A stretch of 64,000 nt of DNA from Limnochorda sp. L945t. GTDB lineage: Bacteria > Bacillota > Limnochordia > Limnochordales > Geochordaceae. Every line of letters begins with the position of its first letter. Positions within the stretch are counted from its first letter, which is position 1. Under the pieces are notes generated by a model. The model did not search any database. It was not told the DNA's origin and was given only the letters and a program-made list of their open reading frames with translations. Made by a program: the position numbers and the translations under genes. Of the stretch, positions 1 to 64,000 are shown piece after piece. Where the stretch lies: the NCBI RefSeq assembly GCF_035593305.1, contig NZ_CP141615.1:434001-498000 (forward strand), read 5' to 3'.

Positions 1-521
1 AGCAGGAGGCGAGGCCTCGCGGCCAGGGCGCGGGCCATCTCCAGGCGCCGCTGGTGCCCGTATGGCAGGCTCCCGGCCGGCTCGGCGGCCAGGTGGGCGA
101 GGCCGAACAGCTCCAGCATCTCCATGGAACGCTCGAAGATGGCTTCCTCCTCGGCCGCGATCGCACCGGCCCCGGCCAGCGCGCCGAAGAGGTGCGTTCG
201 GCCGCTCTTGTACAGGGCCGCCCGCACGTTGTCGAGCACGGAAAGCCCCTTGAACAGTCGAATGTTCTGAAAGGTGCGGGCCACGCCCGCTTGGGCGATC
301 TGGCTGGGGCGCAGCCCCACCAGCGAGCGCCCCAGCCACCGGATCTCCCCGGCCGAAGGACGATAGACCCCGGTCACCAGGTTGAAGACCGTCGTCTTGC
401 CGGCGCCGTTGGGGCCGATGAGGCCCACCAGCTCCCCTTCCTCGAGCTGCAGGGAGAAGTCGTGCAGCGCCTGCAGGCCGCCGAAGCGAATGCCGAGATG
501 CTCGATCTCAAGGAGCGCCAA
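1..521 (-). CDS. livG: LivG-type branched-chain amino-acid ABC transporter ATPase (partial)
   Basis: ATP-binding subunit of a Liv-type (HAAT family) importer that energises uptake of branched-chain or related amino acids at the inner membrane. The reading frame opens at TTG (521) with sequence MALLEIEHLGIRFGGLQALH, Walker A GPNGAGKT at residues 36-43, and the LivG-typical stretch VGLRPSQIAQAGVARTFQNI soon after. The start overlaps the stop of the upstream livM by 14 bp, so the two are translationally coupled. The C-terminal part, including most of the signature and Walker B region, lies beyond the window edge. A LivF partner presumably follows outside the window. Family assignment is secure; the substrate is not shown by the sequence. 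Confidence 0.9.
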   Translation of the reverse strand, partial: MALLEIEHLGIRFGGLQALHDFSLQLEEGELVGLIGPNGAGKTTVFNLVTGVYRPSAGEIRWLGRSLVGLRPSQIAQAGVARTFQNIRLFKGLSVLDNVRAALYKSGRTHLFGALAGAGAIAAEEEAIFERSMEMLELFGLAHLAAEPAGSLPYGHQRRLEMARALAARPRLL

Positions 522-1551
522 CGACCTTCGCCCCTTCCCCGGCGCGCCGGCGCAGCAGGCGCTCCCGCCATGGAATCAGCGCGGCGGGCTCCTGATAGCC
601 CAGGATGCCGCGCGGCCGCAGGATCATCAACAGCACCAGCAGAAGCGGCGCCAGCACCCACCGCCACAGCCCCAGGAAGCGCAACAGCTCCAGCAGCACC
701 GTGTAGATGGCGGCGCCCAGCACGCTGCCGGCCAGGCTGGCGACGCCTCCGAGGTAGACCATGACCAGGATCTCCGTGGACTTGACGATGTCGAAGCTCT
801 TCGGGTTGATGAATTGAATCAGGTGGGCGTACAGTCCCCCCGCCACCCCGGCGAAGAAGGCAGCGATGAGGAACGCCTGGAGCTTGACCCGGCGCGTCTC
901 GATGCCGATGATCTCCGCCGCCACCTCGTCTTCTCGGATGGCCTGGACGCCGCGTCCGAAACGGGAGTGCAGGAACTGGCGAAGCGCCCCGAGCGTCACG
1001 AACACCCACAAGTAGACCCAGGCGGGGCTCGTCAGGCGGGCGATTCCGACCAGCCCCCGCGGGCCGCCCACCGCCTCGATGTTTTCGATGACGCTCTTGA
1101 CGATCATGTTGAGGGCCAGCGTGACGATGGCCAGGTAATCGCCCCGCGTGCGGAAAGAGGGGATGGCCACCAGGAGGCCGACCGCCGCCGCTCCTGCTCC
1201 CCCCAGGACGACCGAGACGGGGAAGAAGTACGGCCACCACGCCCGGGGCACGGCCCAGAGCATGGTCACGGCCGAAACGTAAGCCCCCACCGCCATGAAC
1301 CCGGCATGGCCCACGGAGAACTCGCCCATGTAGCCGTTGACCAGGTTGAGGCTGGCCGCGAGGATGACGTTGATGCCGACGTACATCAGGACCTGGACGT
1401 GGTACGCGTTGAGGGGCAAGAGGGGCAGCACGAAGTGCAACAACGCCACGATGGCGGCTGCTGCCGCCCACCAACCGGCATCCCGTCCCACCAGGCCTGC
1501 CGTTGCCGGCTTGCTCCGGACGCCCCCGGCTTTCACACTTTCTGCGCCCAT
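508..1551 (-). CDS. livM: Branched-chain amino-acid ABC transporter permease LivM
   Basis: Inner-membrane permease of the Liv-type importer, 347 residues from the ATG at 1551. About eight to ten hydrophobic helices are visible, with the family segment LNLVNGYMGEFSVGHAGFMAVG (read here as two parts around VGHAGF) near residue 55 and the LivM-typical RGDYLAIVTLALNMI motif mid-protein. The frame stays open further upstream, but that part is the antisense/alternate-frame shadow of livH; the ATG at 1551 overlaps the livH stop by 19 bp, which is normal for this operon. It pairs with LivH to form the channel. Confidence in family is high; substrate unknown. Confidence 0.93.
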   Translation of the reverse strand: MGAESVKAGGVRSKPATAGLVGRDAGWWAAAAAIVALLHFVLPLLPLNAYHVQVLMYVGINVILAASLNLVNGYMGEFSVGHAGFMAVGAYVSAVTMLWAVPRAWWPYFFPVSVVLGGAGAAAVGLLVAIPSFRTRGDYLAIVTLALNMIVKSVIENIEAVGGPRGLVGIARLTSPAWVYLWVFVTLGALRQFLHSRFGRGVQAIREDEVAAEIIGIETRRVKLQAFLIAAFFAGVAGGLYAHLIQFINPKSFDIVKSTEILVMVYLGGVASLAGSVLGAAIYTVLLELLRFLGLWRWVLAPLLLVLLMILRPRGILGYQEPAALIPWRERLLRRRAGEGAKVVGAP

Positions 1552-2417
1552 ACCCGTCCCATCAATCCCGTCGGTTTGAAGACCAGCAGCAACAGCAGCA
1601 GGGAGAAGGCGACGAAATCCCGGTACGTCGACGGGAGGAAAGCCGCTACGAGCACCTCGGTCGCCGCCAGGATGTAACCCCCGAGCATCGCGCCCCGAAT
1701 ACTGCCGATCCCACCCACCACGGCCGCGACGAACGCCTTCCAGCCCACCAGGATGCCCATGTAGGGATCGATGATGGGGTAAGCGAGGCCCACCAGGATC
1801 CCTCCTGCGGCCGCCAGGGCCGATCCGATGGCGAAGGTGAGGCTGATCACCCGGTTGACCGGCACTCCCATGAGCGGGAGATGGCGGATGTCCCACGAGA
1901 TGGCCCGCATGGCCATGCCCATGAGCGTGCGGTTGACGAAGAGATCGAGAGCCAGCATGAGGACGAGCGCGACCGCCAGGATCACGGCCTGGGTCGAAGA
2001 GAACCCGATGTCACCAGGCAGCGTGTAAAAGTGCATCGGGATCATCCGGGGAATCTGCCGTGGCTGTGCGCCGACCGTGGCCAGCGTGAAGTGCTCGAGG
2101 AACAGCCCGATACCGAGGGCCGTGATGACCGCCGAGACCCGCGGCGCGTCCCGGAGCGGCCGGTACGCCAGCCGCTCGATGGTGACCCCGAGGGCGGCCG
2201 TGGCGACCATGCTGAACAGCAGGGTCGCCACGAAAGGCCACCTCAACACCGCGGCGGCGAAGAAGCCCAGGAAGGCGCCCACCATGAAGATGTCGCCATG
2301 GGCGAAGTTGATGAGCCGGAGCACCCCGTACACCATGGAGTAGCCCAGGGCGATGAGGGCGTAGACCGACCCGAGCTGCAGCGCGTTGACGATCTGTTGA
2401 GCGATGTAGAAGGCCAA
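1533..2417 (-). CDS. livH: Branched-chain amino-acid ABC transporter permease LivH
   Basis: Second inner-membrane permease of the importer, 294 residues, TTG start. The N-terminus shows the conserved LivH signature YALIALGYSMVYGVLRLINF followed by AHGDIFMVGAF, and the C-terminus ends in the family-typical RPTGL-like segment (here FKPTGLMGRVWAQKV). Some eight transmembrane helices are apparent. It lies 26 bp downstream of the solute-binding-protein gene and overlaps livM, so SBP-livH-livM-livG form one minus-strand operon. No regulator gene is adjacent. Confidence 0.93.
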   Translation of the reverse strand: MAFYIAQQIVNALQLGSVYALIALGYSMVYGVLRLINFAHGDIFMVGAFLGFFAAAVLRWPFVATLLFSMVATAALGVTIERLAYRPLRDAPRVSAVITALGIGLFLEHFTLATVGAQPRQIPRMIPMHFYTLPGDIGFSSTQAVILAVALVLMLALDLFVNRTLMGMAMRAISWDIRHLPLMGVPVNRVISLTFAIGSALAAAGGILVGLAYPIIDPYMGILVGWKAFVAAVVGGIGSIRGAMLGGYILAATEVLVAAFLPSTYRDFVAFSLLLLLLVFKPTGLMGRVWAQKV

Positions 2418-2443
2418 GGTGAGCGCCTGCCTGCCCTACGCCG

Positions 2444-3592
2444 TCAAGGCGTCGCGGTCGTGAAGTATTTGAACTGCCCGTTCTTGATCTGGATCACCAC
2501 GGCGCTCTTGATGGGGTCGCCCGATCCGGCGAACTGCATCGTGCCGGTCACTCCGTCGTACCGCTCGATGGAGGCGAGGGCATCTCGTACGGCCTGGCGA
2601 TCGGGCTTGCCCGCCTTCTCGAGCGCGGTCACCAGCAGCCCGAAGGCGTCGTACGTGAGGGCGGCCACGTCGTCCGGGAGGCTCCCGTAACGCTCCTGGT
2701 AGCGCTTGATGAACGTCTGGGCGGTGGGGGTGGCGATGTCGGGCGCGTAGTGGGTGGTGTACATGAGCCCTTCCATGTCGGAGCCTCCCAGCTCCAGGAG
2801 CCCCGCGAAGCCCCAGGAGTCGGAGCCGATGATCGGGACGTTGAGCCCGATCTGCCGGGCCTGCTGGACCTGCAGCGGCACCTCGCTGTAGTAGTTGGGC
2901 AGGAAGAGGATGTCAGGCCTCGCCGCCCGGATCTTGGTGAGCTGGGAGAGGAAGTCTTTGTCCCCGGTGGTGTAGGTCTCGAACGCGACCACCTGGCCGC
3001 CGAGCCTGGTGAAGCTCTGGCGGAACACTTCCGCGATGCCCTTGTTGTACTCGCTCGCGACGTCGTAGAGGACGGCCGCTCGCTGCGCCTTGAAGTGCTG
3101 GCGGGCGAAGGATGCGACGACCTGCCCCTGGAAGTCGTCCGTGAAGCAAGCGCGGAAGACCCACTGCTTGCCCTTGGTCGCATTGGGGTTGGTCGACCAG
3201 GGCGTAATCATGGGGGCGTGGGCCGATTCGGCCACGTCGGCGGCCGGCACCGCGTTGCGGCTGGCGTTGGGGCCGATCATGGCCAGCACGCCGTTTTGGA
3301 AGTACAGCTTCTGGGCGACGGCGACGGCCGACTGCGCCTTGTCTTCGTTGTCCTCGACCAGCAGGCGGATCGTGTAGCGCTGGTTACCGACCTTCACACC
3401 GCCGGCCTGGTTGATCTCGTCCACGGCCAGGCGCGCTCCGTTGAGGCTGGATTGGCCGACCTGGGGGATGCTCCCGGTGAGCTCCACGTTGAGACCGATC
3501 GCGATCTCCGCCGCCAGGGCGGGCAAGACCCACCCGAGGGCCAGGACCAGCCCCAGGGCCACGACAATCCATGGCATTCGGCTGCTGCGCAC
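2444..3592 (-). CDS. livJ: Liv-type amino-acid ABC transporter substrate-binding protein
   Basis: Extracytoplasmic binding protein (Leu/Ile/Val-binding family, periplasmic-binding-protein type I fold), 382 residues. I chose GTG at 3592 because GGAGGGG lies nine bases upstream; an ATG at 3577 gives a slightly shorter signal. A hydrophobic signal peptide (about residues 6-26, ending LPALAA) precedes the mature start EIAIGLNVELTGSIPQVGQS, which is the classical fold-opening motif, followed by NGARLAVDEINQAGG. No lipobox cysteine is present, so it is probably secreted to a periplasm or otherwise retained. It heads the operon with livHMG. Substrate could be any branched-chain, aliphatic or aromatic amino acid. 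Confidence 0.92.
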   Translation of the reverse strand: MRSSRMPWIVVALGLVLALGWVLPALAAEIAIGLNVELTGSIPQVGQSSLNGARLAVDEINQAGGVKVGNQRYTIRLLVEDNEDKAQSAVAVAQKLYFQNGVLAMIGPNASRNAVPAADVAESAHAPMITPWSTNPNATKGKQWVFRACFTDDFQGQVVASFARQHFKAQRAAVLYDVASEYNKGIAEVFRQSFTRLGGQVVAFETYTTGDKDFLSQLTKIRAARPDILFLPNYYSEVPLQVQQARQIGLNVPIIGSDSWGFAGLLELGGSDMEGLMYTTHYAPDIATPTAQTFIKRYQERYGSLPDDVAALTYDAFGLLVTALEKAGKPDRQAVRDALASIERYDGVTGTMQFAGSGDPIKSAVVIQIKNGQFKYFTTATP

Positions 3593-3752
3593 GGCAAAAC
3601 ACCCCTCCCTGCCTTTCCGATAGGCGCCGCTTCCGGATACCCGATTCACGGGAAAGCGTCGGTAACGAGATGCCCTATCCATTCGCTGGACCCCCGGCCT
3701 TTCCTTCCGGAACAACGGCCGGGTGCGGCAAGGGGGGAGGAAGGGGGGGCGC

Positions 3753-4691
3753 TCAGGCAGGCTGCAGGCTGGTGACGGGGGCGGGGACGGGCCACGACGC
3801 GCTGGCCGTCGGGAGCGAGCGGCGGCCCATGACCGGGCCGAGGCGGCCGGCCATCTCGGGGTCGAGCGGCGCCTGGGGGAAGAAGCGGCGCACGACGGCG
3901 GCGACCGCGTGCTCCGACGCCGGCGGCGCCACGAAGTCGGCGGCCGCAAGGAGCTCGGGCTCCGCGTCCAGGACGGCTACGCCGGCGCCCGCCAGCTGGA
4001 TCATCTGGAGGTCGTTGAGGGCGTTGCCCACGGCCACGACCTCGGCCGGGCGAAGGCGCAACCACCGCAAGAGGTACGCGAGGCCCGCCGCCTTGCTGAC
4101 GCCGGGCGCCATCACCTCCACACAATCGGGCGCCGAGCGCAAGAGGCCGAACAGGTGCCCGAACTCCGGCCGGGCGGCCTCCCGGGCGAAGGCGTCGGCC
4201 GCCTCCGGGTCGGGAGCGAGCAAGAGCACCTTGACGGCTCCCCCCTCGCGCCACCACGGCGCATGCCCGGTCGCTCCCGCAGGCCACGGCGGTAGCAGGT
4301 GCTCCCGGTCCTCGATCAGCAGGTGATCGCGCAGCCGTTCACCCCCTGCCACCGGGGTGATGCCAGAGCGGCCATACACGAAACCGGCCAGAGCGGATCG
4401 GCCGGCCAGCCGGACGACGGCGTCCACGGCCTCTGGCGCCAGATGCTGCTGGAAGCAGACCGTCCCGTCCTCTTTGACCACCTGAGCGCCGTTGAACGTG
4501 ACGACGGGCAGCCGGATGCCGAGGCGCCGGGCCAACGGCAGGGTTGCGGCGGCGGTGCGACCGGTGGCGAGCGTGACCGGCAGGCCGCGCTCCACCAGCC
4601 GGCGCAGCGCGTGCTCGTTGATCTCGCTCAAGCGGCCGCCTGTGTCCAGGAGGGTGCCGTCGATGTCGGAAACCAAGAAACGAGGCACCAT
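3753..4691 (-). CDS. Cof-type HAD-superfamily phosphatase
   Basis: Predicted cytoplasmic HAD phosphatase of the Cof/YidA type (C2B cap), 312 residues including a roughly 40-residue C-terminal tail that looks non-conserved. Motif I DIDGTL is at residues 9-14, motif II is LATGRT near residue 43, and motif IV is GNALNDLQM towards residue 225. Such enzymes dephosphorylate sugar phosphates, FMN or related small phosphoesters; the substrate cannot be read from sequence. The gene follows the 4839-6086 binding-protein gene on the same strand with a gap of about 150 bp, so co-transcription is possible but not shown. Confidence 0.88.
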   Translation of the reverse strand: MVPRFLVSDIDGTLLDTGGRLSEINEHALRRLVERGLPVTLATGRTAAATLPLARRLGIRLPVVTFNGAQVVKEDGTVCFQQHLAPEAVDAVVRLAGRSALAGFVYGRSGITPVAGGERLRDHLLIEDREHLLPPWPAGATGHAPWWREGGAVKVLLLAPDPEAADAFAREAARPEFGHLFGLLRSAPDCVEVMAPGVSKAAGLAYLLRWLRLRPAEVVAVGNALNDLQMIQLAGAGVAVLDAEPELLAAADFVAPPASEHAVAAVVRRFFPQAPLDPEMAGRLGPVMGRRSLPTASASWPVPAPVTSLQPA

Positions 4692-4838
4692 GCGGTTCGC
4701 TCATCCTCTCCTCTCACGGGGGCTTCTCATGCCCATTTTCAAGACTATACCCGGGCAGGCGGCTGCAGGTCAACGTTGGGCAACAAATGCCTGAACCTTC
4801 TGTTGCGGCGCTTTTCGCGGCTGCCCGGGCCGCGGCCG

Positions 4839-6086
4839 TCACCGCGAGGCCTGCGTCGTCAAAGCCTGCTGCAGGGCACCGGCGGCCGCGTGCAAGAGCC
4901 GGCGCACGTCCTCGGTGGAATCGGGAGCTCCTTCGCCCTCCGACAAGAGCGGCACGACCACCTTCTCCATCCATGCGGCGTCGAACTCCCACAGCGCCGG
5001 ATGGGCTGGCAGGGATCGCGCACACGGCGCCGAGACCCTGGCGGCGATGGTGGCCTGGTCACGGTCGGGGTCGCTGAGGGGCATCCATCCGGCGCGGGCA
5101 ACGGCCTCGGCCAGGTAGCCGACCGCTTCGAGCGCCCGTGCCGAGGCCGGCTGCGAGGCAGCGACTCCCTCGCTCCATGCCCACGTGGCGCACCCCGCCG
5201 GCCCTCGCGGAACGGGCGAGACCGACGCCCTGAAGCCGGCCGGCCCAGAGGGGCCTGCGGCGTCCCCGGCGAACGGCCCCGGGCGCGCCGGCGTTTCCAG
5301 CGGGTCGGAGAAGAGGCCCATCACGAAGGGCGCCTGGCTCGCTCGGAAGAGGAGATCGGGCGGCTCGGTCCAGCTGCGGGGCGCCGGAGGGCTGATCCCG
5401 GTGCGTACGAAGTCCCGGTAGTAGGTCGCTGCCTGCACGACGGGTTCTTCGGCGGTCCAGGGCCGGCCGTCGACCATGAGCTCTCCCCCTGCCTGCCAGA
5501 CGAACATGACCATGGGCGGCCAGCCGTTCACTCCCATGCCCCACCGGGCCGTCCCCGACGCCTGCACCCTCCTGGCGGCCTCCGTCAGGTCTTGCCAGCT
5601 CCAGCCGGTCTGTGGGGGCAGGACGCCGGCCTGCCGGAGCTGGTCCTCGTTGGCGTACAGGAGCACCGGATCGAGGAAAGCCGGCACGGCCCACACCCGC
5701 CCACCGAGCTCGAAGGGAGTGAGGGCGGCCGGATGGCCTCCGTAAGGGGCCACCCGATCGGTCACGTCCGCCAGGAAGCCCCGGGCGGCCAGCCGCGCGG
5801 CGGTCATGGCATCGACGACGACCAGGGGCGGCGCCCGCCGTTCGGCGAGGGCCAGCGTCAGGCGGGCGGTATAGTCGTCCCAGATGGGCTCGAGGGCGAG
5901 CTGGAGGTGGGGGTGGGCGCGGCGCGCCAGCTCCGCGACGTGCCGCCAGAGGGGCAGGTAACCCCCGCGGGCCGGTACCCACATCGTAATCGGTTCACCC
6001 GTCGCCGGGGAGGCGCGCGCCGGGCGGTAGGGCCCGGCGACGAGTATCAGGGCCGCCAGCACGGCGGCCATCGCTTGCTTGCTCAC
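4839..6086 (-). CDS. Extracellular solute-binding protein, family 1 (sugar type)
   Basis: About 415 residues from GTG at 6086 (start uncertain; ATG at 6071 also possible). A hydrophobic signal segment (AMAAVLAALILVAG) is followed by the mature protein. Features of family-1 (maltose-type) binding proteins are visible: an early PITMWVPARGGYLPLWRHVA stretch, a strand/loop DVTDRVAPYGG, and the mid-protein WQAGGELMVDGRPW and FVMGLF segments. No permease or ATPase gene is next to it, so it is an orphan binding protein here, and no lipobox cysteine is evident. Ligand unknown; a carbohydrate is the family default. Confidence 0.7.
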   Translation of the reverse strand: MSKQAMAAVLAALILVAGPYRPARASPATGEPITMWVPARGGYLPLWRHVAELARRAHPHLQLALEPIWDDYTARLTLALAERRAPPLVVVDAMTAARLAARGFLADVTDRVAPYGGHPAALTPFELGGRVWAVPAFLDPVLLYANEDQLRQAGVLPPQTGWSWQDLTEAARRVQASGTARWGMGVNGWPPMVMFVWQAGGELMVDGRPWTAEEPVVQAATYYRDFVRTGISPPAPRSWTEPPDLLFRASQAPFVMGLFSDPLETPARPGPFAGDAAGPSGPAGFRASVSPVPRGPAGCATWAWSEGVAASQPASARALEAVGYLAEAVARAGWMPLSDPDRDQATIAARVSAPCARSLPAHPALWEFDAAWMEKVVVPLLSEGEGAPDSTEDVRRLLHAAAGALQQALTTQASR

Positions 6087-6207
6087 GGGACCATGGTACC
6101 CCGGGTGCGGCCTTTCCGGTACCGCCCTTCGTGCTTGACGACGGGCGCCGGGCCGGGAGATACTCAAGCATGGTCGGCTGTGCACGCGCAGGAGGCAGGG
6201 AAAGCCG

Positions 6208-6468
6208 TTGGAGCGTTCGTCCGACATCCTCAAGCGGATCAACGAACTGGCCGCGGAGCGGCTGCGGCTTTGGTCCAAGGGCCATCTGACGGATCAGGAC
6301 CGGGAGCGAATCGGGCGGATCACGATGGAGCTGGACCGCCTGTGGGAGAAGCGCCGGGAGGAGCGGGCAGCGCTCGCCCACGGCATGCCCATCCGCCGCA
6401 TCCTCGCCGGCGATCTGAGGAGGCCGGAGGCGCCCGTCTCCTCGCCCGATTCCCAGGGCCCCCGCTGA
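6208..6468 (+). CDS. DUF2630-like small protein
   Basis: Small cytoplasmic protein of 86 residues, starting at TTG 6208 with GGAGG at 6191-6195. The pattern ILKRINELAAE followed by an acidic/basic helix and LDRLWEKRREERAALAHG resembles the DUF2630 family, whose members read roughly like I..RI..LV.EEH....LD..WDLLRQR.A. Two amphipathic helices, probably a helical hairpin, are predicted; the C-terminal 20 residues are low complexity. Function unknown. It sits between the divergent binding-protein gene and the RibD-like gene and may be co-transcribed with the latter. Confidence 0.6.
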   Translation: MERSSDILKRINELAAERLRLWSKGHLTDQDRERIGRITMELDRLWEKRREERAALAHGMPIRRILAGDLRRPEAPVSSPDSQGPR

Positions 6469-6500
6469 CGGGGCGGCCATCAGGCGAGCGCGTCTTCTCC

Positions 6501-7274
6501 ATGCTCCGGCTTTTCGATGCCTCCGGCCGGGCGCCGGAGCCCGTAGATCCCCCCGAGTCCATCTACGATGCGATACGCTGGCCCGCCGCACCGGAGGACC
6601 GGCCCTATGTCGCGCTCAACATGGTCACGACCGTCGACGGCAAGGCCACCCTGCTCCGGGGGAGGCATCGCCGGCCCATCGGGAGCGCGGTGGACCGTGC
6701 GCTCATGGTCCGGCTGCGGGCCTGGGTGGGGGCGGTCGTGAGGGGCGCCGGGACGGTACGCCAGGCTCCCTACTACCCCTCCCTCCCGGAGGGGGTACCG
6801 GATCGGCGCCGGCAAGCAGGGCTCGACCCGCTGCCGCTGGTGGTCATCCTCTCCTCCTCGGGCTCGTTGCCCACCGAGGTGCCCCTGTTCCGGCAGGCGC
6901 CCCGCAGGCCCGTGGTGTTCACGGGACCCGGGGCCGCACCCGAGACCCTCCGGCGCCTCCGGGAAGTGGCGGACGTGCTCCCCGTGCCCGTGACGGGGCC
7001 CGACTCCATCCGGTGGGTGCTGCGCACCCTGCGGTCCCGTTGGGGCGTCCAGGCCGTCCTGAGCGAAGGCGGCCCTACCCTCAACTCGGCCTTTTTCCGG
7101 GCGGGTTGCGTCGACGAGTTGTTCTGGACGGTGGCTCCCCGCATCGCCGGCACATCGGACGATCTCTCCCTGGTGGAGGGCCAGGGGCTCATCGACCCCA
7201 TGCCCACCCTGCGGCTCCAAAGCGCGCATCTTCATGAAGACGAGCTGTACTTGCGTTACCGGGTCCTTCCCTGA
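6501..7274 (+). CDS. RibD C-terminal domain / dihydrofolate-reductase-fold protein
   Basis: 257-residue stand-alone RibD C-terminal-type reductase, starting at ATG 6501. Visible signatures are PYVALNMVTTVDGKATL (substrate/cofactor strand), GAVVRGAGTVRQ (the AxxxGxGTVxxD-like NADPH site), VLSEGGPTLNSAFF (the conserved EGGxxL motif) and LFWTVAPRIAG. In riboflavin synthesis this domain reduces the ribosylamino side chain of the pyrimidine intermediate, but many stand-alone homologues are uncharacterised and the deaminase half is absent here. No other rib genes are adjacent, so I do not assign ribD. Confidence 0.8.
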   Translation: MLRLFDASGRAPEPVDPPESIYDAIRWPAAPEDRPYVALNMVTTVDGKATLLRGRHRRPIGSAVDRALMVRLRAWVGAVVRGAGTVRQAPYYPSLPEGVPDRRRQAGLDPLPLVVILSSSGSLPTEVPLFRQAPRRPVVFTGPGAAPETLRRLREVADVLPVPVTGPDSIRWVLRTLRSRWGVQAVLSEGGPTLNSAFFRAGCVDELFWTVAPRIAGTSDDLSLVEGQGLIDPMPTLRLQSAHLHEDELYLRYRVLP

Positions 7275-7333
7275 CAGGCGGCCGCGGCCGGCAGGTGGCC
7301 CTGAGCCGCCCTCTTTTCTGGCAGGGACATCCG

Positions 7334-7675
7334 TCATGTCTCCACGTAGCGGCACATGAAGCCGGGCCGGGCCGGAGCCGGGGGGTAAGGGTGGACCCGC
7401 CGGATGCGGAAGTCGAACCGGCAGTAGCTGACGAAGTCGTGGACCCCGGAGAGCTCGATGTCGGCCACGGGGATGGGGTCGCCGTCCGGGACGGCCAGAG
7501 CGACCTCTCCCATCGTGCCAGGAGTCAGGTGCCCGCTCACGATGTCCTCCGCCACCTCGGGGTCCATGTCGGCCACGCGATAGGCGAGGTGGTACATCTT
7601 GCCGGGCCCCAGGCTCCGCAAGTTGTCGGCGACCCAGGAGTTCTTGACGAGCAGCTGCAGCACTCGACCCGCCAT
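7334..7675 (-). CDS. Uncharacterised small protein
   Basis: 113 residues from ATG 7675, chosen because GGAGG lies just upstream (spacing about 4); an upstream ATG at 7744 is in frame. The sequence is mixed alpha/beta in composition with a coherent hydrophobic pattern (MAGRVLQLLVKNSWVADNL, YHLAYRVADMDPEVAEDIV, IELSGVHDFVSYCRFDFRIR) and no signal peptide or membrane helix. I do not recognise the family. It is convergent with the RibD-like gene and divergent from the thioredoxin/propeller gene. Coding status is supported by base composition and the ribosome binding site only. Confidence 0.5.
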   Translation of the reverse strand: MAGRVLQLLVKNSWVADNLRSLGPGKMYHLAYRVADMDPEVAEDIVSGHLTPGTMGEVALAVPDGDPIPVADIELSGVHDFVSYCRFDFRIRRVHPYPPAPARPGFMCRYVET

Positions 7676-7751
7676 GCCGCCTCCAGCATATGCGCCCGGC
7701 CCGGCCTTGGGGTCCGCCCCCGCGGACCCGTTGAGCCAAGGCAAATGTCCC

Positions 7752-7781
7752 TTGCCGCCGGACCCGGTGCTTCGTTAGACT
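7752..7781 (+). promoter_or_regulatory. Possible sigma-A promoter for the ccm gene block
   Basis: TTGCCG (7752-7757) and TAGACT (7776-7781) are separated by 18 bp, about 20 bp before the TTG start at 7801. Position and spacing fit a vegetative promoter; both boxes are one or two bases off consensus, so this is a weak prediction. Confidence 0.35.
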
Positions 7782-7800
7782 GCGACAGGGGGCTGGCCGC

Positions 7801-9156
7801 TTGCGAGCTCGCCGGATGGCCAGTGCAGCCGCGCTGGCGGTGGCAGCCGCCTTCCTTGCGGGGGCGGTCTGGTACAATCGCAGCCTCGGCAGCCAGGCCG
7901 AGCTCGGCCGGCCCGTGCCCGCCTTCCGGCTCGCCGACCTGCGCAACCGGCCGGTGGAGACGCCGGCCCTGGCAGGGCGACCTTACGTCATCAACTTCTG
8001 GACCACCTGGTGCGAGCCGTGCCGGGAGGAGATCCCCTCGCTCGAGGCTTTCTACCGGCGCTTCGGCGACCGCATGCCGATCGTCGGCGTCAACGTGCGG
8101 GAGCCGGCCGGCACGGTGGAGCGGTTCGTGCAGGCGTTCGCCATGACCTATCCGGTCGTCCGGGACGTGGACGGCAAGGTGGCCGAGCGGTTCCGAGTGC
8201 GAGGGTATCCCGAGAGCTGGCTCGTGGGGGCCGACGGGGTGGCCCGGCGGTACTGGCCCGGCCCTCTCACGTTCGAAACCCTGGAGCAGGCGTACCGGGA
8301 GGTCACCGGGCAACCCATCGCCGCGGGAAGCGCCCGGGGCGGCCCGCTACCGGCCGGCGACGCGGCCGTCGCCGCGGTCAGCGCCGGCCGCGACCTTTTC
8401 CTGGTGACCTCGGGCCGCATCCTCCAGGGTGACGTGCGCAGATGGGACCGGCCGGAGGCCTGGCGTGCACTGCCGCTCCCGGAGGGCGCCGGCGGCCCGC
8501 GGCCTGTCGTCACGGCGGCCACTGCCGCTTCGGGTCAGGAGGGGCTGGTGGTGGCCCTCGAGCGGGAGACGGGGGACGAGGTGTGGGCCTACGACCCCGG
8601 AGCTGCCCGGTGGAGCCGCCAGGCCATCGTCCCCGGGCGCGTGCTCTCCCTGTCTCCCCTGACAGGGGGCAACTACCTGGCCTGGGTGGAGGGGCAGGGG
8701 CTCGTCGTCGTGGACGGGGCCGGGCGCTCCAACCCCCTCGTGTCGCAGGAGCTGCCCCTGCCGGCCCGGCAGGCCCACGCGAGCGTGGTGGGGGAGTGGG
8801 TGGTGGCCGCCACGCCCGTGGGGGTGCTGCGCGCCCCGGCCGGCGACGGGGGTGTCCCGCTTGCGGGCGGGACCATTCGCTTCAGCCCGACGCGCCTTGC
8901 CGAGCCGGCCCGTTGGGTGATGCCATGGGGCCGGGAGTGGCTCGTAGCCACTCAGACGGGTCTGTACCGCTACGACCCTCGCGACGACCAGGCGGCCCCG
9001 CTGCCGGGTACCCCGGTGCGAGCGTTCGCGGCGCTCGCTCCGTTGCCCGGTGGGCGGGTGGCCGCGGTGGCGGCCGACGGGGACCTGTACCAGGTGGACC
9101 CGGCGGACCCGGCCGGCGGCTGGCAACTCTCGCCGATCGCCAGGGGGGTGCCGTGA
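7801..9156 (+). CDS. TlpA/CcmG-like thioredoxin fused to a beta-propeller-like domain
   Basis: 451 residues, TTG start at 7801 with AGGGGG eight bases upstream. Residues 6-24 form an uncleaved or cleaved membrane anchor. Residues about 33-175 are a TlpA/ResA-type thioredoxin with FWTTWCEPC (Cys71, Cys74), VVRDVDGKVAERFRVRGYPE containing the cis-Pro loop, and a strand/helix end. Residues about 180-451 are a different domain with repeated short strands (VVVDGAG, WVVAATPVGVLRAP, WLVATQTGLYRYDP, VAAVAADGDLYQVDP), like a six- or seven-bladed propeller. CcmG/ResA normally ends after about 180 residues, so the propeller is an addition. Its stop overlaps the ccmH start, tying it to cytochrome c maturation, where it should reduce apocytochrome haem-binding cysteines outside the membrane. 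Confidence 0.82.
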   Translation: MRARRMASAAALAVAAAFLAGAVWYNRSLGSQAELGRPVPAFRLADLRNRPVETPALAGRPYVINFWTTWCEPCREEIPSLEAFYRRFGDRMPIVGVNVREPAGTVERFVQAFAMTYPVVRDVDGKVAERFRVRGYPESWLVGADGVARRYWPGPLTFETLEQAYREVTGQPIAAGSARGGPLPAGDAAVAAVSAGRDLFLVTSGRILQGDVRRWDRPEAWRALPLPEGAGGPRPVVTAATAASGQEGLVVALERETGDEVWAYDPGAARWSRQAIVPGRVLSLSPLTGGNYLAWVEGQGLVVVDGAGRSNPLVSQELPLPARQAHASVVGEWVVAATPVGVLRAPAGDGGVPLAGGTIRFSPTRLAEPARWVMPWGREWLVATQTGLYRYDPRDDQAAPLPGTPVRAFAALAPLPGGRVAAVAADGDLYQVDPADPAGGWQLSPIARGVP

Positions 9157-9599
9157 TGGCGCACGGGCCGAGCCTCGCCCGCACCCGGGCCACGGGGGTG
9201 GAGATCGCGGTCTGGAGCGTGATCTTGCTGGTGGCAGTGGTCACGGCGGCCGGGCTCGCCTCGTCGCTCTCCGGCATGGCCCAGGAGACGACCGTCGAAG
9301 CGCGAGCCAGGGCCATTGCCCGGGAGCTGAGCTGCCCCGTCTGCGAGGGGCAATCCGTGGCCGACTCGGCCAGCACCGTCGCCGCGCAGATGCGGGCAGA
9401 GATCCGGCAGATGCTGGACGAGGGCAAGAGCGAAAGCGAGATCATCGATTACTACGTGCAGCAGTACGGCACCTGGATCCTGGCCAGGCCGCCCGCTACC
9501 GGCGCTTACGTGCTGCTGTGGGGCGCACCGCTTTTGGTGCTGGCCGCCGGAGCGGCCTGGGCCTATCGCCGGGTGAGTAGTGGAGGGCATCGGCCTTGA
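9156..9599 (+). CDS. ccmH: Cytochrome c maturation protein CcmH
   Basis: 147 residues. The ATG overlaps the stop of the preceding gene (TGATG). An N-terminal membrane helix, then the CcmH redox signature ELSCPVCEGQSVADS (a CxxC), a helical bundle, and a C-terminal membrane helix: this is the short CcmH/CcmL form without the TPR (CcmI-like) part. In the System I pathway it handles apocytochrome c thiol reduction and presents the substrate to CcmF. The stop overlaps the ccmF start. Confidence 0.93.
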   Translation: MAHGPSLARTRATGVEIAVWSVILLVAVVTAAGLASSLSGMAQETTVEARARAIARELSCPVCEGQSVADSASTVAAQMRAEIRQMLDEGKSESEIIDYYVQQYGTWILARPPATGAYVLLWGAPLLVLAAGAAWAYRRVSSGGHRP

Positions 9600-11692
9600 T
9601 AGCAGCCCTGACGGGCCAGGGGGCGCTCTGGCTCACGCTGGCGAGCCTGCTCGCGAGCTTGGCCCTGGGGGTGGGGGGGCTCGTCAAGCACCGCCCGGGC
9701 TGGCTCCGGACCGCCCGGACGCTGGTGGTGGCAGCCTTTGGCCTCGCCACGATAGCCTCGGCGGCGCTCCTTTTCCTGCTGGTGACGGACGACTTCAGCG
9801 TGGCGTACGTCGCCGAGCGTTCGGCCCGGGCGATGCCGCTCGTCTACAAGATAGGGGCCTGGTGGGGCGGGCAAGAGGGCTCGCTCCTGTTCTGGCTGTG
9901 GCTGCTGCTGGTGTACGCGAGCCTGCTGGCCACGGCCCGGCCCGATCGCGACGCGCCGCGGCTGTGGCCCGTCGCTACCGCCGTGCTGGCGGGAGTCGGT
10001 GCCTTCTTCGCATGGCTGGTCGCTGCGCTGGAGAGCCCCTTCCGGTTGCTCGCCACGCCTCCCGCCGACGGGGTGGGCCTCAACCCGCTGCTCCAGTCGC
10101 CCTCCATGCTGGCTCACCCGGCAGCGCTGTACCTGGGGTACGTCGGGCTGGCCGTGCCCTTCGCCATGGCGGTGGCAGGGCTGATCGTGGAGCCCCGGTC
10201 GGACGGGTGGGTGAGGGTGGCCCGGCGGTGGGCCATGGTCCCGTGGTTTTTCCTCGGACTCGGGATCGTGCTCGGCGGCGAGTGGGCGTACAAGGAGCTG
10301 GGCTGGGGCGGGTACTGGGGATGGGATCCGGTGGAGAACGCCTCCCTGGTGCCGTGGCTCCTGCTCACCGGCTTCGTTCACTCCGCGCAAGCCCAGGAGC
10401 GCAGGGGCACCCTGCGGCGTTGGAACGCAGTGCTGATCCTGCTCTCCTGGCTGTCGGTGCTGCTCGGGACCTTCGTGACCCGCAGCGGCGTCCTGGCCTC
10501 GGTCCACGCCTTCGCCGAGTCGCCGACGGGGCCTTACTTCATGGGGTTCATCGGGGTCGTGGCCGCCGTGGGCGTGTGGGGCCTCATGAGCCGGTGGGAC
10601 GCGCTCGGCGACGCCCGGCCGGTCGCTTCGGCCCTCTCCCGGGAGGGGGCTTTCATCGCAGGCAACCTGGTGCTCGTCTCGCTCGCGTTCGCGGTGGCCT
10701 TCGGCACCGCCGTGCCCATCGTCAGCCGGCTGTTCGGCCCCGGGATCACGGTGCAGGCTCCCTATTTCGAGCGGGTCAGCGCCCCGCTGTTCACCCTGAT
10801 GCTCGTCTTGATGGGCGTGGGCCTGTCGCTTCCCTGGAACCCACAGCCGAAGGATAGCCAGGACGGGCGGGGTCGCCGGCGGCTCGTGCGCCTGCCTTCG
10901 TGGGTCCGCCGGCTGCTGCCGGCCATCGGGGGATCGCTGGTCTTCGGGGGGCTGCTGTGGGCGGGCGGGGTGCGCCGTCCCTTGCTGATCCTGGGTCTGA
11001 TGGCGGCGTTCCTTGCGGGCGGCATGGCGCTCGCCCAGCTGGTGCGGGAGCTCTCGATGCAGTGGCGCAGGCGAAACGCCGGCGGCTGGGGCAGCCTGTC
11101 GCGCCTCGGAGCGGCGGTGGCGCACGCGGGGGTGGCCGTCCTCGCCGTGGGAGTCGTGGCTTCCACCGCGTTCCAGGCGGAGCTGAGCCGGTCGCTGCAG
11201 GTGGGGCAGAGCGCGTCGGTGGCGGGGTACACGTTCCGGTTCGAGGGCATGTCGATGCGCCGGGTGCCCGGCGCCACCGAGGTCTACGCGAGCCTGAGCC
11301 TGTACCGGGGTGACCGGTCGCTGGGGCGCCTGGAGCCGGCGAAGCGCCTGTACGACGGGCGGATGGCGGAGTTTGGCGCCACCTCGGAAGTAGCCCTGCT
11401 GCGCCAGGTCGAGAGCGACGTCTACGTGGCCCTGGCCGGCTGGGACGACGGGGGCCGGGTGGCTGCCTTCGAGTTTTACGTCAACCCCATGGTCAACTGG
11501 ATCTGGCTGGGGTCGCTGTTGATGCTGGCCGGCACGGGACTGGCGGCATGGGCGCTGTCCATGGCGCGCCAGGCGGCCGAGCGCAAAGCGGCGGCGTGCC
11601 TGGCACTCTCGTCCAAAGGCGCGTTCACCGGGCAGGCGGGGGTACCGGTCGCCCGGGTGCCGCAGCAGGCTGCTCCTCCACCCACGTGCTGA
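9596..11692 (+). CDS. ccmF: Cytochrome c haem lyase component CcmF
   Basis: 698 residues, TTG start inside the ccmH stop. Polytopic membrane protein with about 14 helices; the WWGGQEGSLLFW loop near residue 90 and the haem-handling WWD-type motif GYWGWDPVENASLVPWL near residues 237-253 are intact. CcmF attaches haem to the apocytochrome CxxCH. The haem delivery genes ccmA, ccmB, ccmC, ccmD and ccmE are not in this window, so they must be elsewhere or the system is reduced. The 3' end overlaps the convergent murB by 68 bp, giving CcmF a proline/alanine-rich tail. Confidence 0.93.
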   Translation: MIAALTGQGALWLTLASLLASLALGVGGLVKHRPGWLRTARTLVVAAFGLATIASAALLFLLVTDDFSVAYVAERSARAMPLVYKIGAWWGGQEGSLLFWLWLLLVYASLLATARPDRDAPRLWPVATAVLAGVGAFFAWLVAALESPFRLLATPPADGVGLNPLLQSPSMLAHPAALYLGYVGLAVPFAMAVAGLIVEPRSDGWVRVARRWAMVPWFFLGLGIVLGGEWAYKELGWGGYWGWDPVENASLVPWLLLTGFVHSAQAQERRGTLRRWNAVLILLSWLSVLLGTFVTRSGVLASVHAFAESPTGPYFMGFIGVVAAVGVWGLMSRWDALGDARPVASALSREGAFIAGNLVLVSLAFAVAFGTAVPIVSRLFGPGITVQAPYFERVSAPLFTLMLVLMGVGLSLPWNPQPKDSQDGRGRRRLVRLPSWVRRLLPAIGGSLVFGGLLWAGGVRRPLLILGLMAAFLAGGMALAQLVRELSMQWRRRNAGGWGSLSRLGAAVAHAGVAVLAVGVVASTAFQAELSRSLQVGQSASVAGYTFRFEGMSMRRVPGATEVYASLSLYRGDRSLGRLEPAKRLYDGRMAEFGATSEVALLRQVESDVYVALAGWDDGGRVAAFEFYVNPMVNWIWLGSLLMLAGTGLAAWALSMARQAAERKAAACLALSSKGAFTGQAGVPVARVPQQAAPPPTC

Positions 11693-12617
11693 CGTTGCGG
11701 CCGATCACCTTGACCTCCAGCTCGAGGCGAACGCCGAAGCGGCGAAAGACCTCGCGGCGGACCATGCGGACGGCCTCGAGGACCTCGATGCACCGCGCAT
11801 GCCCCTTGTTGACGATGAAGTTGGCGTGGATCGGCGAGATTTCCACGTCCCCCTGGCGCCACCCCTTGAGCCCCGCTTGCTCGACGAGGCGGCCTGCGAA
11901 GTCGCCCGGAGGGTTCTTGAAGATGCTGCCCGCTCCCGGCTCGCCCAGGGGCTGCGTGCGCCGGCGGCTCTCGAGGTAGGCTTGCATGGCCGCCGTGATG
12001 GCCTCGGCCGGCCGCCCGGTCTCGAGCTCCAGTAACACCTCCGCGACGACCAGGTCGGTGCGCTCCTGGAGGATGCTCGACCGGTAGGCGAACTGCATCT
12101 CGGCGGCCGACAGCGTATGCGGGGCCCCGTCCGGGTCGAGGCAGGTGACCTGCCGCACGACCGGCGCGATGGACTGCTGATGCGCCCCGGCGTTCATGAC
12201 GACGGCGCCACCGATGCTGCCCGGGATCATCACGGCGAACTCCAGGCCCGACAGGGCCCGCATGGCGGCCTGCCAGGATACGGCGGGCAGGGGGGCCCCC
12301 GCCTCGGCGATGAGGCGGTTGCCCTCGAACCGCACCCCCGACAGACCCCGCGCGACCTGGATGACCGCGCCCTCGATCCCGTCGTCGCTCACCAGCAAAT
12401 TGGAGCCGCGACCGATGACCGTGACGGGGATGCCGGCCTGCCGGCAGGCCTTGAGGGCAAGAGCGAGATCCTCCCGCCCCTGGGGCTGGATGAAGAGATC
12501 CGCCGGGCCTCCGATGCGGAAAACGGTGTGATCGGCCATGGGCTCGTGCTGAAGGACCGTGCCCCGCAGCCTCTCCCGCAGGTACTGCACCAGTGACGCT
12601 TCGCTCGATGTCGGCAT
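11625..12617 (-). CDS. murB: UDP-N-acetylenolpyruvoylglucosamine reductase MurB
   Basis: 330 residues; FAD-dependent reduction of the enolpyruvyl group in peptidoglycan precursor synthesis. Shown by TVFRIGGPADLF near residue 31, the FAD-binding VIGRGSNLLVSDDGI, AVMIPGSIGGAVVMNAGA, YRSSIL, GSIFKNP and SPIHANFIVNKG. It lacks the large insertion of the E. coli enzyme, so it is the type II (Gram-positive) form. It is the last gene of the sufB-Rieske-murB strand block, about 120 bp after the Rieske gene, and its last 68 bp overlap ccmF on the opposite strand. Confidence 0.95.
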   Translation of the reverse strand: MPTSSEASLVQYLRERLRGTVLQHEPMADHTVFRIGGPADLFIQPQGREDLALALKACRQAGIPVTVIGRGSNLLVSDDGIEGAVIQVARGLSGVRFEGNRLIAEAGAPLPAVSWQAAMRALSGLEFAVMIPGSIGGAVVMNAGAHQQSIAPVVRQVTCLDPDGAPHTLSAAEMQFAYRSSILQERTDLVVAEVLLELETGRPAEAITAAMQAYLESRRRTQPLGEPGAGSIFKNPPGDFAGRLVEQAGLKGWRQGDVEISPIHANFIVNKGHARCIEVLEAVRMVRREVFRRFGVRLELEVKVIGRNVSTWVEEQPAAAPGRPVPPPAR

Positions 12618-12736
12618 CCCATCACCGCGGCTTTCCGGCAGGTGAACCGCTCTAGTGGAGTCTATTCCCCGGACGACCCGGCGTACTCCTGGCAGCCGCG
12701 GGCTCGGGCGCGGGGCCCTGCGCCGGAGTCCCGCGC

Positions 12737-13054
12737 TCAGTCGCCGAGGTCGACCATGACATGGCCGCCGTCGATCTTGACAGGGTAGGTGCGGAGCGGC
12801 TTATAGGCGGGCAGGGTGAGCGCCCTGCCCGACGCGACGTGGAAGCGGGCCCCGTGCTTGGGGCACTCGACGGTCCCCTCGTCGGGGTCGAAGTCGCCCT
12901 CGCTCAAGCTGGCCCGCTCGTGGGTGCAGGTGTCGTCGGTGGCGAAGACGCCCTGAGCAGTGTGCCACAGGGCCAGGCGCTGCCCGCCGGCGTCGACGCG
13001 GCGGGCAGCACCGGGCGGCAGCTCGTCGATGGGGAGTACGGGGCGAAACGCCAC
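12737..13054 (-). CDS. Rieske [2Fe-2S] ferredoxin
   Basis: 105 residues, GTG start five bases after the sufB stop. Both Rieske ligand pairs are present: CTHERASL (Cys-x-His) around residue 42 and CPKHGARF (Cys-x2-His) around residue 62, separated by 17 residues as in NirD/ferredoxin-type Rieske proteins. No membrane segment or signal. Its placement directly behind sufB suggests a role in Fe-S assembly or a client that needs it, as in the SUF clusters of several Firmicutes and archaea. Confidence 0.9.
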   Translation of the reverse strand: MAFRPVLPIDELPPGAARRVDAGGQRLALWHTAQGVFATDDTCTHERASLSEGDFDPDEGTVECPKHGARFHVASGRALTLPAYKPLRTYPVKIDGGHVMVDLGD

Positions 13055-13059
13055 GGCGC

Positions 13060-14460
13060 TCAGCCCACCGAGCCTTCCATCTCGAGCTCGATCAGGCGGT
13101 TGAGCTCGACGGCGTACTCCATGGGCAGGGAGCGGGAGAAGGGCTCGATGAAGCCCATGACGATCATGGCCGTCGCCTGCTCCTCCGAAAGCCCGCGGCT
13201 CATCAGGTAGAAGAGCTGCTCCTCGCTCACCTTGCTCACCGTCGCCTCGTGCTCCATCTGGACGTCGGAGTTGAGCACCTCGATGTAGGGAATGGTGTCG
13301 GTCTTGGACCGGTCGTCGAAGATGAGGGCGTCGCAGTTGACTTTGCTCTTGCTCCGGTAGGCGTCCTCGGCCACGTGGACCAGGCCCCGGTAGGTGGTCT
13401 TGCCGCCATCCTTGCAGATCGACTTGTTGGTGATGGTCGAGGTGGTATACGGCGCCAGGTGGACGGCCTTGGCGCCGGCGTCCTGGTGCTGGCCCGGCCC
13501 CGCGAAGGCGATGGAGAGCACCTCGCCCCGGGCGCCCTTGCCCATCAGGTAGAAGGACGGGTACTTCATGGTCACGTGGCTACCCAGATTGCCGTCCGTC
13601 CAGATCATGGTCCCGTCTTCGTAGACGGCGGCCCGCTTGGTCACCAGGTTGTACACGTTGTGGGACCAGTTCTGGATCGTGGTGTACCGCACCTGAGCGC
13701 CGGGCTTGACGATGATCTCCACCACCGCGGAGTGCAGCGCCTCGGTGGTGTACTGAGGCGCCGTGCATCCCTCCACGTAGTGGACGGAGCTGCCCGGCTC
13801 GGCGATGATGAGCGTGCGCTCGAACTGCCCCATGTTACGGGCGTTGATGCGGAAGTAGGCCTGCAGCGGGATCTCCACCTTGACCCCTTCCGGCACGTAG
13901 ACGAAGCTCCCGCCGCTCCAGACGGCGCTGTTGAGCGCGGCGAACTTGTTGTCCGCCGGCGGGACCACGGTGCCGAAGTACTGCCGGACCAGATCCGGGT
14001 ACTCTCTCAAGCCCGTGTCCATGTCGACGAAGATGACGCCCTTGGAGGCGAGCTCCTTGTTGATGCTGTGGTAGACGGCCTCGGACTCGTACTGCGCCGT
14101 CAGCCCCGCCAGGAACTTGCGCTCCGCCTCCGGCACGCCCAGCCGGTCGAAGGTGTTGCGGATGGTCTCGGGCACTTCGTCCCAGCTCTGGCCCTTCCGC
14201 TCGGTGGGCCGCACGTAGTAGTAGATGTCGTCGAAGCGGAGCTGGGAGAGGTCCGCTCCCCAGGTCGGCATCGCCTTGCGCTCGAAGATCTCGAGCGCCT
14301 TGAGCCGGAAGCGCCGCATCCAGCCGGGCTCGCTCTTGATGGACGAGATCTCTTCGACGATCTGCCGATCGAGGCCCTTGCGGGACTTGTAGACGTATTG
14401 CTCAGGGTCCGAGAACCCGTAGCGGTACTCGGTACCCAAAACCAGCTCCTGCTTGGCCAA
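13060..14460 (-). CDS. sufB: Fe-S cluster assembly scaffold SufB
   Basis: 466 residues, TTG start with AAGGGGGAG just upstream. Scaffold subunit of the SufBCD Fe-S assembly complex. Typical features are the N-terminal [26 protein letters not shown], the beta-helix with HYVEGCTAP (conserved Cys) and [13 protein letters not shown], and the C-terminal [15 protein letters not shown]. The length matches full SufB. Unusually, sufC, sufD, sufS and sufU are not beside it; only the Rieske gene follows. It is transcribed away from pspA. Confidence 0.95.
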
Positions 14461-14484
14461 TGGGGCTCCCCCTTCGCCACGAAC

Positions 14485-14513
14485 AGTCTAGTGCGGGTAC
14501 TTAGTGCTGTCAA
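14485..14513 (-). promoter_or_regulatory. Sigma-A promoter of sufB
   Basis: On the minus strand a perfect TTGACA (14508-14513) is followed after exactly 17 bp by TAGACT (14485-14490), giving a transcript starting near 14478 and a leader of about 20 bases to the sufB TTG. This is the best vegetative promoter I see in the window. Confidence 0.65.
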
Positions 14514-14603
14514 ATCTTAACCGGGTGAATCAGTATACCCCGCCCCTGCCCCGCGCGGGTAGCCGGGTGGGCATGCCGGCGTGTGGCAGGAGCGCCGTCC
14601 CGG

Positions 14604-14609
14604 TATAAT
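14604..14609 (+). promoter_or_regulatory. Possible -10 element for pspA
   Basis: A perfect TATAAT lies 75 bp before pspA. No good -35 box is found at 16-18 bp, so either an activator or an alternative factor is involved, or the match is chance. No sigma-54 type TGGCAC-N5-TTGCA site was seen. Confidence 0.3.
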
Positions 14610-14683
14610 GAGGTCGGTACGGCGGTCGCCCCCTGGCGCCGCCGGGCCTCGACAAATCGTCCCGAGGGCAGGGATGGCGCGGC

Positions 14684-15394
14684 ATGGGTGTGTTTTCCCG
14701 GATGACGACGATCCTGAAGGCGAAGATGAACAAGCTGGCCGAACGGCTGGAAGATCCCAGGGAAACCCTGGAGTACTCTTACCAGCGCCAGCTCGAACTG
14801 ATGCAGAAGGTACGGCGCAACCTCGCCGAGGTGGTCACGTCCAAGAAGCGCCTGGAGCTGCAGGTGGTCCAGCTCAAGCAGACCCTGTCCCGTCTCGAGG
14901 AGCAGGCCAAGCAAGCGCTCAAGGCCGGTCGCGAGGACCTGGCCGTGGCGGCCCTCAACCGCAAGGCCGAGATCCAGCAGCAGATCGAGGGGATCGAGGC
15001 GCAGGCCCGCGGGCTCGAGGAGGAGCAGAAGAAGCTGGAGGTGGCCGAGTCCCGGCTGCGGGCCAAGGTGGAGGCCTTCCGGGCGCACAAGGAGGTCGTG
15101 AAGGCCCAGTACTCGGCGGCCGAGGCGCAGGTGCGCATCGGGGAGGCGGCGACGGGTCTGTCCGAAGAGCTGGCCGACGTGGGGATGGCCATCGAGCGGG
15201 CCCAGCAGAAGACGGAGAACATGAAGGCGCGGGCGGCGGCCATCGACGAGCTGGTGGCGAGCGGCGTGCTCGAGGATCGGGTCAACTTCGGCGCGCCCTC
15301 GAGCCCCGTGGAGCAGGAGCTGGCCAAGCTGAAGGCATCGGAGCAGGTCAAGGCGGATCTCGCGCGGCTCAAGCAGGAGGTGGGCCAGGCGTGA
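14684..15394 (+). CDS. pspA: Phage-shock protein A (PspA/IM30)
   Basis: 236 residues, nearly all coiled coil. The start MGVFSRMTTILKAKMNKLAE and the EDPRETLEYSYQRQLE segment are characteristic of PspA/IM30/Vipp1 ESCRT-III-like proteins, which polymerise on the cytoplasmic face of stressed membranes. ATG 14684 has no competing start. The stop overlaps the GTG of pspAA, so the two are co-translated. The facing htpX-pspAB genes complete a membrane-stress module. Confidence 0.95.
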   Translation: MGVFSRMTTILKAKMNKLAERLEDPRETLEYSYQRQLELMQKVRRNLAEVVTSKKRLELQVVQLKQTLSRLEEQAKQALKAGREDLAVAALNRKAEIQQQIEGIEAQARGLEEEQKKLEVAESRLRAKVEAFRAHKEVVKAQYSAAEAQVRIGEAATGLSEELADVGMAIERAQQKTENMKARAAAIDELVASGVLEDRVNFGAPSSPVEQELAKLKASEQVKADLARLKQEVGQA

Positions 15395-15672
15395 TCATCC
15401 GGATTGCCACCGAGGGGCAGTACGAGCTCACCGGGCAGGCCCTGGCGGAGCTCGACGCCGCGGACAACGCCATGCTCGACGCCATCCAGCACGCCGACGC
15501 TCAGGCGTTCGCCCGGCACCTGGCCAACGTGCTCGACATCGTCCGTTCCCGCGGCCGCCGCCTCGACGACCGGGAGCTCAAGGAGTCGGACCTGGTGCTG
15601 CCGCCGCCGGACATCACCCTGGAAGAGGCTCGGGACCTGTTCGCTGGGTACCCCAGGGACCTGGCTCCCTGA
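15391..15672 (+). CDS. pspAA: PspA-associated protein PspAA
   Basis: 93 residues, GTG start overlapping the pspA stop (GTGA). Sequence VIIRIATEGQYELTGQALAE and the ending LPPPDITLEEARDLFAGYP match the PspAA family, a small protein often found right after pspA in Firmicutes, Actinobacteria and archaea. No membrane segment. Probably binds or modulates PspA; the biochemical role is not established. Confidence 0.85.
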   Translation: MIIRIATEGQYELTGQALAELDAADNAMLDAIQHADAQAFARHLANVLDIVRSRGRRLDDRELKESDLVLPPPDITLEEARDLFAGYPRDLAP

Positions 15673-15702
15673 CGGGAGGTGCCGGAGCCTTCGCCAGGCC
15701 CC

Positions 15703-16338
15703 TCAGACGGGGCAGTCCCACAGCGGATACCAGCGGGACGGGTCCGGCTCGATGGGCAGCTCCCGCGAGAGCGTGGCGCTTGCGTGCAGCTCGCCGCTCT
15801 CGTAGCGCCCGTCGGCCGGACCCTTGCCCGGGCCTTTGGGCACGAACGGGTAGAAGCGTCCCCGCTTGTAGTTGTAGATGAGGTAAATCCGCTCAGGGGC
15901 CGTGCTCTCGCTTCCCATCCCCGCCATGCCGCGGACGGCGTCGGCCAGCCGGAACCGGAAGACCGCCGACAGGATCTGGGTACCGAACCCCTTCTCCTCC
16001 AACGTATCGGCCGCCATGTGGACGAGCGTCACGAGATCCTCGAACTCGGGGTCCTCGGCGATCATCCAGGTGTACCCGAAGCTGTCCCGCTGGAGCTCGA
16101 CGCGGCTCTTGGTCTCCTCGGCCCCCAGGCGCACCAGCTCGGCCAGCTCCTGCTGGGCGCTCGCGTAGTCGGCGGTCACCACCGGCTTGAGGCAGATACC
16201 CGCTCGCCCTTGCGGGATCCAACCCAGCTCCTGCTCGAGCGTCGTGCGCGCGGTGGAAAGAGCGAAGAGCTTCTCCGGCTTCGCTTGCACCAGGCGCGGG
16301 CGGCCCATCAGGGCGTCGAGCCACTGGCGAAGGCCCAT
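15703..16338 (-). CDS. pspAB: PspA-associated protein PspAB
   Basis: 211 residues, soluble, no signal. The N-terminal GLRQWLDALMGRPRLVQAKPEKLFALSTA and later QRDSFGYTWMIAEDPEFEDLV and ERIYLIYNYKRGRFYPFVP follow the PspAB family, whose genes neighbour pspA and htpX. It lies 31 bp downstream of htpX on the same strand, so the pair is likely an operon, convergent with pspA-pspAA. Function unknown beyond association with Psp-type envelope stress genes. Confidence 0.8.
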   Translation of the reverse strand: MGLRQWLDALMGRPRLVQAKPEKLFALSTARTTLEQELGWIPQGRAGICLKPVVTADYASAQQELAELVRLGAEETKSRVELQRDSFGYTWMIAEDPEFEDLVTLVHMAADTLEEKGFGTQILSAVFRFRLADAVRGMAGMGSESTAPERIYLIYNYKRGRFYPFVPKGPGKGPADGRYESGELHASATLSRELPIEPDPSRWYPLWDCPV

Positions 16339-16369
16339 TCGACAGACTGCCTCCTACCCTTGCGCGGCC

Positions 16370-17293
16370 TCAGCGCCGCCCGGCCAGCTCCAGCTCCAGC
16401 TTGCGCAAGTACGCCAGCCGGTTTTCGAGCGACGGGTGCGTGGAAAAGAGCTCGGCGATGGTCGAGCCCTTGATGGCCGGGATGATGAAGAAGGCGTTGA
16501 GGGCTTCGGCCTGCCGCAGATCCTGTGCCGGAATGCGCTCCATGACGCCGCTGATCTTCATCAGGGCCGAAGCGAGGTTGGACGGCGCGCCGGTGAGGTA
16601 CGCCGCCCCGCGGTCGGCCGCGTACTCACGGTAGCGGGAGAGCGCCCGGATGAGGATGTAGCTGACGAAGTAGACCAGCATGGAGACCAGGTAGATGATG
16701 ATCCAGGCGTTGGTGCCGCCCTCCCGGTCGTCCCGGCGCCCGCCTCCCATCGGCACCCCCCAGTAGCCCATCCACATGAGCTGGCGCGTCAGGAAGGCCG
16801 CCACCGTGGCGAAGAAGCTCGCCAGGGTGATGACGGCCACGTCACGGTTGCGGACGTGGGTGATCTCGTGGGCCAGCACCGCCTCGAGCTCGGGACGGGA
16901 AAGCCGGCGCATCAGGCCCTGCGTGACGGCCACCACCGCCGCGCTGGGGCTGCGTCCCGTGGCGAAGGCGTTGGGAACGTCGGTGGGGACGATGGCGAGG
17001 CGCGGCTTGGGGAGATCGGCCAGGGCGGCCAGCCTTCCTACGATGTCGTGGAGCTCGGGAGCCTCCGCCGGGCTGACCTCACGCGCGCCCACCGACCAGA
17101 GGACCATCTTGTCGGAGAAGTAGTACTGCACGAGCAGCATGATCCCGACGAAGAACACGATGAACCCCGTGTCGACCCCATACGCCAGCAGCACGCTGAC
17201 GAAAAAGAGATAGACCGCGGCGAGCAGGACCATGGTCAGGATCATCCGAGCCGTGAGCCCTGCATCCGCCGTGACCCGCATCGGTCGGGCCAT
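16370..17293 (-). CDS. htpX: HtpX-type membrane zinc metalloprotease (M48B)
   Basis: 307 residues from ATG 17293, which has AGGAGG ten bases upstream; longer readings of the frame lack this. Two N-terminal membrane helices, the gluzincin motif AHEITHVRNRD near residue 144 with the third ligand expected in the later EYAADRGAAYLTG segment, and two further helices between them. HtpX degrades damaged membrane proteins. It is joined to pspAB, supporting a shared role in envelope stress. A 277-bp gap with a strong hairpin separates it from dxr upstream. Confidence 0.93.
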   Translation of the reverse strand: MARPMRVTADAGLTARMILTMVLLAAVYLFFVSVLLAYGVDTGFIVFFVGIMLLVQYYFSDKMVLWSVGAREVSPAEAPELHDIVGRLAALADLPKPRLAIVPTDVPNAFATGRSPSAAVVAVTQGLMRRLSRPELEAVLAHEITHVRNRDVAVITLASFFATVAAFLTRQLMWMGYWGVPMGGGRRDDREGGTNAWIIIYLVSMLVYFVSYILIRALSRYREYAADRGAAYLTGAPSNLASALMKISGVMERIPAQDLRQAEALNAFFIIPAIKGSTIAELFSTHPSLENRLAYLRKLELELAGRR

Positions 17294-17431
17294 CGATGCC
17301 ATCCCTCCTGCGAACCGGCTGGGTGAGACACCCCCGGGCGCCCGGTCATGTCCGGGCTCGGTCACCATTGTACGGTATTCAAGGCCGTCCCACAAATGCC
17401 GGGGCATGGGCCGCGCCGGGCGCGCCAACGA

Positions 17432-17461
17432 GAAGTGGCCCGCCGCCTGGCGGGCCACTTC
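17432..17461 (-). terminator. Strong stem-loop behind dxr
   Basis: Perfect 13-bp inverted repeat (GAAGTGGCCCGCC / GGCGGGCCACTTC) with a four-base loop. It lies between the dxr stop (17571) and the htpX start (17293), both on the minus strand, so it most likely ends the dxr transcript. The following bases are T-containing (TCTCGTTG) but not a T run. Confidence 0.6.
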
Positions 17462-17570
17462 CCTGGGGGACGGGTGTCCGACGCGTTGAGGGACCGAGGG
17501 AGTTCACTTGTCGGAGCCAAGGACAGGATGGCCGCGGGGTGTTGCGTTTGCTTTGCCCCGCATTGCGACG

Positions 17571-18764
17571 TCAAGAAGAAGCTGTTAACGTTATGCAACG
17601 CTCCCTCGCCGTCCTCGTCGCCCAGGCGTCCGCCGCGCGCACGGCCTGCAGCGTGAGGGGCCCGCGCTCGGGATCGTGGGCCTGGAGCGTATCCTCGACC
17701 ACATCGAGGATACGGTCGAAGGGCAGCCGGCCCTGCAAGAAGGCGTCTACGGCGACCTCGTCCGCCGCCGCGAGCACGGCGGGATAAGTGCGGCCGTGCT
17801 CCGCCGCCTGCCGGGCCAGAGCGATGCCCCTGGGCTCCTCACCGGGGCGCAAGGGCTGGAAGCTCAAGGCGACGGGGGCCCCGTCTCCCCACAGGGGCGG
17901 CACGCCGTCGTACGCCAGGCGCTCGGGATAGCTCAGGGCGAAGAGAATGGGCAGGCGCATGTCGGGCAGGCTGAGTTGCGCTTTGACGGAGCCGTCGGCG
18001 AACTCCACCATGGAGTGGACGACGCTCTGGCGGTGCACGACGACCCCGATAGCGTCGTAGCCGACCCCGAACAGATGGCGCGCCTCGATCACCTCGAACC
18101 CTTTGTTGACGAGCGTCGCCGAGTCGACGGTCACCCGCGGCCCCATGCGCCAGGTCGGATGGGCCAGGGCTTGATGGGGCGTGACCTGCCGCAGCTGGTC
18201 CGCGCTCCAACCCCAGAACGGGCCGCCCGACGCGGTCAACCAGAGCCGGCGCACCTGGAGCGGGCTCTCGCCCAGCAGGCTCTGCCAGATGGCGGAGTGC
18301 TCGGAGTCGACGGGAAGGATGCGGCCGCTTCGTACGAGCTCTGCGACCGGCATGAGCTCCCCCGCGGCGACCAGCACCTCTTTGTTGGCGAGGGCCACGG
18401 GGTGGCCGGCGCGCAGGGCGGCCAGGGTCGGCCCGAGGCCGGCGAGCCCCACCGTCAGGACGACCACCAGGTCGAGGTCCGGAAGGGCCGCGACCTGCTC
18501 GAGGGCGTCCGGCCCGGCCATGATCACGTGAGCCGGCGGCGAGACGCCGGCGGAGCGGAGCTCCTCCACGGCCTGCTCGCGGGCGACGGCCACCCATCGC
18601 GCGCCAAACCGCTGCGCCTGCCGGGCCAGCAGCTCGGGCCGCGCTCCGGAGGCCCCCAGGGCCACGACGTCGAAGCGGTCGGGGAAACGCCGGCAGATCT
18701 CCAGGGCTTGGATGCCGAGAGAGCCGGTGCTGCCGAGGATGGCCAGGCGCCTGGGGCGGGCCAC
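17571..18764 (-). CDS. dxr: 1-deoxy-D-xylulose 5-phosphate reductoisomerase
   Basis: 397 residues from GTG 18764, which has GGGAGGG upstream. NADPH-dependent conversion of DXP to MEP, the second step of non-mevalonate isoprenoid synthesis. Evidence: LAILGSTGSLGIQALEI (nucleotide fold), ALANKEVLVAAGE, PVDSEHSAIWQ (metal/substrate acid), ASGGPFWGW, HPTWRMGPRVTVDSATLVNKG and the C-terminal helical domain. Length is normal. It is divergent from thyX. Confidence 0.95.
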   Translation of the reverse strand: MARPRRLAILGSTGSLGIQALEICRRFPDRFDVVALGASGARPELLARQAQRFGARWVAVAREQAVEELRSAGVSPPAHVIMAGPDALEQVAALPDLDLVVVLTVGLAGLGPTLAALRAGHPVALANKEVLVAAGELMPVAELVRSGRILPVDSEHSAIWQSLLGESPLQVRRLWLTASGGPFWGWSADQLRQVTPHQALAHPTWRMGPRVTVDSATLVNKGFEVIEARHLFGVGYDAIGVVVHRQSVVHSMVEFADGSVKAQLSLPDMRLPILFALSYPERLAYDGVPPLWGDGAPVALSFQPLRPGEEPRGIALARQAAEHGRTYPAVLAAADEVAVDAFLQGRLPFDRILDVVEDTLQAHDPERGPLTLQAVRAADAWATRTARERCITLTASS

Positions 18765-18833
18765 CGTGATCCCTCCCGCCGGGCATTGTACCATAGAGCC
18801 GCAGCGGGTCCGAGGAAGGAAGGCGTACGAGCG

Positions 18834-19586
18834 ATGGCCGAGGCCTGGATCCACGAGCCGAGGGTGACGCTCCTGGCGGTCACCCAGTTCACGCCCCCCT
18901 CCCACATCGAGTGGGAGACCGATACCGACAACCCGGCCCAGCAGCTCATCGAGTTCGCAGGCAGGCTGTGCTACCGCTCCTTCCACAACCCGAGCGGGCG
19001 CGCCAACGCCGAGTACATCGGCCACCTCCTGGCGCAGGGGCACCTCTCCGTCATCGAGCACGCCAGCGCCAGCTTCCTCATCGAGGGCATCTCTCGCTCC
19101 TGTTCGCACGAGATCGTGCGCCATCGCCACTTCAGCTACAGCCAGGTCAGCCAGCGGTTCGTCAACGAGGCCGAGGCCCGCATGGTGCTCCCGCCCGCGC
19201 TCGAAGGCGACCCCGAGGCGCAAGCCATCGCCGAGAGCGTGACCCGGGCGTCCAAGGAAGCCTACGCGCGATTGGTGGAACGGCTGCGGGCCCGCTACGC
19301 CCACGTCGACGACCCGTCGCTGCGCCGCAAACTCGCCCGCCAGGCGGCTCGCTCGGTGCTGCCCAACGCCACCGAGACGGCCCTGGTCATGACGGGCAAC
19401 TTCCGCGCCTGGCGCCACTTCGTGCGCATGCGGGCGAGCGAGCACGCCGAAGCAGAGATCCGGCGGGTGGCCATCGCCGTTCTCAAGATCCTTCAGGAGC
19501 AGGCGCCCGCGGTCTTCGGCGACTTCACCATCCGCCGCCACGACGACGGCTCGGAGGTGGCCGAGCCGGGCTATGCCTACGAGTGA
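18834..19586 (+). CDS. thyX: Flavin-dependent thymidylate synthase ThyX
   Basis: 250 residues. Makes dTMP from dUMP with FAD and methylene-THF. The ThyX signature RHRHFSYSQVSQRF (RHRxxSxxxxSxR) is near residue 96, and the C-terminal FRAWRHFVRMRASEHAEAEIR completes the FAD/dUMP site. ATG 18834 follows GAGGAAGGAAGG. No thyA is in the window. The 3' end overlaps the radical SAM gene by 14 bp. Confidence 0.96.
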   Translation: MAEAWIHEPRVTLLAVTQFTPPSHIEWETDTDNPAQQLIEFAGRLCYRSFHNPSGRANAEYIGHLLAQGHLSVIEHASASFLIEGISRSCSHEIVRHRHFSYSQVSQRFVNEAEARMVLPPALEGDPEAQAIAESVTRASKEAYARLVERLRARYAHVDDPSLRRKLARQAARSVLPNATETALVMTGNFRAWRHFVRMRASEHAEAEIRRVAIAVLKILQEQAPAVFGDFTIRRHDDGSEVAEPGYAYE

Positions 19587-20754
19587 GCCGCTGCCGCGGG
19601 GCAAGGTGCTGCTCCGGGACGACCCGCTGCCCCGGGGGCCCTGGGCCCGCCTGGAAAGCGATCACGCCATCGTGGGCGAGGGAAGCCGGCGGCTTTTCAC
19701 CTTCGACCTGGAGGGGCGGCTGCTGGAGGCCTTCGTCGACGGGGTCGGGTACCGGCGAGGGCTCGACAATCGTTTCCTGGAGCGCCGGCGCCTGCCCGGC
19801 GCTCCAGGGCTCTCCCGGCGGTTGCGGCGCCACCTGAGCGCAGCCGAAGCCCGAGACGTGGTCGACCTGGCGTGCCGGACCGCTGCCCGAGCCCGAGAGG
19901 GAGGCTACCCGGCGGTGCCCGCCCTCGACTTCGACGCGCTCGAGGACGACGCCAGGCGCTTTGCGGCGGTTTACCGGCCCATCGGGATCCTGCCGCCCGA
20001 CCAGTACCTCTCGATCGTCGTGCAGCTGACCTCGGGATGCTGGTACAACCGGTGCACCTTCTGCACCTTCTACCGGGACCGGCGCTTCGAGGTCCGCTCC
20101 CCGGAGGCGTTGCGCCGCCACATCCAGGAGGTGAAGGCCTTTTTCGGGGCCGGCCTCCTGCGCCGCCACACCGTCTTCCTGGGTGACGCCAACGCGCTGG
20201 TCCTGCCGGCCGCGCGCCTGGTCGACGCCCTGGCGGCCGTGCGGGAGGCGCTGGACGGCCGTGAGGTGTTCGGTTTCCTGGACGCCTTCAGCGGGAGGCG
20301 CAAGCAGGCTCCCCAGTGGGCCGAACTGGGCGAGGCCGGCCTGCGGCGCGTCTACGTAGGGGCCGAGTCGGGCAGCGACGGCGTGCTGCGGTTCCTCGAC
20401 AAGCCCGGGACGGCCGCCGACGTCCTGGCGAACGTGCGCGCCATGAAGGAGGGCGGCATCGGGGTGGGGCTCATCCTGCTCCTGGGAGCGGGCGGCCGCG
20501 CATTCGCGCAAGAGCACGTGCGCCAGAGCATCGCGCTGGTCAACGCCGCCGGCCTCGGCCGGGGCGACCAGCTGCTCCTCTCGCCGCTCGTCATACCGCA
20601 ACAGGCGCCATACGCTCGCCTGGCGGCGCAGGCCGGGATCGAGCCGCTCAGCCCGGCCGAAGTGCGCCAGCAGGCCGAGGCCATCCTGTCGGGCGTACGG
20701 CTCGGACGAGGCGCCCGGTGGTCGTACTACTTCGTCGAGGAGTTCTTGTACTGA
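19573..20754 (+). CDS. Radical SAM protein with CX4CX2C cluster motif
   Basis: 393 residues, ATG start inside the thyX 3' end. An N-terminal region of about 140 residues precedes a radical SAM barrel with TSGCWYNRCTFCTFYRD: Cys156, Cys161 and Cys164, i.e. CX4CX2C and not CX3CX2C. Other radical SAM (Elp3-like) features are YVGAESGSDGVLRFLDKPG, GIGVGLILLLGAGG and RGDQLLLSPL. No substrate domain such as B12, TRAM or SPASM is recognisable, and no C-terminal extra cysteines. The overlap with thyX suggests co-translation; the substrate is unknown. Confidence 0.85.
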   Translation: MPTSEPLPRGKVLLRDDPLPRGPWARLESDHAIVGEGSRRLFTFDLEGRLLEAFVDGVGYRRGLDNRFLERRRLPGAPGLSRRLRRHLSAAEARDVVDLACRTAARAREGGYPAVPALDFDALEDDARRFAAVYRPIGILPPDQYLSIVVQLTSGCWYNRCTFCTFYRDRRFEVRSPEALRRHIQEVKAFFGAGLLRRHTVFLGDANALVLPAARLVDALAAVREALDGREVFGFLDAFSGRRKQAPQWAELGEAGLRRVYVGAESGSDGVLRFLDKPGTAADVLANVRAMKEGGIGVGLILLLGAGGRAFAQEHVRQSIALVNAAGLGRGDQLLLSPLVIPQQAPYARLAAQAGIEPLSPAEVRQQAEAILSGVRLGRGARWSYYFVEEFLY

Positions 20755-20868
20755 GGCGGAGCGCTCGTACCAAACAGCGCCCGCCGGCAGGAAACATCCG
20801 GAGGCGAGGCGAAGCCTGGCGCCATTCTCGGGGGATCAGCGCCCCCGCTCGGGGGGCTTCGAGACGGC

Positions 20869-22533
20869 ATGCGCAGCGACGTCATCAAGCGGGGCATCGA
20901 CCGGGCGCCCCACCGCAGCCTCCTGCGGGCCGCAGGGGTTTCGGAGCGGGACTTCGACCGCCCGTTCATCGGCATCGTCAACTCGTACGCGGACATCGTG
21001 CCCGGGCACGTGCATCTGCAGGAGTTCGCCAGGCTGATCAAGGAGGCGGTGCGGGAGGCAGGGGGCGTGCCCTTCGAGTTCAACACGATTGCCGTCGACG
21101 ACGGCATCGCGATGGGCCACGTCGGGATGCGCTACTCGCTGGCGAGCCGGGAGCTCATCGCCGACTCGGTCGAGACCATGGTGGCGGCCCACTGGTTCGA
21201 CGGGATCGTCTGCATCCCCAACTGCGACAAGGTCGTCCCCGGGATGCTGATGGCCGCGGCACGGCTCAACATCCCCACGATCTTCGTCAGCGGCGGCCCG
21301 ATGGCGGCGGGGAGGCTCGACGGCCGGGCCATCGACCTCATCTCGGTCTTCGAGGGCGTGGGGGCCGTGCAGGCCGGCCGCATCAGCGCCGACGAGCTCT
21401 ACCGCATCGAGGCGGCCGCCTGCCCGAGCTGTGGCTCGTGCTCGGGCATGTTCACTGCCAACTCCATGAACTGTCTCTCCGAGGCGCTGGGCGTGGCGCT
21501 GCCCGGCAACGGCACGGCCCTGGCCCGCACCGCCGAACGCGAGGACCTGGCCCGCCGGGCCGCCCGGCGTATCGTGGAGCTGGTCGAGCAGGACGTCAAG
21601 TTTCTCGACATCGTCGACGCCGAGTCGCTGGACAACGCCTTCGCGCTGGACATGGCCATGGGCGGGAGCACCAACACCGTGCTCCACGCCCTGGCCCTGG
21701 CTCACGAGGCGGGCATCGACTACCCGCTGGAGCGGCTCAACCGGCTCGCCGACCGGGTGCCGCACCTCGCCAAGGTGAGCCCGGCTTCGCGCTGGCACAT
21801 GGAGGACGTGCACCGGGCCGGCGGCATCCCCGCCATCCTCAAGGAGCTTTCCCGCATCCCGGGCCTGCTCCACCGGGATCGCCCGACGGTGGACGGCCGC
21901 ACCATCGGGCAGATTGCCGACGCTGCCGAGATCCGTGACCCCGAGGTGATCCGGCCGCTGGAGCGGGCGCACAGCCCGACCGGCGGGCTGGCCGTCTTGT
22001 GGGGCAACCTGGCGCCCCACGGGGCGCTCATCAAGACGGGAGCGGTCGAGCCGGGGATCGACGGGCACGAGGGCCCGGCCATCGTGTTCGACGGCGAGCA
22101 GGAGGCCCTGGACGGCATCAAAGCCGGTAAGGTGCGCCCGGGCCACGTGGTGGTCATCCGCTACGAGGGCCCGCGGGGCGGACCCGGAATGCCGGAGATG
22201 CTGGCCCCCACCTCGGCCATCGTGGGGATGGGGCTGGGGACCAGGGTCGCGCTGGTGACGGATGGGCGGTTTTCGGGCGGCACGCGGGGGATCTGCGTGG
22301 GCCACGTGTCGCCCGAGGCGGCGGAGGGAGGGCCGCTGGCGCTGGTCCGGGACGGGGATCCGATCCGGGTCGACCTGCGGGAGCGCCGGCTGGAGATCCT
22401 CGTCTCCCACGACGAGCTGGAGCGTCGACGTGCCCGCTGGGAGCCCCCGGCGCCCCGTATCACGCGGGGGTGGCTGGGGCGCTACGTGCGGATGGTCACC
22501 TCGGCCAGCACCGGAGCCGTGCTTCGGGCATGA
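20869..22533 (+). CDS. ilvD: Dihydroxy-acid dehydratase IlvD
   Basis: 554 residues; Fe-S enzyme that dehydrates 2,3-dihydroxy acids to 2-oxo acids in valine, isoleucine and pantothenate synthesis. Cluster cysteines are seen in [12 protein letters not shown] and [19 protein letters not shown], with [19 protein letters not shown] and [19 protein letters not shown]. Length is typical (550-570). The start ATG 20869 lies 114 bp after the radical SAM gene. No other ilv gene is adjacent. Confidence 0.96.
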
Positions 22534-22576
22534 GTCACCGGAGCGGGCATGAGCCGCCGAAGAGGAGGGACCGGGG

Positions 22577-23524
22577 TTGAAGCTGGCAACGATCCACAGG
22601 GGTGGCGAGGCGCACCTCGTGGTGCGGGCGGGTGCAGGGATGGTGGACGTGACGCAGGCCGCTCGCACGCCGGGATGGTCGACCGGAGAACTCCCGCTGA
22701 GCCTCATCGGCCTCGTCCGGGCCTGGGGGGCCGGGGATCGGCGTCCCATGGAGGCGGTGCGACGCCTGGTGGAGGCGGCCGAGCAGGGGCGCTACGGGGA
22801 GATCCTCGACCCCGAGGCTCCCGAGATCGAGTGGCTGCCGCCCGTGGTGCCGTCCAAGGTGATGTGCATCGGGCTCAATTACTGGGACCACTGCCGCGAG
22901 CAGCACGTCGATCCTCCCAAACGGCCCATCCTCTTCGCCAAGTGGCCCAACGCGTACAACGCTCACCGCAGGCCCATCGCCATGGCCGAGGGGAGCGACC
23001 AGGTCGACTTCGAGGCCGAGCTCGCGGTGATCATCGGCCGGCGAAGCCGGAGGCTCGTGGACGCGACGGCCCTGGAGGCGGTCTTCGGGTACACCACGTT
23101 CAACGACGTGACGGCCCGGGACTACCAGAAAGGGGACGGCCAGTGGGTCCGCGGCAAGTCGCAGGACACGTTCGCGCCCATGGGGCCGTGGGTGGCGACC
23201 GCGGACGAGATCCCGGATCCGCAGAAGCTTCGCATTGTTTGCCGGGTCAACGGCGTCGCCTACCAGGACTCCTCCACGGCCGAGATGATCTTTCCCGTAC
23301 GCGCCCTTTTGGCCTTCATCTCCCAGGGCATCACCCTGGAGCCCGGCGACGTGCTGGCCACGGGGACGCCCGACGGGGTGGGGGTTTACCGCAAACCCCC
23401 GGTCTTCCTCAAGCCCGGCGACGTCGTCGAGGTGGAGATCGAGCGGATCGGCCGGCTCGTCAACCCGGTGGTGCGAGCCGCCGAAGCAAGCGCCCTCGAC
23501 CTGGACGTCCGCTGGCCCGGATGA
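22577..23524 (+). CDS. Fumarylacetoacetate hydrolase family protein
   Basis: 315 residues, TTG start with GGAGGG seven bases upstream. Catalyses hydrolysis, decarboxylation or tautomerisation of 2-oxo acids, with a divalent metal. Family pattern: VMCIGLNYWDHCREQ, PILFAKWPNAYN, VDFEAELAVIIGRRSR with the metal-binding acids, TFNDVTARDYQ and GDVLATGTPDGVG. Nearby ilvD shares the strand, but there is no catabolic cluster that names its substrate. It is convergent with the oxidoreductase gene, six bases apart. Confidence 0.88.
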   Translation: MKLATIHRGGEAHLVVRAGAGMVDVTQAARTPGWSTGELPLSLIGLVRAWGAGDRRPMEAVRRLVEAAEQGRYGEILDPEAPEIEWLPPVVPSKVMCIGLNYWDHCREQHVDPPKRPILFAKWPNAYNAHRRPIAMAEGSDQVDFEAELAVIIGRRSRRLVDATALEAVFGYTTFNDVTARDYQKGDGQWVRGKSQDTFAPMGPWVATADEIPDPQKLRIVCRVNGVAYQDSSTAEMIFPVRALLAFISQGITLEPGDVLATGTPDGVGVYRKPPVFLKPGDVVEVEIERIGRLVNPVVRAAEASALDLDVRWPG

Positions 23525-23530
23525 CGGGCG

Positions 23531-24577
23531 TCAGGGGATGGTGAGCACCAGTTTGCCGAAGTGGCGCCGTTCCTCCATCCACCGGTGGGCCTGCGCCGCT
23601 TCGGCCAGCGGCCACACCCGGTCCACGACGGGCTTGAGCTGGCCGCGCTCTACGAACGGCATGAGATGGAGCAGCTCGGCCTTGCTGCCCATGTACGAGC
23701 CGAAGAGGCGCAGCTGGCGAGAGAACAGGTAGCGGATGTCGGTCAGCCCCTCGTAACCGGTCGTGGCCCCACAGGTGACCAGCCGCCCGCCGTGGGTGAG
23801 GCTGCGGATGCTCTTCTCCCACGTCGCCTGACCCACGTGCTCCACGACCACGTCGACGCCGCGGCGGCCGGTGAGGGAGCGTATCTCCTCGTCAACGTGC
23901 TGGCGGCCGTGGTGGAGCACCACCTCCGCCCCGAGGTGGCGGGCTCTCTCCATCTTGTCGTCGCTGCCGACAGTGGCGAAGACCCGGGCGCCCAGGAGGC
24001 GGGCGATCTGGATGGCGGCCGAGCCCACCCCGCTGCCGGCGCCCCAGACCAGCACCGTTTCGCCCGGCCGGACCCGGGCCAGCGTCACGAGCATGTGCCA
24101 GGCCGTCAGGAAGACCAGAGGCACGGCCGCCGCCTGCTCGAACGACAGGTGACGGGGCATGGGCAGCACGTTGGCCGCCGGGACGATCACGTACTGGGCG
24201 TATCCGCCGTCTACCTGCGAACCCAGGATGTGGTACTGGGGGCAAAGGGTGTCCTGGCCCGACAGGCAGGCCTCGCACCGGCCGCAGCTGATGCCCGGGT
24301 TGACCAGAACCCGGGAGCCGGCCTCCAGGCCGGAGACGCCGGCGCCCAGCTCGTCGATCTCGCCGGCCACGTCGGCGCCCGGGATGCGGGGCAGGGAGAG
24401 CCTGCGGCCCGGCATGCCCCGCCGGTTCCAGATGTCCAGGTGGTTGAGGGCGCAAGCCCGTACCCGTACGCGCACCTCGCCCGGGCCGGGCCGGGGTATG
24501 GCAACCTCCTCCAGCCGCAGCACCTCCGGCCCTCCGTGCTCGTGGAACCGGATCGCCTGCATCGTGGGCACCGCCAT
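23531..24577 (-). CDS. Zinc-binding alcohol dehydrogenase / quinone oxidoreductase family
   Basis: 348 residues from ATG 24577 (ATG 24562 possible). Medium-chain dehydrogenase: GroES-like N-terminus with ALNHLDIWNRRG and IPGADVAGEI, a structural-zinc loop CGRCEACLSGQDTLC (four cysteines), and a Rossmann fold VLVWGAGSGVGSAAIQIA. The catalytic-zinc cysteine position is replaced (ALNHLD instead of a GxCHTD-type), so it leans to the QOR-like side. Substrate unknown. Divergent from the aminotransferase gene. Confidence 0.85.
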   Translation of the reverse strand: MAVPTMQAIRFHEHGGPEVLRLEEVAIPRPGPGEVRVRVRACALNHLDIWNRRGMPGRRLSLPRIPGADVAGEIDELGAGVSGLEAGSRVLVNPGISCGRCEACLSGQDTLCPQYHILGSQVDGGYAQYVIVPAANVLPMPRHLSFEQAAAVPLVFLTAWHMLVTLARVRPGETVLVWGAGSGVGSAAIQIARLLGARVFATVGSDDKMERARHLGAEVVLHHGRQHVDEEIRSLTGRRGVDVVVEHVGQATWEKSIRSLTHGGRLVTCGATTGYEGLTDIRYLFSRQLRLFGSYMGSKAELLHLMPFVERGQLKPVVDRVWPLAEAAQAHRWMEERRHFGKLVLTIP

Positions 24578-24758
24578 GCCCTGCGCCCCCCATCGCCCGG
24601 GCCCGCTTCCGGGTCCCTCTGCCTTGTCTCGGCCCAGGGTGGAGTTAGGCCCGGCGGCCCGGATTCCTCCAGAAGAAGCGCCAGGAGTCCGTGTCGCCCG
24701 GGGCGAAACAGGCCATCCGGCGGGCACGGAGAGAGGGAGAAGCGAGCCGGAGGGAGCG

Positions 24759-25970
24759 GTGACGAGGGTGCCGGTACGGGCGTCGCGCATGAGCGTGGTG
24801 GGGACCGAGACCGCCTTCGAGGTGCTGGCCGAGGTGAAGCGCCTCGAGGCGCAGGGGCGGCGCATCTACAACTTCGCCATCGGGGAGCCCGATTTCGACA
24901 CGCCCGAGCACATCAAGCAGGCGGGCATCGCCGCGATCCGGGACAATTACACGCACTACTCGCCCTCGGCGGGCATCCAACCGTTGCGGGAGGCCATCGC
25001 CCGGGTGGCAGGACGGCTGCGGGGCTTGCGCTTCTCGGCCGACGAGGTGGTGGTCACTCCGGGGGCGAAGCCCATCATCTACTACACGTTGCTCTCGTGC
25101 GTCGATCCCGGTGACGAGGTGATCTACCCCAATCCGGGCTTTCCGATCTACGAGTCGGCCATCCGCCTGGCGGGCGCGGTGCCGGTGCCGCTTTACCTGC
25201 GCGAGCACCGGGGTTTCGTCTTCGACCCCGACGAGCTCTCCTCCCGCATCACGCCCCGCACGCGGCTGGTGATCCTCAACTCTCCCCACAACCCGACCGG
25301 AGGCGTGCTCTCCCGGGAGGTGCTGGCCTGGGTCGCGCAGCTGGCGGTCGAGCACGACCTGTGGGTGCTCTCCGACGAGATCTACAGCCGCATCCTGTTC
25401 GACGGCGAGTTCGTCAGCATCGCCGCGCTGCCGGACATGCGCGCCCGCACCATCGTCCTCGACGGGTTCTCCAAGATCTACGCCATGACGGGCTGGCGGC
25501 TGGGGTACGGGATCATGCCGGCGCCGGTGGCGGCGGACGTCGCCCGGCTGGTCACCAACGTCGAGTCGTGCACCGCGACGTTCACCCAGATGGCCGGCAT
25601 CGCCGCGCTGGAAGGGCCCCAGGAGCCGTCGGAGGCCATGGTGGCCGAGTTCCGTGCGCGGCGCGACCTGGTCGTGGAGCTGCTCGACCAGGTGCCGGGG
25701 GTACGGGTGAGCCCGCCGTCCGGCGCGTTCTACGTGTACCCCAACGTGACGGAGGCGTGCCGGCGAGTGGGGGCCAAAGACGCCCGGGAGTTCGCTTCCC
25801 GGATGTTGCACGAGGCGGGGGTGGCGCTCCTGGCGGGCACGGCCTTCGGCACGCCAGATCCGGAGGAAGACCAGCAGTACGTGCGGCTCTCGTACGCCGC
25901 CTCCCGGGAGCAGTTGCGCGAGGGGATCGCCCGCATGCGGGAGTGGGTGGAGAAGGGCGGCGCTCGCTGA
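24759..25970 (+). CDS. Class I/II pyridoxal-phosphate aminotransferase
   Basis: 403 residues from GTG 24759, chosen for GGAGG five bases upstream. Aspartate-aminotransferase fold (subgroup I-gamma type): FAIGEPDFDTPEHI, SPSAGIQPLREAIA, GAKPIIYY, YPNPGFPIYES, NSPHNPTGG, SDEIYSRILFDG, and the PLP lysine in DGFSKIYAMTGWRLGY near residue 239. Could act on aspartate, aromatic or branched-chain amino acids. Convergent with the Liv-type operon next door, whose cargo may be its substrate. Confidence 0.9.
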   Translation: MTRVPVRASRMSVVGTETAFEVLAEVKRLEAQGRRIYNFAIGEPDFDTPEHIKQAGIAAIRDNYTHYSPSAGIQPLREAIARVAGRLRGLRFSADEVVVTPGAKPIIYYTLLSCVDPGDEVIYPNPGFPIYESAIRLAGAVPVPLYLREHRGFVFDPDELSSRITPRTRLVILNSPHNPTGGVLSREVLAWVAQLAVEHDLWVLSDEIYSRILFDGEFVSIAALPDMRARTIVLDGFSKIYAMTGWRLGYGIMPAPVAADVARLVTNVESCTATFTQMAGIAALEGPQEPSEAMVAEFRARRDLVVELLDQVPGVRVSPPSGAFYVYPNVTEACRRVGAKDAREFASRMLHEAGVALLAGTAFGTPDPEEDQQYVRLSYAASREQLREGIARMREWVEKGGAR

Positions 25971-26006
25971 CCTGCCGGCCTCCGCCCCGCCTGAGCCGGA
26001 CCGGCC

Positions 26007-26756
26007 TCAAGCTCCCAGGTAGGCTTCACGGATCCTCGGGTCGGCGGCCAGGGCGCCGCTTTCCCCGGCGGCGAAGAGGCGGCCGGTCTCCAGCACGTAG
26101 GCCCTGCCGGCGAGCCGCAGGGCCGCCCGAGCGTTTTGCTCGACCAGGAGGATGGCGACGCCTTGCCGGTGGATGGCGCGCAGGGTTGCGAAAATGCTGC
26201 GCACCAGCAGCGGGGCGAGGCCAAGCGAGGGCTCGTCGAGCAGCAGGATGCGGGGCCCGGCCATGAGCGCCCGCCCGATGGCGAGCATCTGCTGCTCCCC
26301 GCCCGACAGCGTCCCGGCCAGCTGGCGCCGGCGCTCGGCGAGGCGAGGGAAGAGGGAGTAGACCCACTCGAGCGACCGGGCCACGCCGGCCTGGTCCCGC
26401 CGGCGCAAGAAGGCCCCCAGGCGCAGGTTCTCCTCGACGGTGAGCGTGGCGAACACGCGCCGCCCCTCGGGCACGTGCGCGACGCCCCGGCTCACGATGG
26501 CATCGGCCGGCAGGCCCGAAATGGGCCGGCCGTCCAGTCGCACCTGGCCCGACGCCGGCCGTACGAGCCCCGAGATGGCCCGGAGCGTGGTCGACTTCCC
26601 GGCGCCGTTGGCGCCCAGGAGCGCCACGATCTCGCCCTCGCGGACGTGCAGCGTGAGCCCGCTCAGCGCGTGCACCCGCCCGTAGAAGACGTGGACCTCC
26701 TCGAGCTCGAGGAGGGCCGGCGGGGCGCCCGCGCCGACTTGCTCGCCCTCGTTCAC
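26007..26756 (-). CDS. livF: Branched-chain amino-acid ABC transporter ATPase LivF
   Basis: 249 residues, GTG start overlapping the livG stop. ATPase subunit: VHVFYGRVHALSGLTL, Walker A GANGAGKST, VPEGRRVFATLTVEENLRLG (LivF hallmark), signature LSGGEQQMLAIGRAL and Walker B ILLLDEPSLGLAP. Last gene of the second Liv-type operon. Confidence 0.95.
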   Translation of the reverse strand: MNEGEQVGAGAPPALLELEEVHVFYGRVHALSGLTLHVREGEIVALLGANGAGKSTTLRAISGLVRPASGQVRLDGRPISGLPADAIVSRGVAHVPEGRRVFATLTVEENLRLGAFLRRRDQAGVARSLEWVYSLFPRLAERRRQLAGTLSGGEQQMLAIGRALMAGPRILLLDEPSLGLAPLLVRSIFATLRAIHRQGVAILLVEQNARAALRLAGRAYVLETGRLFAAGESGALAADPRIREAYLGA

Positions 26757-27550
26757 GGCTCCCACGGCTCGTCCTCCCGCCCGAGGTAGGCGGAGATCAC
26801 GGCCGGATCCGCCTGGATGCTCTGAGGAGGCCCCTCCGCGATGACGCGCCCCTGGTCGAGCACCACGACGCGGTCCGAAATCCCCATCACCACCCGCATG
26901 TGGTGCTCGATGACGAGGATGGTCAGTCCCCGATCCCTCAGCTGCCGGATCCGTTGCATGAGCCACGTGCGCTCGGCGTCCGACAGCCCGCCGGCGGGCT
27001 CGTCGAGGATGACCAGCGCCGGGTCGGTGGCCAGCGCTCTGGCGATCTCCAGCCGGCGCTGGTCTCCGTACGGCAGATGGGAGGCCAGCTCATGCTCGTA
27101 GCGGGCGATGCCGAGCTCCTCCAGCAGCTGCCGCGCCCGGGAGACGGCCCAGCGTTGCTCTCTGCGGTGGCGGGGAGTGGAGAAGATGGCGTCCAGCACG
27201 CCGCTCCGGGTCGAGTGGTGAAGCCCTGCCATGACGTTTTCCAGGGCCGTCAGATGAGGAAACAGCCGGATCGTCTGGAAAGTGCGCGCGATCCCGAGCG
27301 CGGCGATCTGGTGGGGGCGCAGCCCCACCACGCTCCTGCCGGCGAAGCGGATCTCGCCGCCGTCCGGCCGGTAGATGCCCGTGATCAGGTTGAAGAGCGT
27401 GGTCTTGCCGGCCCCGTTGGGCCCGATCAGCCCCACGATCTCGCCCTTTTCCACGCGCATGGAGACCTGGTCGAGCGCCACGACCCCGCCGAAGCGCCGT
27501 CGCACGTCTACGATCTCGAGGAGTGGCCCGCCGTGTGGCTGCTCCGTCAT
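26753..27550 (-). CDS. livG: Branched-chain amino-acid ABC transporter ATPase LivG
   Basis: 265 residues from ATG 27550, which overlaps the livM stop (ATGA). Walker A GPNGAGKTT, VGLRPHQIAALGIARTFQTI, HLPYGDQRRLEIARAL in place of the standard LSGGQ as is normal for LivG, and LVILDEPAGGL. AGGGGG lies six bases before the start. Partner of the livF that follows. Confidence 0.94.
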   Translation of the reverse strand: MTEQPHGGPLLEIVDVRRRFGGVVALDQVSMRVEKGEIVGLIGPNGAGKTTLFNLITGIYRPDGGEIRFAGRSVVGLRPHQIAALGIARTFQTIRLFPHLTALENVMAGLHHSTRSGVLDAIFSTPRHRREQRWAVSRARQLLEELGIARYEHELASHLPYGDQRRLEIARALATDPALVILDEPAGGLSDAERTWLMQRIRQLRDRGLTILVIEHHMRVVMGISDRVVVLDQGRVIAEGPPQSIQADPAVISAYLGREDEPWEP

Positions 27551-28626
27551 CGCCGGCCCCCTCTTGCGGCCGGCGAGGCGGCCAGCTCCGCTCCGCTGCC
27601 CGGTATACCGGTGGCGCCCGCTTCCGGGGCGCTCCCTGCGCCCCCTTCTCCTTGGTGGGACCGGGTAGCCCGTAGCCAGACGGTGCCGGGCCACAGCCCC
27701 TCCGGCCGGAACACCATCATGGCCACCATGGCCGCGCCGAAGACCAGCATCCGTGCCTGGGCGAACTCCCGGAAGAGCTCGGGGAGCACCCACAGCGCGA
27801 ACGCGCCGAGCAGTACCCCTGGCACCGAGCCCGGACCTCCGAGCACGACCATGCTGAAGATCACCACCGACTCCCAGAAGTTGAACCGCTCCGGTGCGAT
27901 GACCGTCATGCGGGCGGCGTACAGATTGCCTGCGACCCCGGCGAGACCTGCGCCGAGCGCAAAGGCCAGGAGCTTCATCCGCACGACGTCGATGCCCATG
28001 GCCTGTGCGGCCACCTCGTCCTCACGGATGTAGTTCCAGGCCCGCCCGATGCGGCTTTGCTGCAACCGTACCGTGATGCAGGCCGCGGCGGCCACGAAAG
28101 ACCAGATGTAGTAGAAGTAGTGGGCCGGCTGACGGATCGCCCAGGGGCCGAGGGCCGGGCGGGCGATGCCGAAAATGCCGTTGGGCCCCCCGGTCAGGCC
28201 GAAGAGGTTGTTGGTCAGCGCGATCCGGACGATCTCCCCGAAGCCGATGGTGACCATCGCCAGGTAGTCGCCCCGCAGGTGCAGGATGGGGCGGGTCAGG
28301 ATGACCCCGGCGGCCGCGGCGGCGACGAAGCTGACCGGAAACAGCCACAGCGTGGGCCAGTGCAGGAGCGTGTTGAGGATGGCGGTGACGTACGCTCCCA
28401 CCGCATAGAAGGCCGCATGGCCCAGGTCGAACAGCCCCGCCTCGCCCACCACCAGGTTGAGGCTGAGGGCCAGCAGCGCGTAGATGCCGTAGAAATTGGC
28501 GACGTCGATCCAGTAGGGGCTTTGGACCACGAGCGGGAAAGCGGCCACGGCCAGGAGCACGAGCAGGGCGGCGGCCCGAGCGCCCCGCAGGCGGTGGATG
28601 AGCGGCCTCGGCGTCGTGAGCCTCAC
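27547..28626 (-). CDS. livM: Branched-chain amino-acid ABC transporter permease LivM
   Basis: 359 residues, GTG start overlapping the livH stop (GTGA). Around ten membrane helices; AGLFDLGHAAFYAVGAY, RGDYLAMVTIGFGEIVRIAL and the cytoplasmic loop REDEVAAQAMGIDV are typical. A 40-residue low-complexity Ala/Gly-rich tail follows the last helix. Confidence 0.94.
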   Translation of the reverse strand: MRLTTPRPLIHRLRGARAAALLVLLAVAAFPLVVQSPYWIDVANFYGIYALLALSLNLVVGEAGLFDLGHAAFYAVGAYVTAILNTLLHWPTLWLFPVSFVAAAAAGVILTRPILHLRGDYLAMVTIGFGEIVRIALTNNLFGLTGGPNGIFGIARPALGPWAIRQPAHYFYYIWSFVAAAACITVRLQQSRIGRAWNYIREDEVAAQAMGIDVVRMKLLAFALGAGLAGVAGNLYAARMTVIAPERFNFWESVVIFSMVVLGGPGSVPGVLLGAFALWVLPELFREFAQARMLVFGAAMVAMMVFRPEGLWPGTVWLRATRSHQGEGGAGSAPEAGATGIPGSGAELAASPAARGGRR

Positions 28627-29519
28627 ACCTTCTCGGCCACCCGCTCGCCGAGCAGCCCCGTCGGCCTGGCGATCAGGATGAGGATGAGGACGAAGAAGGT
28701 GATGGCGTCTTTCCAGGCCACCGACACGTACCCACTTGCGAGTGCCTCCAGGACCCCCAGCAACAGCCCTCCTACCATGGCTCCCGGGATGTTGCCGATG
28801 CCGCCCAGGATGGCGGCCGTGAAGGCGCGCAGCCCGTAGGTCCACCCCATGGTGAAGTTGATCTGGCGGTAGTAGAGGCCGATCAACAGACCTGCCACCG
28901 CCCCCAGCGCGGGGCCCAGCACGAACACCCACTGGATGACGCGGTCGACCCGGATGCCCATGAGCCGCGCGGTCTCCTGATCCAGGGCCACCGCGCGGAT
29001 GGCCATGCCAAAAGGGGTCGCCTGCACGAAGAGGTAGAGACCCACCATGAGCATGAGCGCCACGCCCAGGATGACGAGCTGCAGCACCGAAAGCTCGAGG
29101 TTACCGATGGCGAAGGACCGCGAAGGCACCAGGTTTTCGGGCAGCACCTGGTAGCGGGGGCCGTAGGTCAGCATGACCGCGTTTTGCAAGAAGACGCTCG
29201 CTCCCAATGCCGAGACGACCGGAGCGAGCCGGGTGGAACGGCGCAAGGGCCGGTACGCGACCTGCTCGAGCCCGAGCCCTACGCCCGCCACCAGGACGGC
29301 GACCCCTATCGCGATGACGACCAGGGGCCCAGCGGCTGGGTGGCCGCCGAGCCCCCAGGCCGACGTCGCGGAGAGCGTGAGGTACGCGCCCAGCATGAAC
29401 AGCTCGCCGTGGGCGAAGTTGATGAGCCGCAGCACGCCGTACACCATGGTGTAGCCCAGGGCGACCAGGGCGTACACCGATCCCAGGGCGAGGCCGTTGA
29501 CCAGCTGCTGAGCGAGCAC
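28623..29519 (-). CDS. livH: Branched-chain amino-acid ABC transporter permease LivH
   Basis: 298 residues, GTG start with GGAGGG seven bases upstream. LivH signature ALVALGYTMVYGVLRLINF and AHGELFMLGAY; ends RPTGLLGERVAEKV. Only 18 bp after the binding-protein gene, in the same operon. Confidence 0.94.
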   Translation of the reverse strand: MLAQQLVNGLALGSVYALVALGYTMVYGVLRLINFAHGELFMLGAYLTLSATSAWGLGGHPAAGPLVVIAIGVAVLVAGVGLGLEQVAYRPLRRSTRLAPVVSALGASVFLQNAVMLTYGPRYQVLPENLVPSRSFAIGNLELSVLQLVILGVALMLMVGLYLFVQATPFGMAIRAVALDQETARLMGIRVDRVIQWVFVLGPALGAVAGLLIGLYYRQINFTMGWTYGLRAFTAAILGGIGNIPGAMVGGLLLGVLEALASGYVSVAWKDAITFFVLILILIARPTGLLGERVAEKV

Positions 29520-29537
29520 CGGGCGGCCCTCCGCACC

Positions 29538-30680
29538 CTACCCCTGGTACGGCACGATCTGGCCCTTTTCGTTGACCACGTACGCCTTGTGAATCGTGCC
29601 CAGCCGGTCACCGTTTTGGTCAAACCCCTGGATCGGCCCGGTGATCCCGGGGTAGTCCTTCAGCGACCGGTGCAGATAGGTCGCGATCTGGCCCGGGTCG
29701 GTAGACTTGGTTTGCCGGATCGCCTCCACGATCACCCGGAACGCGTCGGCCGCCATCAGCGTCCAAATGCTGGCGGGCTCTTCCCCGTACTTCTTCTGGT
29801 AGTCCGCGAGGAATTGGCGCGCCTCGGGGTAGGGGAGGTCCGACGGGATCGGCTCCGTCACGATGACGGAGCCCTTGGCGGCGTCGACCCCGGCGATCCG
29901 CACGAACTCGGGGTTGTTGGTGGCGTTGCCCGCCATGAACGTCGCCTTGATACCGAGGCTGCGCGCCTGCTTGACCAACAGTCCCCCCTCCGGGAAATAC
30001 CCTGTGAACCAGATGACCTCGGGGTTGGCCGCCCGCACGCGGGTGAGCGTGGCGGTGAAGTCCCGCTCGCCCGGGGTGATGGCGTCGTAGAAGACGACCT
30101 GGGCGCCTCGCTCGTCGAGGTACTTGCGGGTCCAGTCCGCCAGGCCCGAGGCGTAGGTGCTGTTGTCGTGGATGATGGCGACCCGCTTTTTCTTCAAGGT
30201 CCCGGTGATGAAGTCGGCGGCGAACAACCCCTGGCGGTCGTCCAGGAAGCAGGTGCGGAAGAAGCGCGGGTAACCCTTTTGCGAAAGGCGGGTCGCGGTC
30301 GAAGACGGGGTGATGTGGACGATGCCGGCCTCGTCGTAGATGGTCGACGCAGGCTCGGTCAAGCTGGAGGCGTAGCTCCCGACGACGGCCACCACCCCCT
30401 GGCTGACCAGGCGCTGGGCGGCCACGGCAGCCTGTACGGGGTCGGACTGGTCGTCGGCGGTGACGATCTGGATCGGCCGGCCCAGCAGCCCTCCTTTGGC
30501 GTTGATCTGCTCGGCGAGCAGCGTGATCGCCTTGACGAAGCCGTCTCCCTCGTACGCCCACTGGCCCGACATCGGCCCCTGGATCCCGATGCGGATGGGC
30601 TCCGCGGCCAGCGCCGCCGGCGCGGCGGCTACCACGAGCAAGACCCAGGCGAGGAACATGACACGTAAAGACCTGTCCAT
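29538..30680 (-). CDS. livJ: Liv-type ABC transporter substrate-binding protein
   Basis: 380 residues, ATG 30680 with a GGAGGGGGG box nine bases upstream. A signal peptide (MFLAWVLLVVAAAPAALAA) is followed by EPIRIGIQGPMSGQWAYEGD and GLLGRPIQIVTADDQSDP, typical of the LivJ/HAAT binding proteins. No lipobox. It follows the FAD oxidoreductase gene after a gap of about 170 bp, in the same direction, so the cargo could be the substrate of that enzyme or of the OCD-like protein. The similar protein at 2444 is clearly not a recent duplicate. Confidence 0.92.
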   Translation of the reverse strand: MDRSLRVMFLAWVLLVVAAAPAALAAEPIRIGIQGPMSGQWAYEGDGFVKAITLLAEQINAKGGLLGRPIQIVTADDQSDPVQAAVAAQRLVSQGVVAVVGSYASSLTEPASTIYDEAGIVHITPSSTATRLSQKGYPRFFRTCFLDDRQGLFAADFITGTLKKKRVAIIHDNSTYASGLADWTRKYLDERGAQVVFYDAITPGERDFTATLTRVRAANPEVIWFTGYFPEGGLLVKQARSLGIKATFMAGNATNNPEFVRIAGVDAAKGSVIVTEPIPSDLPYPEARQFLADYQKKYGEEPASIWTLMAADAFRVIVEAIRQTKSTDPGQIATYLHRSLKDYPGITGPIQGFDQNGDRLGTIHKAYVVNEKGQIVPYQG

Positions 30681-30851
30681 CCTCCCAAGCCCCCCTCCGG
30701 CACGTCACCTCTGCTCGGCGTGCTCCGTTGCCAGCGATAACCAAACGCTTTCTTACTGTGTGATTCGCCTCCTGCTCCGGTCCCCCTCCCCGCCTGGCGA
30801 CACTTCCTTCCCCGCCGCAGGGCCCCGCCGGGTGGAGCCGCCCTCGCCCGG

Positions 30852-32048
30852 CTACACCACCTGCGACTCGACGAGCCTGCCGCCGGTCGAGAAGCGGCGG
30901 ATGTCGAGGGGCGATACGTCGACGGAGAGGGGAAGCCCCAGGATCATCTCCGCCAGGACCCGCCCCACCGCGGGCGCCTGCTGGAAACCGTGCCCGCTGA
31001 ACCCGTTGGCCAGGTACAAGCCCCGTACCTCCGGCGCCTCGCCGATGATCGCGTTGTGGTCGGGGCTCACCTCGTAAAGCCCGGCCCACCCCCTGCGGAC
31101 CCGGGCCTCGGCCAGCGCCGGTAGCCGGTGGACGCCCGCCTCGAGCACCCGGGGCAAGAAGGCCCAGTCCACGTCGGTCCGGAAGCCCGGCCCCTCCTCC
31201 GGATTGGCCATCCCGAACAGGAGCCGCTCGCCTTCCCGCCGGACGTAGAACCCGCTGTCGAAGTCGATGACCATGGGAAGATCGGGGCGGAAGAGCCCGA
31301 TGGGCTCGGTCACCCAGACCATGCGCCGGTACGGCTTCACCGGCACGACGACGCCCGCCATCCGGCCCACCTCGGCCGCGTACGGCCCGGCTGCGTTGAC
31401 GACGTAGCGAGCCTCGATGATCGCCTGCTCTTCCGCCCCGGGCCCCCGGCTCCCGGGCGGGCGCCGCACCGCCACTCCCGCCACCCGGCCGCCCCGCACG
31501 TCGACGGCGAAAGCCTCCGTCGCCAAGAACAACCGTGCCCCCATCTCGCGAGCCTTGCGGGCCAGCCCTTGGAGCACGCTGTGCGGGTCCGCGTAGCCGT
31601 CCTGTGCGTGGAACGTTGCGCCGACAAGGTCGTCGACCCTCAGTTGGGGCACCAGCGCCTGCGCCCTCCGAGGGTCCAAGAGCTTCACGTCGAACCCGAG
31701 CGAGCGTTGCAGCGCCACGTTCTGCTCGAACCGGGACATCTCGGCGACATCTCCGGTCACGATGAGATAGCCGTGCTGCCGTAAGCCGGCGCTCTCGCCC
31801 GTCAGCTCCCCGAACCGCCGGAGCATCTCGATGCTCCACGCAGAGAGCCGGACATTGACCTCGGTGGAGTACTGGATCCGTACCCCACCAGCCGAGCGTC
31901 CTGTGGAACCCATGCCCAGCGCCTCTTCCCGCTCGACCACGACCACGTCGGCACGACCAAGGGCGGCGAGGTGATAAGCGGTGCTCACGCCCACCACGCC
32001 GCCGCCGATGACCACCACGTCTGCCCGGAGAGGGAAGGCTCTTTGCAC
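30852..32048 (-). CDS. FAD-dependent oxidoreductase of the DAO / sarcosine oxidase-like family
   Basis: 398 residues from GTG 32048, with AGGAGG nine bases upstream. Dinucleotide-binding start DVVVIGGGVVGVSTAYHLA, then STGRSAGGVRIQYST, YVVNAAGPYAAEVGR and the C-terminal GLYLANGFSGHGFQQAPAVG, the usual order for D-amino-acid oxidase / sarcosine oxidase beta / proline dehydrogenase-type enzymes. Such proteins oxidise amines or imino/D-amino acids. The stop-to-start distance to the upstream gene is 14 bp, so the two form an operon. Substrate is inferred only from context: an amino acid imported by the Liv genes. Confidence 0.88.
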   Translation of the reverse strand: MQRAFPLRADVVVIGGGVVGVSTAYHLAALGRADVVVVEREEALGMGSTGRSAGGVRIQYSTEVNVRLSAWSIEMLRRFGELTGESAGLRQHGYLIVTGDVAEMSRFEQNVALQRSLGFDVKLLDPRRAQALVPQLRVDDLVGATFHAQDGYADPHSVLQGLARKAREMGARLFLATEAFAVDVRGGRVAGVAVRRPPGSRGPGAEEQAIIEARYVVNAAGPYAAEVGRMAGVVVPVKPYRRMVWVTEPIGLFRPDLPMVIDFDSGFYVRREGERLLFGMANPEEGPGFRTDVDWAFLPRVLEAGVHRLPALAEARVRRGWAGLYEVSPDHNAIIGEAPEVRGLYLANGFSGHGFQQAPAVGRVLAEMILGLPLSVDVSPLDIRRFSTGGRLVESQVV

Positions 32049-32062
32049 GCGCGGTCGCCTCC

Positions 32063-33037
32063 TCAAAGTGGCAGGCGCGTGCCAACGCCCCGCTCGATCG
32101 CCGCGCGGTACAGATGGTAGCCCAATCCCACGTCCTCCATGGCGAGGCCCAGGTTCACGGAGGTGATCCGTTCTTCGGGCCGGGTCCGGCCTGCCAGCCT
32201 GCCCGCGATCACGTCGCCGAGTTCGCCCTCGGGAGCGACCGGCGCCGAGGCGAAATACCCGATGGAACGGTAGTAGGCGTACTGGCCCGCGTCGTCCACG
32301 ATGAACGCACGGCACGCCGCCATTGCTTCCGGCGTCACCATGGAGTCGAAGTCGATGGGGAGCAGCAGCGAGCCGTCTGCCAGCCACTCTGGCCGGATGG
32401 ACGGCCGGGGGTTGCGTGCGATGGGTCCTGCCGTCACGATCACGGTCGCGCCTCTCACGGCCTGTGCCGGCGTGTCGCAGGGCACGACGGAGACGCCCGG
32501 GGCCAGCTGGACAGCGTCGCGCACGAACGTAGCGGTTCGCGCCGGGTCCCGGTCGTACGCCCGTACCTCCGCAACGGCCAGCACCGCCGCCATCGTCTGG
32601 AGGTGCGAGCGAGCCTGGACCCCCAACCCGAGGATCGCCAGCGTGATCCGACCCGGCGCAGCCAGGTATAGCGCTGCCAGCGCCGAAACGGCGGCCGTCC
32701 GCATGGCCGTGATCCAGGTGGCGTCCATGATGGCTACCGGCACGCCGGTCTCGGCGTCGTTGAGCAAAAGCAGTCCATGGATGTAGGGGAGCCCCCGTAC
32801 GGAGTTGCCGGGATAGCCGGCCACCCACTTCAGCCCGGCTGCGTCGAGGGAGGCGATGTACGCCGGCATGGCGTGAATGAAGGCGTCGGGACGCGGATGG
32901 ATCCCCGGCTTGGGTGGCAGCTCCACCCGGCCCGCCGCCTTCGCCCGGAAAAGCTCCTCCATGAGCCGTACGATCTCGCTCGGCGACGGCCCGAGCGCCT
33001 CTACGTCCGCCCGAGACAGGTAGAGCACCTCGCGCAT
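32063..33037 (-). CDS. Ornithine cyclodeaminase / mu-crystallin family protein
   Basis: 324 residues from ATG 33037, with GGGAGG eight bases upstream. Rossmann segment LAILGLGVQARSHLQTM, lysine/proton-relay region LKWVAGYPGN, MDATWITAMRTAAVSALAA and PIDFDSMVTPEAM. Family members include ornithine cyclodeaminase, alanine dehydrogenase and pyrroline-2-carboxylate (ketimine) reductase; the last fits best next to a DAO-type imino/D-amino acid oxidase, but this is inference. First gene of a seven-gene transport/catabolism operon. Confidence 0.88.
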   Translation of the reverse strand: MREVLYLSRADVEALGPSPSEIVRLMEELFRAKAAGRVELPPKPGIHPRPDAFIHAMPAYIASLDAAGLKWVAGYPGNSVRGLPYIHGLLLLNDAETGVPVAIMDATWITAMRTAAVSALAALYLAAPGRITLAILGLGVQARSHLQTMAAVLAVAEVRAYDRDPARTATFVRDAVQLAPGVSVVPCDTPAQAVRGATVIVTAGPIARNPRPSIRPEWLADGSLLLPIDFDSMVTPEAMAACRAFIVDDAGQYAYYRSIGYFASAPVAPEGELGDVIAGRLAGRTRPEERITSVNLGLAMEDVGLGYHLYRAAIERGVGTRLPL

Positions 33038-33143
33038 CGCGAGCACCTCCCGGCAGTTGCCCGGCCTTTCGCCGGGCTCGGGACGGGTCCTTCCTGACCT
33101 CGGACGGCCCCGCGGGCCGGTGAGCGGCACCCGCGGGAACGCG

Positions 33144-34424
33144 CTAACGCCCGAGGCGGGCGGCCACCCATTCGAGGATGCGCTCGGCGAGGGCCTCCTT
33201 GGTGACGAGGGGCACGTCGACCCGGGTCCCGTCGGCTCCCAGCAGCAGCGCGGCGTTGGTGTCGGACTCGAAGCCGGCGCCGGGACGGGTCACGTCGTTG
33301 GCCACGATGAGGTCGACGCCCTTGGCGGCCAGCTTGCGGCGGGCCAGGGCTTCGAGATCGCCCGTCTCCGCGGCGAACCCCACGAGGATCTGGCCCGGCC
33401 GGCGTCGCCGGGCAAGCTCCTGCAGGATGTCAGGCGTCGGCTCGAGGGCGACGGTGAGCAGCGGAGCGGAGTGCGCGACCAGATCGTCCTTCTTGATCTT
33501 GGTCGGCGCCGGAGAACGAGGCCGGAAGTCGGCCACCGCTGCCGCCATGACGACGGCGTCGGCTTCCCCGGCGCGGTCGAGGCACGCCTGGCGCATCTGT
33601 TCGCCCGTCTCGACGCGCACCGTCTCCACGCCAAAGGGCGGCTCCAGCGCCGTGGGGCCGGTCACGAGGACGACGTCGGCGCCCCGCCACCTGGCCAGGC
33701 GGGCGATGGCGTGGCCCATCTTCCCGCTCGAGCGGTTGCTCAGGAAACGAACGGGGTCGAGGGGCTCCCGGGTGGGGCCTGACGTCACCAGGATCCGCCG
33801 GCCCCGGAGGTCCTTGACCGGATACAGGATGCGGCGGACCTCTTCGAGCACGTGCTCGGGCTCTTCCATGCGGCCGAGCCCCTCGTGTCCGGTGGCAAGC
33901 CGCCCCCGCGCCGGGCCGACGATGGTGACGCCTCGCGCGCGCAGGCGGCCGAGGTTTTCCTGGGTGGCCGGGTGCTCGTACATGGCACTGTTCATGGCGG
34001 GCACCACCAGGGTCGGGGCGCTGCAGGCGAGGTAGGTGGTCGTGAGCGCGTCGTCGGCGATGCCGGCCGCCATCTTGGCGATGACGTCGGCCGTGGCGGG
34101 ACAAACGCACAGGAGATCGGCTCGGCGGGCCAGGGTCACGTGGCTCATCACGACCTCGGGATGGGGCTCGAACAGGTCCGTGATGACGGGACGGTAGGAG
34201 AGCTCCCGGAACGTCGCCTCCCCGATCAGCTGCGTGGCCGCCCGGGTCATGAGGACGTGGACCTCCGCGCCCCACAGGGCGAGCCGGCGCACCACCTCGA
34301 CCGCCTTGTACGCCGCGATACCGCCGGTCACCCCGACCAGCACGGTGCGCCCTTCAAGCGGGCGATCCTCCGGTAATCGGGCGCCCCGCTGCTCTGGCCC
34401 TGGACCCTGCTGCTCTCGCTCCAT
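33144..34424 (-). CDS. coaBC: Bifunctional phosphopantothenoylcysteine synthetase/decarboxylase CoaBC
   Basis: 426 residues from ATG 34424 (the frame is open to 34466). CoaC half: VLVGVTGGIAAYKAVEVVR with the FMN site, PATADVIAKMA, PAMNSAMYEHPATQEN. CoaB half: RILVTSGPTREPLDPVRFLSN, SSGKMGHAIAR, ADAVVMAAAVADFRP, KIKK and VGFAAETG. Two steps of coenzyme A synthesis. Normal length; divergent from the P1 peptidase gene. Confidence 0.96.
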   Translation of the reverse strand: MEREQQGPGPEQRGARLPEDRPLEGRTVLVGVTGGIAAYKAVEVVRRLALWGAEVHVLMTRAATQLIGEATFRELSYRPVITDLFEPHPEVVMSHVTLARRADLLCVCPATADVIAKMAAGIADDALTTTYLACSAPTLVVPAMNSAMYEHPATQENLGRLRARGVTIVGPARGRLATGHEGLGRMEEPEHVLEEVRRILYPVKDLRGRRILVTSGPTREPLDPVRFLSNRSSGKMGHAIARLARWRGADVVLVTGPTALEPPFGVETVRVETGEQMRQACLDRAGEADAVVMAAAVADFRPRSPAPTKIKKDDLVAHSAPLLTVALEPTPDILQELARRRRPGQILVGFAAETGDLEALARRKLAAKGVDLIVANDVTRPGAGFESDTNAALLLGADGTRVDVPLVTKEALAERILEWVAARLGR

Positions 34425-34500
34425 CGCGCTCCGGCCCGGCCTCCCTCTCGTTGATCCGCCGGCCACCGGATGGTAAAGTTCCCGGCAGGGGCGGCGAATC

Positions 34501-35502
34501 CTGGCAACTTTCGAGGGGCTCCGGGACGCGGTTCACATCGGGCACTGGTCGGATCCGCAGTCGGCTACCGGGTGTACCGTTCTCATCTTTCCCCGGGGCG
34601 CGGTGGGGGCGGTGGACGTGCGCGGCAGCGCGCCCGGCACCCGGGAGACGGACGTCCTGCGGCCGGGCAATCTGGTAGCGCGCATCCAGGCGGTGCTCCT
34701 TACCGGCGGCAGCGCGTTCGGGCTCGACGCGGCGTCGGGCGTCATGGCGTGGCTGGAAGAGCGGGGTTGGGGGTTCGAGACGCCCGGAGGGCCGGTGCCG
34801 CTCGTCGTTGGGGCGGTGCTCTTCGACCTCGACATCGGGGATGGCCGGAGGCGGCCCGGGCCAGGCGAAGGGCGGGCCGCCTGCGAGGACGCGCTCCGGG
34901 AGGGGCTGGCCCCGGCCCGGCAGGGCAACGTGGGCGCCGGCTGCGGCGCCACGGTGGGCAAGCTGTGGGGGCCGGCCTACCGGATGAAGGGCGGCCTCGG
35001 GGTGGCGGGCGGGCAGCTTCCCGGCGGGTTCGCCATGGCGGCCGTGGCGGCCGTCAACTGTGCCGGCAACGTGGTGGACCCGGCCACCGGTCGGTGGGTG
35101 GCTGGTGCGTGGGATCGGGAGCGCCGGGCGCCCGTGAGCGGAGAGCCGGCCGCAGGCGCGCTGGGGGCCCGGCAGGCCACCACCCTTGCCGCGGTGGTGA
35201 CCGACTTGCCGCTCTCGAGCGCCGACCTGCAGCGGGTGGCGAGCATGGCCCACGACGGCATCGCCCGGGCCGTGGTGCCCGCGCATACCCTGTGGGACGG
35301 GGATACCATCTTCGCCCTCTCCACCCGGGAGCCCGGCTCGGACGGCACCCGTCCTTACGGCGGGATGGATCGGGCCTACGCGGTGTCGGCGGCCGGGCAG
35401 ACGGCTGCCGAGCTCGTGGCCCTGGCCATCCTCCACGGGGTGCGGGCGGCGCAGGCGCTGTTCGGTACGCCCGCGGCCGGCGACATCGGAGAGGATCGGT
35501 AG
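34501..35502 (+). CDS. P1 (DmpA/S58-like) family aminopeptidase, probable CTG start
   Basis: 333 residues if it begins at CTG 34501. The homology-like N-terminus ATFEGLRDAVHIGHWSDPQS and TGCTVLIFPRGAVGAVDVRG is in frame upstream of the first standard start (GTG 34603), and a stop lies at 34474. No ATG, GTG or TTG occurs between, while AGGGG sits nine bases before the CTG. Family features: GGSAFGLDAASGVM, NVGAGCGATVGKLWG, KGGLGVAGGQLPGGF, and TTLAAVVTD, where a Thr could be the autoprocessed N-terminal nucleophile (ATT-type site; inference). P1 enzymes remove D/beta- or N-terminal residues from peptides. Followed 2 bp later by the IMPase gene. Confidence 0.8.
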   Translation: MATFEGLRDAVHIGHWSDPQSATGCTVLIFPRGAVGAVDVRGSAPGTRETDVLRPGNLVARIQAVLLTGGSAFGLDAASGVMAWLEERGWGFETPGGPVPLVVGAVLFDLDIGDGRRRPGPGEGRAACEDALREGLAPARQGNVGAGCGATVGKLWGPAYRMKGGLGVAGGQLPGGFAMAAVAAVNCAGNVVDPATGRWVAGAWDRERRAPVSGEPAAGALGARQATTLAAVVTDLPLSSADLQRVASMAHDGIARAVVPAHTLWDGDTIFALSTREPGSDGTRPYGGMDRAYAVSAAGQTAAELVALAILHGVRAAQALFGTPAAGDIGEDR

Positions 35503-35504
35503 AC

Positions 35505-36350
35505 GTGGCCAAGCTTGCCGACGACATCCCGACGTTCATGGAGACGGCCAGGATGGCGGCCGAGCGCGCCGGGCGGCTCCTGCGGGAGCACTGGCAGGAG
35601 TTCCTGGCGGCGGGCATCGGCTTCAAGGGGCCCGTGGATCTGGTGACGGAGGGAGACCGGCGGTCCGAGGCTGCCATCGTGGAGATCATCCGTTCCCGGC
35701 ATCCGGACCACGATCTTTTGACCGAGGAGCGAGGCGCCCTGGGCGAAGGGGCCGACCACCGGTGGCTCGTGGATCCGCTGGACGGCACGACCAATTACGC
35801 CCACGGGTTTCCCGTCTTCGCCGTCTCCGTGGCGGTCGAGTACCGGGGGCAGCTCCAGGCGGCGGCCGTCTACGAGCCGGTGAGCGAGCGCTCGTACGTC
35901 GCCGGCCGGGGCCGGGGTGCCTGGCGCAACGGGCGGAGGCTCACGGTCTCCACGGTCGAGGAGCTGGACAGGAGCCTGCTCGCCACGGGGTTTGCCTACG
36001 ACCTGCGGGAGGCCGAGGAGGAGACCAACCTCGATCACTTCGACCACTTCTCCCGAGCCGCGCAGGGGATCCGCCGGCTCGGCGCGGCGGCGATGGACCT
36101 GTGCTGGGTGGCCGAGGGGTGGCTGGACGGGTTCTGGGAGTACCGCCTGCACCCCTGGGACGTGGCGGCCGGGATCCTGCTGGTCGAGGAGGCCGGGGGC
36201 CGGGTGACGGGCTTCCGGGGGGAAGCGCTGGACCTGCGCCAGCTGCGCCTGGTCAACATCGTCGCCTCCAACGGGCGCATCCACGACGCGATGCTGCGGG
36301 TGCTGGAGCAGGGGCGGACGGGGATGCGCGGCACCCCTGGGGGCGGGTGA
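35505..36350 (+). CDS. suhB: Inositol monophosphatase family protein
   Basis: 281 residues from GTG 35505, two bases after the preceding stop. Metal-dependent phosphatase of the IMPase/SuhB/CysQ group: LVTEGDRRSEAAI, LTEERG, the metal-site motif DPLDGTTNYAHGFP near residue 91, and WDVAAGILLVEEAGG. Acts on inositol phosphates, fructose-1,6-bisphosphate or PAP depending on subgroup; the subgroup is not certain. Tightly coupled to the neighbouring peptidase and SDR genes. Confidence 0.9.
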   Translation: MAKLADDIPTFMETARMAAERAGRLLREHWQEFLAAGIGFKGPVDLVTEGDRRSEAAIVEIIRSRHPDHDLLTEERGALGEGADHRWLVDPLDGTTNYAHGFPVFAVSVAVEYRGQLQAAAVYEPVSERSYVAGRGRGAWRNGRRLTVSTVEELDRSLLATGFAYDLREAEEETNLDHFDHFSRAAQGIRRLGAAAMDLCWVAEGWLDGFWEYRLHPWDVAAGILLVEEAGGRVTGFRGEALDLRQLRLVNIVASNGRIHDAMLRVLEQGRTGMRGTPGGG

Positions 36351-36356
36351 GCCCCG

Positions 36357-37163
36357 GTGGGCCTCTCGGCGGGCGGGCGTGAGTGCCCGTTTTCGCTGGA
36401 CGGCCAGGTCGTCCTGGTGACGGGCGCCGGGCGGGGCATCGGGCGAGCCGTGGCGCTGGGGGCCGCCGCCCTTGGGGCCCACGTGGCGGTCATGGCCCGC
36501 ACCGCCGCACAGGTGCGGGAAGTGGCCCGGCAGGCGGAAGCGTACGGCGTGCACGCGGTGGCCTTGCCGGGAGACGTGCGCAGGAGAGCCGACGTCGAGG
36601 TGGCCGTGGAGGCGGCATGGTCTTCGCTCGGCCCCATCGACGTGCTGGTCAACAACGCGGGCGCCTTCGAGGCCCACGAGTTCCTGGCGACTCCCTACGA
36701 GAAGTGGCGGGGGCTGGTCGAGGACAACCTGGCGGGCGCCTTCCACTGCACGCAGGTCGTGGCCGCCCGCTGGGTCCGGGCGCGCCGGGCGGGCAGGGTG
36801 GTCAACGTCTCCTCCGTCAACGGCTCGTTTGGCGTGGGATGGTCGTCCGCCTATAATGTGGCCAAGAGCGCCATCGACGAACTCACGCGGACGTGGGCGG
36901 TGGAGCTCGCTCCGTACGGCATCGTGGTCAACGCCGTCGCGCCCGGATTCATCGACACGGCGATGGCCAGGGCCCGGGGGGAGAGCGACTTCGAGACCGA
37001 GGCGTTCCGCCGGTTTTACGTGGGAGAGCGGCGCATCCCGTTGGCCCGCCCGGGTACCCCCGAGGAGGTGGCGGGCGCGGTGCTCTTCTTCGCCTCACCG
37101 GCCTGCCGGTACGTGACGGGCCAGGTGCTGGCCGTCGACGGGGGGCTGTCCATTACTTACTGA
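36357..37163 (+). CDS. Short-chain dehydrogenase/reductase (FabG-like)
   Basis: 268 residues, GTG start. Cofactor motif VTGAGRGIGRAVALGA, NNAG at the strand, the catalytic Ser (NVSSVNGSFG) and YNVAK, and VNAVAPGFIDTAM. Ends RYVTGQVLAVDGGLSITY, typical of FabG/3-oxoacyl-reductase-like SDRs. Substrate unknown. Starts six bases after the IMPase stop. Confidence 0.9.
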   Translation: MGLSAGGRECPFSLDGQVVLVTGAGRGIGRAVALGAAALGAHVAVMARTAAQVREVARQAEAYGVHAVALPGDVRRRADVEVAVEAAWSSLGPIDVLVNNAGAFEAHEFLATPYEKWRGLVEDNLAGAFHCTQVVAARWVRARRAGRVVNVSSVNGSFGVGWSSAYNVAKSAIDELTRTWAVELAPYGIVVNAVAPGFIDTAMARARGESDFETEAFRRFYVGERRIPLARPGTPEEVAGAVLFFASPACRYVTGQVLAVDGGLSITY

Positions 37164-37185
37164 AAGCGGTCGAGGAGGCGTGAAG

Positions 37186-37782
37186 TTGACATCCACCCCG
37201 CACAGCGACCATCGGCCCAGCAGAGAAGAAGCGTGGCGGCTGCTCAACGAGTGGACCCAAAATCCCAACCTCATCAAGCACGCCCTCGCCGTGGAGGCTG
37301 CCATGCGGGCGTACGCCCGGCGTTTCGGCGGCGACGAGGAGCTGTGGGGACTGGCCGGCCTGCTGCACGACATGGACTACGAACGCTTCCCGCAGCTGGA
37401 GGTCCACCCCCTGAAGGCGGTCGAGGCCCTGAAGGCCCGCCAGTACCCGGCCGAGGTCGTCGACGCCATTTTAGGCCACAACAGCCATCACGGCCACCCG
37501 CGCACCACGCCCATGGCCAGGGCGCTGTTCGCCTGCGACGAACTCACGGGCTTCGTCACGGCGGTCGCGCTGGTCCGCCCCTCGAAAAGCCTGGACGACG
37601 TCACGGTAGAGTCGGTCAAGAAGAAGTTCAAGGACAAAGCCTTTGCGCGGGGCGTCCACCGGGAAGAGATTTTCCAGGGGGCGGAGGAGCTCGGCGTCCC
37701 CCTGGACGAGCACATCCAGACGGTAATCGACGCGATGCGAAGCATCAAGGACGAGCTGGGCCTCGACGGCCGGGCGCCCTGA
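37186..37782 (+). CDS. HD-domain protein (HDIG type)
   Basis: 198 residues from TTG 37186, preferred because GAGGAGG lies seven bases upstream; a GTG at 37180 would have almost no spacing. HD phosphohydrolase pattern: NLIKHALAVEAAMRAYA, GLLHDMDYERFP, a further His in GHNSHHGHP. The length and the sequence resemble the stand-alone HDIG proteins whose genes often neighbour nucleotide or tRNA genes. It lies 22 bp after the SDR gene. Substrate unknown. Confidence 0.82.
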   Translation: MTSTPHSDHRPSREEAWRLLNEWTQNPNLIKHALAVEAAMRAYARRFGGDEELWGLAGLLHDMDYERFPQLEVHPLKAVEALKARQYPAEVVDAILGHNSHHGHPRTTPMARALFACDELTGFVTAVALVRPSKSLDDVTVESVKKKFKDKAFARGVHREEIFQGAEELGVPLDEHIQTVIDAMRSIKDELGLDGRAP

Positions 37783-37909
37783 GCCTGGCAGTCCGGGACG
37801 GGCTCCACCGGACGTTGCCGTCCGGGAGCGCCTGCCTGCACAATGAGCCTGCCTGGCTTTCCGGCACCCGTCGCCACCCCGGAGGAGAGGCTGGGGGAGG
37901 CGACCGCAG

Positions 37910-38965
37910 ATGTCTCACCCTTCTGGCGCTCGGGCGGTGGCGCTGGGCCTCGTCGTGGCCTGGCTCGTGACGGCGGCCTCGGGTTGCCGGCTCCTCTCTT
38001 CCCTCGTCGGACGCCCTTCCGACCGGGAGGCCGGGCCCATGCAGGTGGCGGTGTACGTGCCGCCCGAGGCGATGGTGAGCTTACCCGCGCAGCCGCCGAT
38101 GGACCGGGTGAGGGTCACCCTGGTGAAGGACGCCTACGTCCTCTCACAACAACAGCCGCTGTCCGCGGCGGCCGGGGAGCAGACGTACAGCTTCCGGTTC
38201 GATCGGGTGTACGAGGGGACGTGGGACGTGGGGGCCGAAGTGCTCGACGTGGAGGGCGACGTGCCTTACGGGGGGTACGCGAGCGTCACGATCGTGGCCG
38301 GGGGGCAAGCGGCGGTAGACGTGCGGGCGGTGGCGCGGCCGGCCACCTTGCGGGTGTCGATCGATCTGGCGGGCTACCCCGAGCAGGGCCTGGTAACGGG
38401 CGCCGGCATCACCCTCAAGCGCGAGACCTCCTCCACGCTCCAACAGGCACGGCCGGGCGACGCGCTTACCTGGCAGTTCCAACGGGAGCGGCTGCCCGGG
38501 ACCTACGACGCCCGGGTGGCCCTGTACCGGGCGGACGGCGCCGTACAGCTCACGAGCCCGTGGCGCCACGGGCTCGTCTTGCTGCCGGGCAAGCTGACGG
38601 CGCTGCATTGGAGCCCGGCGGCCGGGACGCTTTCGGTCAACGCCGTCGTGGACGGCATCCCTCTGCCGCCCAATCCGGTGACGTGCCAGCCGCTGCCGGC
38701 GGAACGGTCGCTGCGCGTCGGGTGGACGCCTTGCGGCGAGCCGGACGTGCAGGGCCACCGGGTCTACGTGCGGCTCCCGGGTGACGTGCCGTTGCGGATG
38801 GTGGGGGACGTGCCGCTTCCGGCCCGCTCCGCTGACATCCAGGTCGACGGCCTGCCCTGGGACCGCGACGCGGACGTCTACGTCGGGGTCACGGCGGTCG
38901 ACGCCATCGGCCAGGAGAGCCTGCACGCCGCCGGGCTCTGCAGCTTCGGCGCAGCCCAGGGGTAG
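37910..38965 (+). CDS. Predicted lipoprotein with beta-sandwich repeats
   Basis: 351 residues. Signal peptide with lipobox ending ASGC (Cys26), so probably lipid-anchored. The mature part is strand-rich: VRVTLVKDAYVLSQ, YEGTWDVGAEVLDVEG, ASVTIVAGGQAAVDVRA, LRVSIDLAGY, LKLTA-type strands, and a C-terminal FN3-like unit (LRVGWTPCGEPDVQGHRVYV, ADVYVGVTAVDAIGQES). I read two to three Ig/FN3-like domains. Not recognised as any named family. It stands apart from the HD gene (127 bp) and before the FmdB gene, which is on the other strand. Confidence 0.65.
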   Translation: MSHPSGARAVALGLVVAWLVTAASGCRLLSSLVGRPSDREAGPMQVAVYVPPEAMVSLPAQPPMDRVRVTLVKDAYVLSQQQPLSAAAGEQTYSFRFDRVYEGTWDVGAEVLDVEGDVPYGGYASVTIVAGGQAAVDVRAVARPATLRVSIDLAGYPEQGLVTGAGITLKRETSSTLQQARPGDALTWQFQRERLPGTYDARVALYRADGAVQLTSPWRHGLVLLPGKLTALHWSPAAGTLSVNAVVDGIPLPPNPVTCQPLPAERSLRVGWTPCGEPDVQGHRVYVRLPGDVPLRMVGDVPLPARSADIQVDGLPWDRDADVYVGVTAVDAIGQESLHAAGLCSFGAAQG

Positions 38966-39014
38966 AGCCGGCGTGACCGGCGGGCGGCGCCGGCGGAGTC
39001 TTGAGCCGGCGCCG

Positions 39015-39257
39015 TCAGTCGGAGCCGGTCGAGGTGCTGACCGTGGACTGCTCTTTCTTGGCGGCTTCCTTGTACGAACTGCTGCGGTAGTCGGTTACGT
39101 GAAACCCGGAGCCCTTGAAGAGGATGTTGATGTTGCGGCTGATCATGCGGCGCACGGGCCCACCGCACGTCGGGCACCGCTCGAGCGGAGACTCGGTGAT
39201 GGCCTGGAAGGCCTCGAAGCGCCCGCACCGGTCGCACTGGTACTCATAGGTCGGCAT
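39015..39257 (-). CDS. FmdB-family zinc-ribbon protein
   Basis: 80 residues. MPTYEYQCDRCGRFEAFQ and CPTCGGPVRRMISRNINILFKGSGFHVTDY match the FmdB regulator-type zinc ribbon, with two CxxC pairs. The C-terminus is a polar Ser/Thr/Glu/Lys tail. These proteins are of uncertain function; some are linked to FmdB regulation. The start ATG 39257 lies near GAGG. Upstream on this strand is a long inverted repeat and the rhomboid gene. Confidence 0.9.
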   Translation of the reverse strand: MPTYEYQCDRCGRFEAFQAITESPLERCPTCGGPVRRMISRNINILFKGSGFHVTDYRSSSYKEAAKKEQSTVSTSTGSD

Positions 39258-39306
39258 GTCTGCCTCTGGCACCTCCGAGCGTCTGTTGCACTGGTTGCCA
39301 CGTGCA

Positions 39307-39353
39307 AAGTCAGGTCGGCCTGCCCCGCAACAGGCGACAGGCCGACCTGACTT
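39307..39353. repeat. Perfect 16-bp inverted repeat between rhomboid and fmdB genes
   Basis: AAGTCAGGTCGGCCTG (39307-39322) and CAGGCCGACCTGACTT (39338-39353) pair perfectly over 16 bp around a 15-base loop; the loop also holds a second copy of CAGGC, so the 3' arm could form a shorter alternative pairing. It lies downstream of the rhomboid gene and upstream of fmdB (both minus strand). It may be a terminator working in both directions, because A/T bases flank the stem, or a regulatory palindrome. Confidence 0.7.
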
Positions 39354-39419
39354 CGACCGCATCTACCTCATTATGCTAGCGAGGCTCGTCCCCGTGCGCA
39401 AGCGGGCCGCACGGGACGC

Positions 39420-40139
39420 TCACCAACCGTACGGGAGCGGGGGGCGCCGCTCGACCCTCCACCACTTGATCAGCAGGAGCCCCGTCAAGAAGCCTCCGAT
39501 ATGGGCGAACCACGCCACTCCCCCGACCAGGGTCGGGGCGGCGGTGACCGCCAGAGCCCCGTTCCATATCTGGATCACGAACCAGAAGAGCAAGAAGATG
39601 CCCGCGGGGATCTGCACCACCGTGATGAAGAAGAAGATGGGCACGAGCGTGCTCACCCGGGCCCACGGGTACAACAGCCAGTACGCCCCCAGCACCCCGG
39701 CGACCGCTCCGCTCGCTCCCACGGTCGGCACGGTGGCGCCGGCGGCGACGAGCGACTGCAACAAGGCCGCAGCGGTACCGCCGAGCAGGTAGAAGAGCAG
39801 GTAACGGCCGTGCCCCAGGCGGTCCTCGACGTTGTCCCCGAAGATCCAGAGGTACAGCATGTTGGCGCCGACGTGAAGCCAGCCGGCGTGGATGAACATG
39901 GACGTGAAGATGGTGAGCCAGGCCGGAGGGAGCGCGACGCCGGCCGCGCTGATCTGTGCCCAGTTGCCGTCGGCCAGCCCCCACAGGCGCGCCGGTATGA
40001 GACCCCACTGGTACAAAAAGAGGCTCGACTGGCGGCCCAGGGTCAGCTCGTAGAAAAAGACGATGAGATTGATCCCGACCAGCAGCTTGTTGACGAACGG
40101 GTATCGCCGCGTCGGGATGTTGTCACGGAGCGGTATAAT
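39420..40139 (-). CDS. Rhomboid-family intramembrane serine protease, ATT start
   Basis: 239 residues from ATT 40139. The conserved rhomboid N-terminus (I)IPLRDNIPTRRYPFVNKLL and the first membrane helix are in frame upstream of any standard start; AAGGAGG lies eight bases before the ATT, and no ATG, GTG or TTG is in frame there. Catalytic Ser143 in GASGAVAGVLG and His213 in FAHIGGFLTG are intact, and six to seven helices are seen (TSMFIHAGWLHVGANMLYLW contains the HxxxN-like helix). It cleaves membrane proteins. The ATT also overlaps a TATAAT on the other strand. Confidence 0.9.
   Translation of the reverse strand: MIPLRDNIPTRRYPFVNKLLVGINLIVFFYELTLGRQSSLFLYQWGLIPARLWGLADGNWAQISAAGVALPPAWLTIFTSMFIHAGWLHVGANMLYLWIFGDNVEDRLGHGRYLLFYLLGGTAAALLQSLVAAGATVPTVGASGAVAGVLGAYWLLYPWARVSTLVPIFFFITVVQIPAGIFLLFWFVIQIWNGALAVTAAPTLVGGVAWFAHIGGFLTGLLLIKWWRVERRPPLPYGW
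40134..40139 (+). promoter_or_regulatory. Possible -10 element for the HD gene
   Basis: A perfect TATAAT, 39 bp before the ATG at 40178, overlapping the ATT start of the divergent rhomboid gene. No convincing -35 at 16-18 bp. Could be part of the reason for the unusual rhomboid start codon. Confidence 0.3.
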
Positions 40140-40177
40140 GGTGGCAACCTCCTTGCAGGGACGGGCCCGCCCACAGC

Positions 40178-41461
40178 ATGCGCGAAAAGATCCTGCGGGA
40201 CCCGGTGCACGACATCATCGCCGTGCAGGACCCGTTGCTCCTGCACCTCATCGACACGCCGGAGTTCCAGCGGCTCCGCCGGCTTCGGCAGCTCGGCACC
40301 GCCGCCGGGACCTACCACGGTGCGGAGCACTCGCGCTTCGGCCACTCGCTCGGCGCCATGCACATCATGGGCAAGGTCCTGGCCCGTTTGCGCCAGTCGG
40401 CCCACCTCCGCATCGACGAGCAGCTGGAGCGCCTGGCGAAAACGGCTGCTCTGCTCCATGATATCGGACACGGGCCGTTTTCGCACGGGCTCGAGCGCGT
40501 GCTGACCCCCACCCTGGGGCACGAGCAGTGGACCCGGGCCATTCTGGAAGGCCCCACGGCGGTGCGGCAACTGCTGGAAGAGGAGGACCCCGCGCTTCCG
40601 GGCCGCATCGTGGGGCTGTTGCAGGGTATGGTCCCAGGGGATCTCCGATGGCTGCACCATCTGGTGGCAAGCCAGCTCGACGTCGACCGGATGGACTACC
40701 TGCTGCGAGACGCGCTGTACACAGGCGCCTTCTACGGGCGATTCGACCTCGAGCGGCTCATCAGCACCCTGACCTGGGCGCAGGGGCAGGTGGTCTTCTC
40801 CTACAAGGGGATCCCCACGGCCGAGGAATACGTGCTGGCCCGCCACTACATGTACTGGCAGGTCTACTTCCACAAGACTACCCGGGCGCAGGACCTGGTG
40901 CTGCGGGCGGCCTGGGATCGTGCCCGGGAGCTGTGGGCCGCAGGTCGCCTGGAGGCAGGCAGGGACGTGCCGGACGCCCTGGTGCCCTTCTTCGAAGGCC
41001 GGCCAGACCTGGGCGAGTACCTGTCCGTCGACGACGTGGACGTCTTCTTCGCCCTCAAGACGTGGGCACGGCATCCGGATCCCATCCTGTCGGACATGGC
41101 CTCCCGCTTCTTGCACCGGCGCTTGCTCAAGCCGGTCTTTCGCCAGGCCCGGCCCGCCATCGACCCCGAGTGCCTGCGACAGGCGAGGCAGGTGGTGGCA
41201 GGCAAAGGATGGAATCCCCACTACTACTGCCTGGTGGACCGGACGTCGGACGTAGCGTACGACTTCTACACCGAAGGAGGTGAGCCGCCGGCCAAGGCGC
41301 CGATTTACGCGCTGGACGAGTTTGGACGTCTCCAGGAGATCTCGCGGATGAGCGCGATCATTCGTACTGTCGCCACCAGGCCTCGCAGCGCGATGAACCT
41401 GTACGTCCCCGAGGAGTGCAGGCAGGCGGTCGCCGACCGGATCCTGGCCGATGAACGCTGA
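40178..41461 (+). CDS. HD-superfamily phosphohydrolase (dNTPase-like)
   Basis: 427 residues. N-terminus KILRDPVHDIIAVQDPLLLHLIDT, PEFQRLRRLRQLGTAAGTYHGAEHSRFGHSLG, then ALLHDIGHGPFSHGLE and QLDVDRMDYLLRDALY: the four-His/Asp set of the SAMHD1/YdhJ-like HD phosphohydrolases. The C-terminal half is a helical domain with HYYCLVDR. Probably hydrolyses (deoxy)nucleotides; exact substrate unknown. The stop overlaps the start of the next gene by 11 bp. Confidence 0.92.
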   Translation: MREKILRDPVHDIIAVQDPLLLHLIDTPEFQRLRRLRQLGTAAGTYHGAEHSRFGHSLGAMHIMGKVLARLRQSAHLRIDEQLERLAKTAALLHDIGHGPFSHGLERVLTPTLGHEQWTRAILEGPTAVRQLLEEEDPALPGRIVGLLQGMVPGDLRWLHHLVASQLDVDRMDYLLRDALYTGAFYGRFDLERLISTLTWAQGQVVFSYKGIPTAEEYVLARHYMYWQVYFHKTTRAQDLVLRAAWDRARELWAAGRLEAGRDVPDALVPFFEGRPDLGEYLSVDDVDVFFALKTWARHPDPILSDMASRFLHRRLLKPVFRQARPAIDPECLRQARQVVAGKGWNPHYYCLVDRTSDVAYDFYTEGGEPPAKAPIYALDEFGRLQEISRMSAIIRTVATRPRSAMNLYVPEECRQAVADRILADER

Positions 41462-43061
41462 AGCGGCCGGGGGATCAAGTCGTTGTGCTGGCGGGCGCTC
41501 GTCCCCACCGGACGGGCGTGAGCACTGGCGCGCCCTGGCCGGCGAGGCGACGGCGGTGCTGGCCCTCTTCTTGGTGGCCGCCCAGGGGCGACCTGCACCG
41601 CTGGTGGTAGCCGCCGGATACGCGCTGGCGGGTCTGCTGGCGTGGGCGGGCATTCGCACCAGGAACGCCGCGTGGGAATGGGGAGCCGCCGCCGCGAGCC
41701 TGGCTGGCATCCTCGGCGGCGCCCGCCTCGTGCCCGCCTCGTTTGCCCCGGAGGCTGCGGCCCTCGGGCTGATGCTGTGGGGCGTCACGTGGGGGCTGCG
41801 CTTGAGTCCCGCCCGCCCGTGGGGGCCCGTGCTCGGGGCATGGATGCTCCTGGGGCTGGAGGCGTGGTTGGGAGCCGGCAACGGGACGGCCGTGGCTCAC
41901 TACCGAGGGCTCCATCTGGGGCTGTGGACGGGGGCCGCCGTCCTGCAGGCGTGGCTCGCCGGCCGTCTGGCGTCCAGGACCGAGGCGCAGAGCCGCCAGC
42001 GAGCCCGGCACCTGGCGACCCTCCATGAGATCACGCGGGCCATGGCGCGCCCGATGCAGCTGGAGCCGCTGTTCGAGACGATCCACCGGGAGGTCTCCCG
42101 GGTCATGTCCGCGGACGCGTTCATCATCGCGCTCTACGAGGCAGAGCACCAGCTGCTGCATGCGGCGTTCATCTACGACAAGGGGATGCGGTACCCGGCC
42201 CAGCGGTACCCGGCCGACGAGGGCCCCACCGCGGAGGTGGTGCGGACCGGTAAGCCCCTGTTCCTCAACCGTGGCCCGGAGGAGATGGCCCGCCCGGTGC
42301 CGGGCAAGCGGATCATCGGCGCGCCGGAGGAGCCACTGTCCGTCATCATCGTTCCCATGACGCTCGAGGGGAAGGTGCTGGGCACCATCTCCGCCCAGTC
42401 TTACCGGCCTCGGGCCTATACGACCGAAGATTTCGAGCTCCTGGCCACCATCGCCGGGCAGGCCGCGGTCTACGTCCAAAACGCTCGCCTGTACGAGCGT
42501 ACCGCGGAGCTGGCCCTGACCGACCCGATGACCGGCCTGGGCAATGCCCGGATGCTGCAGCAGACCCTAGAGCAGGAGCTGGCCCGCTGCAGGCGCTCCG
42601 GGCGACCGTTGAGCCTGATCATGTTCGACTCGGACGACCTCAAACAGGTCAACGACCGCTACGGGCACCTGGTGGGCGATCGGTTCCTCAACCTGCTCGC
42701 CGACATCATTCGCACCCGCGTACGGGCAGGGGACGTGGTGACCCGTTACGCCGGCGACGAGTTCGTGGTCATCCTGCCGGAGGCCCGCATGGACGAAGCG
42801 ACGCGCGTCGCCGAGCGCATCGTCTCGGCGGTCGCATCCACCCCCCTGGTGACGGAGTCGGGCGAGAAGGTGTACACGACCATCAGCGCCGGCGTGGCGA
42901 GCTATCCCGAGTGCGCCGAGACGGGCACCGATCTCATGTGGAGCGTGGACCGGGCCCTGTACGCCTCGAAGCAGGCCGGCAAGGGGCGCATCACCTGCTC
43001 CAAGCCGCGCGGCGCTCCGCCGCCCGTCAAAACTTCAGACCAGCCCCCGCCGTCAGCGTGA
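41451..43061 (+). CDS. GAF-GGDEF diguanylate cyclase with N-terminal membrane region
   Basis: 536 residues, ATG inside the preceding HD gene. Residues about 30-180 contain four or five hydrophobic helices. Residues about 195-350 look like a GAF domain (LEPLFETIHREVSRVMSADAF). The GGDEF domain carries AGDEF at 434-438 (active A-site, first Gly replaced by Ala as in many active enzymes) and the I-site RAGD at 425-428, exactly five residues before, so it should make c-di-GMP and be feedback inhibited. Its 3' end overlaps the convergent exported-protein gene by 35 bp. The HD phosphohydrolase upstream is translationally coupled to it. Confidence 0.92.
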   Translation: MNAEAAGGSSRCAGGRSSPPDGREHWRALAGEATAVLALFLVAAQGRPAPLVVAAGYALAGLLAWAGIRTRNAAWEWGAAAASLAGILGGARLVPASFAPEAAALGLMLWGVTWGLRLSPARPWGPVLGAWMLLGLEAWLGAGNGTAVAHYRGLHLGLWTGAAVLQAWLAGRLASRTEAQSRQRARHLATLHEITRAMARPMQLEPLFETIHREVSRVMSADAFIIALYEAEHQLLHAAFIYDKGMRYPAQRYPADEGPTAEVVRTGKPLFLNRGPEEMARPVPGKRIIGAPEEPLSVIIVPMTLEGKVLGTISAQSYRPRAYTTEDFELLATIAGQAAVYVQNARLYERTAELALTDPMTGLGNARMLQQTLEQELARCRRSGRPLSLIMFDSDDLKQVNDRYGHLVGDRFLNLLADIIRTRVRAGDVVTRYAGDEFVVILPEARMDEATRVAERIVSAVASTPLVTESGEKVYTTISAGVASYPECAETGTDLMWSVDRALYASKQAGKGRITCSKPRGAPPPVKTSDQPPPSA

Positions 43062-44085
43062 GGTCCGAGCCGGTCTCGGGGATGACCACGGCCACGTCTG
43101 CCCGCACAGGCCCGGCTCGCAGGCCCACGCCGGCCGAGCTCGCGCGGCCGAGCACGGCGTCCTTGCGGTAACCGGCCCGCAGCGCCACGACCCCTCCGAA
43201 GACGGGCTGCTCGACGCCGACCCCCCAAGAGCCGTCCCCCTGCCAGCGGGCAGCCGCGACGGGGGGGCCGATGAGGGCCACGTCCACGGTCAGGCCTTCA
43301 GCCGGGAAAAGCCAGCTCGTCGTGCCGACGCTCGCTCCCCCGGCGCCCTGCCAGGCCACGCTGCCTGCCGCGTCCCGAGCCGCGAGGCCCAGTTCGAGAA
43401 AACGGCGCCAGCGCACGAGCAGCCCGAGGTCGGAGGCGTACCCGTACCCCGTGAGCGCCTGCCAGGCCGCATCGCCGGTCTCCTTTCGGGCCTGGCGCAC
43501 CTGCAGCACCCGCAGCGCCGTCCCCACGAACCCTTCGAGGCCGCGGGCCGGAAGCCACGGAGCATCCACCTGCCACCCGGCGCCCAGGCCGATGGCCGAC
43601 AGGACCCGCACCTGCCCCCAAAGACCCGAAGGGCCATCCTCCACCCGGGCGGTGCCCTGACCCATCAGGGCCAGCGCCGACCCCTGCCAGCCGATGCCCG
43701 CCATGGTGGAAAGGCGCGCCGCCAGCGGGGTCGCGGTCGTGTCGGGCCGGTCGAGGAGGCGCTGGATCTGCTGCAGCTGACCGGCCGGATCCCACGAGGG
43801 ACCGGAAGGAGTGGTGAGGGCGGCCGCCCCGGTGGCCACCGTCACGGCGAATCCTCCGCCGGCCAGGGCGGCGGGGTTGAAGTAGAGGGCGGCCAGCCGA
43901 TCGTCGCCTGGCGCCCCCGTACTTCCCATGGCTTCGGCCCGGGGACTGGGGGAAGGGGAGCGGAGGAAGGCATCGGCCGGCGCTGCGCAGCGGGCGGATC
44001 CCGTGATCGCAAGTATCGTAACGAGCGTGACGACCGCAAGGGCGACGGAGCGCTCCGTGCGTCGGGTCGCGGTCAAAGGGGTCAC
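43027..44085 (-). CDS. Exported beta-barrel-like protein (PorV/TraF-like pattern)
   Basis: 352 residues; signal peptide at about residues 13-34. RSPSPSPRAEAMGSTG, DRLAALYFNPAALAGG and later alternating strands (WLFPAEGLTVDVALIG, GVVALRAGYRKDAVL, RADVAVVIPETGS, LTLTAGAGLKF) resemble the PorV/PorQ and TraF-like outer-membrane proteins, which have the NPA motif and end in an aromatic residue (here Phe). Predicted outer-membrane barrel of about 14 strands. I cannot name the subfamily. Upstream of it, on the other strand, lies the Spo0E-like gene. Confidence 0.7.
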   Translation of the reverse strand: MTPLTATRRTERSVALAVVTLVTILAITGSARCAAPADAFLRSPSPSPRAEAMGSTGAPGDDRLAALYFNPAALAGGGFAVTVATGAAALTTPSGPSWDPAGQLQQIQRLLDRPDTTATPLAARLSTMAGIGWQGSALALMGQGTARVEDGPSGLWGQVRVLSAIGLGAGWQVDAPWLPARGLEGFVGTALRVLQVRQARKETGDAAWQALTGYGYASDLGLLVRWRRFLELGLAARDAAGSVAWQGAGGASVGTTSWLFPAEGLTVDVALIGPPVAAARWQGDGSWGVGVEQPVFGGVVALRAGYRKDAVLGRASSAGVGLRAGPVRADVAVVIPETGSDLTLTAGAGLKF

Positions 44086-44338
44086 CCTTTCCCCGGAGCA
44101 ATGCGATCACCCGGTATTTGCCACTTCCGCGCCGGTCGACGACCCTCCTGTCGGGAGGGCTCTCGTCGAAGAAGAGAGGAAAGAGCAGGTTGATGCAAAA
44201 GAGTATCAAGCAACAGGATGGGGGGATGCAGGCCGACTGCGTCCGCACGGAGGGACGGCCGGTTGTTGACCTTCTGCTGCCCCGGCATGGCTGGCGGTCC
44301 TCGCTCTGCCCCGTGGCTCTGAAAGGGCAGGGGTTGGG

Positions 44339-44539
44339 GTGACTGCAAGCGACCGCAGCGAAGAGAGGCTGAGCGAAGCGGAGTCAGTGAAGCGACGGAT
44401 CGAGGAACTCAGGACACGTCTTTACGCTGGGGTGGGGGTCACCTACGAGGAGAACCCCCAGTTGCACGATGAGCTGGATCGGTTGATTCTGCGATACATT
44501 CAGCTGAGCCGGCGGGGCAGGAAGGCAGCCATCACCTGA
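44339..44539 (+). CDS. Spo0E-family aspartyl-phosphate phosphatase
   Basis: 66 residues, GTG start with AGGGG just upstream. A helical hairpin with IEELRTRLYAGVG in helix 1 and HDELDRLILRYIQLSRR in helix 2; the latter corresponds to the Spo0E signature SQELDxLIxxY. Spo0E-type proteins dephosphorylate Spo0A-P and delay sporulation, so the gene supports a sporulation lineage. It is flanked by two exported-protein genes and followed by a very stable terminator hairpin. Confidence 0.82.
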   Translation: MTASDRSEERLSEAESVKRRIEELRTRLYAGVGVTYEENPQLHDELDRLILRYIQLSRRGRKAAIT

Positions 44540-44582
44540 CGACGCCAGGTCGCTCCGGTGGCAGCGGACAGGTCAAGACGAG

Positions 44583-44620
44583 CAGGGCGAGGGCCGGTGC
44601 CGGCACCGGCCCTCGCCCTG
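44583..44620 (+). terminator. Very stable terminator-like hairpin after the Spo0E-like gene
   Basis: Perfect 17-bp inverted repeat around a CCGG loop (arms begin CAGGGCGAGGGCC and end GGCCCTCGCCCTG), 44 bp behind the stop at 44539. Followed by TCTTCG, not a T run. The likely terminator of the small gene. Confidence 0.7.
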
Positions 44621-44733
44621 TCTTCGTGGGCCCCTGCTCCGGCGAGCGACGAGAGGACGTAAGGGAGGGGGCGCCGTATCCAGGTAGGCAGGCTGGTACG
44701 CCCTACCATACCTGGAAGGAGCTCGCTATCCTC

Positions 44734-45963
44734 ATGCCATCCCTCTTTCGACCATCTTTCACGGTTCGCGTGCGCGCGACGGCCCTGGGGTTGGCCCTGG
44801 CCTCGATCGGGCTCGGACCCGGCGGCAGCCTCGCGCAAGGGCTCACGCCCTGGCACGGCTCGTCGTGGGCGATGGCGGGCGAGGCCCCGCCTGGATCGCC
44901 GGCAGCAGCGTGGCTGGCCTCCCCGCCGCTCGGCCTGGGCATCGAGGCAGCGCTACCCTTGGCGCCGCAAGCCGGCGGCGACACGGCAACCCTCGTGTGG
45001 GAAGCCGGGGCCCTCCTGGGCAGCACCGGCGGGATCGGGGAGTTGCCCTGGCTTGCGCCTCCCCCGGTGCAGGGTGAGTCGCCAGCCCTGCAGTCCGGCC
45101 GGCAGGCCCGGCAGGCAACCTTGCTCGGCGCCACGGTGGCGGCGGGAGCGCCGCGCTTCGGCACGTCGCTGCACCTCGCCTTGGAGACGGGCGGAGCCGA
45201 CGGCACGTCGGTCCGCCTGACCGGCTCCGCATCTGCCCTGCCGGGGGAGGGTCTCCGGGAGGTGCACCACGGTTGGTCGACGTCCGGAACCGCCGCCCGG
45301 GCGGGCGTCGCGTGCGGGTGGCCCGGAGGATCGTCCGCTTCGTTGCAGGTGCTGGTCTCTTCGATGGCCGGCTGGCAGCACCAGACAGGCCCGTCGTCGG
45401 AGGTGGAACGCATCGCCGACGGCATCGACGTGCGCGTCGTGGAACGGAACGGCAACCTGAGGGCCTCGGCCTCCCACGTCGACCTCGGCGCCGCGCTGGT
45501 CTGGCGACCGGCCCCGGCGTGGCAGGCCCGGGTAGGCGCCGGCTGGGTGAGGCGAGAGGCGTGGTTCGAAGAGGTGATGGCCCCAGGGCAGATCTCCTTG
45601 TACCGGGAGAACGTGGCGCCGCTTCCGATGGGTCCGGAGCCTGCGGGCGAGAGGCGCCAGGTCTGCGATCGGTGGAGCGGAGTGGTGGTGCCTGCCCTCG
45701 TCAGCTGGCAGGCCACGCCGTGGGCGGAGGTGCGCGTGGGACTGTCGGTGTGGACGGGGCAGGTCGAGCAGGCGAGCCGCTGGTCTGCCCTCGTCGACGG
45801 CATCCCCGAGTTCGAGGTGGCGAGCGCCGCCGCAGGCGGCCCTTCGTCGCGCCCCGTGTGGGAGGCCGGAGCCAGGTTCTCCGTGGGACGCCACGTGCGT
45901 GGCGATCTCTCGATCTCCGCCGGCGGGAGGGCGAGACTCCTCGTGAACGGGCGCCTGCGGTAG
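44734..45963 (+). CDS. Exported beta-barrel-like protein of unknown family
   Basis: 409 residues from ATG 44734. Signal peptide at about residues 14-35 (ALGLALASIGLGPGGSLAQG). The rest alternates short polar turns and hydrophobic strands (AALPLAPQAGGDTATLVWEAGALLG, LGAALVWRPAPAWQARVGAGWV, VVVPALVSWQATPWAEVRVGLSVW, ARFSVGRHVRGDLSISAGG), compatible with an outer-membrane barrel of 14-16 strands. Two cysteines only. No family recognised. It ends LVNGRLR, not with an aromatic residue. Separate from, but facing the same intergenic region as, the 43027 gene. Confidence 0.6.
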   Translation: MPSLFRPSFTVRVRATALGLALASIGLGPGGSLAQGLTPWHGSSWAMAGEAPPGSPAAAWLASPPLGLGIEAALPLAPQAGGDTATLVWEAGALLGSTGGIGELPWLAPPPVQGESPALQSGRQARQATLLGATVAAGAPRFGTSLHLALETGGADGTSVRLTGSASALPGEGLREVHHGWSTSGTAARAGVACGWPGGSSASLQVLVSSMAGWQHQTGPSSEVERIADGIDVRVVERNGNLRASASHVDLGAALVWRPAPAWQARVGAGWVRREAWFEEVMAPGQISLYRENVAPLPMGPEPAGERRQVCDRWSGVVVPALVSWQATPWAEVRVGLSVWTGQVEQASRWSALVDGIPEFEVASAAAGGPSSRPVWEAGARFSVGRHVRGDLSISAGGRARLLVNGRLR

Positions 45964-46040
45964 TGCAGGGGCTTTCCCGCAGGCGCCGAAACAGCGTCCG
46001 GGAGTGCTCCGGCTCCACGCAAGGGAGGCACCGAACGCAG

Positions 46041-47120
46041 ATGCAGATGACGGAAGGGCAACCGGCCGGGCGGCCGTCCCCCGGGCCGTCAATCGGCGTA
46101 GTGCAGGTCGGGCTGGGCCACATCGGCAGAGCCATCGTGCGGCGCCTGGCCGTGCTGGACGGCGTGCACGTGGTGGCCGCGGTCGACCCGGCGCCGGAGT
46201 TGCAGGGGCGCGACGCGGGGGAGGTGGCGGGTACCCACCCCCTCGGCGTGAAGGTCGTGCCCGAGTTGCGCCAGGAGGACGCCCGAGGCGCCTCGGTAGC
46301 GCTCCATTCCACCCTCTCGCATCTCGAGCAGGTGCTGCCCCAGCTCGTCGGGTTGGTGGAGAGCGGACTGCACGTGGTCTCGACGTGCGAGGAGCTGGCC
46401 TGGCCGTGGTTTCACCATCCCGAGGCCGCCCGTGCGCTGGACCGGGCGGCGCGCCACGCCGGGGTCACCGTCCTCGGTACCGGCGTCAATCCGGGGTTCG
46501 TGATGGACCTGTTGCCCCTCTTGCTGACCGGGGTCTGCACCCGGGTCGACCGCGTCGTTGCCCGGCGGGTGGTGGACGCCTCCCGGCGGCGTGAGCCGTT
46601 GCAGCGGAAGATCGGATCCGGCACGAGCCCCGAGGAGTTCCGCCGGCTCGTGCGAGAAGGCCGGATGGGCCACGTCGGCCTGCCCGAGTCGGTGGCTCTC
46701 GTGGCGGCCGGGTTGGGATGGAGGCTCGACCGGATCGAGCAACAGGTCGAGCCGATCGTCGCCGACGAGCCCATCGTCACCGAGCACGTGCACGTGCAGC
46801 CTGGCCAGGTCCAGGGGCTTTTCCAGACCGCGGCAGGCTACCAGGACGGGCGCGAACGGGTGCGGCTGGAGCTGTGGATGGCGCTGCGGCCCCAACACCT
46901 GGCGCCCTCCCCGGTCGAGTCCGCCTCCTTCGACGAGGTGCGGGTCGAAGGGGAGCCTCCCGTGCACGTGGTCATCCCCGAGGGCATCTCCGGCGATACC
47001 GCCACCGTCGCCGCCGTGACCAACGCCATCCCTGCCGTGATGGAGGCCCCGCCCGGGCTGTTGTCGGTGAGGGACCTCCCCCCTGTACGCTGGTGGGGCG
47101 GCCGCCTGGTCGTCGCGTGA
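46041..47120 (+). CDS. NAD(P)-dependent dehydrogenase, 2,4-diaminopentanoate dehydrogenase-like
   Basis: 359 residues from ATG 46041 with AGGGAGG twelve bases upstream. Nucleotide fold VVQVGLGHIGRAIVRRLA, then HSTLSHLEQVL, VVSTCEELAWPW, VLGTGVNPGFVMDLLP and VTNAIPAVMEAPPGL, as in the DAPDH / dihydrodipicolinate reductase-like group. In anaerobic ornithine breakdown DAPDH oxidises 2,4-diaminopentanoate, but many homologues act elsewhere and no other ornithine-fermentation gene is adjacent here. First of three genes on the strand that make a small catabolic block. Confidence 0.75.
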   Translation: MQMTEGQPAGRPSPGPSIGVVQVGLGHIGRAIVRRLAVLDGVHVVAAVDPAPELQGRDAGEVAGTHPLGVKVVPELRQEDARGASVALHSTLSHLEQVLPQLVGLVESGLHVVSTCEELAWPWFHHPEAARALDRAARHAGVTVLGTGVNPGFVMDLLPLLLTGVCTRVDRVVARRVVDASRRREPLQRKIGSGTSPEEFRRLVREGRMGHVGLPESVALVAAGLGWRLDRIEQQVEPIVADEPIVTEHVHVQPGQVQGLFQTAAGYQDGRERVRLELWMALRPQHLAPSPVESASFDEVRVEGEPPVHVVIPEGISGDTATVAAVTNAIPAVMEAPPGLLSVRDLPPVRWWGGRLVVA

Positions 47121-47162
47121 CGCGGCGGGGGTCGCCCGGATGAGGGAGAGGAGGCTGGATCC

Positions 47163-47933
47163 TTGCCCAACCCTGTCAAGGAGCGTCTCCGGCAAGGTTT
47201 GCCCGCGATAGGGACGTGGCTCAGCATCCCGTCGCCCGTGGTGGCCGAAGCTCTGGCCGGCCTCGAGCCGGACTGGCTCCTGATCGACACCGAGCACGGG
47301 GCCATCGACGAGCAGACGGCGGAGGACATGATCCGGGCCATCCGCGCCGCCTCCTCGACGGTGGTGCCCCTGGTGCGGGTGGCCGCCAACGACCCGGCGT
47401 TGATCAAGAAAGCCCTCGACCGGGGAGCGATGGGGGTGCTCGTGCCCCTGGTCAACAGCGCCGAAGAGGCCCGCCGGGCGGTGGCGGCCTGCCGCTACCC
47501 TCCGGAGGGGATCCGGGGCGTGGCGGGCACCCGGGCGAGCCGGTACGGGCTCGAGATGGATCGGTACTTTGCCTCCTGGAACCGGGAGGTGCTCGTCGGG
47601 GTCCAGGTGGAGACGCCGGTAGCCCTCGAGGCCGTCGAGGCGATTGCCTCGACTCCTGGGGTCGACCTCCTCTTCATCGGGCCCAACGACCTCTCGGCCG
47701 GCCTGGGGATCTTCCGGCAGTGGGAACATCCTCACTACCGGGCAGCCGTGGCGCGCATCCTGGACGCGGCGAAGGCTGCGCGGATCGCGGCAGGCTACAT
47801 GGCCAGGGGGCCGGAGGAGGCTCAACGGCGGGTGCGGGAAGGGTTCGCCTTGGTCTCGGTGGCGACCGACCTGGGGCTGCTCCTGCAGGCAGCTTCTGGA
47901 GCCTTCGAGCAGGCCCGGGAGCCAGCACGTTGA
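47163..47933 (+). CDS. HpcH/HpaI-family aldolase
   Basis: 256 residues, TTG start with GAGGAGG upstream. Class II pyruvate-dependent aldolase: GTWLSIPSPVVAEALA, LLIDTEHGAIDEQTA, VPLVNSAEEARRAV, CRYPPEGIRGVAG, VGVQVETPVALEAVEAI and DLLFIGPNDLSAGLG with the metal-binding acid and the conserved GPxDLxxxLG motif. Cleaves 4-hydroxy-2-oxo acids to pyruvate or oxo-acids plus an aldehyde. Its partner is probably the dehydrogenase that follows. Confidence 0.92.
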   Translation: MPNPVKERLRQGLPAIGTWLSIPSPVVAEALAGLEPDWLLIDTEHGAIDEQTAEDMIRAIRAASSTVVPLVRVAANDPALIKKALDRGAMGVLVPLVNSAEEARRAVAACRYPPEGIRGVAGTRASRYGLEMDRYFASWNREVLVGVQVETPVALEAVEAIASTPGVDLLFIGPNDLSAGLGIFRQWEHPHYRAAVARILDAAKAARIAAGYMARGPEEAQRRVREGFALVSVATDLGLLLQAASGAFEQAREPAR

Positions 47934-47955
47934 GGCGAAGGGGCGGGTGCAGGAT

Positions 47956-48936
47956 ATGGGCGAGTACGACGTGTACGTGACGCGCCGGCTCCCGGAGCCG
48001 GGCATGTCGATCATCCAGCAGCATTGTCGCATGGAGGTCAACCCGCACGACCGCCCGCTCACCCGGGAGGAGCTGCTCCGGGCGGTCCGGGGACGGGATG
48101 GCCTGGTCACCTTGCTCACGGACCGCATCGACGCCGAGGTCATGGATGCGGCGGGGCCGCAGTTGCGGGTCGTCTCCAACTACGCCGTGGGCTTCAACAA
48201 CGTCGACGTGCAGGAGGCGACCCGCCGGCGGATCGTGGTCACCAACACCCCGGGGGTGTTGACCGAGACGACGGCCGACCTGGCCTGGGCCTTGCTCATG
48301 GCGGTCGCCCGCCGCGTCGTGGAAGCGGACGCCTTCATGCGGGCGGGCAAGTACAACGGATGGTCCCCCACGCTGTTCCTCGGCACCGACGTCTACGGCA
48401 AGACGCTGGGCATCGTGGGCTTCGGCCGGATCGGCCAGGCGGTGGCGCGCCGCGCGTCGGGTTTCGGCATGCGGGTCTTGTACCACGACGTCGCGCGCAG
48501 GCCGGGCGAGGAGGAGGCCCGCCTCGGCGTCGCGTACCGCCCGCTCGACGAGCTCCTGTCCGAAAGCGACTTCGTCACCTTGCACGTGGACCTCAACCCC
48601 AGGACGCACCACCTCATCGATGCCCGGGCCCTCTCGCTCATGAAGCCCACCGCCTTCCTGATCAACACGTCGCGGGGGCCGGTGGTCGACGAGGCGGCCC
48701 TGGTGCGGGCCCTCGAGGAAGGGCGGCTGGCGGGCGCCGGTCTCGACGTCTTCGAAAACGAGCCGGCCATGGCGCCGGGGCTGGCCAGGCTTCCCAACGT
48801 GGTGGTGTTGCCCCATATCGCGAGCGCCAGTAAGGAGACCCGCTCCCGTATGGCCGAGATGGCGGCCACCAACCTCGTCACGGCCCTCGGCGGCGGCCGC
48901 CCCGCGCACGTCGTCAATCCCGAGGTGCTGGGCTGA
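47956..48936 (+). CDS. D-2-hydroxyacid dehydrogenase (glyoxylate/hydroxypyruvate reductase type)
   Basis: 326 residues from ATG 47956 (a GTG at 47947 is also possible). NAD(P)-binding LGIVGFGRIGQAVARRA, catalytic SNYAVGFNNVDV, VTNTPGVLTETTADLAWALLMA, INTSRGPVVDEAALV and LPHIASASKETR. Catalytic Arg/Glu/His all appear present. Reduces glyoxylate, hydroxypyruvate or tartronate-semialdehyde-type compounds; follows the aldolase by 22 bp. Confidence 0.92.
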   Translation: MGEYDVYVTRRLPEPGMSIIQQHCRMEVNPHDRPLTREELLRAVRGRDGLVTLLTDRIDAEVMDAAGPQLRVVSNYAVGFNNVDVQEATRRRIVVTNTPGVLTETTADLAWALLMAVARRVVEADAFMRAGKYNGWSPTLFLGTDVYGKTLGIVGFGRIGQAVARRASGFGMRVLYHDVARRPGEEEARLGVAYRPLDELLSESDFVTLHVDLNPRTHHLIDARALSLMKPTAFLINTSRGPVVDEAALVRALEEGRLAGAGLDVFENEPAMAPGLARLPNVVVLPHIASASKETRSRMAEMAATNLVTALGGGRPAHVVNPEVLG

Positions 48937-49001
48937 GTGGCGAGGCGGCCCGTGTAGCCTGGCGTGAGGCGACAAAGGCAGCGGTCGAAGGGGTGGCGAC
49001 G

Positions 49002-50399
49002 ATGGAGAGACCCGCACGGATCCCGGACGGAGTGCGAGCGCACCTGGAGCGGCTCGGAGAGCAGGCCGTCCATGAGCTCATCGATTTCTTGCGCATACCG
49101 AGCGTGAGCGCGCTGAGCGAGCACCGCGACGACGTGCGCCGCGCGGCCGAGTGGGTGGCCCGGCGGATGCAACGAGCCGGCATCGAGCACGTGGAGGTGC
49201 TGCCGACCCCTCTCCACCCGGTGGTCGTCGGCGACTGGCTGCACGCGCCCGCCGGGCGACCGACGGTGCTCGTCTACGGGCACTTCGACACGCAGCCGGC
49301 CGACCCGGTGGAGCTGTGGACGCGGCCTCCTTTCGAACCGTGGGTGGAAGGGGACCGGATTTACGCCCGGGGCGCCTCCGACGACAAGGGCAACATGATG
49401 GTCCCGATCCTGGCCGCCCAGGCGTGGCTGCAGGGCGGGCAGGGGCTGCCGGTCAACGTGCGGTTCATCTTCGAGGGGCAGGAGGAGGTCGGCAGCCCCC
49501 ACCTGGCCGAGTTCGTCGCCGGGAGGCGGGACCGTCTCGCCTGCGACCTGGTGGTGAGCGCGGACGGGGGCCAGTTCTCGGAGGAACGACCCTCGCTCAC
49601 GCTGGGTACCCGAGGGCTTTGTGCCGTGCAAATCGATGTGAAAGGACCGGCCCGCGACCTGCATTCGGGGACGTACGGGGGCACGGTCCAAAACCCCATC
49701 CACGCTCTCGTCGAACTCCTGGCCTCGATGCGGGCTCCGGACGGGCACGTCCTGGTGGAAGGGTTCTACGACCGGGTGGAGCCCCTTTCCGCGGAGCAGC
49801 GGCGCTACATGGCCATGGTGCCGCACGACGACGGGGCGTATCGCCAGGCCATCGGCGTGCGGGAGCTTTTCGGCGAGCCCGGGTACTCTACGTTGGAGCG
49901 GCAAGGCGCCCGGCCGACGCTGGAGATCAACGGCATCTGGGGCGGGTTCACGGGCGAAGGGGTCAAGACGGTCCTCCCTTCGGAGGCGCACGCCAAGCTC
50001 ACGTGCCGGCTCGTGAAGGACCAGGATCCGGTGGAGATCCAGCGGCGGATCGAGGCGCACGTGGAGCGCCACGCGCCTCGGGGAGTCGAGGTGCGGGTGC
50101 GCCGGATGGAGGGCCTGGCGCGCCCTTACGCCATGCCGGTCGACCACTGGGGCAATCGGGCCGCTTCGGACGTGCTCCAGGAGGTCTACGGGCGTGAGCC
50201 GCTCTTGCTGTGGTCGGGAGGGACCGTGCCGCTGTACGACATCTTCCTGCGGGAGCTGGGCACCTACACGGTGACCTTCGCCTTCGGGCTTCCCGATGAG
50301 CCGGTGCACGCACCCGACGAGTTCTTCCGCATCTCGAGCCTGCGTCGTGGGATGGTCGCCTGGGCCCGTCTTTTCGAGCGGCTCGCCCATGCTCCTTGA
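49002..50399 (+). CDS. M20-family peptidase (dipeptidase type)
   Basis: 465 residues from ATG 49002, preferred over GTG 48993 because AAGGGG lies eight bases before the ATG. Metallopeptidase with two metal ions: VLVYGHFDTQPADP, ARGASDDKGNMMVPI, FIFEGQEEVGSPHL and the C-terminal LLLWSGGTVPLYDIFL; insertion (dimerisation) domain around GTYGGTVQNPI. Hydrolyses di- or oligopeptides or N-acyl groups. Its TGA overlaps the metK promoter. Confidence 0.93.
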   Translation: MERPARIPDGVRAHLERLGEQAVHELIDFLRIPSVSALSEHRDDVRRAAEWVARRMQRAGIEHVEVLPTPLHPVVVGDWLHAPAGRPTVLVYGHFDTQPADPVELWTRPPFEPWVEGDRIYARGASDDKGNMMVPILAAQAWLQGGQGLPVNVRFIFEGQEEVGSPHLAEFVAGRRDRLACDLVVSADGGQFSEERPSLTLGTRGLCAVQIDVKGPARDLHSGTYGGTVQNPIHALVELLASMRAPDGHVLVEGFYDRVEPLSAEQRRYMAMVPHDDGAYRQAIGVRELFGEPGYSTLERQGARPTLEINGIWGGFTGEGVKTVLPSEAHAKLTCRLVKDQDPVEIQRRIEAHVERHAPRGVEVRVRRMEGLARPYAMPVDHWGNRAASDVLQEVYGREPLLLWSGGTVPLYDIFLRELGTYTVTFAFGLPDEPVHAPDEFFRISSLRRGMVAWARLFERLAHAP

Positions 50400-50425
50400 C
50401 GGGTTTCGAAAGGCCATGCTAACAT
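50396..50425 (+). promoter_or_regulatory. Probable metK promoter with extended -10
   Basis: TTGACG (50396-50401) and TAACAT (50420-50425) are 18 bp apart, and TGC precedes the -10 (TGCTAACAT), so it looks like an extended -10 promoter. It lies about 40 bp before the SAM riboswitch; the -35 overlaps the stop of the M20 gene. Confidence 0.5.
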
Positions 50426-50460
50426 GATCCCGCTGAAAAAGCGAAAAAGCGTGCTTCTGG

Positions 50461-50579
50461 CTCTTATCGAGAGCGGCGGAGGGACGGGCCCGATGAAGCC
50501 CGGCAACCGGCGTCGCCGGGTCGGTGCGGCGTGCGGTGCCAATTCCCGCAGAATGGTGTTCCATTCTGGGAGATGAGAG
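50461..50579 (+). ncRNA. SAM-I (S-box) riboswitch
   Basis: Core pattern is intact: CTCTTATC paired with GATGAGAG as P1, GAGCGGCGGAGGGACGGGC, CCGATGAAGCCCGGCAACCG (S-box core), and the GGTGCCAATTCC pairing to the J region. Binds S-adenosylmethionine. It precedes metK by about 130 bp with a terminator between, so high SAM should stop transcription. Confidence 0.95.
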
Positions 50580-50592
50580 CTTCCAAGCTCTT

Positions 50593-50628
50593 GCCTCTTC
50601 CTGTAATGGAGCAGAGGCGCTTTTTTTT
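50593..50628 (+). terminator. Riboswitch-controlled intrinsic terminator
   Basis: GCCTCT (50593-50598) and AGAGGC (50613-50618) form a stem and are followed after two bases by eight T (50621-50628). A second hairpin, AGAGCTT-CC-AAGCTCT (50576-50591), overlaps the 3' strand of P1 and may be the antiterminator or linker that couples ligand binding to termination. Confidence 0.85.
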
Positions 50629-50709
50629 GCCTTCGGTGCGCCGTGACCATCGTACCAAGCACCGGAGCACTTCGCCCGGAGCACGCGCGAGGCAAGGGAG
50701 GCACGCGCC

Positions 50710-52029
50710 ATGCAGACGCAGGGTGGCGGCGCCGCTCAGGCGCCCCGCCGCCGGGAGTTCACGTCGGAATCGGTGACGGAAGGACACCCCGACAAGGTCT
50801 GCGACCAGATCGCCGACGCGATCCTGGACGCCATCTACGAGCAGGATCCCGACGCCCGGGTCGCCTGCGAGGTGGCCACGAAGACCGGGATGGTTCTCAT
50901 CATGGGAGAGATCACGACCCGAGCCCGGGTCGACATGCCCCGGATCGCCCGGAAGACCATCCTGGACATCGGTTACGACGATGGGCGCTACGGGCTCGAT
51001 GGGGCGACCTGCAGCGTCTTGTTGGCCGTGGAGGAGCAGTCGCCGGACATTCGCCAGGGCGTCGACCGGCCCTGGGAGAGCCGAGAAGAAGGAGCCTCCC
51101 GAGACGGGGCCGGAGCGGCGGGCGCCGACCCGTACGGGGCGCTGGGGGCCGGCGACCAGGGCATCATGTTCGGCTATGCGACCGACGAGACGGTGCCGGA
51201 GTTCATGCCCCTTCCCACGGTGCTCGCCCACCGGCTGGCGAGGCAGTTGAGCCGGGTGCGCAAGGAAGGGGTGCTCCCGTACCTGCGTCCCGACGGCAAG
51301 ACCCAGGTCACCGTCGCTTACGAGGACGACCGCCCGGTGGCTGTGACGGCAGTGGTGGTCTCGGCGCAGCACGAGCCCGACGTCGCTCTGGAGCGGCTCC
51401 GGTCGGACATCCGCCGGCACGTCATCGACGCGGTCATCCCGGCCGGGCTGCTGTCGCCGCAGGCCCGGATCTTCATCAACCCGACCGGCCGTTTCGTGGT
51501 GGGCGGCCCCCAGGCCGACACCGGGATGACGGGGCGCAAGCTGATCGTCGACACGTACGGCGGCATGAGCCGCCACGGGGGCGGCGCCTTTTCGGGCAAG
51601 GACGCCACCAAGGTCGACCGTACGGCGAGCTACGCGGCCCGCTACCTGGCCAAGAACGTCGTGGCCGCCGGGCTGGCACGGCGGTGCGAGGTGCAGATCG
51701 CGTACGTCATCGGCGTGGCCCGGCCCATCTCGGTGGGAGTGGATACGTTCGGGACCGGGCGGCTGCCCGACGCCCTGCTGGAAGAGCGGCTGAAGCAGCT
51801 CGTCGACCTGCGCCCGGCGGCGCTCATCGAGCGCTTCGACCTGAGGCGGCCGATCTACCGGCCACTGGCAGCGTACGGGCATTTCGGTCGCGTCGATCTC
51901 GACCTGCCGTGGGAACGCATCGACCTGGTGGATGCTCTGCGCCGGGCGGCGGCGGAGTACGAACGCCAGGCGGCGGCCCCGGCCCGGGCGGCCGCCGCCG
52001 CAGCAGACGAACGAGGTGCCGGGCGTTAG
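50710..52029 (+). CDS. metK: S-adenosylmethionine synthetase MetK
   Basis: 439 residues, longer than the usual 380-400. [88 protein letters not shown] and [16 protein letters not shown] are all present. The extra length is an N-terminal lead, a C-terminal Ala/Arg-rich tail, and an insertion of about 20 residues (near 118-148: [20 protein letters not shown]) inside the active-site loop region just before GAGDQG. ATG 50710 has GGGAGG upstream. Controlled by the SAM-I riboswitch; ahcY follows. Confidence 0.96.
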
Positions 52030-52101
52030 CTGGCGCAACCGGCGGCCGCCAGGAGGCCAGGAGCCGCCCCAAACCAGCAAGGAAAGAGGCTACCGGCAGC
52101 C

Positions 52102-53352
52102 ATGCCATCGTTCCCTGCGGAGCAAGTCGAGCTCGGACGGCGTCGCATCGAGTGGGCAGACGCGTTCATGCCGGTGCTGGCGCGAATCCGGGCCCAATGG
52201 GCTGAGAGGCGGCCCCTGGCAGGGGTGCGCATCTCGGCCTGCCTGCACGTGACGACCGAGACGGCCAATCTGGTGAGAACCCTGGCGGCCGGGGGCGCCG
52301 AGGTGCGTCTCAGCGCCTCCAATCCGCTGTCGACCCAGGACGACGTGGTCGCGGCTCTCAACGAGGTGTACGGGATCCCCACGTTCGCCCGGCGCGGCGT
52401 GGGCCAGGACGAGTACTACGCGCACATCCGCCAGGCCCTGGAGCACGGGCCCAACCTGACCATGGACGACGGGGCCGACCTGGTGACGACCTTGCATACC
52501 CACCAGCCGTCGCTCCTGGCAGGGGTGCGGGGCGGCACGGAGGAGACCACGACCGGCGTCATCCGCCTGCGGGCGATGGCGGAGGAAGGGAAGCTCCGGT
52601 ACCCCATCGTGGCGGTCAACGATGCCCGTACCAAGCACCTCTTCGACAACCGGTACGGCACGGGCCAGTCCGCCATCGACGGCGTCTTGAGGGCGACCAA
52701 CCTGCTGCTGGCAGGCAGCACGGTGGTGGTGGCAGGGTACGGATGGTGCGGCCGGGGGATCGCCATGCGGGCCAGGGGCATGGGAGCGCGGGTCATCGTG
52801 ACCGAAGTGGATCCGCTGCGGGCCCTCGAGGCCGTCATGGACGGTTACGAGGTCAAACCGATGCTGGAGGCGGCGGCAGAAGGCGACCTCTTCATCACCG
52901 CCACGGGCGATACTCAGGTCATCACGGAGCCGCATTTCCTGCGCATGAAAGACGGCGCCATCCTGGCCAACGCCGGCCACTTCGACGTGGAAGTGGACGT
53001 CCGGACCCTGCGCCAGATGGCAAAGGGGCCGAGGGCGGTCCGGCCGTCGGTAGACGAATGGGAGCTGCCGGGTGGCAAGCGCATCCGGGTGATCGGGGAA
53101 GGCAGGCTGGTCAACCTCGCCGCTGCCGAGGGGCACCCGGCGCAAGTCATGGACATGAGCTTCGCCAACCAGGCGCTGTCGGTCGAGTGGTTGGCCCGGC
53201 AGGCAGAGATGCCCCGCCCGGGTGTCTATCCGGTGCCGGAGGCGATCGACCGCGAGGTGGCACGGCTCAAACTGGAGAGCCTCCACGTGCGCATCGACAC
53301 GCTCACCGAGGAGCAGCGGCGCTACCTCTCGGGGTGGGAGCAGGGTACCTGA
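52102..53352 (+). CDS. ahcY: Adenosylhomocysteinase AhcY
   Basis: 416 residues. NAD-dependent cleavage of S-adenosylhomocysteine to adenosine and homocysteine. Features: [76 protein letters not shown] (NAD site) and [11 protein letters not shown]. Placed 73 bp after metK on the same strand, so the SAM cycle is under shared riboswitch control unless there is an internal promoter. Firmicutes often use MtnN/LuxS instead; this uses the AhcY route. Confidence 0.95.
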
Positions 53353-53486
53353 AGCGTCCCGCTTCGGAGGTGGCGTTCGGGGCCGGGGGGCAGAGAGGCC
53401 GGGCGGGGGCGATCGAGGGGGCGCACGGCCGGCCCCGATCGGCCGGATGAGGCCGGGGCAAAGCAAGGGTGCGTGGTGACGATGAG

Positions 53487-53515
53487 GGCCGGGGACCCGA
53501 GGGGGGTTCCCGGCC
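53487..53515 (+). terminator. Possible terminator after ahcY
   Basis: GGCCGGGGA (53487-53495) and TTCCCGGCC (53507-53515) form a nine-bp stem with one G-T pair, followed by GTCGTGTTGTAG. Located 135 bp after the ahcY stop and before the exported-protein block. The rest of this 280-bp intergenic stretch has a weak TATACA at 53562 but no convincing promoter. Confidence 0.35.
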
Positions 53516-53633
53516 GTCGTGTTGTAGGGCGGGTGACAGTCCTGCGATCGGTCAGATAGACTATACACGTTCTCCCATGCCTGCGGGCCGGGCCCGAGCC
53601 GGCAGGCAACGACAAGACGGGGTGGTGAGGCTC

Positions 53634-54185
53634 ATGGGGCCCGTACGGGCATCCGCTCATCCAACAGGAAGCATCAGGCCGTCACTCGACCGGTGCACGA
53701 CCGTCGTGGCGCTGGTCGGCGTGGCCGTCCTGGCGGCCCTGGTAGCAGCGACGGGGGGTGCTCTGGCGATGGATCGCCAGGTCCAGCTCCAGGTAACGAT
53801 TCAGGAGGCGATGGAGCTCGAGGTGAGCCCACAAGGCCCGATTGCGTGGGCGGTGGCGCCGGGTTCCCCCTCCCCGGGGGGCGGTACCCTCCAGGTGGTG
53901 GTGAGGTCCAACGTACCCTGGGATCTTACGGTGAAGGGCCACAGCGACAGGCCGAAGACCGCCGGCGCGGTCCCGGCCACAGGCTCGATGCAGTTCCGTG
54001 TGGACGGCGGAGAGGCCAGGACGCTGACCACCTCGGCACAAGGGGTCGCTCGAGGAGATCTGCCGACCGGGAGCGGGGGGAGGCAGGTCGGCGTGACCTT
54101 CGTGTACGTGCCGTCCTACGAGGACAGGGTGGGCGAGACGCTCACGATGGACGTGACGTTCACCCTGGCGCGACCCGTCCCGTGA
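53634..54185 (+). CDS. Small exported beta-rich protein (candidate surface/pilus subunit)
   Basis: 183 residues from ATG 53634 (GTG 53625 or 53622 also possible). A hydrophobic signal segment at about residues 24-45 is followed by a 138-residue mature domain. It begins with QVQLQVTIQEAMELEVSP, contains TLQVVVRSNVPWDLTVKG, and ends VGVTFVYVPSYEDRVGETLTMDVTFTL, which resembles the beta-strand pattern of fimbrial/spore-coat-U-like or WxL-type subunits. No lipobox, no cysteines. Family not recognised. First gene of a three-gene block with a chaperone-like and a large barrel protein. Confidence 0.6.
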   Translation: MGPVRASAHPTGSIRPSLDRCTTVVALVGVAVLAALVAATGGALAMDRQVQLQVTIQEAMELEVSPQGPIAWAVAPGSPSPGGGTLQVVVRSNVPWDLTVKGHSDRPKTAGAVPATGSMQFRVDGGEARTLTTSAQGVARGDLPTGSGGRQVGVTFVYVPSYEDRVGETLTMDVTFTLARPVP

Positions 54186-54214
54186 GGGCTCTGGGAAGGA
54201 GGGCACGGGGCAAC

Positions 54215-55390
54215 ATGATGCCGTACCGGTTCGCCGGAAGGTGCCCATGGTGGCTCTGTGTGACGCTCCTGGCGGCCGCTGGCCTGGTGACGGGGATCGA
54301 GCAGCCCTGCCGGGCCTTGCTGAGGGTCACTCCGTTGACGGTGACGGCGGTCGTGGACCATGCCGGGGAGCGAGTCGGGCCCATCTTCGTGGGTAACCGG
54401 GGTGACACGCCGCTGCCCGTGCGCGTGGGGATAGCTATGCTAACGCATTCCCCTGAAGGGCGGCCCGTCGTCCTGGAGGAGCCCGGGCACCTGGCCCGCG
54501 CCCGGGAGTACCTCGGGCCGGAGTGGACCGAGCGCGTACTTGCCCCCGGCCAGCAGGAGACGCTGTGGCTTTCGGTGCGGCGGGTGCCGGAGTCGGCCAT
54601 CTACAGCGCGGTGCTGGTACAGGTGCCGGCTCCCCTGGGTACCTTCCGGGTGGTCGTCCTGGTGGGAGTGCGCCGTGCCCGTCCCGCGCGCGGTCCGCAG
54701 CTTTCCATCGAGGCGGTGTGGGCGGAGCAGAGCAAAGAGGGGGACCCGGTGGAGATCGTTGCCCGAGTGCGCAACGACGGCGGGACGGACGCCGAGGCGG
54801 TGATCGAGAGCGTGATCACGGCCGAGTCGGGGCCTGGGGCAGGAAGAGGACCTCAGGCAGCGCTCTTGATGGGTCCCGCGACGGTCTACCCCGGCGCGGT
54901 GCGGCTCCTCCGGGCCCGCTGGCAGCCCGACCTGCTCCCTGCCGGGGTCTACCGCGTATCGGCGAGCCTGGCCGGCACCCGGGGCGCAGGAAAGGCCGGC
55001 GGAGCCACCGCGAGCCTGACGGTCGATGCACCGTATCGCCTCGCCGGGGTCGACGGTGCTGTGAGCCTGCAGCTCAGGCCCTCCCGGGACGGCAGCATGA
55101 CGCTCGTGGCCTCGGTGCACAACCGGAGTCCTCACACGCTTGCGCCGCAGCTCGAGTGGTACATCGAGCGGGATGGGGCCCGGACGGCGCAAGACCCGGT
55201 CCTGCTGGGGCCGGTGGACGCGGGAGAAGTGAGGGTAGCCCGCCTGCCCTGGCCGGGCCCCCTGGCCCCGGGGGCCTATCGGGCGGGGGTACGCTGGATC
55301 CTCGGCGAGCGGGAGGTCGCGCGGGACGATCTCGTGGTCACCGTCGAACCGGCCCTGGCCCTCCATCCGAGCGGGGTCGATGTCCCATGA
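54215..55390 (+). CDS. Exported Ig-fold protein, PapD/DUF916-like (candidate assembly chaperone)
   Basis: 391 residues from ATG 54215 or 54218; AAGGAGG is upstream. Signal peptide at about residues 12-35. Residues about 37-145 resemble a periplasmic-chaperone or DUF916-type domain: LRVTPLTVTAVVDHAGERVG, IFVGNRGDTPLPVRVGI, APGQQETLWLSVRRVPESAIYSAVLVQV. This is followed by CARDB-like units with VRNDGGTDAEAVI and VHNRSPHTLAPQLEW. The stop overlaps the next start (ATGA). I infer a role in folding or guiding the small subunit; the classical PapD cysteine/arginine pattern is not obvious. Confidence 0.55.
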   Translation: MMPYRFAGRCPWWLCVTLLAAAGLVTGIEQPCRALLRVTPLTVTAVVDHAGERVGPIFVGNRGDTPLPVRVGIAMLTHSPEGRPVVLEEPGHLARAREYLGPEWTERVLAPGQQETLWLSVRRVPESAIYSAVLVQVPAPLGTFRVVVLVGVRRARPARGPQLSIEAVWAEQSKEGDPVEIVARVRNDGGTDAEAVIESVITAESGPGAGRGPQAALLMGPATVYPGAVRLLRARWQPDLLPAGVYRVSASLAGTRGAGKAGGATASLTVDAPYRLAGVDGAVSLQLRPSRDGSMTLVASVHNRSPHTLAPQLEWYIERDGARTAQDPVLLGPVDAGEVRVARLPWPGPLAPGAYRAGVRWILGEREVARDDLVVTVEPALALHPSGVDVP

Positions 55391-58300
55391 GCCACACGGG
55401 CGGTAGGGCCGTTTCGGGGCGCTTCGTGCTTTGCGCGCTGCTTGGGCTCTCGTTTGCGGCCGTCCCGGTCCGTGCATGGGAGGTGGACATGCCCCCGGGA
55501 GGTGCTCCCGTGCTCTTGCCGGCCGATCCGGTGCGCCCCGGCACGGGCGCCGTCGTGGGACACGTCGGGTTCCTGGTGCCGAAGGGGCTGGTCTCGATCA
55601 TTCCCGAGCCCCAGGCACCCGCTCTGGTCAGCCAGGGTCCCGAGGGGACGTTTCGGCTTCCCTTGAACCGGCTTCAGTGGGGCCTGCGCTGGTACGAAGG
55701 CCAGGTACCGGACTTCACCCCGCTGACGTACCCGGGTACGGGGCGCCAGGTAAACGTGCCTGCCGAGACCGTCGCCCACATCGAGTGGAGGTTCCGGCCC
55801 GAATGGACGGATCGGGCCGCCTCCGCTCCTTACTCCGTTCCCGTGCGCTACACGCTTCAGCCGAGCGGGGTGACCCTCGACCCTGTCCTGGCATGGCCCA
55901 ACCCTTACGTCAAAGGCTCTACGCAGCCGTTACAGGTCTACGCTGACGTCCCGGGCCAGGGCGCGATCTGGGTCAGACTGGGCCCGGCCGCGCCGGGCAC
56001 CCACTGCAGCGTCTTGACGCCGTGGGACGTGTTGGCCGGGCCGGTAGGGTCCGGATGGCAGATGCTGGAGGTCCCGGCCTCCAAGGTCACCGGCCTGCCC
56101 GTGGGTCTGTATTGCGTGGTGGTGGATTTCTGGCAGCGGGGACAGGCCCGGCGGCGGATTGGAGGCACGACGGTCCTGCTCGTCGAGAGCGGGGCGGTCG
56201 CTCAGGCGCTCGAGGTCCAGGTCCGCGACGCCGCGGATGGCAGGCCGGTCAACGGGGCTCTGGTGACCTTGAGGCGCCCGGGGGGACCGCCGGGGCGGTC
56301 GGGCCGCTCCAACGGGCAGGGGAGCCTGACTTTCTCCGGTCTGGATGCCGGCGTCTACCGAGTAGAAGCCGAGGCGCCGGGTTACCGGAGAGCGGCCGGG
56401 GAGGTCCGGGTGCCGCCTGCCGATGCACGGGTGCAAAGCGCCGCTAAGGCCGAACTGTTGCTCCGGCCCGCTGACACGCCCTCTATCCGGCTGGCGATGC
56501 GCAACCTCGCCGGGCGGCGGGCCCTGTGGGTCGGCGACGTCGTCGAGATCGACGCCAGCGTGGAGTTTGCGCGGGGCCTGCCGGATCTCGTGCCGGGGGG
56601 CGAGCCGTCTGTCCTGGTGGAGCTCCGCTTTCCTTCCGGGCTGCAGGTCCTCCCCGATTCGTGGCGGCCATCCCCGGGGGGAGACGAGGATCACCGCCGT
56701 CAGACGATCGGGTGGAGCGAAGGGAGGCTGCTCTGGCAAGTGGGCGTTCCTCGAGGGAGCGCGACCTCGTCGCTGTCGGTGCGGGCGATGGTGACGCCCG
56801 AAGCGGCGGGGCGAGGCGAGGTGGAGGTGATCGCCCGAGGCACGATGCGCTACGGGCGTTTCGAGGCGTCTCTTGCGCCCGCGTCCACCTCCTTGCCCTT
56901 GTCCCGGGAGCTGGTGGACGGGCACGGGGTGGTCGTTGGCCGCGTGGAGCCCGCGAGCGGGCAGGACGAATGGGTGGTGGCCTCGAGCCTCGGCGTGTCG
57001 GCCAGGGTCGACCGGTCGGGTTTTTTCCGCATGGCGCTGCCGGCAGGCGTGCACATGCTGTGGGTCGAGCGCCCGGCGGCGGCACGGGGGGATCACGAGC
57101 CAGTCCGGATACCCCGGGGAGAGCCGGCCATCCTCGTCGTCCGGCCGGGTGTGAGTGCGCCCGCGGTGCTCGCCGCTCCTTCTCCCGGTGCTCGACCGGC
57201 AGGAGGGTCGCCGGCGTGGCGCGTCGACGCGGCAGGCCGGATGGAGTGGACCTCCGGCGCGGCACCAGACGGCAACGGCTCGCTTTTGGTCACGGTCGGT
57301 GCCGGAGAAGCGAGGGGGCAGCTGGTCGTTGCTGCAGGGCCGGATGGCCGCTTGCCGGCACGGCTGGAGTGGGGGACGGCCCTCCACGAGGTGACCGCAG
57401 GGCTGCTCGACCCGGCCAGGGGGGATCGCGTGCAGCCTCCGGCAGTGGACGGGCGTCTGCTGCAGCCCCCCTCTTCCGACACCGGGGATGGCGGGGGCCT
57501 GGTTCCGGGCGTTGCGTGGGAGTGGGAGGCTGGCGATGCCAGAGGGTCCGGGTTGGTGGCTACGTGGCGGCTCGACGGCGGACAGAGCTTCGTACAGGCC
57601 GTCGACCGGCGGGACGAGAAGCAAACGACCTGGCTGACCGTTACGGGCCCCATGGCCTCCGGGCAGGGGGGGCAAGGCCCGGCTCTGCACGCAGGGTGGC
57701 GGCGTAGCGACGAGGACAAGAGCGAGGCTCAAGTGGAGTACCGGATGAGCCTTGATCCGGGCCGGCCCATGGACCCGGCCGGATACCCGGTCCCGGTCGA
57801 CGGGCTGCCGCCAAGCGCGTGGACGGCCAGGCTCGTCACTCCATGGGCAGGAGGGAGGGATACCGCGTGGCAGACGTGGGAAGCGGGCGGGGAGACGGGG
57901 CTCGCAGGCCCCGGAGCGGGGGGCGGCCGCACCACGGTGGAGTGGAGCGCGGCCCGGCTCGCGACCGGCGGTCTGGCCCACCGTTTGGGGCTTGGTGCGG
58001 ACATGGGGCGCTTCACCCAGCTGTACGGGATGGGCAGCCTGCTGTGGCACTCCGCCGATGACGCGCGGGATCCCGCCAGGTTGCGGCAGGCCCTGGCGGT
58101 AACCGCCACGCCCGAAGGCTCCTCGCTCCCGAGCTCCCTCGCGGGCGCGGTCCGGTTGGATGCCCGGGCAGGCCTGGCAGTCGGGCAGGGCGATGGCGGG
58201 TGCGAGGCCGTTCCCCGGGTCTATCCCGTCGCCCGCCTCACTGCAGCCGCGGCAGGCCCGGCCGCGCCGAGGGGACGCTGGTCCCTGGGGGTGGATGCCA

Positions 58301-59241
58301 GGACTCTCCACGAGGGGCAAGGCGGGGCGCCTGCTACCGCCTGGATCGATCTCGCCGCTTCGCTCTCCCGGAAGCTGGACCTGCGCGTGCAGGGTAGGGT
58401 GGAGGCAACTTTTTCGGCCTATGGCCTTCGCCTGACCCCGGGGACCCGGGTGGAAGGGGCTTTGCAGCCGTCGAGCGGGGTGCGGCTGGCCACAGGGCTC
58501 GAGGCCCGTCCGGAAAGGCTGCGGCCGTCCCATCTCGCGATCGAGTACAACCCCCGGTGGGGCACGGTGGCGCTTCGGCTCACTCCCGAACAGGCCGAGC
58601 TCTCGTGGACCCGCGCCGGCCCTGCACCCGAAGAGACCGGTGCAACCGGGGCCGTCAAGCGGTGGTCCGGAGCGTTCTCCCTGCGGCGCCGTTCCGGCGG
58701 GGCGGTGGAGCCGGATCCGACAGCGTTGGTCGCCGAGGGACGCCTCCTGTACGGGAGCGAGCGCATGGCGGCCTCGGTCTGTGCGCGCTTCGAGGGCGAG
58801 GTGGCCGAATGGTCGGCCTCAATCGGGGACCATCCCGGCCCTTCCTCCGAGGCAGGGCGCTGGCTGCGGGCCTCCCCTGGCCGGTACCTGCGGGGCGACG
58901 TTCGCGTCACGCCTGCTGGGGAGGGCTACCGGGCCTGGACGTGGATGGGGCATGCAGGCATCCGGGGCCTGCTGGCGGAGCGGTGGGGATGGTTCGCAGA
59001 GGGTGGGGCCGCTTCCCTGACGCTGGAGCCGGGCGGCTGGTCCCTGCACCGGAGCGCGTCGTTCGGCGCCGGCCTTTTCGTGGTGAGCCGGGAGAGCCTG
59101 CTCGAGATGGGATGGCGCCTGGTGAAAGCGCCGGGGGAGCCGATGCGGCCGGGCGACCTTCCCGCTTCCATGCGCCCGGGTCTTTTCGTGCGGACGACCG
59201 GGTGGTGGAGCTCGGACCCCGGCGGTGCCGGTGGCCGGTAG
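55387..59241 (+). CDS. Very large exported protein with carboxypeptidase-regulatory-like domains and C-terminal barrel-like region
   Basis: 1284 residues, ATG overlapping the preceding stop. Signal peptide (about 12-30, FVLCALLGLSFAAVPVRA). Residues 40-255 are strand-rich. Residues about 275-345 form a CarboxypepD_reg/PEGA-like domain (LEVQVRDAADGRPVNGALVT, GLDAGVYRVEAEAPGYRRA). Residues about 359-492 look like a DUF11/adhesive Ig-like domain; a second short regulatory-like unit (GVVVGRVEPASGQ, LPAGVHMLWVERP) is near 514-585. Residues about 605-1284 alternate hydrophobic strands and turns, as in a large outer-membrane barrel. No FimD motif or Omp85 POTRA is evident. Candidate usher/secretion pore of the block. 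Confidence 0.5.
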   Translation: MSHTGGRAVSGRFVLCALLGLSFAAVPVRAWEVDMPPGGAPVLLPADPVRPGTGAVVGHVGFLVPKGLVSIIPEPQAPALVSQGPEGTFRLPLNRLQWGLRWYEGQVPDFTPLTYPGTGRQVNVPAETVAHIEWRFRPEWTDRAASAPYSVPVRYTLQPSGVTLDPVLAWPNPYVKGSTQPLQVYADVPGQGAIWVRLGPAAPGTHCSVLTPWDVLAGPVGSGWQMLEVPASKVTGLPVGLYCVVVDFWQRGQARRRIGGTTVLLVESGAVAQALEVQVRDAADGRPVNGALVTLRRPGGPPGRSGRSNGQGSLTFSGLDAGVYRVEAEAPGYRRAAGEVRVPPADARVQSAAKAELLLRPADTPSIRLAMRNLAGRRALWVGDVVEIDASVEFARGLPDLVPGGEPSVLVELRFPSGLQVLPDSWRPSPGGDEDHRRQTIGWSEGRLLWQVGVPRGSATSSLSVRAMVTPEAAGRGEVEVIARGTMRYGRFEASLAPASTSLPLSRELVDGHGVVVGRVEPASGQDEWVVASSLGVSARVDRSGFFRMALPAGVHMLWVERPAAARGDHEPVRIPRGEPAILVVRPGVSAPAVLAAPSPGARPAGGSPAWRVDAAGRMEWTSGAAPDGNGSLLVTVGAGEARGQLVVAAGPDGRLPARLEWGTALHEVTAGLLDPARGDRVQPPAVDGRLLQPPSSDTGDGGGLVPGVAWEWEAGDARGSGLVATWRLDGGQSFVQAVDRRDEKQTTWLTVTGPMASGQGGQGPALHAGWRRSDEDKSEAQVEYRMSLDPGRPMDPAGYPVPVDGLPPSAWTARLVTPWAGGRDTAWQTWEAGGETGLAGPGAGGGRTTVEWSAARLATGGLAHRLGLGADMGRFTQLYGMGSLLWHSADDARDPARLRQALAVTATPEGSSLPSSLAGAVRLDARAGLAVGQGDGGCEAVPRVYPVARLTAAAAGPAAPRGRWSLGVDARTLHEGQGGAPATAWIDLAASLSRKLDLRVQGRVEATFSAYGLRLTPGTRVEGALQPSSGVRLATGLEARPERLRPSHLAIEYNPRWGTVALRLTPEQAELSWTRAGPAPEETGATGAVKRWSGAFSLRRRSGGAVEPDPTALVAEGRLLYGSERMAASVCARFEGEVAEWSASIGDHPGPSSEAGRWLRASPGRYLRGDVRVTPAGEGYRAWTWMGHAGIRGLLAERWGWFAEGGAASLTLEPGGWSLHRSASFGAGLFVVSRESLLEMGWRLVKAPGEPMRPGDLPASMRPGLFVRTTGWWSSDPGGAGGR

Positions 59242-59298
59242 ACCCCGGCAGGCATCCCCCGTTACAATATCGCGGGATACCGGAAGGGGCATTTCGCT

Positions 59299-60051
59299 TT
59301 GAGCTTGCGGCGCCAGATAGTCGCCATCCCCGTCTTCAACGAGGAGCGGTCCGCCAGGCAGGTGCTCGAGCGAGTGCGGGAGGTCGCACCGCAGGCCGTC
59401 GTGCTGGTGGTGGACGACGGCTCTACCGACGGCACGGCTTCGGTGCTGGCGGGCATACCCGGGATCGCGGTACTCCGGCATCCCCGCAACCTGGGGTATG
59501 GCCGCGCGCTACGGGACGCTTTCGATTGGGCCCAGTCCTACGGGTTCGATCAGCTGGTGACCATGGACTGCGACGAGCAGCACGAGCCGGCCCTGATCCC
59601 TGCCTTCTTCCGGCGCCTGGAGGAGGGATGGGACATCGTCTCCGGGAGCCGCTACCTGGCGCGCGTGGCCGGGAGCGAGGGCGAGGTGCCGCTCGACCGG
59701 CTGGCGATCAACCGGGAGTTCACGGCCCGCGTCAATGCGCTGACGGGTTTCGGGATCACGGATGCGTTTTGCGGGTTCAAGGGATACCAGGTAAGCGCCT
59801 TACGGCGCTTGCACCTCTCGGAGGACGGATATGCGATGCCCCTGGAGGTTTGGGTGGAGGCCTGGCGGCACGGGCTGAGCATCGTAGAGCTGCCGGTGCC
59901 CCTCATCTACAAGCCCAACTTCGAGCGCCGTTTCGGTCGGGGGCTCGACGACCCCTCGGCGCGACGGCGCTACTACGACGACGTGTGGCGCAGGGCCGTC
60001 CGGGCCGACGGCTGTCCGGCGGTCGCCAGGAGGCAGGCCGGGTGTTGCTGA
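59299..60051 (+). CDS. Family 2 glycosyltransferase (dolichol-phosphate mannose synthase-like)
   Basis: 250 residues, TTG start with GGAAGGGG nine bases upstream. Cytoplasmic GT-A: IVAIPVFNEERSARQVLERV, VLVVDDGSTDGT, RHPRNLGYGRALRDAF, TMDCDEQHEPALIP (the DxD-like acidic motif) and GSRYL. No C-terminal membrane helices, so it is the short form. Transfers a sugar from a nucleotide sugar to a lipid or other acceptor. Nine bases before the PIG-L gene start overlap region (60042), so the two are coupled. Confidence 0.9.
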   Translation: MSLRRQIVAIPVFNEERSARQVLERVREVAPQAVVLVVDDGSTDGTASVLAGIPGIAVLRHPRNLGYGRALRDAFDWAQSYGFDQLVTMDCDEQHEPALIPAFFRRLEEGWDIVSGSRYLARVAGSEGEVPLDRLAINREFTARVNALTGFGITDAFCGFKGYQVSALRRLHLSEDGYAMPLEVWVEAWRHGLSIVELPVPLIYKPNFERRFGRGLDDPSARRRYYDDVWRRAVRADGCPAVARRQAGCC

Positions 60052-60812
60052 GCGACCCTGCCGGCGCGCCGGGGTCGCCCCCCTCGCTGCCCATCGAGGC
60101 GCTGTACGGGACCGGACTGGATCGTCCCGTCGACGTGCTTGCCGTCGGAGCCCATCCGGACGACGTGGAACTGGCCGTCGGAGGCACGGTGGCTGCCTTC
60201 GTCGCCCGCGGCCTCTCGGTGGGCATCCTGGACCTGACCAACGGCGAGCCGACGCCGTTCGGCAGCCCCGAGCGGCGGCGGGCGGAGAGCCATGAAGCCG
60301 CTCGCATCCTGGGGGTGCAGACCCGCGTCACGCTGGCGCTTCCCAACCGCGCCCTGCAGGACACCGTCGACGGCCGCACGGCCGTGGCCTCGGTGCTCCG
60401 CCTGCTCCGGCCCAAGCTGTTGCTCGGACACTACTGGGAGGACCTGCACCCCGATCACGTAGCGGCGTCGGCGTTGACCGACGCGGCGCGCTTTTACGGC
60501 AAGCTGACTCGCACCTCGATGCCGGGCGAGCCGTACCTGGTACCTCGCGCCCTTTACTTCGTCGCGACCCACCTGCGCCTGCACGCGCCCGCCTCGCTGG
60601 CGGTGGACGTCTCCGCCTTCTGGGAAGAGCGCAAGCTACCCGCCGTCGAGGCATACACGTCGCAATTCGGGGTCAACGAGGCGGGCCGCGCCGTGCCCGA
60701 GCGGTTGCGCACCCGGGATCGCTACTACGGCGACCTGATCGGCTGCCGGTACGCCGAGCCGCTCATCGCCCGGGAGCTCGCCGGCGTGGCGGACCCATCG
60801 GCGCTCGTTTGA
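60042..60812 (+). CDS. PIG-L family deacetylase (BshB-like)
   Basis: 256 residues from GTG 60042, overlapping the previous gene by 10 bp, with AGGAGG eight bases upstream. Zinc deacetylase motif VLAVGAHPDDVELAVGGTVA near residue 30, later HYWEDLHPDHVAAS, then HAPASLAVDVSAFWEERK and AVEAYTSQFG. This is the order of BshB1 (GlcNAc-malate deacetylase in bacillithiol synthesis) and also of other LmbE-type enzymes. Followed directly by the BshC-like gene, which raises the probability of a thiol-related role, but bshA is not seen. Confidence 0.88.
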   Translation: MLLSDPAGAPGSPPSLPIEALYGTGLDRPVDVLAVGAHPDDVELAVGGTVAAFVARGLSVGILDLTNGEPTPFGSPERRRAESHEAARILGVQTRVTLALPNRALQDTVDGRTAVASVLRLLRPKLLLGHYWEDLHPDHVAASALTDAARFYGKLTRTSMPGEPYLVPRALYFVATHLRLHAPASLAVDVSAFWEERKLPAVEAYTSQFGVNEAGRAVPERLRTRDRYYGDLIGCRYAEPLIARELAGVADPSALV

Positions 60813-60823
60813 GATGAGAAAGG

Positions 60824-62563
60824 GTGGGGACGGTCTCGTTGGCGCCACATCCATCCCGCCGGCCATGGACCCTGCCGCCTCTCGGGGAGGCCCTGGTGGA
60901 CCCGCCGGCGCCTGCGCTGGCGGAGCTCGCCGCCCGCAACGCGGAAGCGCTGGAGGCGGAGCGGTTCGACGTAGGGGGAGTCCCGGCCGCCGAGCTGCGG
61001 GGAGCGCTACGGCAGGCGGCGCTGGCCATAGGCACCAGGCAGGCTCGCCGCTACGGGTGGTGGGAAGGCCCGAGCGCAGGTAACCACGCCACCCACGGGC
61101 CCGTCCGGCCCTTGCGCTGGATGGTCACCGGACACCAGCCGATCCTGGCCCACCCGGGCATCGTGGTCAAGAACGCGCTGATCGGGGCCCTCGCACGCAC
61201 CGTGCCCGGCGCGGTCGCCGTCAACGTGGTCGTGGACTACGACACCGCGGCCCAGATGGCGGCGCCGGTCCCCGTTCGCAAGGAGGGGCGCCTCACCGTT
61301 GAGCCGGTCACGCTTGCCCCGGTGGGCTACGGGTATCCCTTTTGCCAGGTGCCGGCGCCCGGGGCGAGCGAGCTCGACGCGTTCGCCTCCGGCGTGGTGG
61401 AGCGGCTCGCTACCCTGGGGCAGCCCGGCGAGAGCCTCATCCGCCGGTTCCTGGAATTCATGCGGGTCGCCGCCGCCCCTCCGAGGACGGGCGGCGACCG
61501 GGAGGCGCCCGCCAGCCTGGCCGAGTGGGTGACCGCTGCCCGCCACCGCTTCGAGGCCATGGCGCTCGGGGCTTACGCGGAGTACCTCGAGGTACCGGCA
61601 GGAGAGCTGACCTCGACCTGGCCGTTCCGGCTCTTTTTCGCCGACGTGGCACTACGGGCTCGGGAGTTCGCCCTCATTCACAACGAGACGCTGGCGGCGT
61701 ACCGGTCGCAACATCACATCCGTTCCAGGGCCAATCCCTTCCCGGACCTGCTGGTCGAGCCGGCGGGCGGGCGGGTGGAACTGCCCTTCTGGATACTGAC
61801 GCCGGGCCTCCGCCGGCGCAAGCTCTACGCGAGGCAGGACCGCTCCCGCCGGGACGCCCTGGAGCTATCGACGGTGGATGGCCCGGTGGCAGAGCTGCCT
61901 CTCTCCCGGCCGGATGGCGCCCGGGAGCTCGCCGAGGCCCTGGAGCGGGCGGGATTGGCCATCCGCCCCCGGGCGGTGACGCTGACCCTGTTCGTGAGGC
62001 TGTTCCTGGCCGACCTGTTCGTGCACGGGGTGGGGGGAGCCCGCTACGACCGGGTGACGGACGCCGTGGCCCGGCGGTTCTACGGCATCGAGCCGCCCCC
62101 TTACGCCGTGGCTTCCATGAGCCTGGCGCTGGCCGACCTGCCGCGGCCCGAAATCGCGGAGCCGCCGGATCAGCTGCGCCGGCAGCTGCGCGACCTGCGC
62201 TTCAATCCGCAACGGTGGGTGGCTCCCGGCGAAGCCGACGACACGCTGGCGCGGCTTGCCGAAGAGAAGAGGCGGCTCGTCCGGGCCATCCAGCAGCCGG
62301 GAGCTCCCCGGCGCGCGCTGACGCGGCAGATCGAGCAGGTCAATGCCGCGCTGTCCGAACGGCTGGAAGGGGTCCGCGTAAACATCGAGGCCCGCCTCCG
62401 GCAGGCGACGCTCGCCGTGCTCGAGAGGCAGGCCTCGGACTTTCGGGGATACCCGGTCTTTTTCTACGACCCGCTCCTGTTGCGGCGGGCCATCGAAGAG
62501 GCGATCAGCGGGCGCCGCCTCGCCCCGTGCGCCGGCGACGCGCCGCTGCGCGGCCACCCGTGA
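60824..62563 (+). CDS. BshC-like protein (GHQP...HPG...KN family), function uncertain
   Basis: 579 residues; GTG 60824 has an overlapping GAAAGG and TTG 60839 is an alternative. Near residue 100 it has WMVTGHQPILAHPGIVVKNALI, which recalls the TGHQ...GP motif of bacillithiol synthase BshC, but the downstream pattern differs (VVVDYDTAAQ) and looks closer to an uncharacterised family I recall from other bacteria. A long coiled coil (residues about 460-545: LAEEKRRLVRAIQQ, QIEQVNAALSERLEG, LAVLERQASDFRG) precedes the C-terminus, as in BshC. Overlaps nothing; follows the PIG-L gene by 11 bp. Confidence 0.55.
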   Translation: MGTVSLAPHPSRRPWTLPPLGEALVDPPAPALAELAARNAEALEAERFDVGGVPAAELRGALRQAALAIGTRQARRYGWWEGPSAGNHATHGPVRPLRWMVTGHQPILAHPGIVVKNALIGALARTVPGAVAVNVVVDYDTAAQMAAPVPVRKEGRLTVEPVTLAPVGYGYPFCQVPAPGASELDAFASGVVERLATLGQPGESLIRRFLEFMRVAAAPPRTGGDREAPASLAEWVTAARHRFEAMALGAYAEYLEVPAGELTSTWPFRLFFADVALRAREFALIHNETLAAYRSQHHIRSRANPFPDLLVEPAGGRVELPFWILTPGLRRRKLYARQDRSRRDALELSTVDGPVAELPLSRPDGARELAEALERAGLAIRPRAVTLTLFVRLFLADLFVHGVGGARYDRVTDAVARRFYGIEPPPYAVASMSLALADLPRPEIAEPPDQLRRQLRDLRFNPQRWVAPGEADDTLARLAEEKRRLVRAIQQPGAPRRALTRQIEQVNAALSERLEGVRVNIEARLRQATLAVLERQASDFRGYPVFFYDPLLLRRAIEEAISGRRLAPCAGDAPLRGHP

Positions 62564-62757
62564 CGCCACAGCCTCGGTGGCTCACCCATCTCCTCCTGCT
62601 GCACCTCGACCAGCCGATCCGTGGTCAACCGGTCCCGGGGCTCCAGAGCTTGGTCGGCGGGGTCTTCCTCCCAACCGACCTCGAGTTGCCGGTCCAGGAA
62701 CTCTTCCCGGCGGTGCTCCTCATCCTGGATCACCCTCCGGAAGGAGCCGTCCGCCAT
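62464..62757 (-). CDS. Possible small antisense ORF
   Basis: 97 residues from ATG 62757, with AAGGGGG eight bases upstream. N-terminal 65 residues are acidic (ADGSFRRVIQDEEHRREEFL, LEVGWEEDPADQALEP); the last 30 run antisense into the BshC-like gene. No family known. It is the only candidate in the 337-bp stretch between 62563 and 62901, where I otherwise see no gene or clear structure. Coding status is doubtful. Confidence 0.25.
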   Translation of the reverse strand: MADGSFRRVIQDEEHRREEFLDRQLEVGWEEDPADQALEPRDRLTTDRLVEVQQEEMGEPPRLWRHGWPRSGASPAHGARRRPLIASSMARRNRSGS

Positions 62758-62900
62758 GGCTCGCGCCCCCTTTCCAAGGCAACAGGCGCCCGCCCAAACG
62801 CCATCCTACTTGCAGAGAAGGTGGCGCCCGGCAGGCGCAAAACCATTCTAACCGGCCCGCCCTGGCGGGGCAAGTTGAGGGAGAGGAAGGACATTCGCCC

Positions 62901-63737
62901 ATGACGGATCCCGGGCCGCGAGCCGAAATCGGAGTCTTCGGGGGCTCCGGATTCTACCAGATTGCGGACGACGTGCAAGAGCTGTGGGTCGAGACGCCCT
63001 ACGGGCCTCCCAGCGACAAGATCTCGATTCTGACCATCGGCGGGCGGAAAGTGGCCTTCCTGCCGCGCCACGGCAGGGATCACCGCTACCCGCCCCACCG
63101 GGTGCCGTACCGGGCCAACCTCTGGGCCATGAAGAGCCTGGGGGTGAGCCGTATCGTCGGGCCCTGCGCCGCCGGCAGTCTGCAGCCCGACATCCCGCCC
63201 GGCACGTTCGTGCTGTGCGATCAGTTCGTCAACCGGACGTGGGGGCGGCAGGATACCTACTTCGAGGGGCCGGTCGTGACGCACATCGGCGCCGCCGACC
63301 CCTACTGCCCCGAGATGCGCCAGGTCGCTGCCGGGGTGCTGGCGCGCCTCGGCATCCCCCACCGCACCGGTGGGACCGTGGTGGTCGTCCAGGGCCCTCG
63401 CTTCTCCACCCGGGCCGAGAGCCGGGAGTTCAGGGAGCATGGCTGGCACGTCATCAATATGACCCAGTACCCCGAGGTGATCCTGGCGCGGGAGCTCGGG
63501 ATGTGCTACCTCAACGTCTCGTTGGTGACGGACTACGACGTGGGCCTCGAAGGGCATCCGGAGGTGCATCCGGTGAGCCACCAGGAGGTGCTGCGGGTGT
63601 TCAACGCCAACCTGGAGCACCTGCGCACGTTCTTGTGGGAGCTCGTTCCGGCGATACCCCAGGAGCGGCGCTGCAGCTGCCGGCGCGCCGTCCAGGAGGC
63701 GCGCGGCGAGCCCGAGCTCCCCGGAGGCCGGCAGTAA
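62901..63737 (+). CDS. mtnP: S-methyl-5'-thioadenosine phosphorylase MtnP
   Basis: 278 residues. Phosphorolysis of MTA to adenine and methylthioribose-1-phosphate in methionine salvage. IGVFGGSGFYQIADDV, FLPRHGRDHRYPPHRVPYRANLWAM, VVVVQGPRFSTRAESRE, WHVINMTQYPEVILARE and LVTDYDVG are characteristic. RBS GAGGAAGG is ten bases before ATG 62901. A single ca. 30-residue C-terminal tail is added. With metK and ahcY it completes SAM-related salvage in the region. Confidence 0.93.
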   Translation: MTDPGPRAEIGVFGGSGFYQIADDVQELWVETPYGPPSDKISILTIGGRKVAFLPRHGRDHRYPPHRVPYRANLWAMKSLGVSRIVGPCAAGSLQPDIPPGTFVLCDQFVNRTWGRQDTYFEGPVVTHIGAADPYCPEMRQVAAGVLARLGIPHRTGGTVVVVQGPRFSTRAESREFREHGWHVINMTQYPEVILARELGMCYLNVSLVTDYDVGLEGHPEVHPVSHQEVLRVFNANLEHLRTFLWELVPAIPQERRCSCRRAVQEARGEPELPGGRQ

Positions 63738-63834
63738 TCCAGAAACTGGTAATTCTGCCGGCCCCACCGCACGCATAAACGGGCGGGTTGCGGCCCATGT
63801 TAAGGCCACAACCCCCCAAACCCCACCGGAAAGG

Positions 63835-63895
63835 CGCCGGGTGCCCGAAAAGGCCCCGGCGTCTTTCCTTTCGGGGGCGGCAGGGAGCCGCCCCC
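63835..63895 (+). terminator. Tandem hairpins after mtnP
   Basis: CGCCGGG (63835-63841) pairs with CCCGGCG (63855-63861) followed by TCTTTCCTTT; then GGGGGCGGC (63873-63881) pairs perfectly with GCCGCCCCC (63887-63895). The first looks like the mtnP terminator, about 100 bp after the stop. From 63896 to the end nothing codes convincingly. Confidence 0.5.
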
Positions 63896-64000
63896 TGCCC
63901 ACGAATAGCGGCCAGCGGGGGTGGACGGCAACGTCGCAGGACGCGGCCTTACCCGGCGCGGCCGAAATCGCCCGCATTTTTGACGCCACCCTTCGAGCCG

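What the first reader, a model, noticed from the sequence alone, without database searches (positions are those of the whole stretch)
19573..20754. Radical SAM protein with CX4CX2C spacing, translationally coupled to thyX
The cluster motif reads C-W-Y-N-R-C-T-F-C (Cys156, 161, 164), one residue longer than the canonical CX3CX2C, in an otherwise ordinary Elp3-like barrel. Its start lies inside thyX. Nonstandard spacings are known in a few radical SAM families, and the thyX link suggests a nucleotide or folate-related substrate.
Basis: partly seen in the sequence, partly recalled or inferred. Interest (0 to 1): 0.5.

Follow-up and report, generated by a model that had tools for sequence, protein, structure and literature searches.

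The report
Uncharacterised radical SAM enzyme beside thyX
A bacterial gene next to a thymidylate synthase gene encodes an uncharacterised radical SAM enzyme whose slightly stretched iron-sulphur cysteine motif is a shared family trait already known elsewhere, so the finding is real but ordinary.

Summary
The + strand ORF 19573-20754 (393 aa) is a radical SAM protein with C156-x4-C161-x2-C164, and its ATG lies inside thyX (18834-19586; 14 nt shared). The spacing is an inherited trait of a large uncharacterised clade. All 20 class-level sequences, 25 of 25 phylum loci, 7 of 7 plasmid-record homologues and 23 of 24 more distant ORFs carry CX4CX2C; one distant relative has CX3CX2C. The other 13 radical SAM proteins of this genome are CX3CX2C. 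CX4CX2C is in print (GenD1), and OxsB, solved by crystallography, shows it in our alignment. The thyX link is local: 7 of 21 genomes that hold the gene have it within about 1.4 kb, 11 have a Thy1-family gene elsewhere, and 3 have none detected. A nucleotide or folate substrate is therefore weakly supported. The best reading is an active, single-cluster radical SAM enzyme with an N-terminal beta domain (no significant Pfam or Foldseek match), acting on an unknown substrate. In three Deinococcus records the homologue follows a globin gene beside a divergent Rrf2 regulator, an unexplained lead. New member of a known kind; low interest.

The parts
19573..20754 (+). Radical SAM protein, 393 aa, stop included
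   Evidence: AlphaFold2 model pLDDT 89.8
20038..20064 (+). CX4CX2C cluster motif CWYNRCTFC, Cys156/161/164
   Evidence: the three Cys are the only invariant cysteines in alignment A1 of 17 sequences
19630..19899 (+). N-terminal beta domain, residues about 20-109 (seven strands and a helix)
   Evidence: no Pfam match to the window's own stretch; best PDB Foldseek E 0.2
18834..19586 (+). thyX, FAD-dependent thymidylate synthase
   Evidence: PF02511 E 4e-58; TIGR02170 over its cut-off
19573..19586 (+). 14-nt overlap of the radical SAM start with the end of thyX
20869..22533 (+). ilvD, dihydroxy-acid dehydratase, next gene downstream on the same strand (neighbour, not shown to be functionally linked)
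   Evidence: PF00920 E 1.2e-137; the same cluster also lies downstream of the gene in G064

Best explanation
The gene encodes a catalytically competent radical SAM enzyme of an uncharacterised family. Cys156, Cys161 and Cys164 bind one site-differentiated [4Fe-4S] cluster, SAM binds its open iron, and the 5'-deoxyadenosyl radical abstracts hydrogen from an unidentified substrate held between the barrel and the N-terminal beta domain. The extra residue between the first two cysteines is an inherited feature of the clade and leaves the core chemistry unchanged. Shown: sequence, motif conservation, fold prediction, gene overlap and patchy thyX linkage. Inferred: cluster binding, SAM cleavage, substrate site and the silence of the extra residue. 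In this family of bacteria the gene is translationally coupled to thyX (inferred from the overlap) without being a dedicated ThyX partner.
For: PF04055 over cut-off. CX4CX2C in 20 of 20 class-level sequences, 25 of 25 phylum loci L066-L090 and 7 of 7 plasmid-record homologues L091-L097, and 23 of 24 ORFs in 20 further regions. Invariant core around it: PPDxY 141-145, QxTxGCxxNxCxFCxFY, FLxD 202-205, GxExG 263-267, GxGG 305-308. The model is confident (pLDDT 89.8, pTM 0.87) and matches radical SAM enzymes such as MgmA (Z 19.3, rmsd 2.7, 225 aligned) and MiaB (Z 18.4). OxsB, solved with SAM bound (5ul4), aligns with CDYSRCTFC, also CX4CX2C. Only three cysteines are invariant, so no auxiliary cluster is expected. 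Linkage to a Thy1 gene in 7 of 21 genomes only.
Against: No biochemical data. The cluster was not modelled. No curated NCBIfam family is reached over its cut-off by the window protein or by 7 homologues, so no substrate can be transferred. One distant relative lacks the extra residue (L127). The overlap with thyX is kept in 4 of 4 family members, and in the sister family f2 thyX is again on the same strand one gene away. That is more linkage than chance would be expected to give and could hint at a shared role.
Confidence: 0.75

Rival explanations
1. The enzyme works with ThyX on a nucleotide or folate, for instance modifying a pyrimidine or a folate made or used beside thymidylate synthesis.
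For: 14-nt overlap with thyX; overlapping starts in 4 of 4 family genomes. In f2 genomes thyX lies one gene away on the same strand while other neighbours differ. 7 of 21 genomes linked.
Against: 11 of 21 have the Thy1 gene far away or on another contig and 3 have none found, two of those with ThyA. Neighbours in other families are ABC exporters, two-component genes, malate dehydrogenase and a small multidrug transporter, with no folate or nucleotide theme.
Confidence: 0.12
2. The family acts in a response to nitric oxide or oxygen, as its Deinococcus gene neighbours suggest.
For: In 3 of 3 Deinococcus plasmid records the homologue directly follows a globin gene (flavohemoprotein hmpA twice, group III truncated hemoglobin once), with a divergent Rrf2 regulator.
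Against: No homologue of the Deinococcus globins, Rrf2 or SufS in 23 neighbourhood loci from 20 genomes. PF01152 globin in 5 of 20 genomes, always on another contig; none in the window's genome.
Confidence: 0.15
3. The extra residue alters the cluster and gives the enzyme non-standard chemistry.
For: The spacing is nearly strictly kept across divergent subfamilies, so it may be under selection.
Against: OxsB with the same spacing in our alignment was solved with SAM bound (5ul4). GenD1 with the same spacing is an active cobalamin-dependent radical SAM methyltransferase (PMC4340712, passages).
Confidence: 0.04

Closest known systems
OxsB (PDB 5ul2, 5ul3, 5ul4)
   Same: Best PDB sequence match to the family profile (E 6.7e-8); CX4CX2C in the alignment; radical SAM barrel
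   Different: 744 aa and cobalamin-dependent; the aligned part is the radical SAM core only; our protein has no B12 domain by Pfam
GenD1 (compared in its paper with GenK and Sis14)
   Same: Cx4Cx2C motif stated in print (PMC4340712, passages)
   Different: Cobalamin-dependent C-methyltransferase of gentamicin biosynthesis; not aligned here
MgmA (PDB 9ccb)
   Same: Nearest fold, Z 19.3, 225 aligned residues, 16% identity
   Different: CX3CX2C (GCPGNCTFC); methylates methyl-coenzyme M reductase
Radical SAM proteins of Deinococcus radiodurans, D. ficus and D. wulumuqiensis (WP_063653089.1, WP_244940407.1, WP_275891779.1)
   Same: Long-form homologues with CX4CX2C
   Different: Gene neighbours are a globin and an Rrf2 regulator instead of thyX; annotated only as radical SAM protein

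Membership tests
Radical SAM superfamily (PF04055) | Profile match over the curated cut-off | tested here: met
   54 bits against 29.5
Radical SAM superfamily (PF04055) | Three-cysteine cluster motif, CX3CX2C or a known variant | tested here: met
   CX4CX2C, invariant in A1; variant in print for GenD1
Radical SAM superfamily (PF04055) | Partial TIM-barrel fold | tested here: met
   Model aligns to many radical SAM structures at Z 14.7-19.3
Radical SAM superfamily (PF04055) | [4Fe-4S] cluster and reductive SAM cleavage | not testable with these tools
   Needs purified protein
Cobalamin-dependent radical SAM enzymes (OxsB/GenD1 type) | N-terminal Rossmann B12-binding domain | tested here: not met
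   No B12 domain in Pfam; the N-terminal domain is modelled as seven strands and one helix. A different cobalamin site is not excluded
Elp3 | Match to the curated Elp3 model TIGR01211 | tested here: not met
   No TIGR01211 row at E <= 1 for the window protein; Elp3 structures match only among many radical SAM barrels
Any curated NCBIfam radical SAM family | Score over the family cut-off | tested here: not met
   11 families listed, best 25.6 bits against a cut-off of 600

The most novel reading that the evidence does not exclude
This is one branch of a large, unstudied clade of CX4CX2C radical SAM enzymes (at least three length classes), in which the long form with its N-terminal beta domain repairs or replaces something damaged by NO or oxygen. 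That would explain its place behind globins in Deinococcus and, in another lineage, its coupling to the flavin-dependent thymidylate synthase.
Probability: 0.08. Interest if true: 0.5.

Novelty: new member of a known kind. Interest (0 to 1): 0.2.

Why it matters
It removes a possible false lead: CX4CX2C next to thyX is not a new chemistry signal. It also defines a coherent, conserved and uncurated radical SAM family with an N-terminal domain that gave no significant match here, and with a Deinococcus member whose gene neighbours offer a testable hypothesis.

Tried and rejected
A thyX search with the window's own ThyX protein (34 of 72 genomes) left 11 of the 20 gene-bearing genomes of the class with no ThyX. 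The Pfam family search found divergent, longer Thy1 proteins in 8 of those 11, so the first count was dropped.

A shared ABC-transporter neighbour in 9 loci looked like conserved context. Pfam showed different kinds of ABC subunits joined by their ATPase domain, so it was dropped, except that f2 and f3 do carry paired ABC exporters beside the gene.

A run of same-strand ORFs upstream in G185 looked like an operon. Three of the five had no Pfam match, and the two nearest the gene read as spurious frames (my judgement by eye).

Linkage to histidine kinases in f5 and f6 was noted but is of two unlike architectures.

The N-terminal domain folded alone gave no significant Foldseek match in the PDB (best E 0.2). 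This does not show a new fold; only Foldseek was run on it.

Literature: 'radical SAM' with 'CX4CX2C' gave 4 papers, of which passages of 2 were read. 'radical SAM' with 'thyX' gave 7 papers, listing only; none was opened. Passages of PMC13331322 and PMC8992657 were read. Searches with CxxxxCxxC, with noncanonical spacing, with Rrf2/flavohemoglobin, and with a D. radiodurans locus tag recalled from memory (DRA0132, possibly wrong) gave 0 papers. 'Deinococcus, radical SAM, flavohemoprotein' gave 1 paper, listing only. Listings were otherwise not opened.

The tree of 56 rows was picked with a CX4CX2C regular expression, so it cannot test the spacing. One of 57 intended rows (L005) was lost to the expression, and the long-form clade had support 80/78 beside a long outgroup branch; it is not used as proof of monophyly.

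Full report
What is there. The window lies in a 3.31 Mb one-contig genome, 99% complete, and a named relative with a 97% identical protein is a Limnochordaceae MAG. The + strand ORF 19573-20754 encodes 393 residues with CWYNRCTFC at 156-164, i.e. CX4CX2C. Pfam identifies it as Radical_SAM, E 2.8e-14. NCBIfam lists only sub-threshold matches, the best being the PhpK family at 25.6 bits against a cut-off of 600. Codon-position GC and third-position-biased divergence support coding. The gene begins 11 nt before the stop codon of thyX (18834-19586), so 14 nt are shared. Overlapping starts exist in 4 of 4 genomes of the same family, two of them one species. The next gene downstream on the same strand is ilvD.

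Is the spacing conserved? The genome has 14 radical SAM matches; 13 are CX3CX2C and only this one is CX4CX2C. In the class, 20 of 72 genomes hold a homologue. I aligned the window protein and 19 relatives (two of them from broken contigs of G006; the same-species genome G062 left out); all 20 carry CxxN[RKQ]CxFC. In the phylum, 87 of 299 sampled genomes match the family profile at 1e-15. Of these, 25 loci (L066-L090) were read for spacing and 25 of 25 are CX4CX2C; so are 7 of 7 plasmid-record homologues, from Deinococcus (3), Vibrio, Acetoanaerobium, Fusobacterium and Persicobacter. To avoid looking only at the best matches I fetched 20 regions, mostly weaker or partial matches. Of 24 ORFs there that match the profile, 22 were CX4CX2C by pattern and one more (L128, GCTHHCCKFC) can be read so. 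One (L127, 482 aa, GCLHKCAFC), which also has a PPD and an FLGD motif, is CX3CX2C. The extra residue is thus old and nearly fixed in a clade with at least three length classes (about 300 aa, about 400 aa, and the long form of about 390 aa with the N-terminal beta domain). An even sample of 398 phylum genomes found the long form at 1e-60 in 8, of which 7 belong to the class.

Is the spacing new? No. GenD1 is reported with Cx4Cx2C and compared there with GenK and Sis14 (PMC4340712, passages). A 2011 text names CX3CX2C or CX4CX2C as the radical SAM signature (PMC3087415, passages). A 2022 review says exceptions to the spacing are not unusual (PMC8992657, passages). OxsB, the best PDB sequence match, aligns as CDYSRCTFC; entry 5ul4 has SAM bound.

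Structure. AlphaFold2 from 17 sequences gives pLDDT 89.8. Nearest folds are MgmA (Z 19.3, rmsd 2.7, 225 aligned) and MiaB (Z 18.4); viperin, RlmN, Elp3 and others follow. No Rossmann B12 domain is seen. Residues about 20-109 form seven strands and a helix, also when folded alone (pLDDT 90.5). The window's own stretch has no Pfam match, with four weak single-member matches among 18 members, and Foldseek found nothing below E 0.2. Invariant residues outside the cluster motif include Y134, the PPDxY motif, D205, D237, K277, H315, S337 and Y386; they are candidates for SAM and substrate contacts (inference).

The thyX link. Of 21 genomes that hold the long form (20 in the class and G185), 18 have a Thy1-family gene. 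In 7 (four of family f1, three of f2) it is within about 1.4 kb on the same strand: directly upstream in f1, and one peptidase gene downstream in f2. In 11 it is far off or on another contig. In 3 none was found, and 2 of those have ThyA. The two linked families share no other neighbour in windows of up to 19 kb apart from an ABC-transporter cluster that joins unlike subunits, so the linkage is probably inherited and not pure chance (inference), but the enzyme clearly does not need it. Other families show other neighbours.

The Deinococcus lead. In D. radiodurans and D. wulumuqiensis the homologue follows hmpA, and in D. ficus a truncated hemoglobin, each with a divergent Rrf2 regulator. No homologues of these genes lie near the gene in 23 neighbourhood loci from 20 genomes, and PF01152 globins, present in 5 of 20 genomes, are on other contigs. 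It is an unexplained lead, not a conclusion.

Verdict. A genuine, probably active radical SAM enzyme of an uncharacterised family with a known spacing variant. The thyX inference is weak. Function beyond SAM-dependent radical formation is not determined here.

Noticed in passing
L091 4528-4551 (Deinococcus radiodurans, upstream of hmpA): Perfect inverted repeat with 8-base arms (AAAGTGGA / TCCACTTT) and an 8-base spacer, 35 bases before the hmpA start and between it and the divergent Rrf2-family gene; could be the regulator's operator (read by eye).
   Followed up: no
G001, G002, G003, G005, G006 (Thy1 matches): Thy1-family proteins in open frames of 515-557 aa with two Thy1 matches each; their function as thymidylate synthases is unclear.
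   Followed up: no
L108 3974-4807 (Peptoclostridium acidaminophilum plasmid): A short CX4CX2C radical SAM gene between yqeB and an XdhC/CoxI-family gene, in a run of selenium and molybdenum cofactor genes.
   Followed up: no
L123 833-7314 (G331): Four CX4CX2C radical SAM ORFs within 6.5 kb of one genome.
   Followed up: no
L054, L055, L059 and L102 (families f5 and f6): Genes beside the radical SAM gene encode sensor histidine kinases (HisKA_3 type or GAF type) and, in f5, a LuxR-type response regulator.
   Followed up: partly
window 15703-16338 (-): PspAB (PspA-associated protein B) gene, PF22742 at 220 bits.
   Followed up: no

Follow-up and report, generated by a model that had tools for sequence, protein, structure and literature searches.

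Three consecutive genes of Limnochorda sp. L945t, here called A, B and C, raise the question of whether they encode one surface-assembly machinery and, if so, which known system it most resembles. The window, that is, the whole stretch of 64,000 nucleotides analysed here, covers positions 434001-498000 of a single-contig genome of 3.31 Mb. As the initial annotation had described, the three genes lie on the same (plus) strand, B and C overlap by ATGA and all three products are predicted to be exported (Table 1); the coordinates and the N-terminal signals agree on this, each protein beginning with a basic segment and then a hydrophobic one. A-x-A cleavage motifs are clear in A (GALA/M) and C (PVRA/W), the cleavage site of B being less clear. 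The host of this gene set is a diderm from a deep-branching group of Firmicutes; an outer membrane has been seen by electron microscopy in cultured Limnochordia (PMC11456536), and Omp85 is encoded at a single locus of the genome (2.73 Mb), outside C. Pfam and NCBIfam scans of A, B and C returned one match above the cut-off, the CarboxypepD_reg domain of C, and the expectation that none of the three proteins would match classical subunit, usher or Omp85 models proved correct. The genes 3' of the operon (window 58557-63737), judged by eye, resemble a GT2 glycosyltransferase, the bacillithiol enzymes BshB1 and BshC and an MTAP-like phosphorylase, and are unrelated to the operon.

Table 1. Features of the A-B-C locus, by window position, and of the related Deinococcus plasmid operons
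Feature	Position	Strand	Basis or remark
Gene A, secreted small beta-sandwich subunit	53634..54185	+	183 aa; mature from ~residue 47
N-x-x-W-x-[LI] motif of A, residues 93-98	53910..53927	+	N and W invariant in 22-sequence alignment
Gene B, WxLIP/PapD-like two-domain sandwich and third CARDB-like Ig domain	54215..55390	+	391 aa
B domain 1, DUF916/PapD_N-like, ~residues 36-160	54320..54694	+	hhalign: WxLIP domain 1 E 2.6e-6, chaperone domain 1 E 1.3e-5
B domain 2, Ig-like; conserved N187, R230	54695..55024	+	WxLIP alignment spans domain 2
B domain 3, repeat homologous to domain 2	55025..55369	+	hhalign domain 2 vs domain 3 E 7e-16
Gene C, large envelope protein, probable C-terminal outer-membrane barrel	55387..59241	+	1284 aa
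A-like domain of mature C, N-terminal, ~residues 31-160	55477..55866	+	homologous to A by hhalign
CarboxypepD_reg domain of C, residues 275-349	56209..56433	+	Pfam PF13620 E 4.3e-16
Candidate beta-barrel region of C, residues 600-1284	57184..59238	+	position, alternation z 2.3, repeated strand pattern in homologues
Deinococcus plasmid operons	L154:6276-11849; L155:6398-12083		four genes, annotated mostly hypothetical

Conservation of the gene set

The near-identical relative, in the MAG Limnochordaceae Bu05, was the sole match of a genome scan with the single B sequence. Within the class Limnochordia (73 genomes), a single-sequence B search found relatives in 28 genomes, whereas profiles detected B-type proteins in 62 and A in 58, some of the A matches being the A-like domain within C-type ORFs. 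In gene maps of the relatives, built with a simple ORF caller, B lies directly downstream of A on the same strand in 42 of the 45 strong A matches from the class (gap 0-213 nt), the exceptions being two matches at contig ends and one genome with A and B on separate contigs. A C-type ORF of 566-1480 aa follows 3' of B in nearly all A-B loci of the class in which the contig continues. The gene set is not a product of chance, homologous A-B pairs being present in most genomes of the class, and the three-gene order is conserved, a result that the initial annotation had named as support for its proposal. Upstream of the locus, metK or ahcY is found in several families, which makes the locus look vertically kept, unlike a roaming fimbrial operon. 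At one locus (L139:8167-12782, genome G125) the order is B, C, A and a run of N falls inside the C-type gene; because of this run, the two ORFs of 308 and 754 aa found there were taken as a single C gene probably split by the gap.

Beyond the class but within the same phylum, a minority of genomes also carry A (44 of 398 in an even phylum sample that includes some class members). A and B are adjacent at most of these outside loci, with a large gene usually, not always, behind the pair. Homologues standing singly among unrelated neighbours, the pattern that the initial annotation held to speak against a joint system, were absent for A-B and were seen for C only in some lineages outside the class. 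These distributions bear on an alternative in which the three products are Ig-rich secreted proteins of a generic kind, inherited together through their position and sharing no joint assembly mechanism. Ig-like domains do yield weak cross-matches, and the conserved housekeeping synteny around the locus could keep neighbours together; such an explanation is nonetheless very improbable, given that the pairing of A with B is retained in Deinococcus and, beyond the class, in many different genomic surroundings, that the A domain is present in C and that B matches a specific two-domain partner protein.

Affinities of protein B

B had been expected to start with a PapD/DUF916-like sandwich, and this was confirmed, the DUF916-type two-domain similarity (E 1e-9 to 1e-8) being stronger than the PapD-type one. 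Searching the PDB with a profile of the class-level B alignment gave nothing convincing. When phylum-level relatives were added (alignment A5, 31 sequences), the B profile matched EfmWxLIP1 with E 1.4e-9 over 214 residues, covering both WxLIP domains, a match obtained only after that addition. Comparison by hhalign with seven natural WxLIPs, from Lactiplantibacillus and Enterococcus plasmids, gave a probability of 96% and E 2.7e-9 over 244 columns (reversed-target control 0.08); the WxL loci were retrieved with a consensus query written from general knowledge, and the comparisons used natural sequences only. A subset of B proteins without the most PapD-like members still matched WxLIP (E 3e-7), and the similarity of the single B sequence to WxLIP lies below Pfam detection. 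That B is a distant homologue of WxLIP (DUF916+DUF3324) is, by these profile comparisons, well supported. The C-terminus of B (...VEPALALHPSGVDVP) contains no hydrophobic helix, so the C-terminal transmembrane helix of WxLIP is absent, and domain 3 is missing from the short B homologues of family f13.

The extended B profile also aligned with seven E. coli K-12 chaperones (E 2.8e-7, 180 columns; reversed control 0.18). Against the classical chaperones only, the match was weaker (E 1.4e-5), with domain 2 alone at 0.18, the similarity residing mainly in domain 1; a generic Ig control, comprising the N-terminal Ig domains of the outer-membrane-protein (OMP)-like proteins of locus L140 and of Deinococcus, matched B at E 4e-5. 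Because the PapD match is mostly confined to domain 1 and the generic control comes this close, a relationship of B to PapD-type chaperones is plausible but not secure. The classical G1 lysine of the chaperones is not conserved in B; archaic chaperones likewise lack the classical Arg/Lys pair (PMC4654587).

The subunit A and the large protein C

The small protein A had been described as cysteine-free, which holds for the mature protein, its one Cys (residue 21) lying in the signal peptide. Residues P76, N93, W96, T145 and G149 are invariant in a 22-sequence alignment (A1), and a Tyr at position 170, before the last strand, is nearly invariant, although it is Leu in the copy from the window. 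Two motifs of A recall those of WxL domains: N-x-x-W-x-[LI] resembles the first W-x-L motif, and the C-terminal Y-x(5)-[YF]-T-[ALV] resembles Y-x(5)-W-x-L. This is a resemblance only, the profile comparison with WxL being not significant. Across the A family, the W of the first W-x-L-like motif is present in 29 of 37 sequences and Y/F replaces the W of the second in 29 of 37, so that A does not show both W-x-L motifs of a WxL domain. Profiles of WxL or pilins matched A at E about 0.01 or worse, no better than controls. A pilin-family assignment of A gained no support, as ten E. coli fimbrial subunits gave non-significant values (E 0.009-0.04) and no fimbrial or SCPU Pfam match rose above noise. 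A PDB search with the class-level A alignment returned nothing meaningful, and a Foldseek search with the low-confidence AlphaFold2 model (pLDDT 48, from two near-identical rows) found nothing below E 0.01.

The first domain of C is homologous to A, as judged by hhalign (E 8.8e-16 local, 1.1e-15 global; reversed control 0.22), and A-profile matches within the large downstream ORFs of ~15 genomes agree with this. In C homologues the A-like domain is followed by FlgD-Ig, CarboxypepD_reg and DUF11-type domains; the carboxypeptidase-regulatory-like domain noticed earlier in C was detected, as a single copy. The last 350-850 residues of C-type proteins are strand-rich, and the strand-rich region of ~680 residues that had been pointed out in C itself corresponds to residues about 600-1284, where the sequence alternation agrees. 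C probably ends in an outer-membrane barrel. An excess of alternation is found in most C homologues, but the Ig part shows the same, and a count of amphipathic strands fails to separate the two; the AF2 model of the candidate barrel, built from two near-identical rows, was uninformative (pLDDT 28). A PDB search with the C profile returned only Ig domains of the SdrD/NOMO/FlgD type and weak noise, and Pfam detected no SLH domain in C, the SLH matches of the genome lying at 2.71 and 1.21 Mb. An assignment of C as an Omp85/POTRA protein was discarded, C having no Omp85 Pfam match and the only Omp85 locus of the genome lying elsewhere. In the short C proteins of family f13 only ~345 aa are available for a barrel; the profile comparison of long with short C was not significant, and barrel homology between them is accordingly not claimed.

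Related operons and the proposed assembly system

At two further loci, L136 and L140, B is accompanied by several A-like genes and by a gene for an OMP-like protein, so that they look like subunit-chaperone-platform operons. Their OMP-like proteins (L140:8885-11797 and L136:6402-8561) have a strand-rich middle followed by two SdrD_B domains, which match in position the two C-terminal domains of ushers. On two Deinococcus plasmids we found an operon of X (subunit-like), B, S and an OMP-like protein of 1013-1090 aa with SdrD_B-type domains. Deinococcus B matches the B profile at E about 1e-40, and S is A-like at E 2e-10 in one operon and weakly so in the other (E 0.01).

The layout of subunit, chaperone and large outer-membrane protein is common to A-B-C and the classical, alternative and archaic chaperone-usher pathways, and these loci could be taken to extend the parallel, with C as a gated pore that receives A from B and translocates it for assembly into a pilus by donor-strand exchange. 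The gene order, the resemblance of B to PapD-type chaperones, and the L136, L140 and Deinococcus loci, which combine several subunit-like genes with an OMP in which two SdrD_B domains come after the barrel region, would all fit such an usher analogue. We nevertheless consider it unlikely. C showed no similarity to six E. coli ushers (E at least 0.03, near the reversed controls), PF00577 (FimD/PapC usher) is absent from the genome, and the PapD_N and Usher Pfam models, which both detect E. coli among the control genomes, have no match in the host. The N-terminal domains of C are unlike the usher N-terminal domain, and the f13 barrels would have ~14-18 strands, small for the passage of folded subunits, which argues against a wide translocation pore. 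A-B-C differs from chaperone-usher systems also in the lack of pilin homology, and no Firmicutes are listed among the phyla that have them (PMC4654587). The proposal of a chaperone-usher-like surface system thus stands as far as the conserved exported three-gene set in a diderm Firmicute and the B sandwich are concerned; C as an usher, A as a fibre subunit and pairing by donor strand gained no support.

The closest known system is instead WxL/WxLIP, which the initial annotation had missed, as it had the A-like start of C. WxL/WxLIP clusters of Lactobacillales comprise a small WxL protein, a WxLIP (DUF916+DUF3324), to which B is homologous, and a large WxL protein; in some Enterococcus mundtii clusters they come in that order, so that these clusters share the subunit-partner-large protein order of A-B-C. 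In both systems the large protein repeats the domain of the small one, although the repeated WxL domain is C-terminal in large WxL proteins and the A-like domain of C sits at the opposite, N-terminal end. Where the large WxL protein ends in a WxL domain, C ends in a probable outer-membrane barrel; further differences are the diderm host of A-B-C, the lack of detectable WxL homology of A by profile and the lack of a C-terminal membrane helix in B.

The conserved genes and their order, the homology between B and WxLIP, the domain shared by A and C, the diderm host and the Deinococcus operons lead us to read A-B-C as a system of diderms that is related to the WxL/WxLIP surface platform and operates on a chaperone-usher-like principle, an explanation to which we give roughly an even chance. 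B would be a periplasmic partner of the WxLIP/PapD superfamily whose binding stabilises an incomplete Ig-like fold, both in free A and in the A-like domain of C; the model for this is WxLIP, for which a strand that completes the WxL sandwich has been predicted (PMC10599100). C would be held in the outer membrane by its C-terminal barrel and act as the fixed base, where its A-like domain joins A subunits or seeds them, and A would decorate the envelope, either coating it or forming short fibres on it. Several observations count against this reading: the low confidence of the models of A and of the C barrel (pLDDT 48 and 28), the lack of detectable relatedness of A to WxL or pilins, the lack of usher similarity of C, the ~345 aa of barrel space in f13, the A-B pairs of some lineages outside the class that have no large gene beside them, the missing membrane helix of B, and its PapD similarity, lying mostly in domain 1 with an Ig control at 4e-5.

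The same parts could also serve as an outer-membrane tether, with free A and the A-like domain of C binding peptidoglycan and C providing the link to the outer membrane. OmpM tether porins, found in diderm Terrabacteria, the same lineages as A-B-C, join the outer membrane to peptidoglycan through an SLH domain and a 16-strand barrel (PMC10628300), and their arrangement of N-terminal periplasmic domain(s) and C-terminal barrel in one chain is paralleled in C by a putative periplasmic binding domain, spacer Ig domains and a probable C-terminal barrel. Binding to peptidoglycan has been reported for WxL domains (PMC10599100), and adjacency to metK/ahcY in several families would be expected of a core envelope part. 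However, C has no reported SLH domain, shows no coiled-coil stalk by eye and is encoded together with a subunit and a partner of its own; tethering would require neither free A nor a dedicated B, the SLH-domain proteins of the genome could fill that role, and A and WxL gave no significant profile match. A tethering function therefore seems improbable to us.

Under the WxL/WxLIP-relative reading, the superfamily of B and a logic resembling two known systems are familiar, and what is new is the combination of parts. No system that unites a WxLIP-type partner, a non-WxL subunit and an outer-membrane protein repeating the domain of the subunit turned up in the open-licence literature searched, an absence that is weak evidence. 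The question of how bacteria with one membrane arose centres on diderm Firmicutes, and A-B-C would be a widespread surface system in this group, undescribed in that literature, whose helper is related to Gram-positive WxLIPs and, more weakly, to Gram-negative pilus chaperones. It would connect, in a way open to testing, two strategies of surface display that have been regarded as separate, and would suggest a function for many conserved genes to which no curated family corresponds over their whole length. Together with its Deinococcus relatives it might, although we think this less likely than not, represent an ancient diderm assembly system, with B as the evolutionary link between PapD-type pilus chaperones and the WxLIPs of monoderm Firmicutes. 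If true, the WxL platform would be a remnant of an outer-membrane surface assembly machine left after loss of the outer membrane.

A second B-type locus was observed on the minus strand of the same genome (G000:C1:about 36900-43000; L167:5939-12014). It encodes two secreted proteins (336 and 288 aa), a protein of 564 aa in which two WxLIP/PapD-like units stand in tandem, a secretin of 447 aa (PF00263 E 8e-47) and an OMP-like protein of 308 aa, and may be a secretin-coupled relative of A-B-C. Its order is repeated in another genome (L056, G004), and tandem-B ORFs of ~500-670 aa are found in most genomes of the class.
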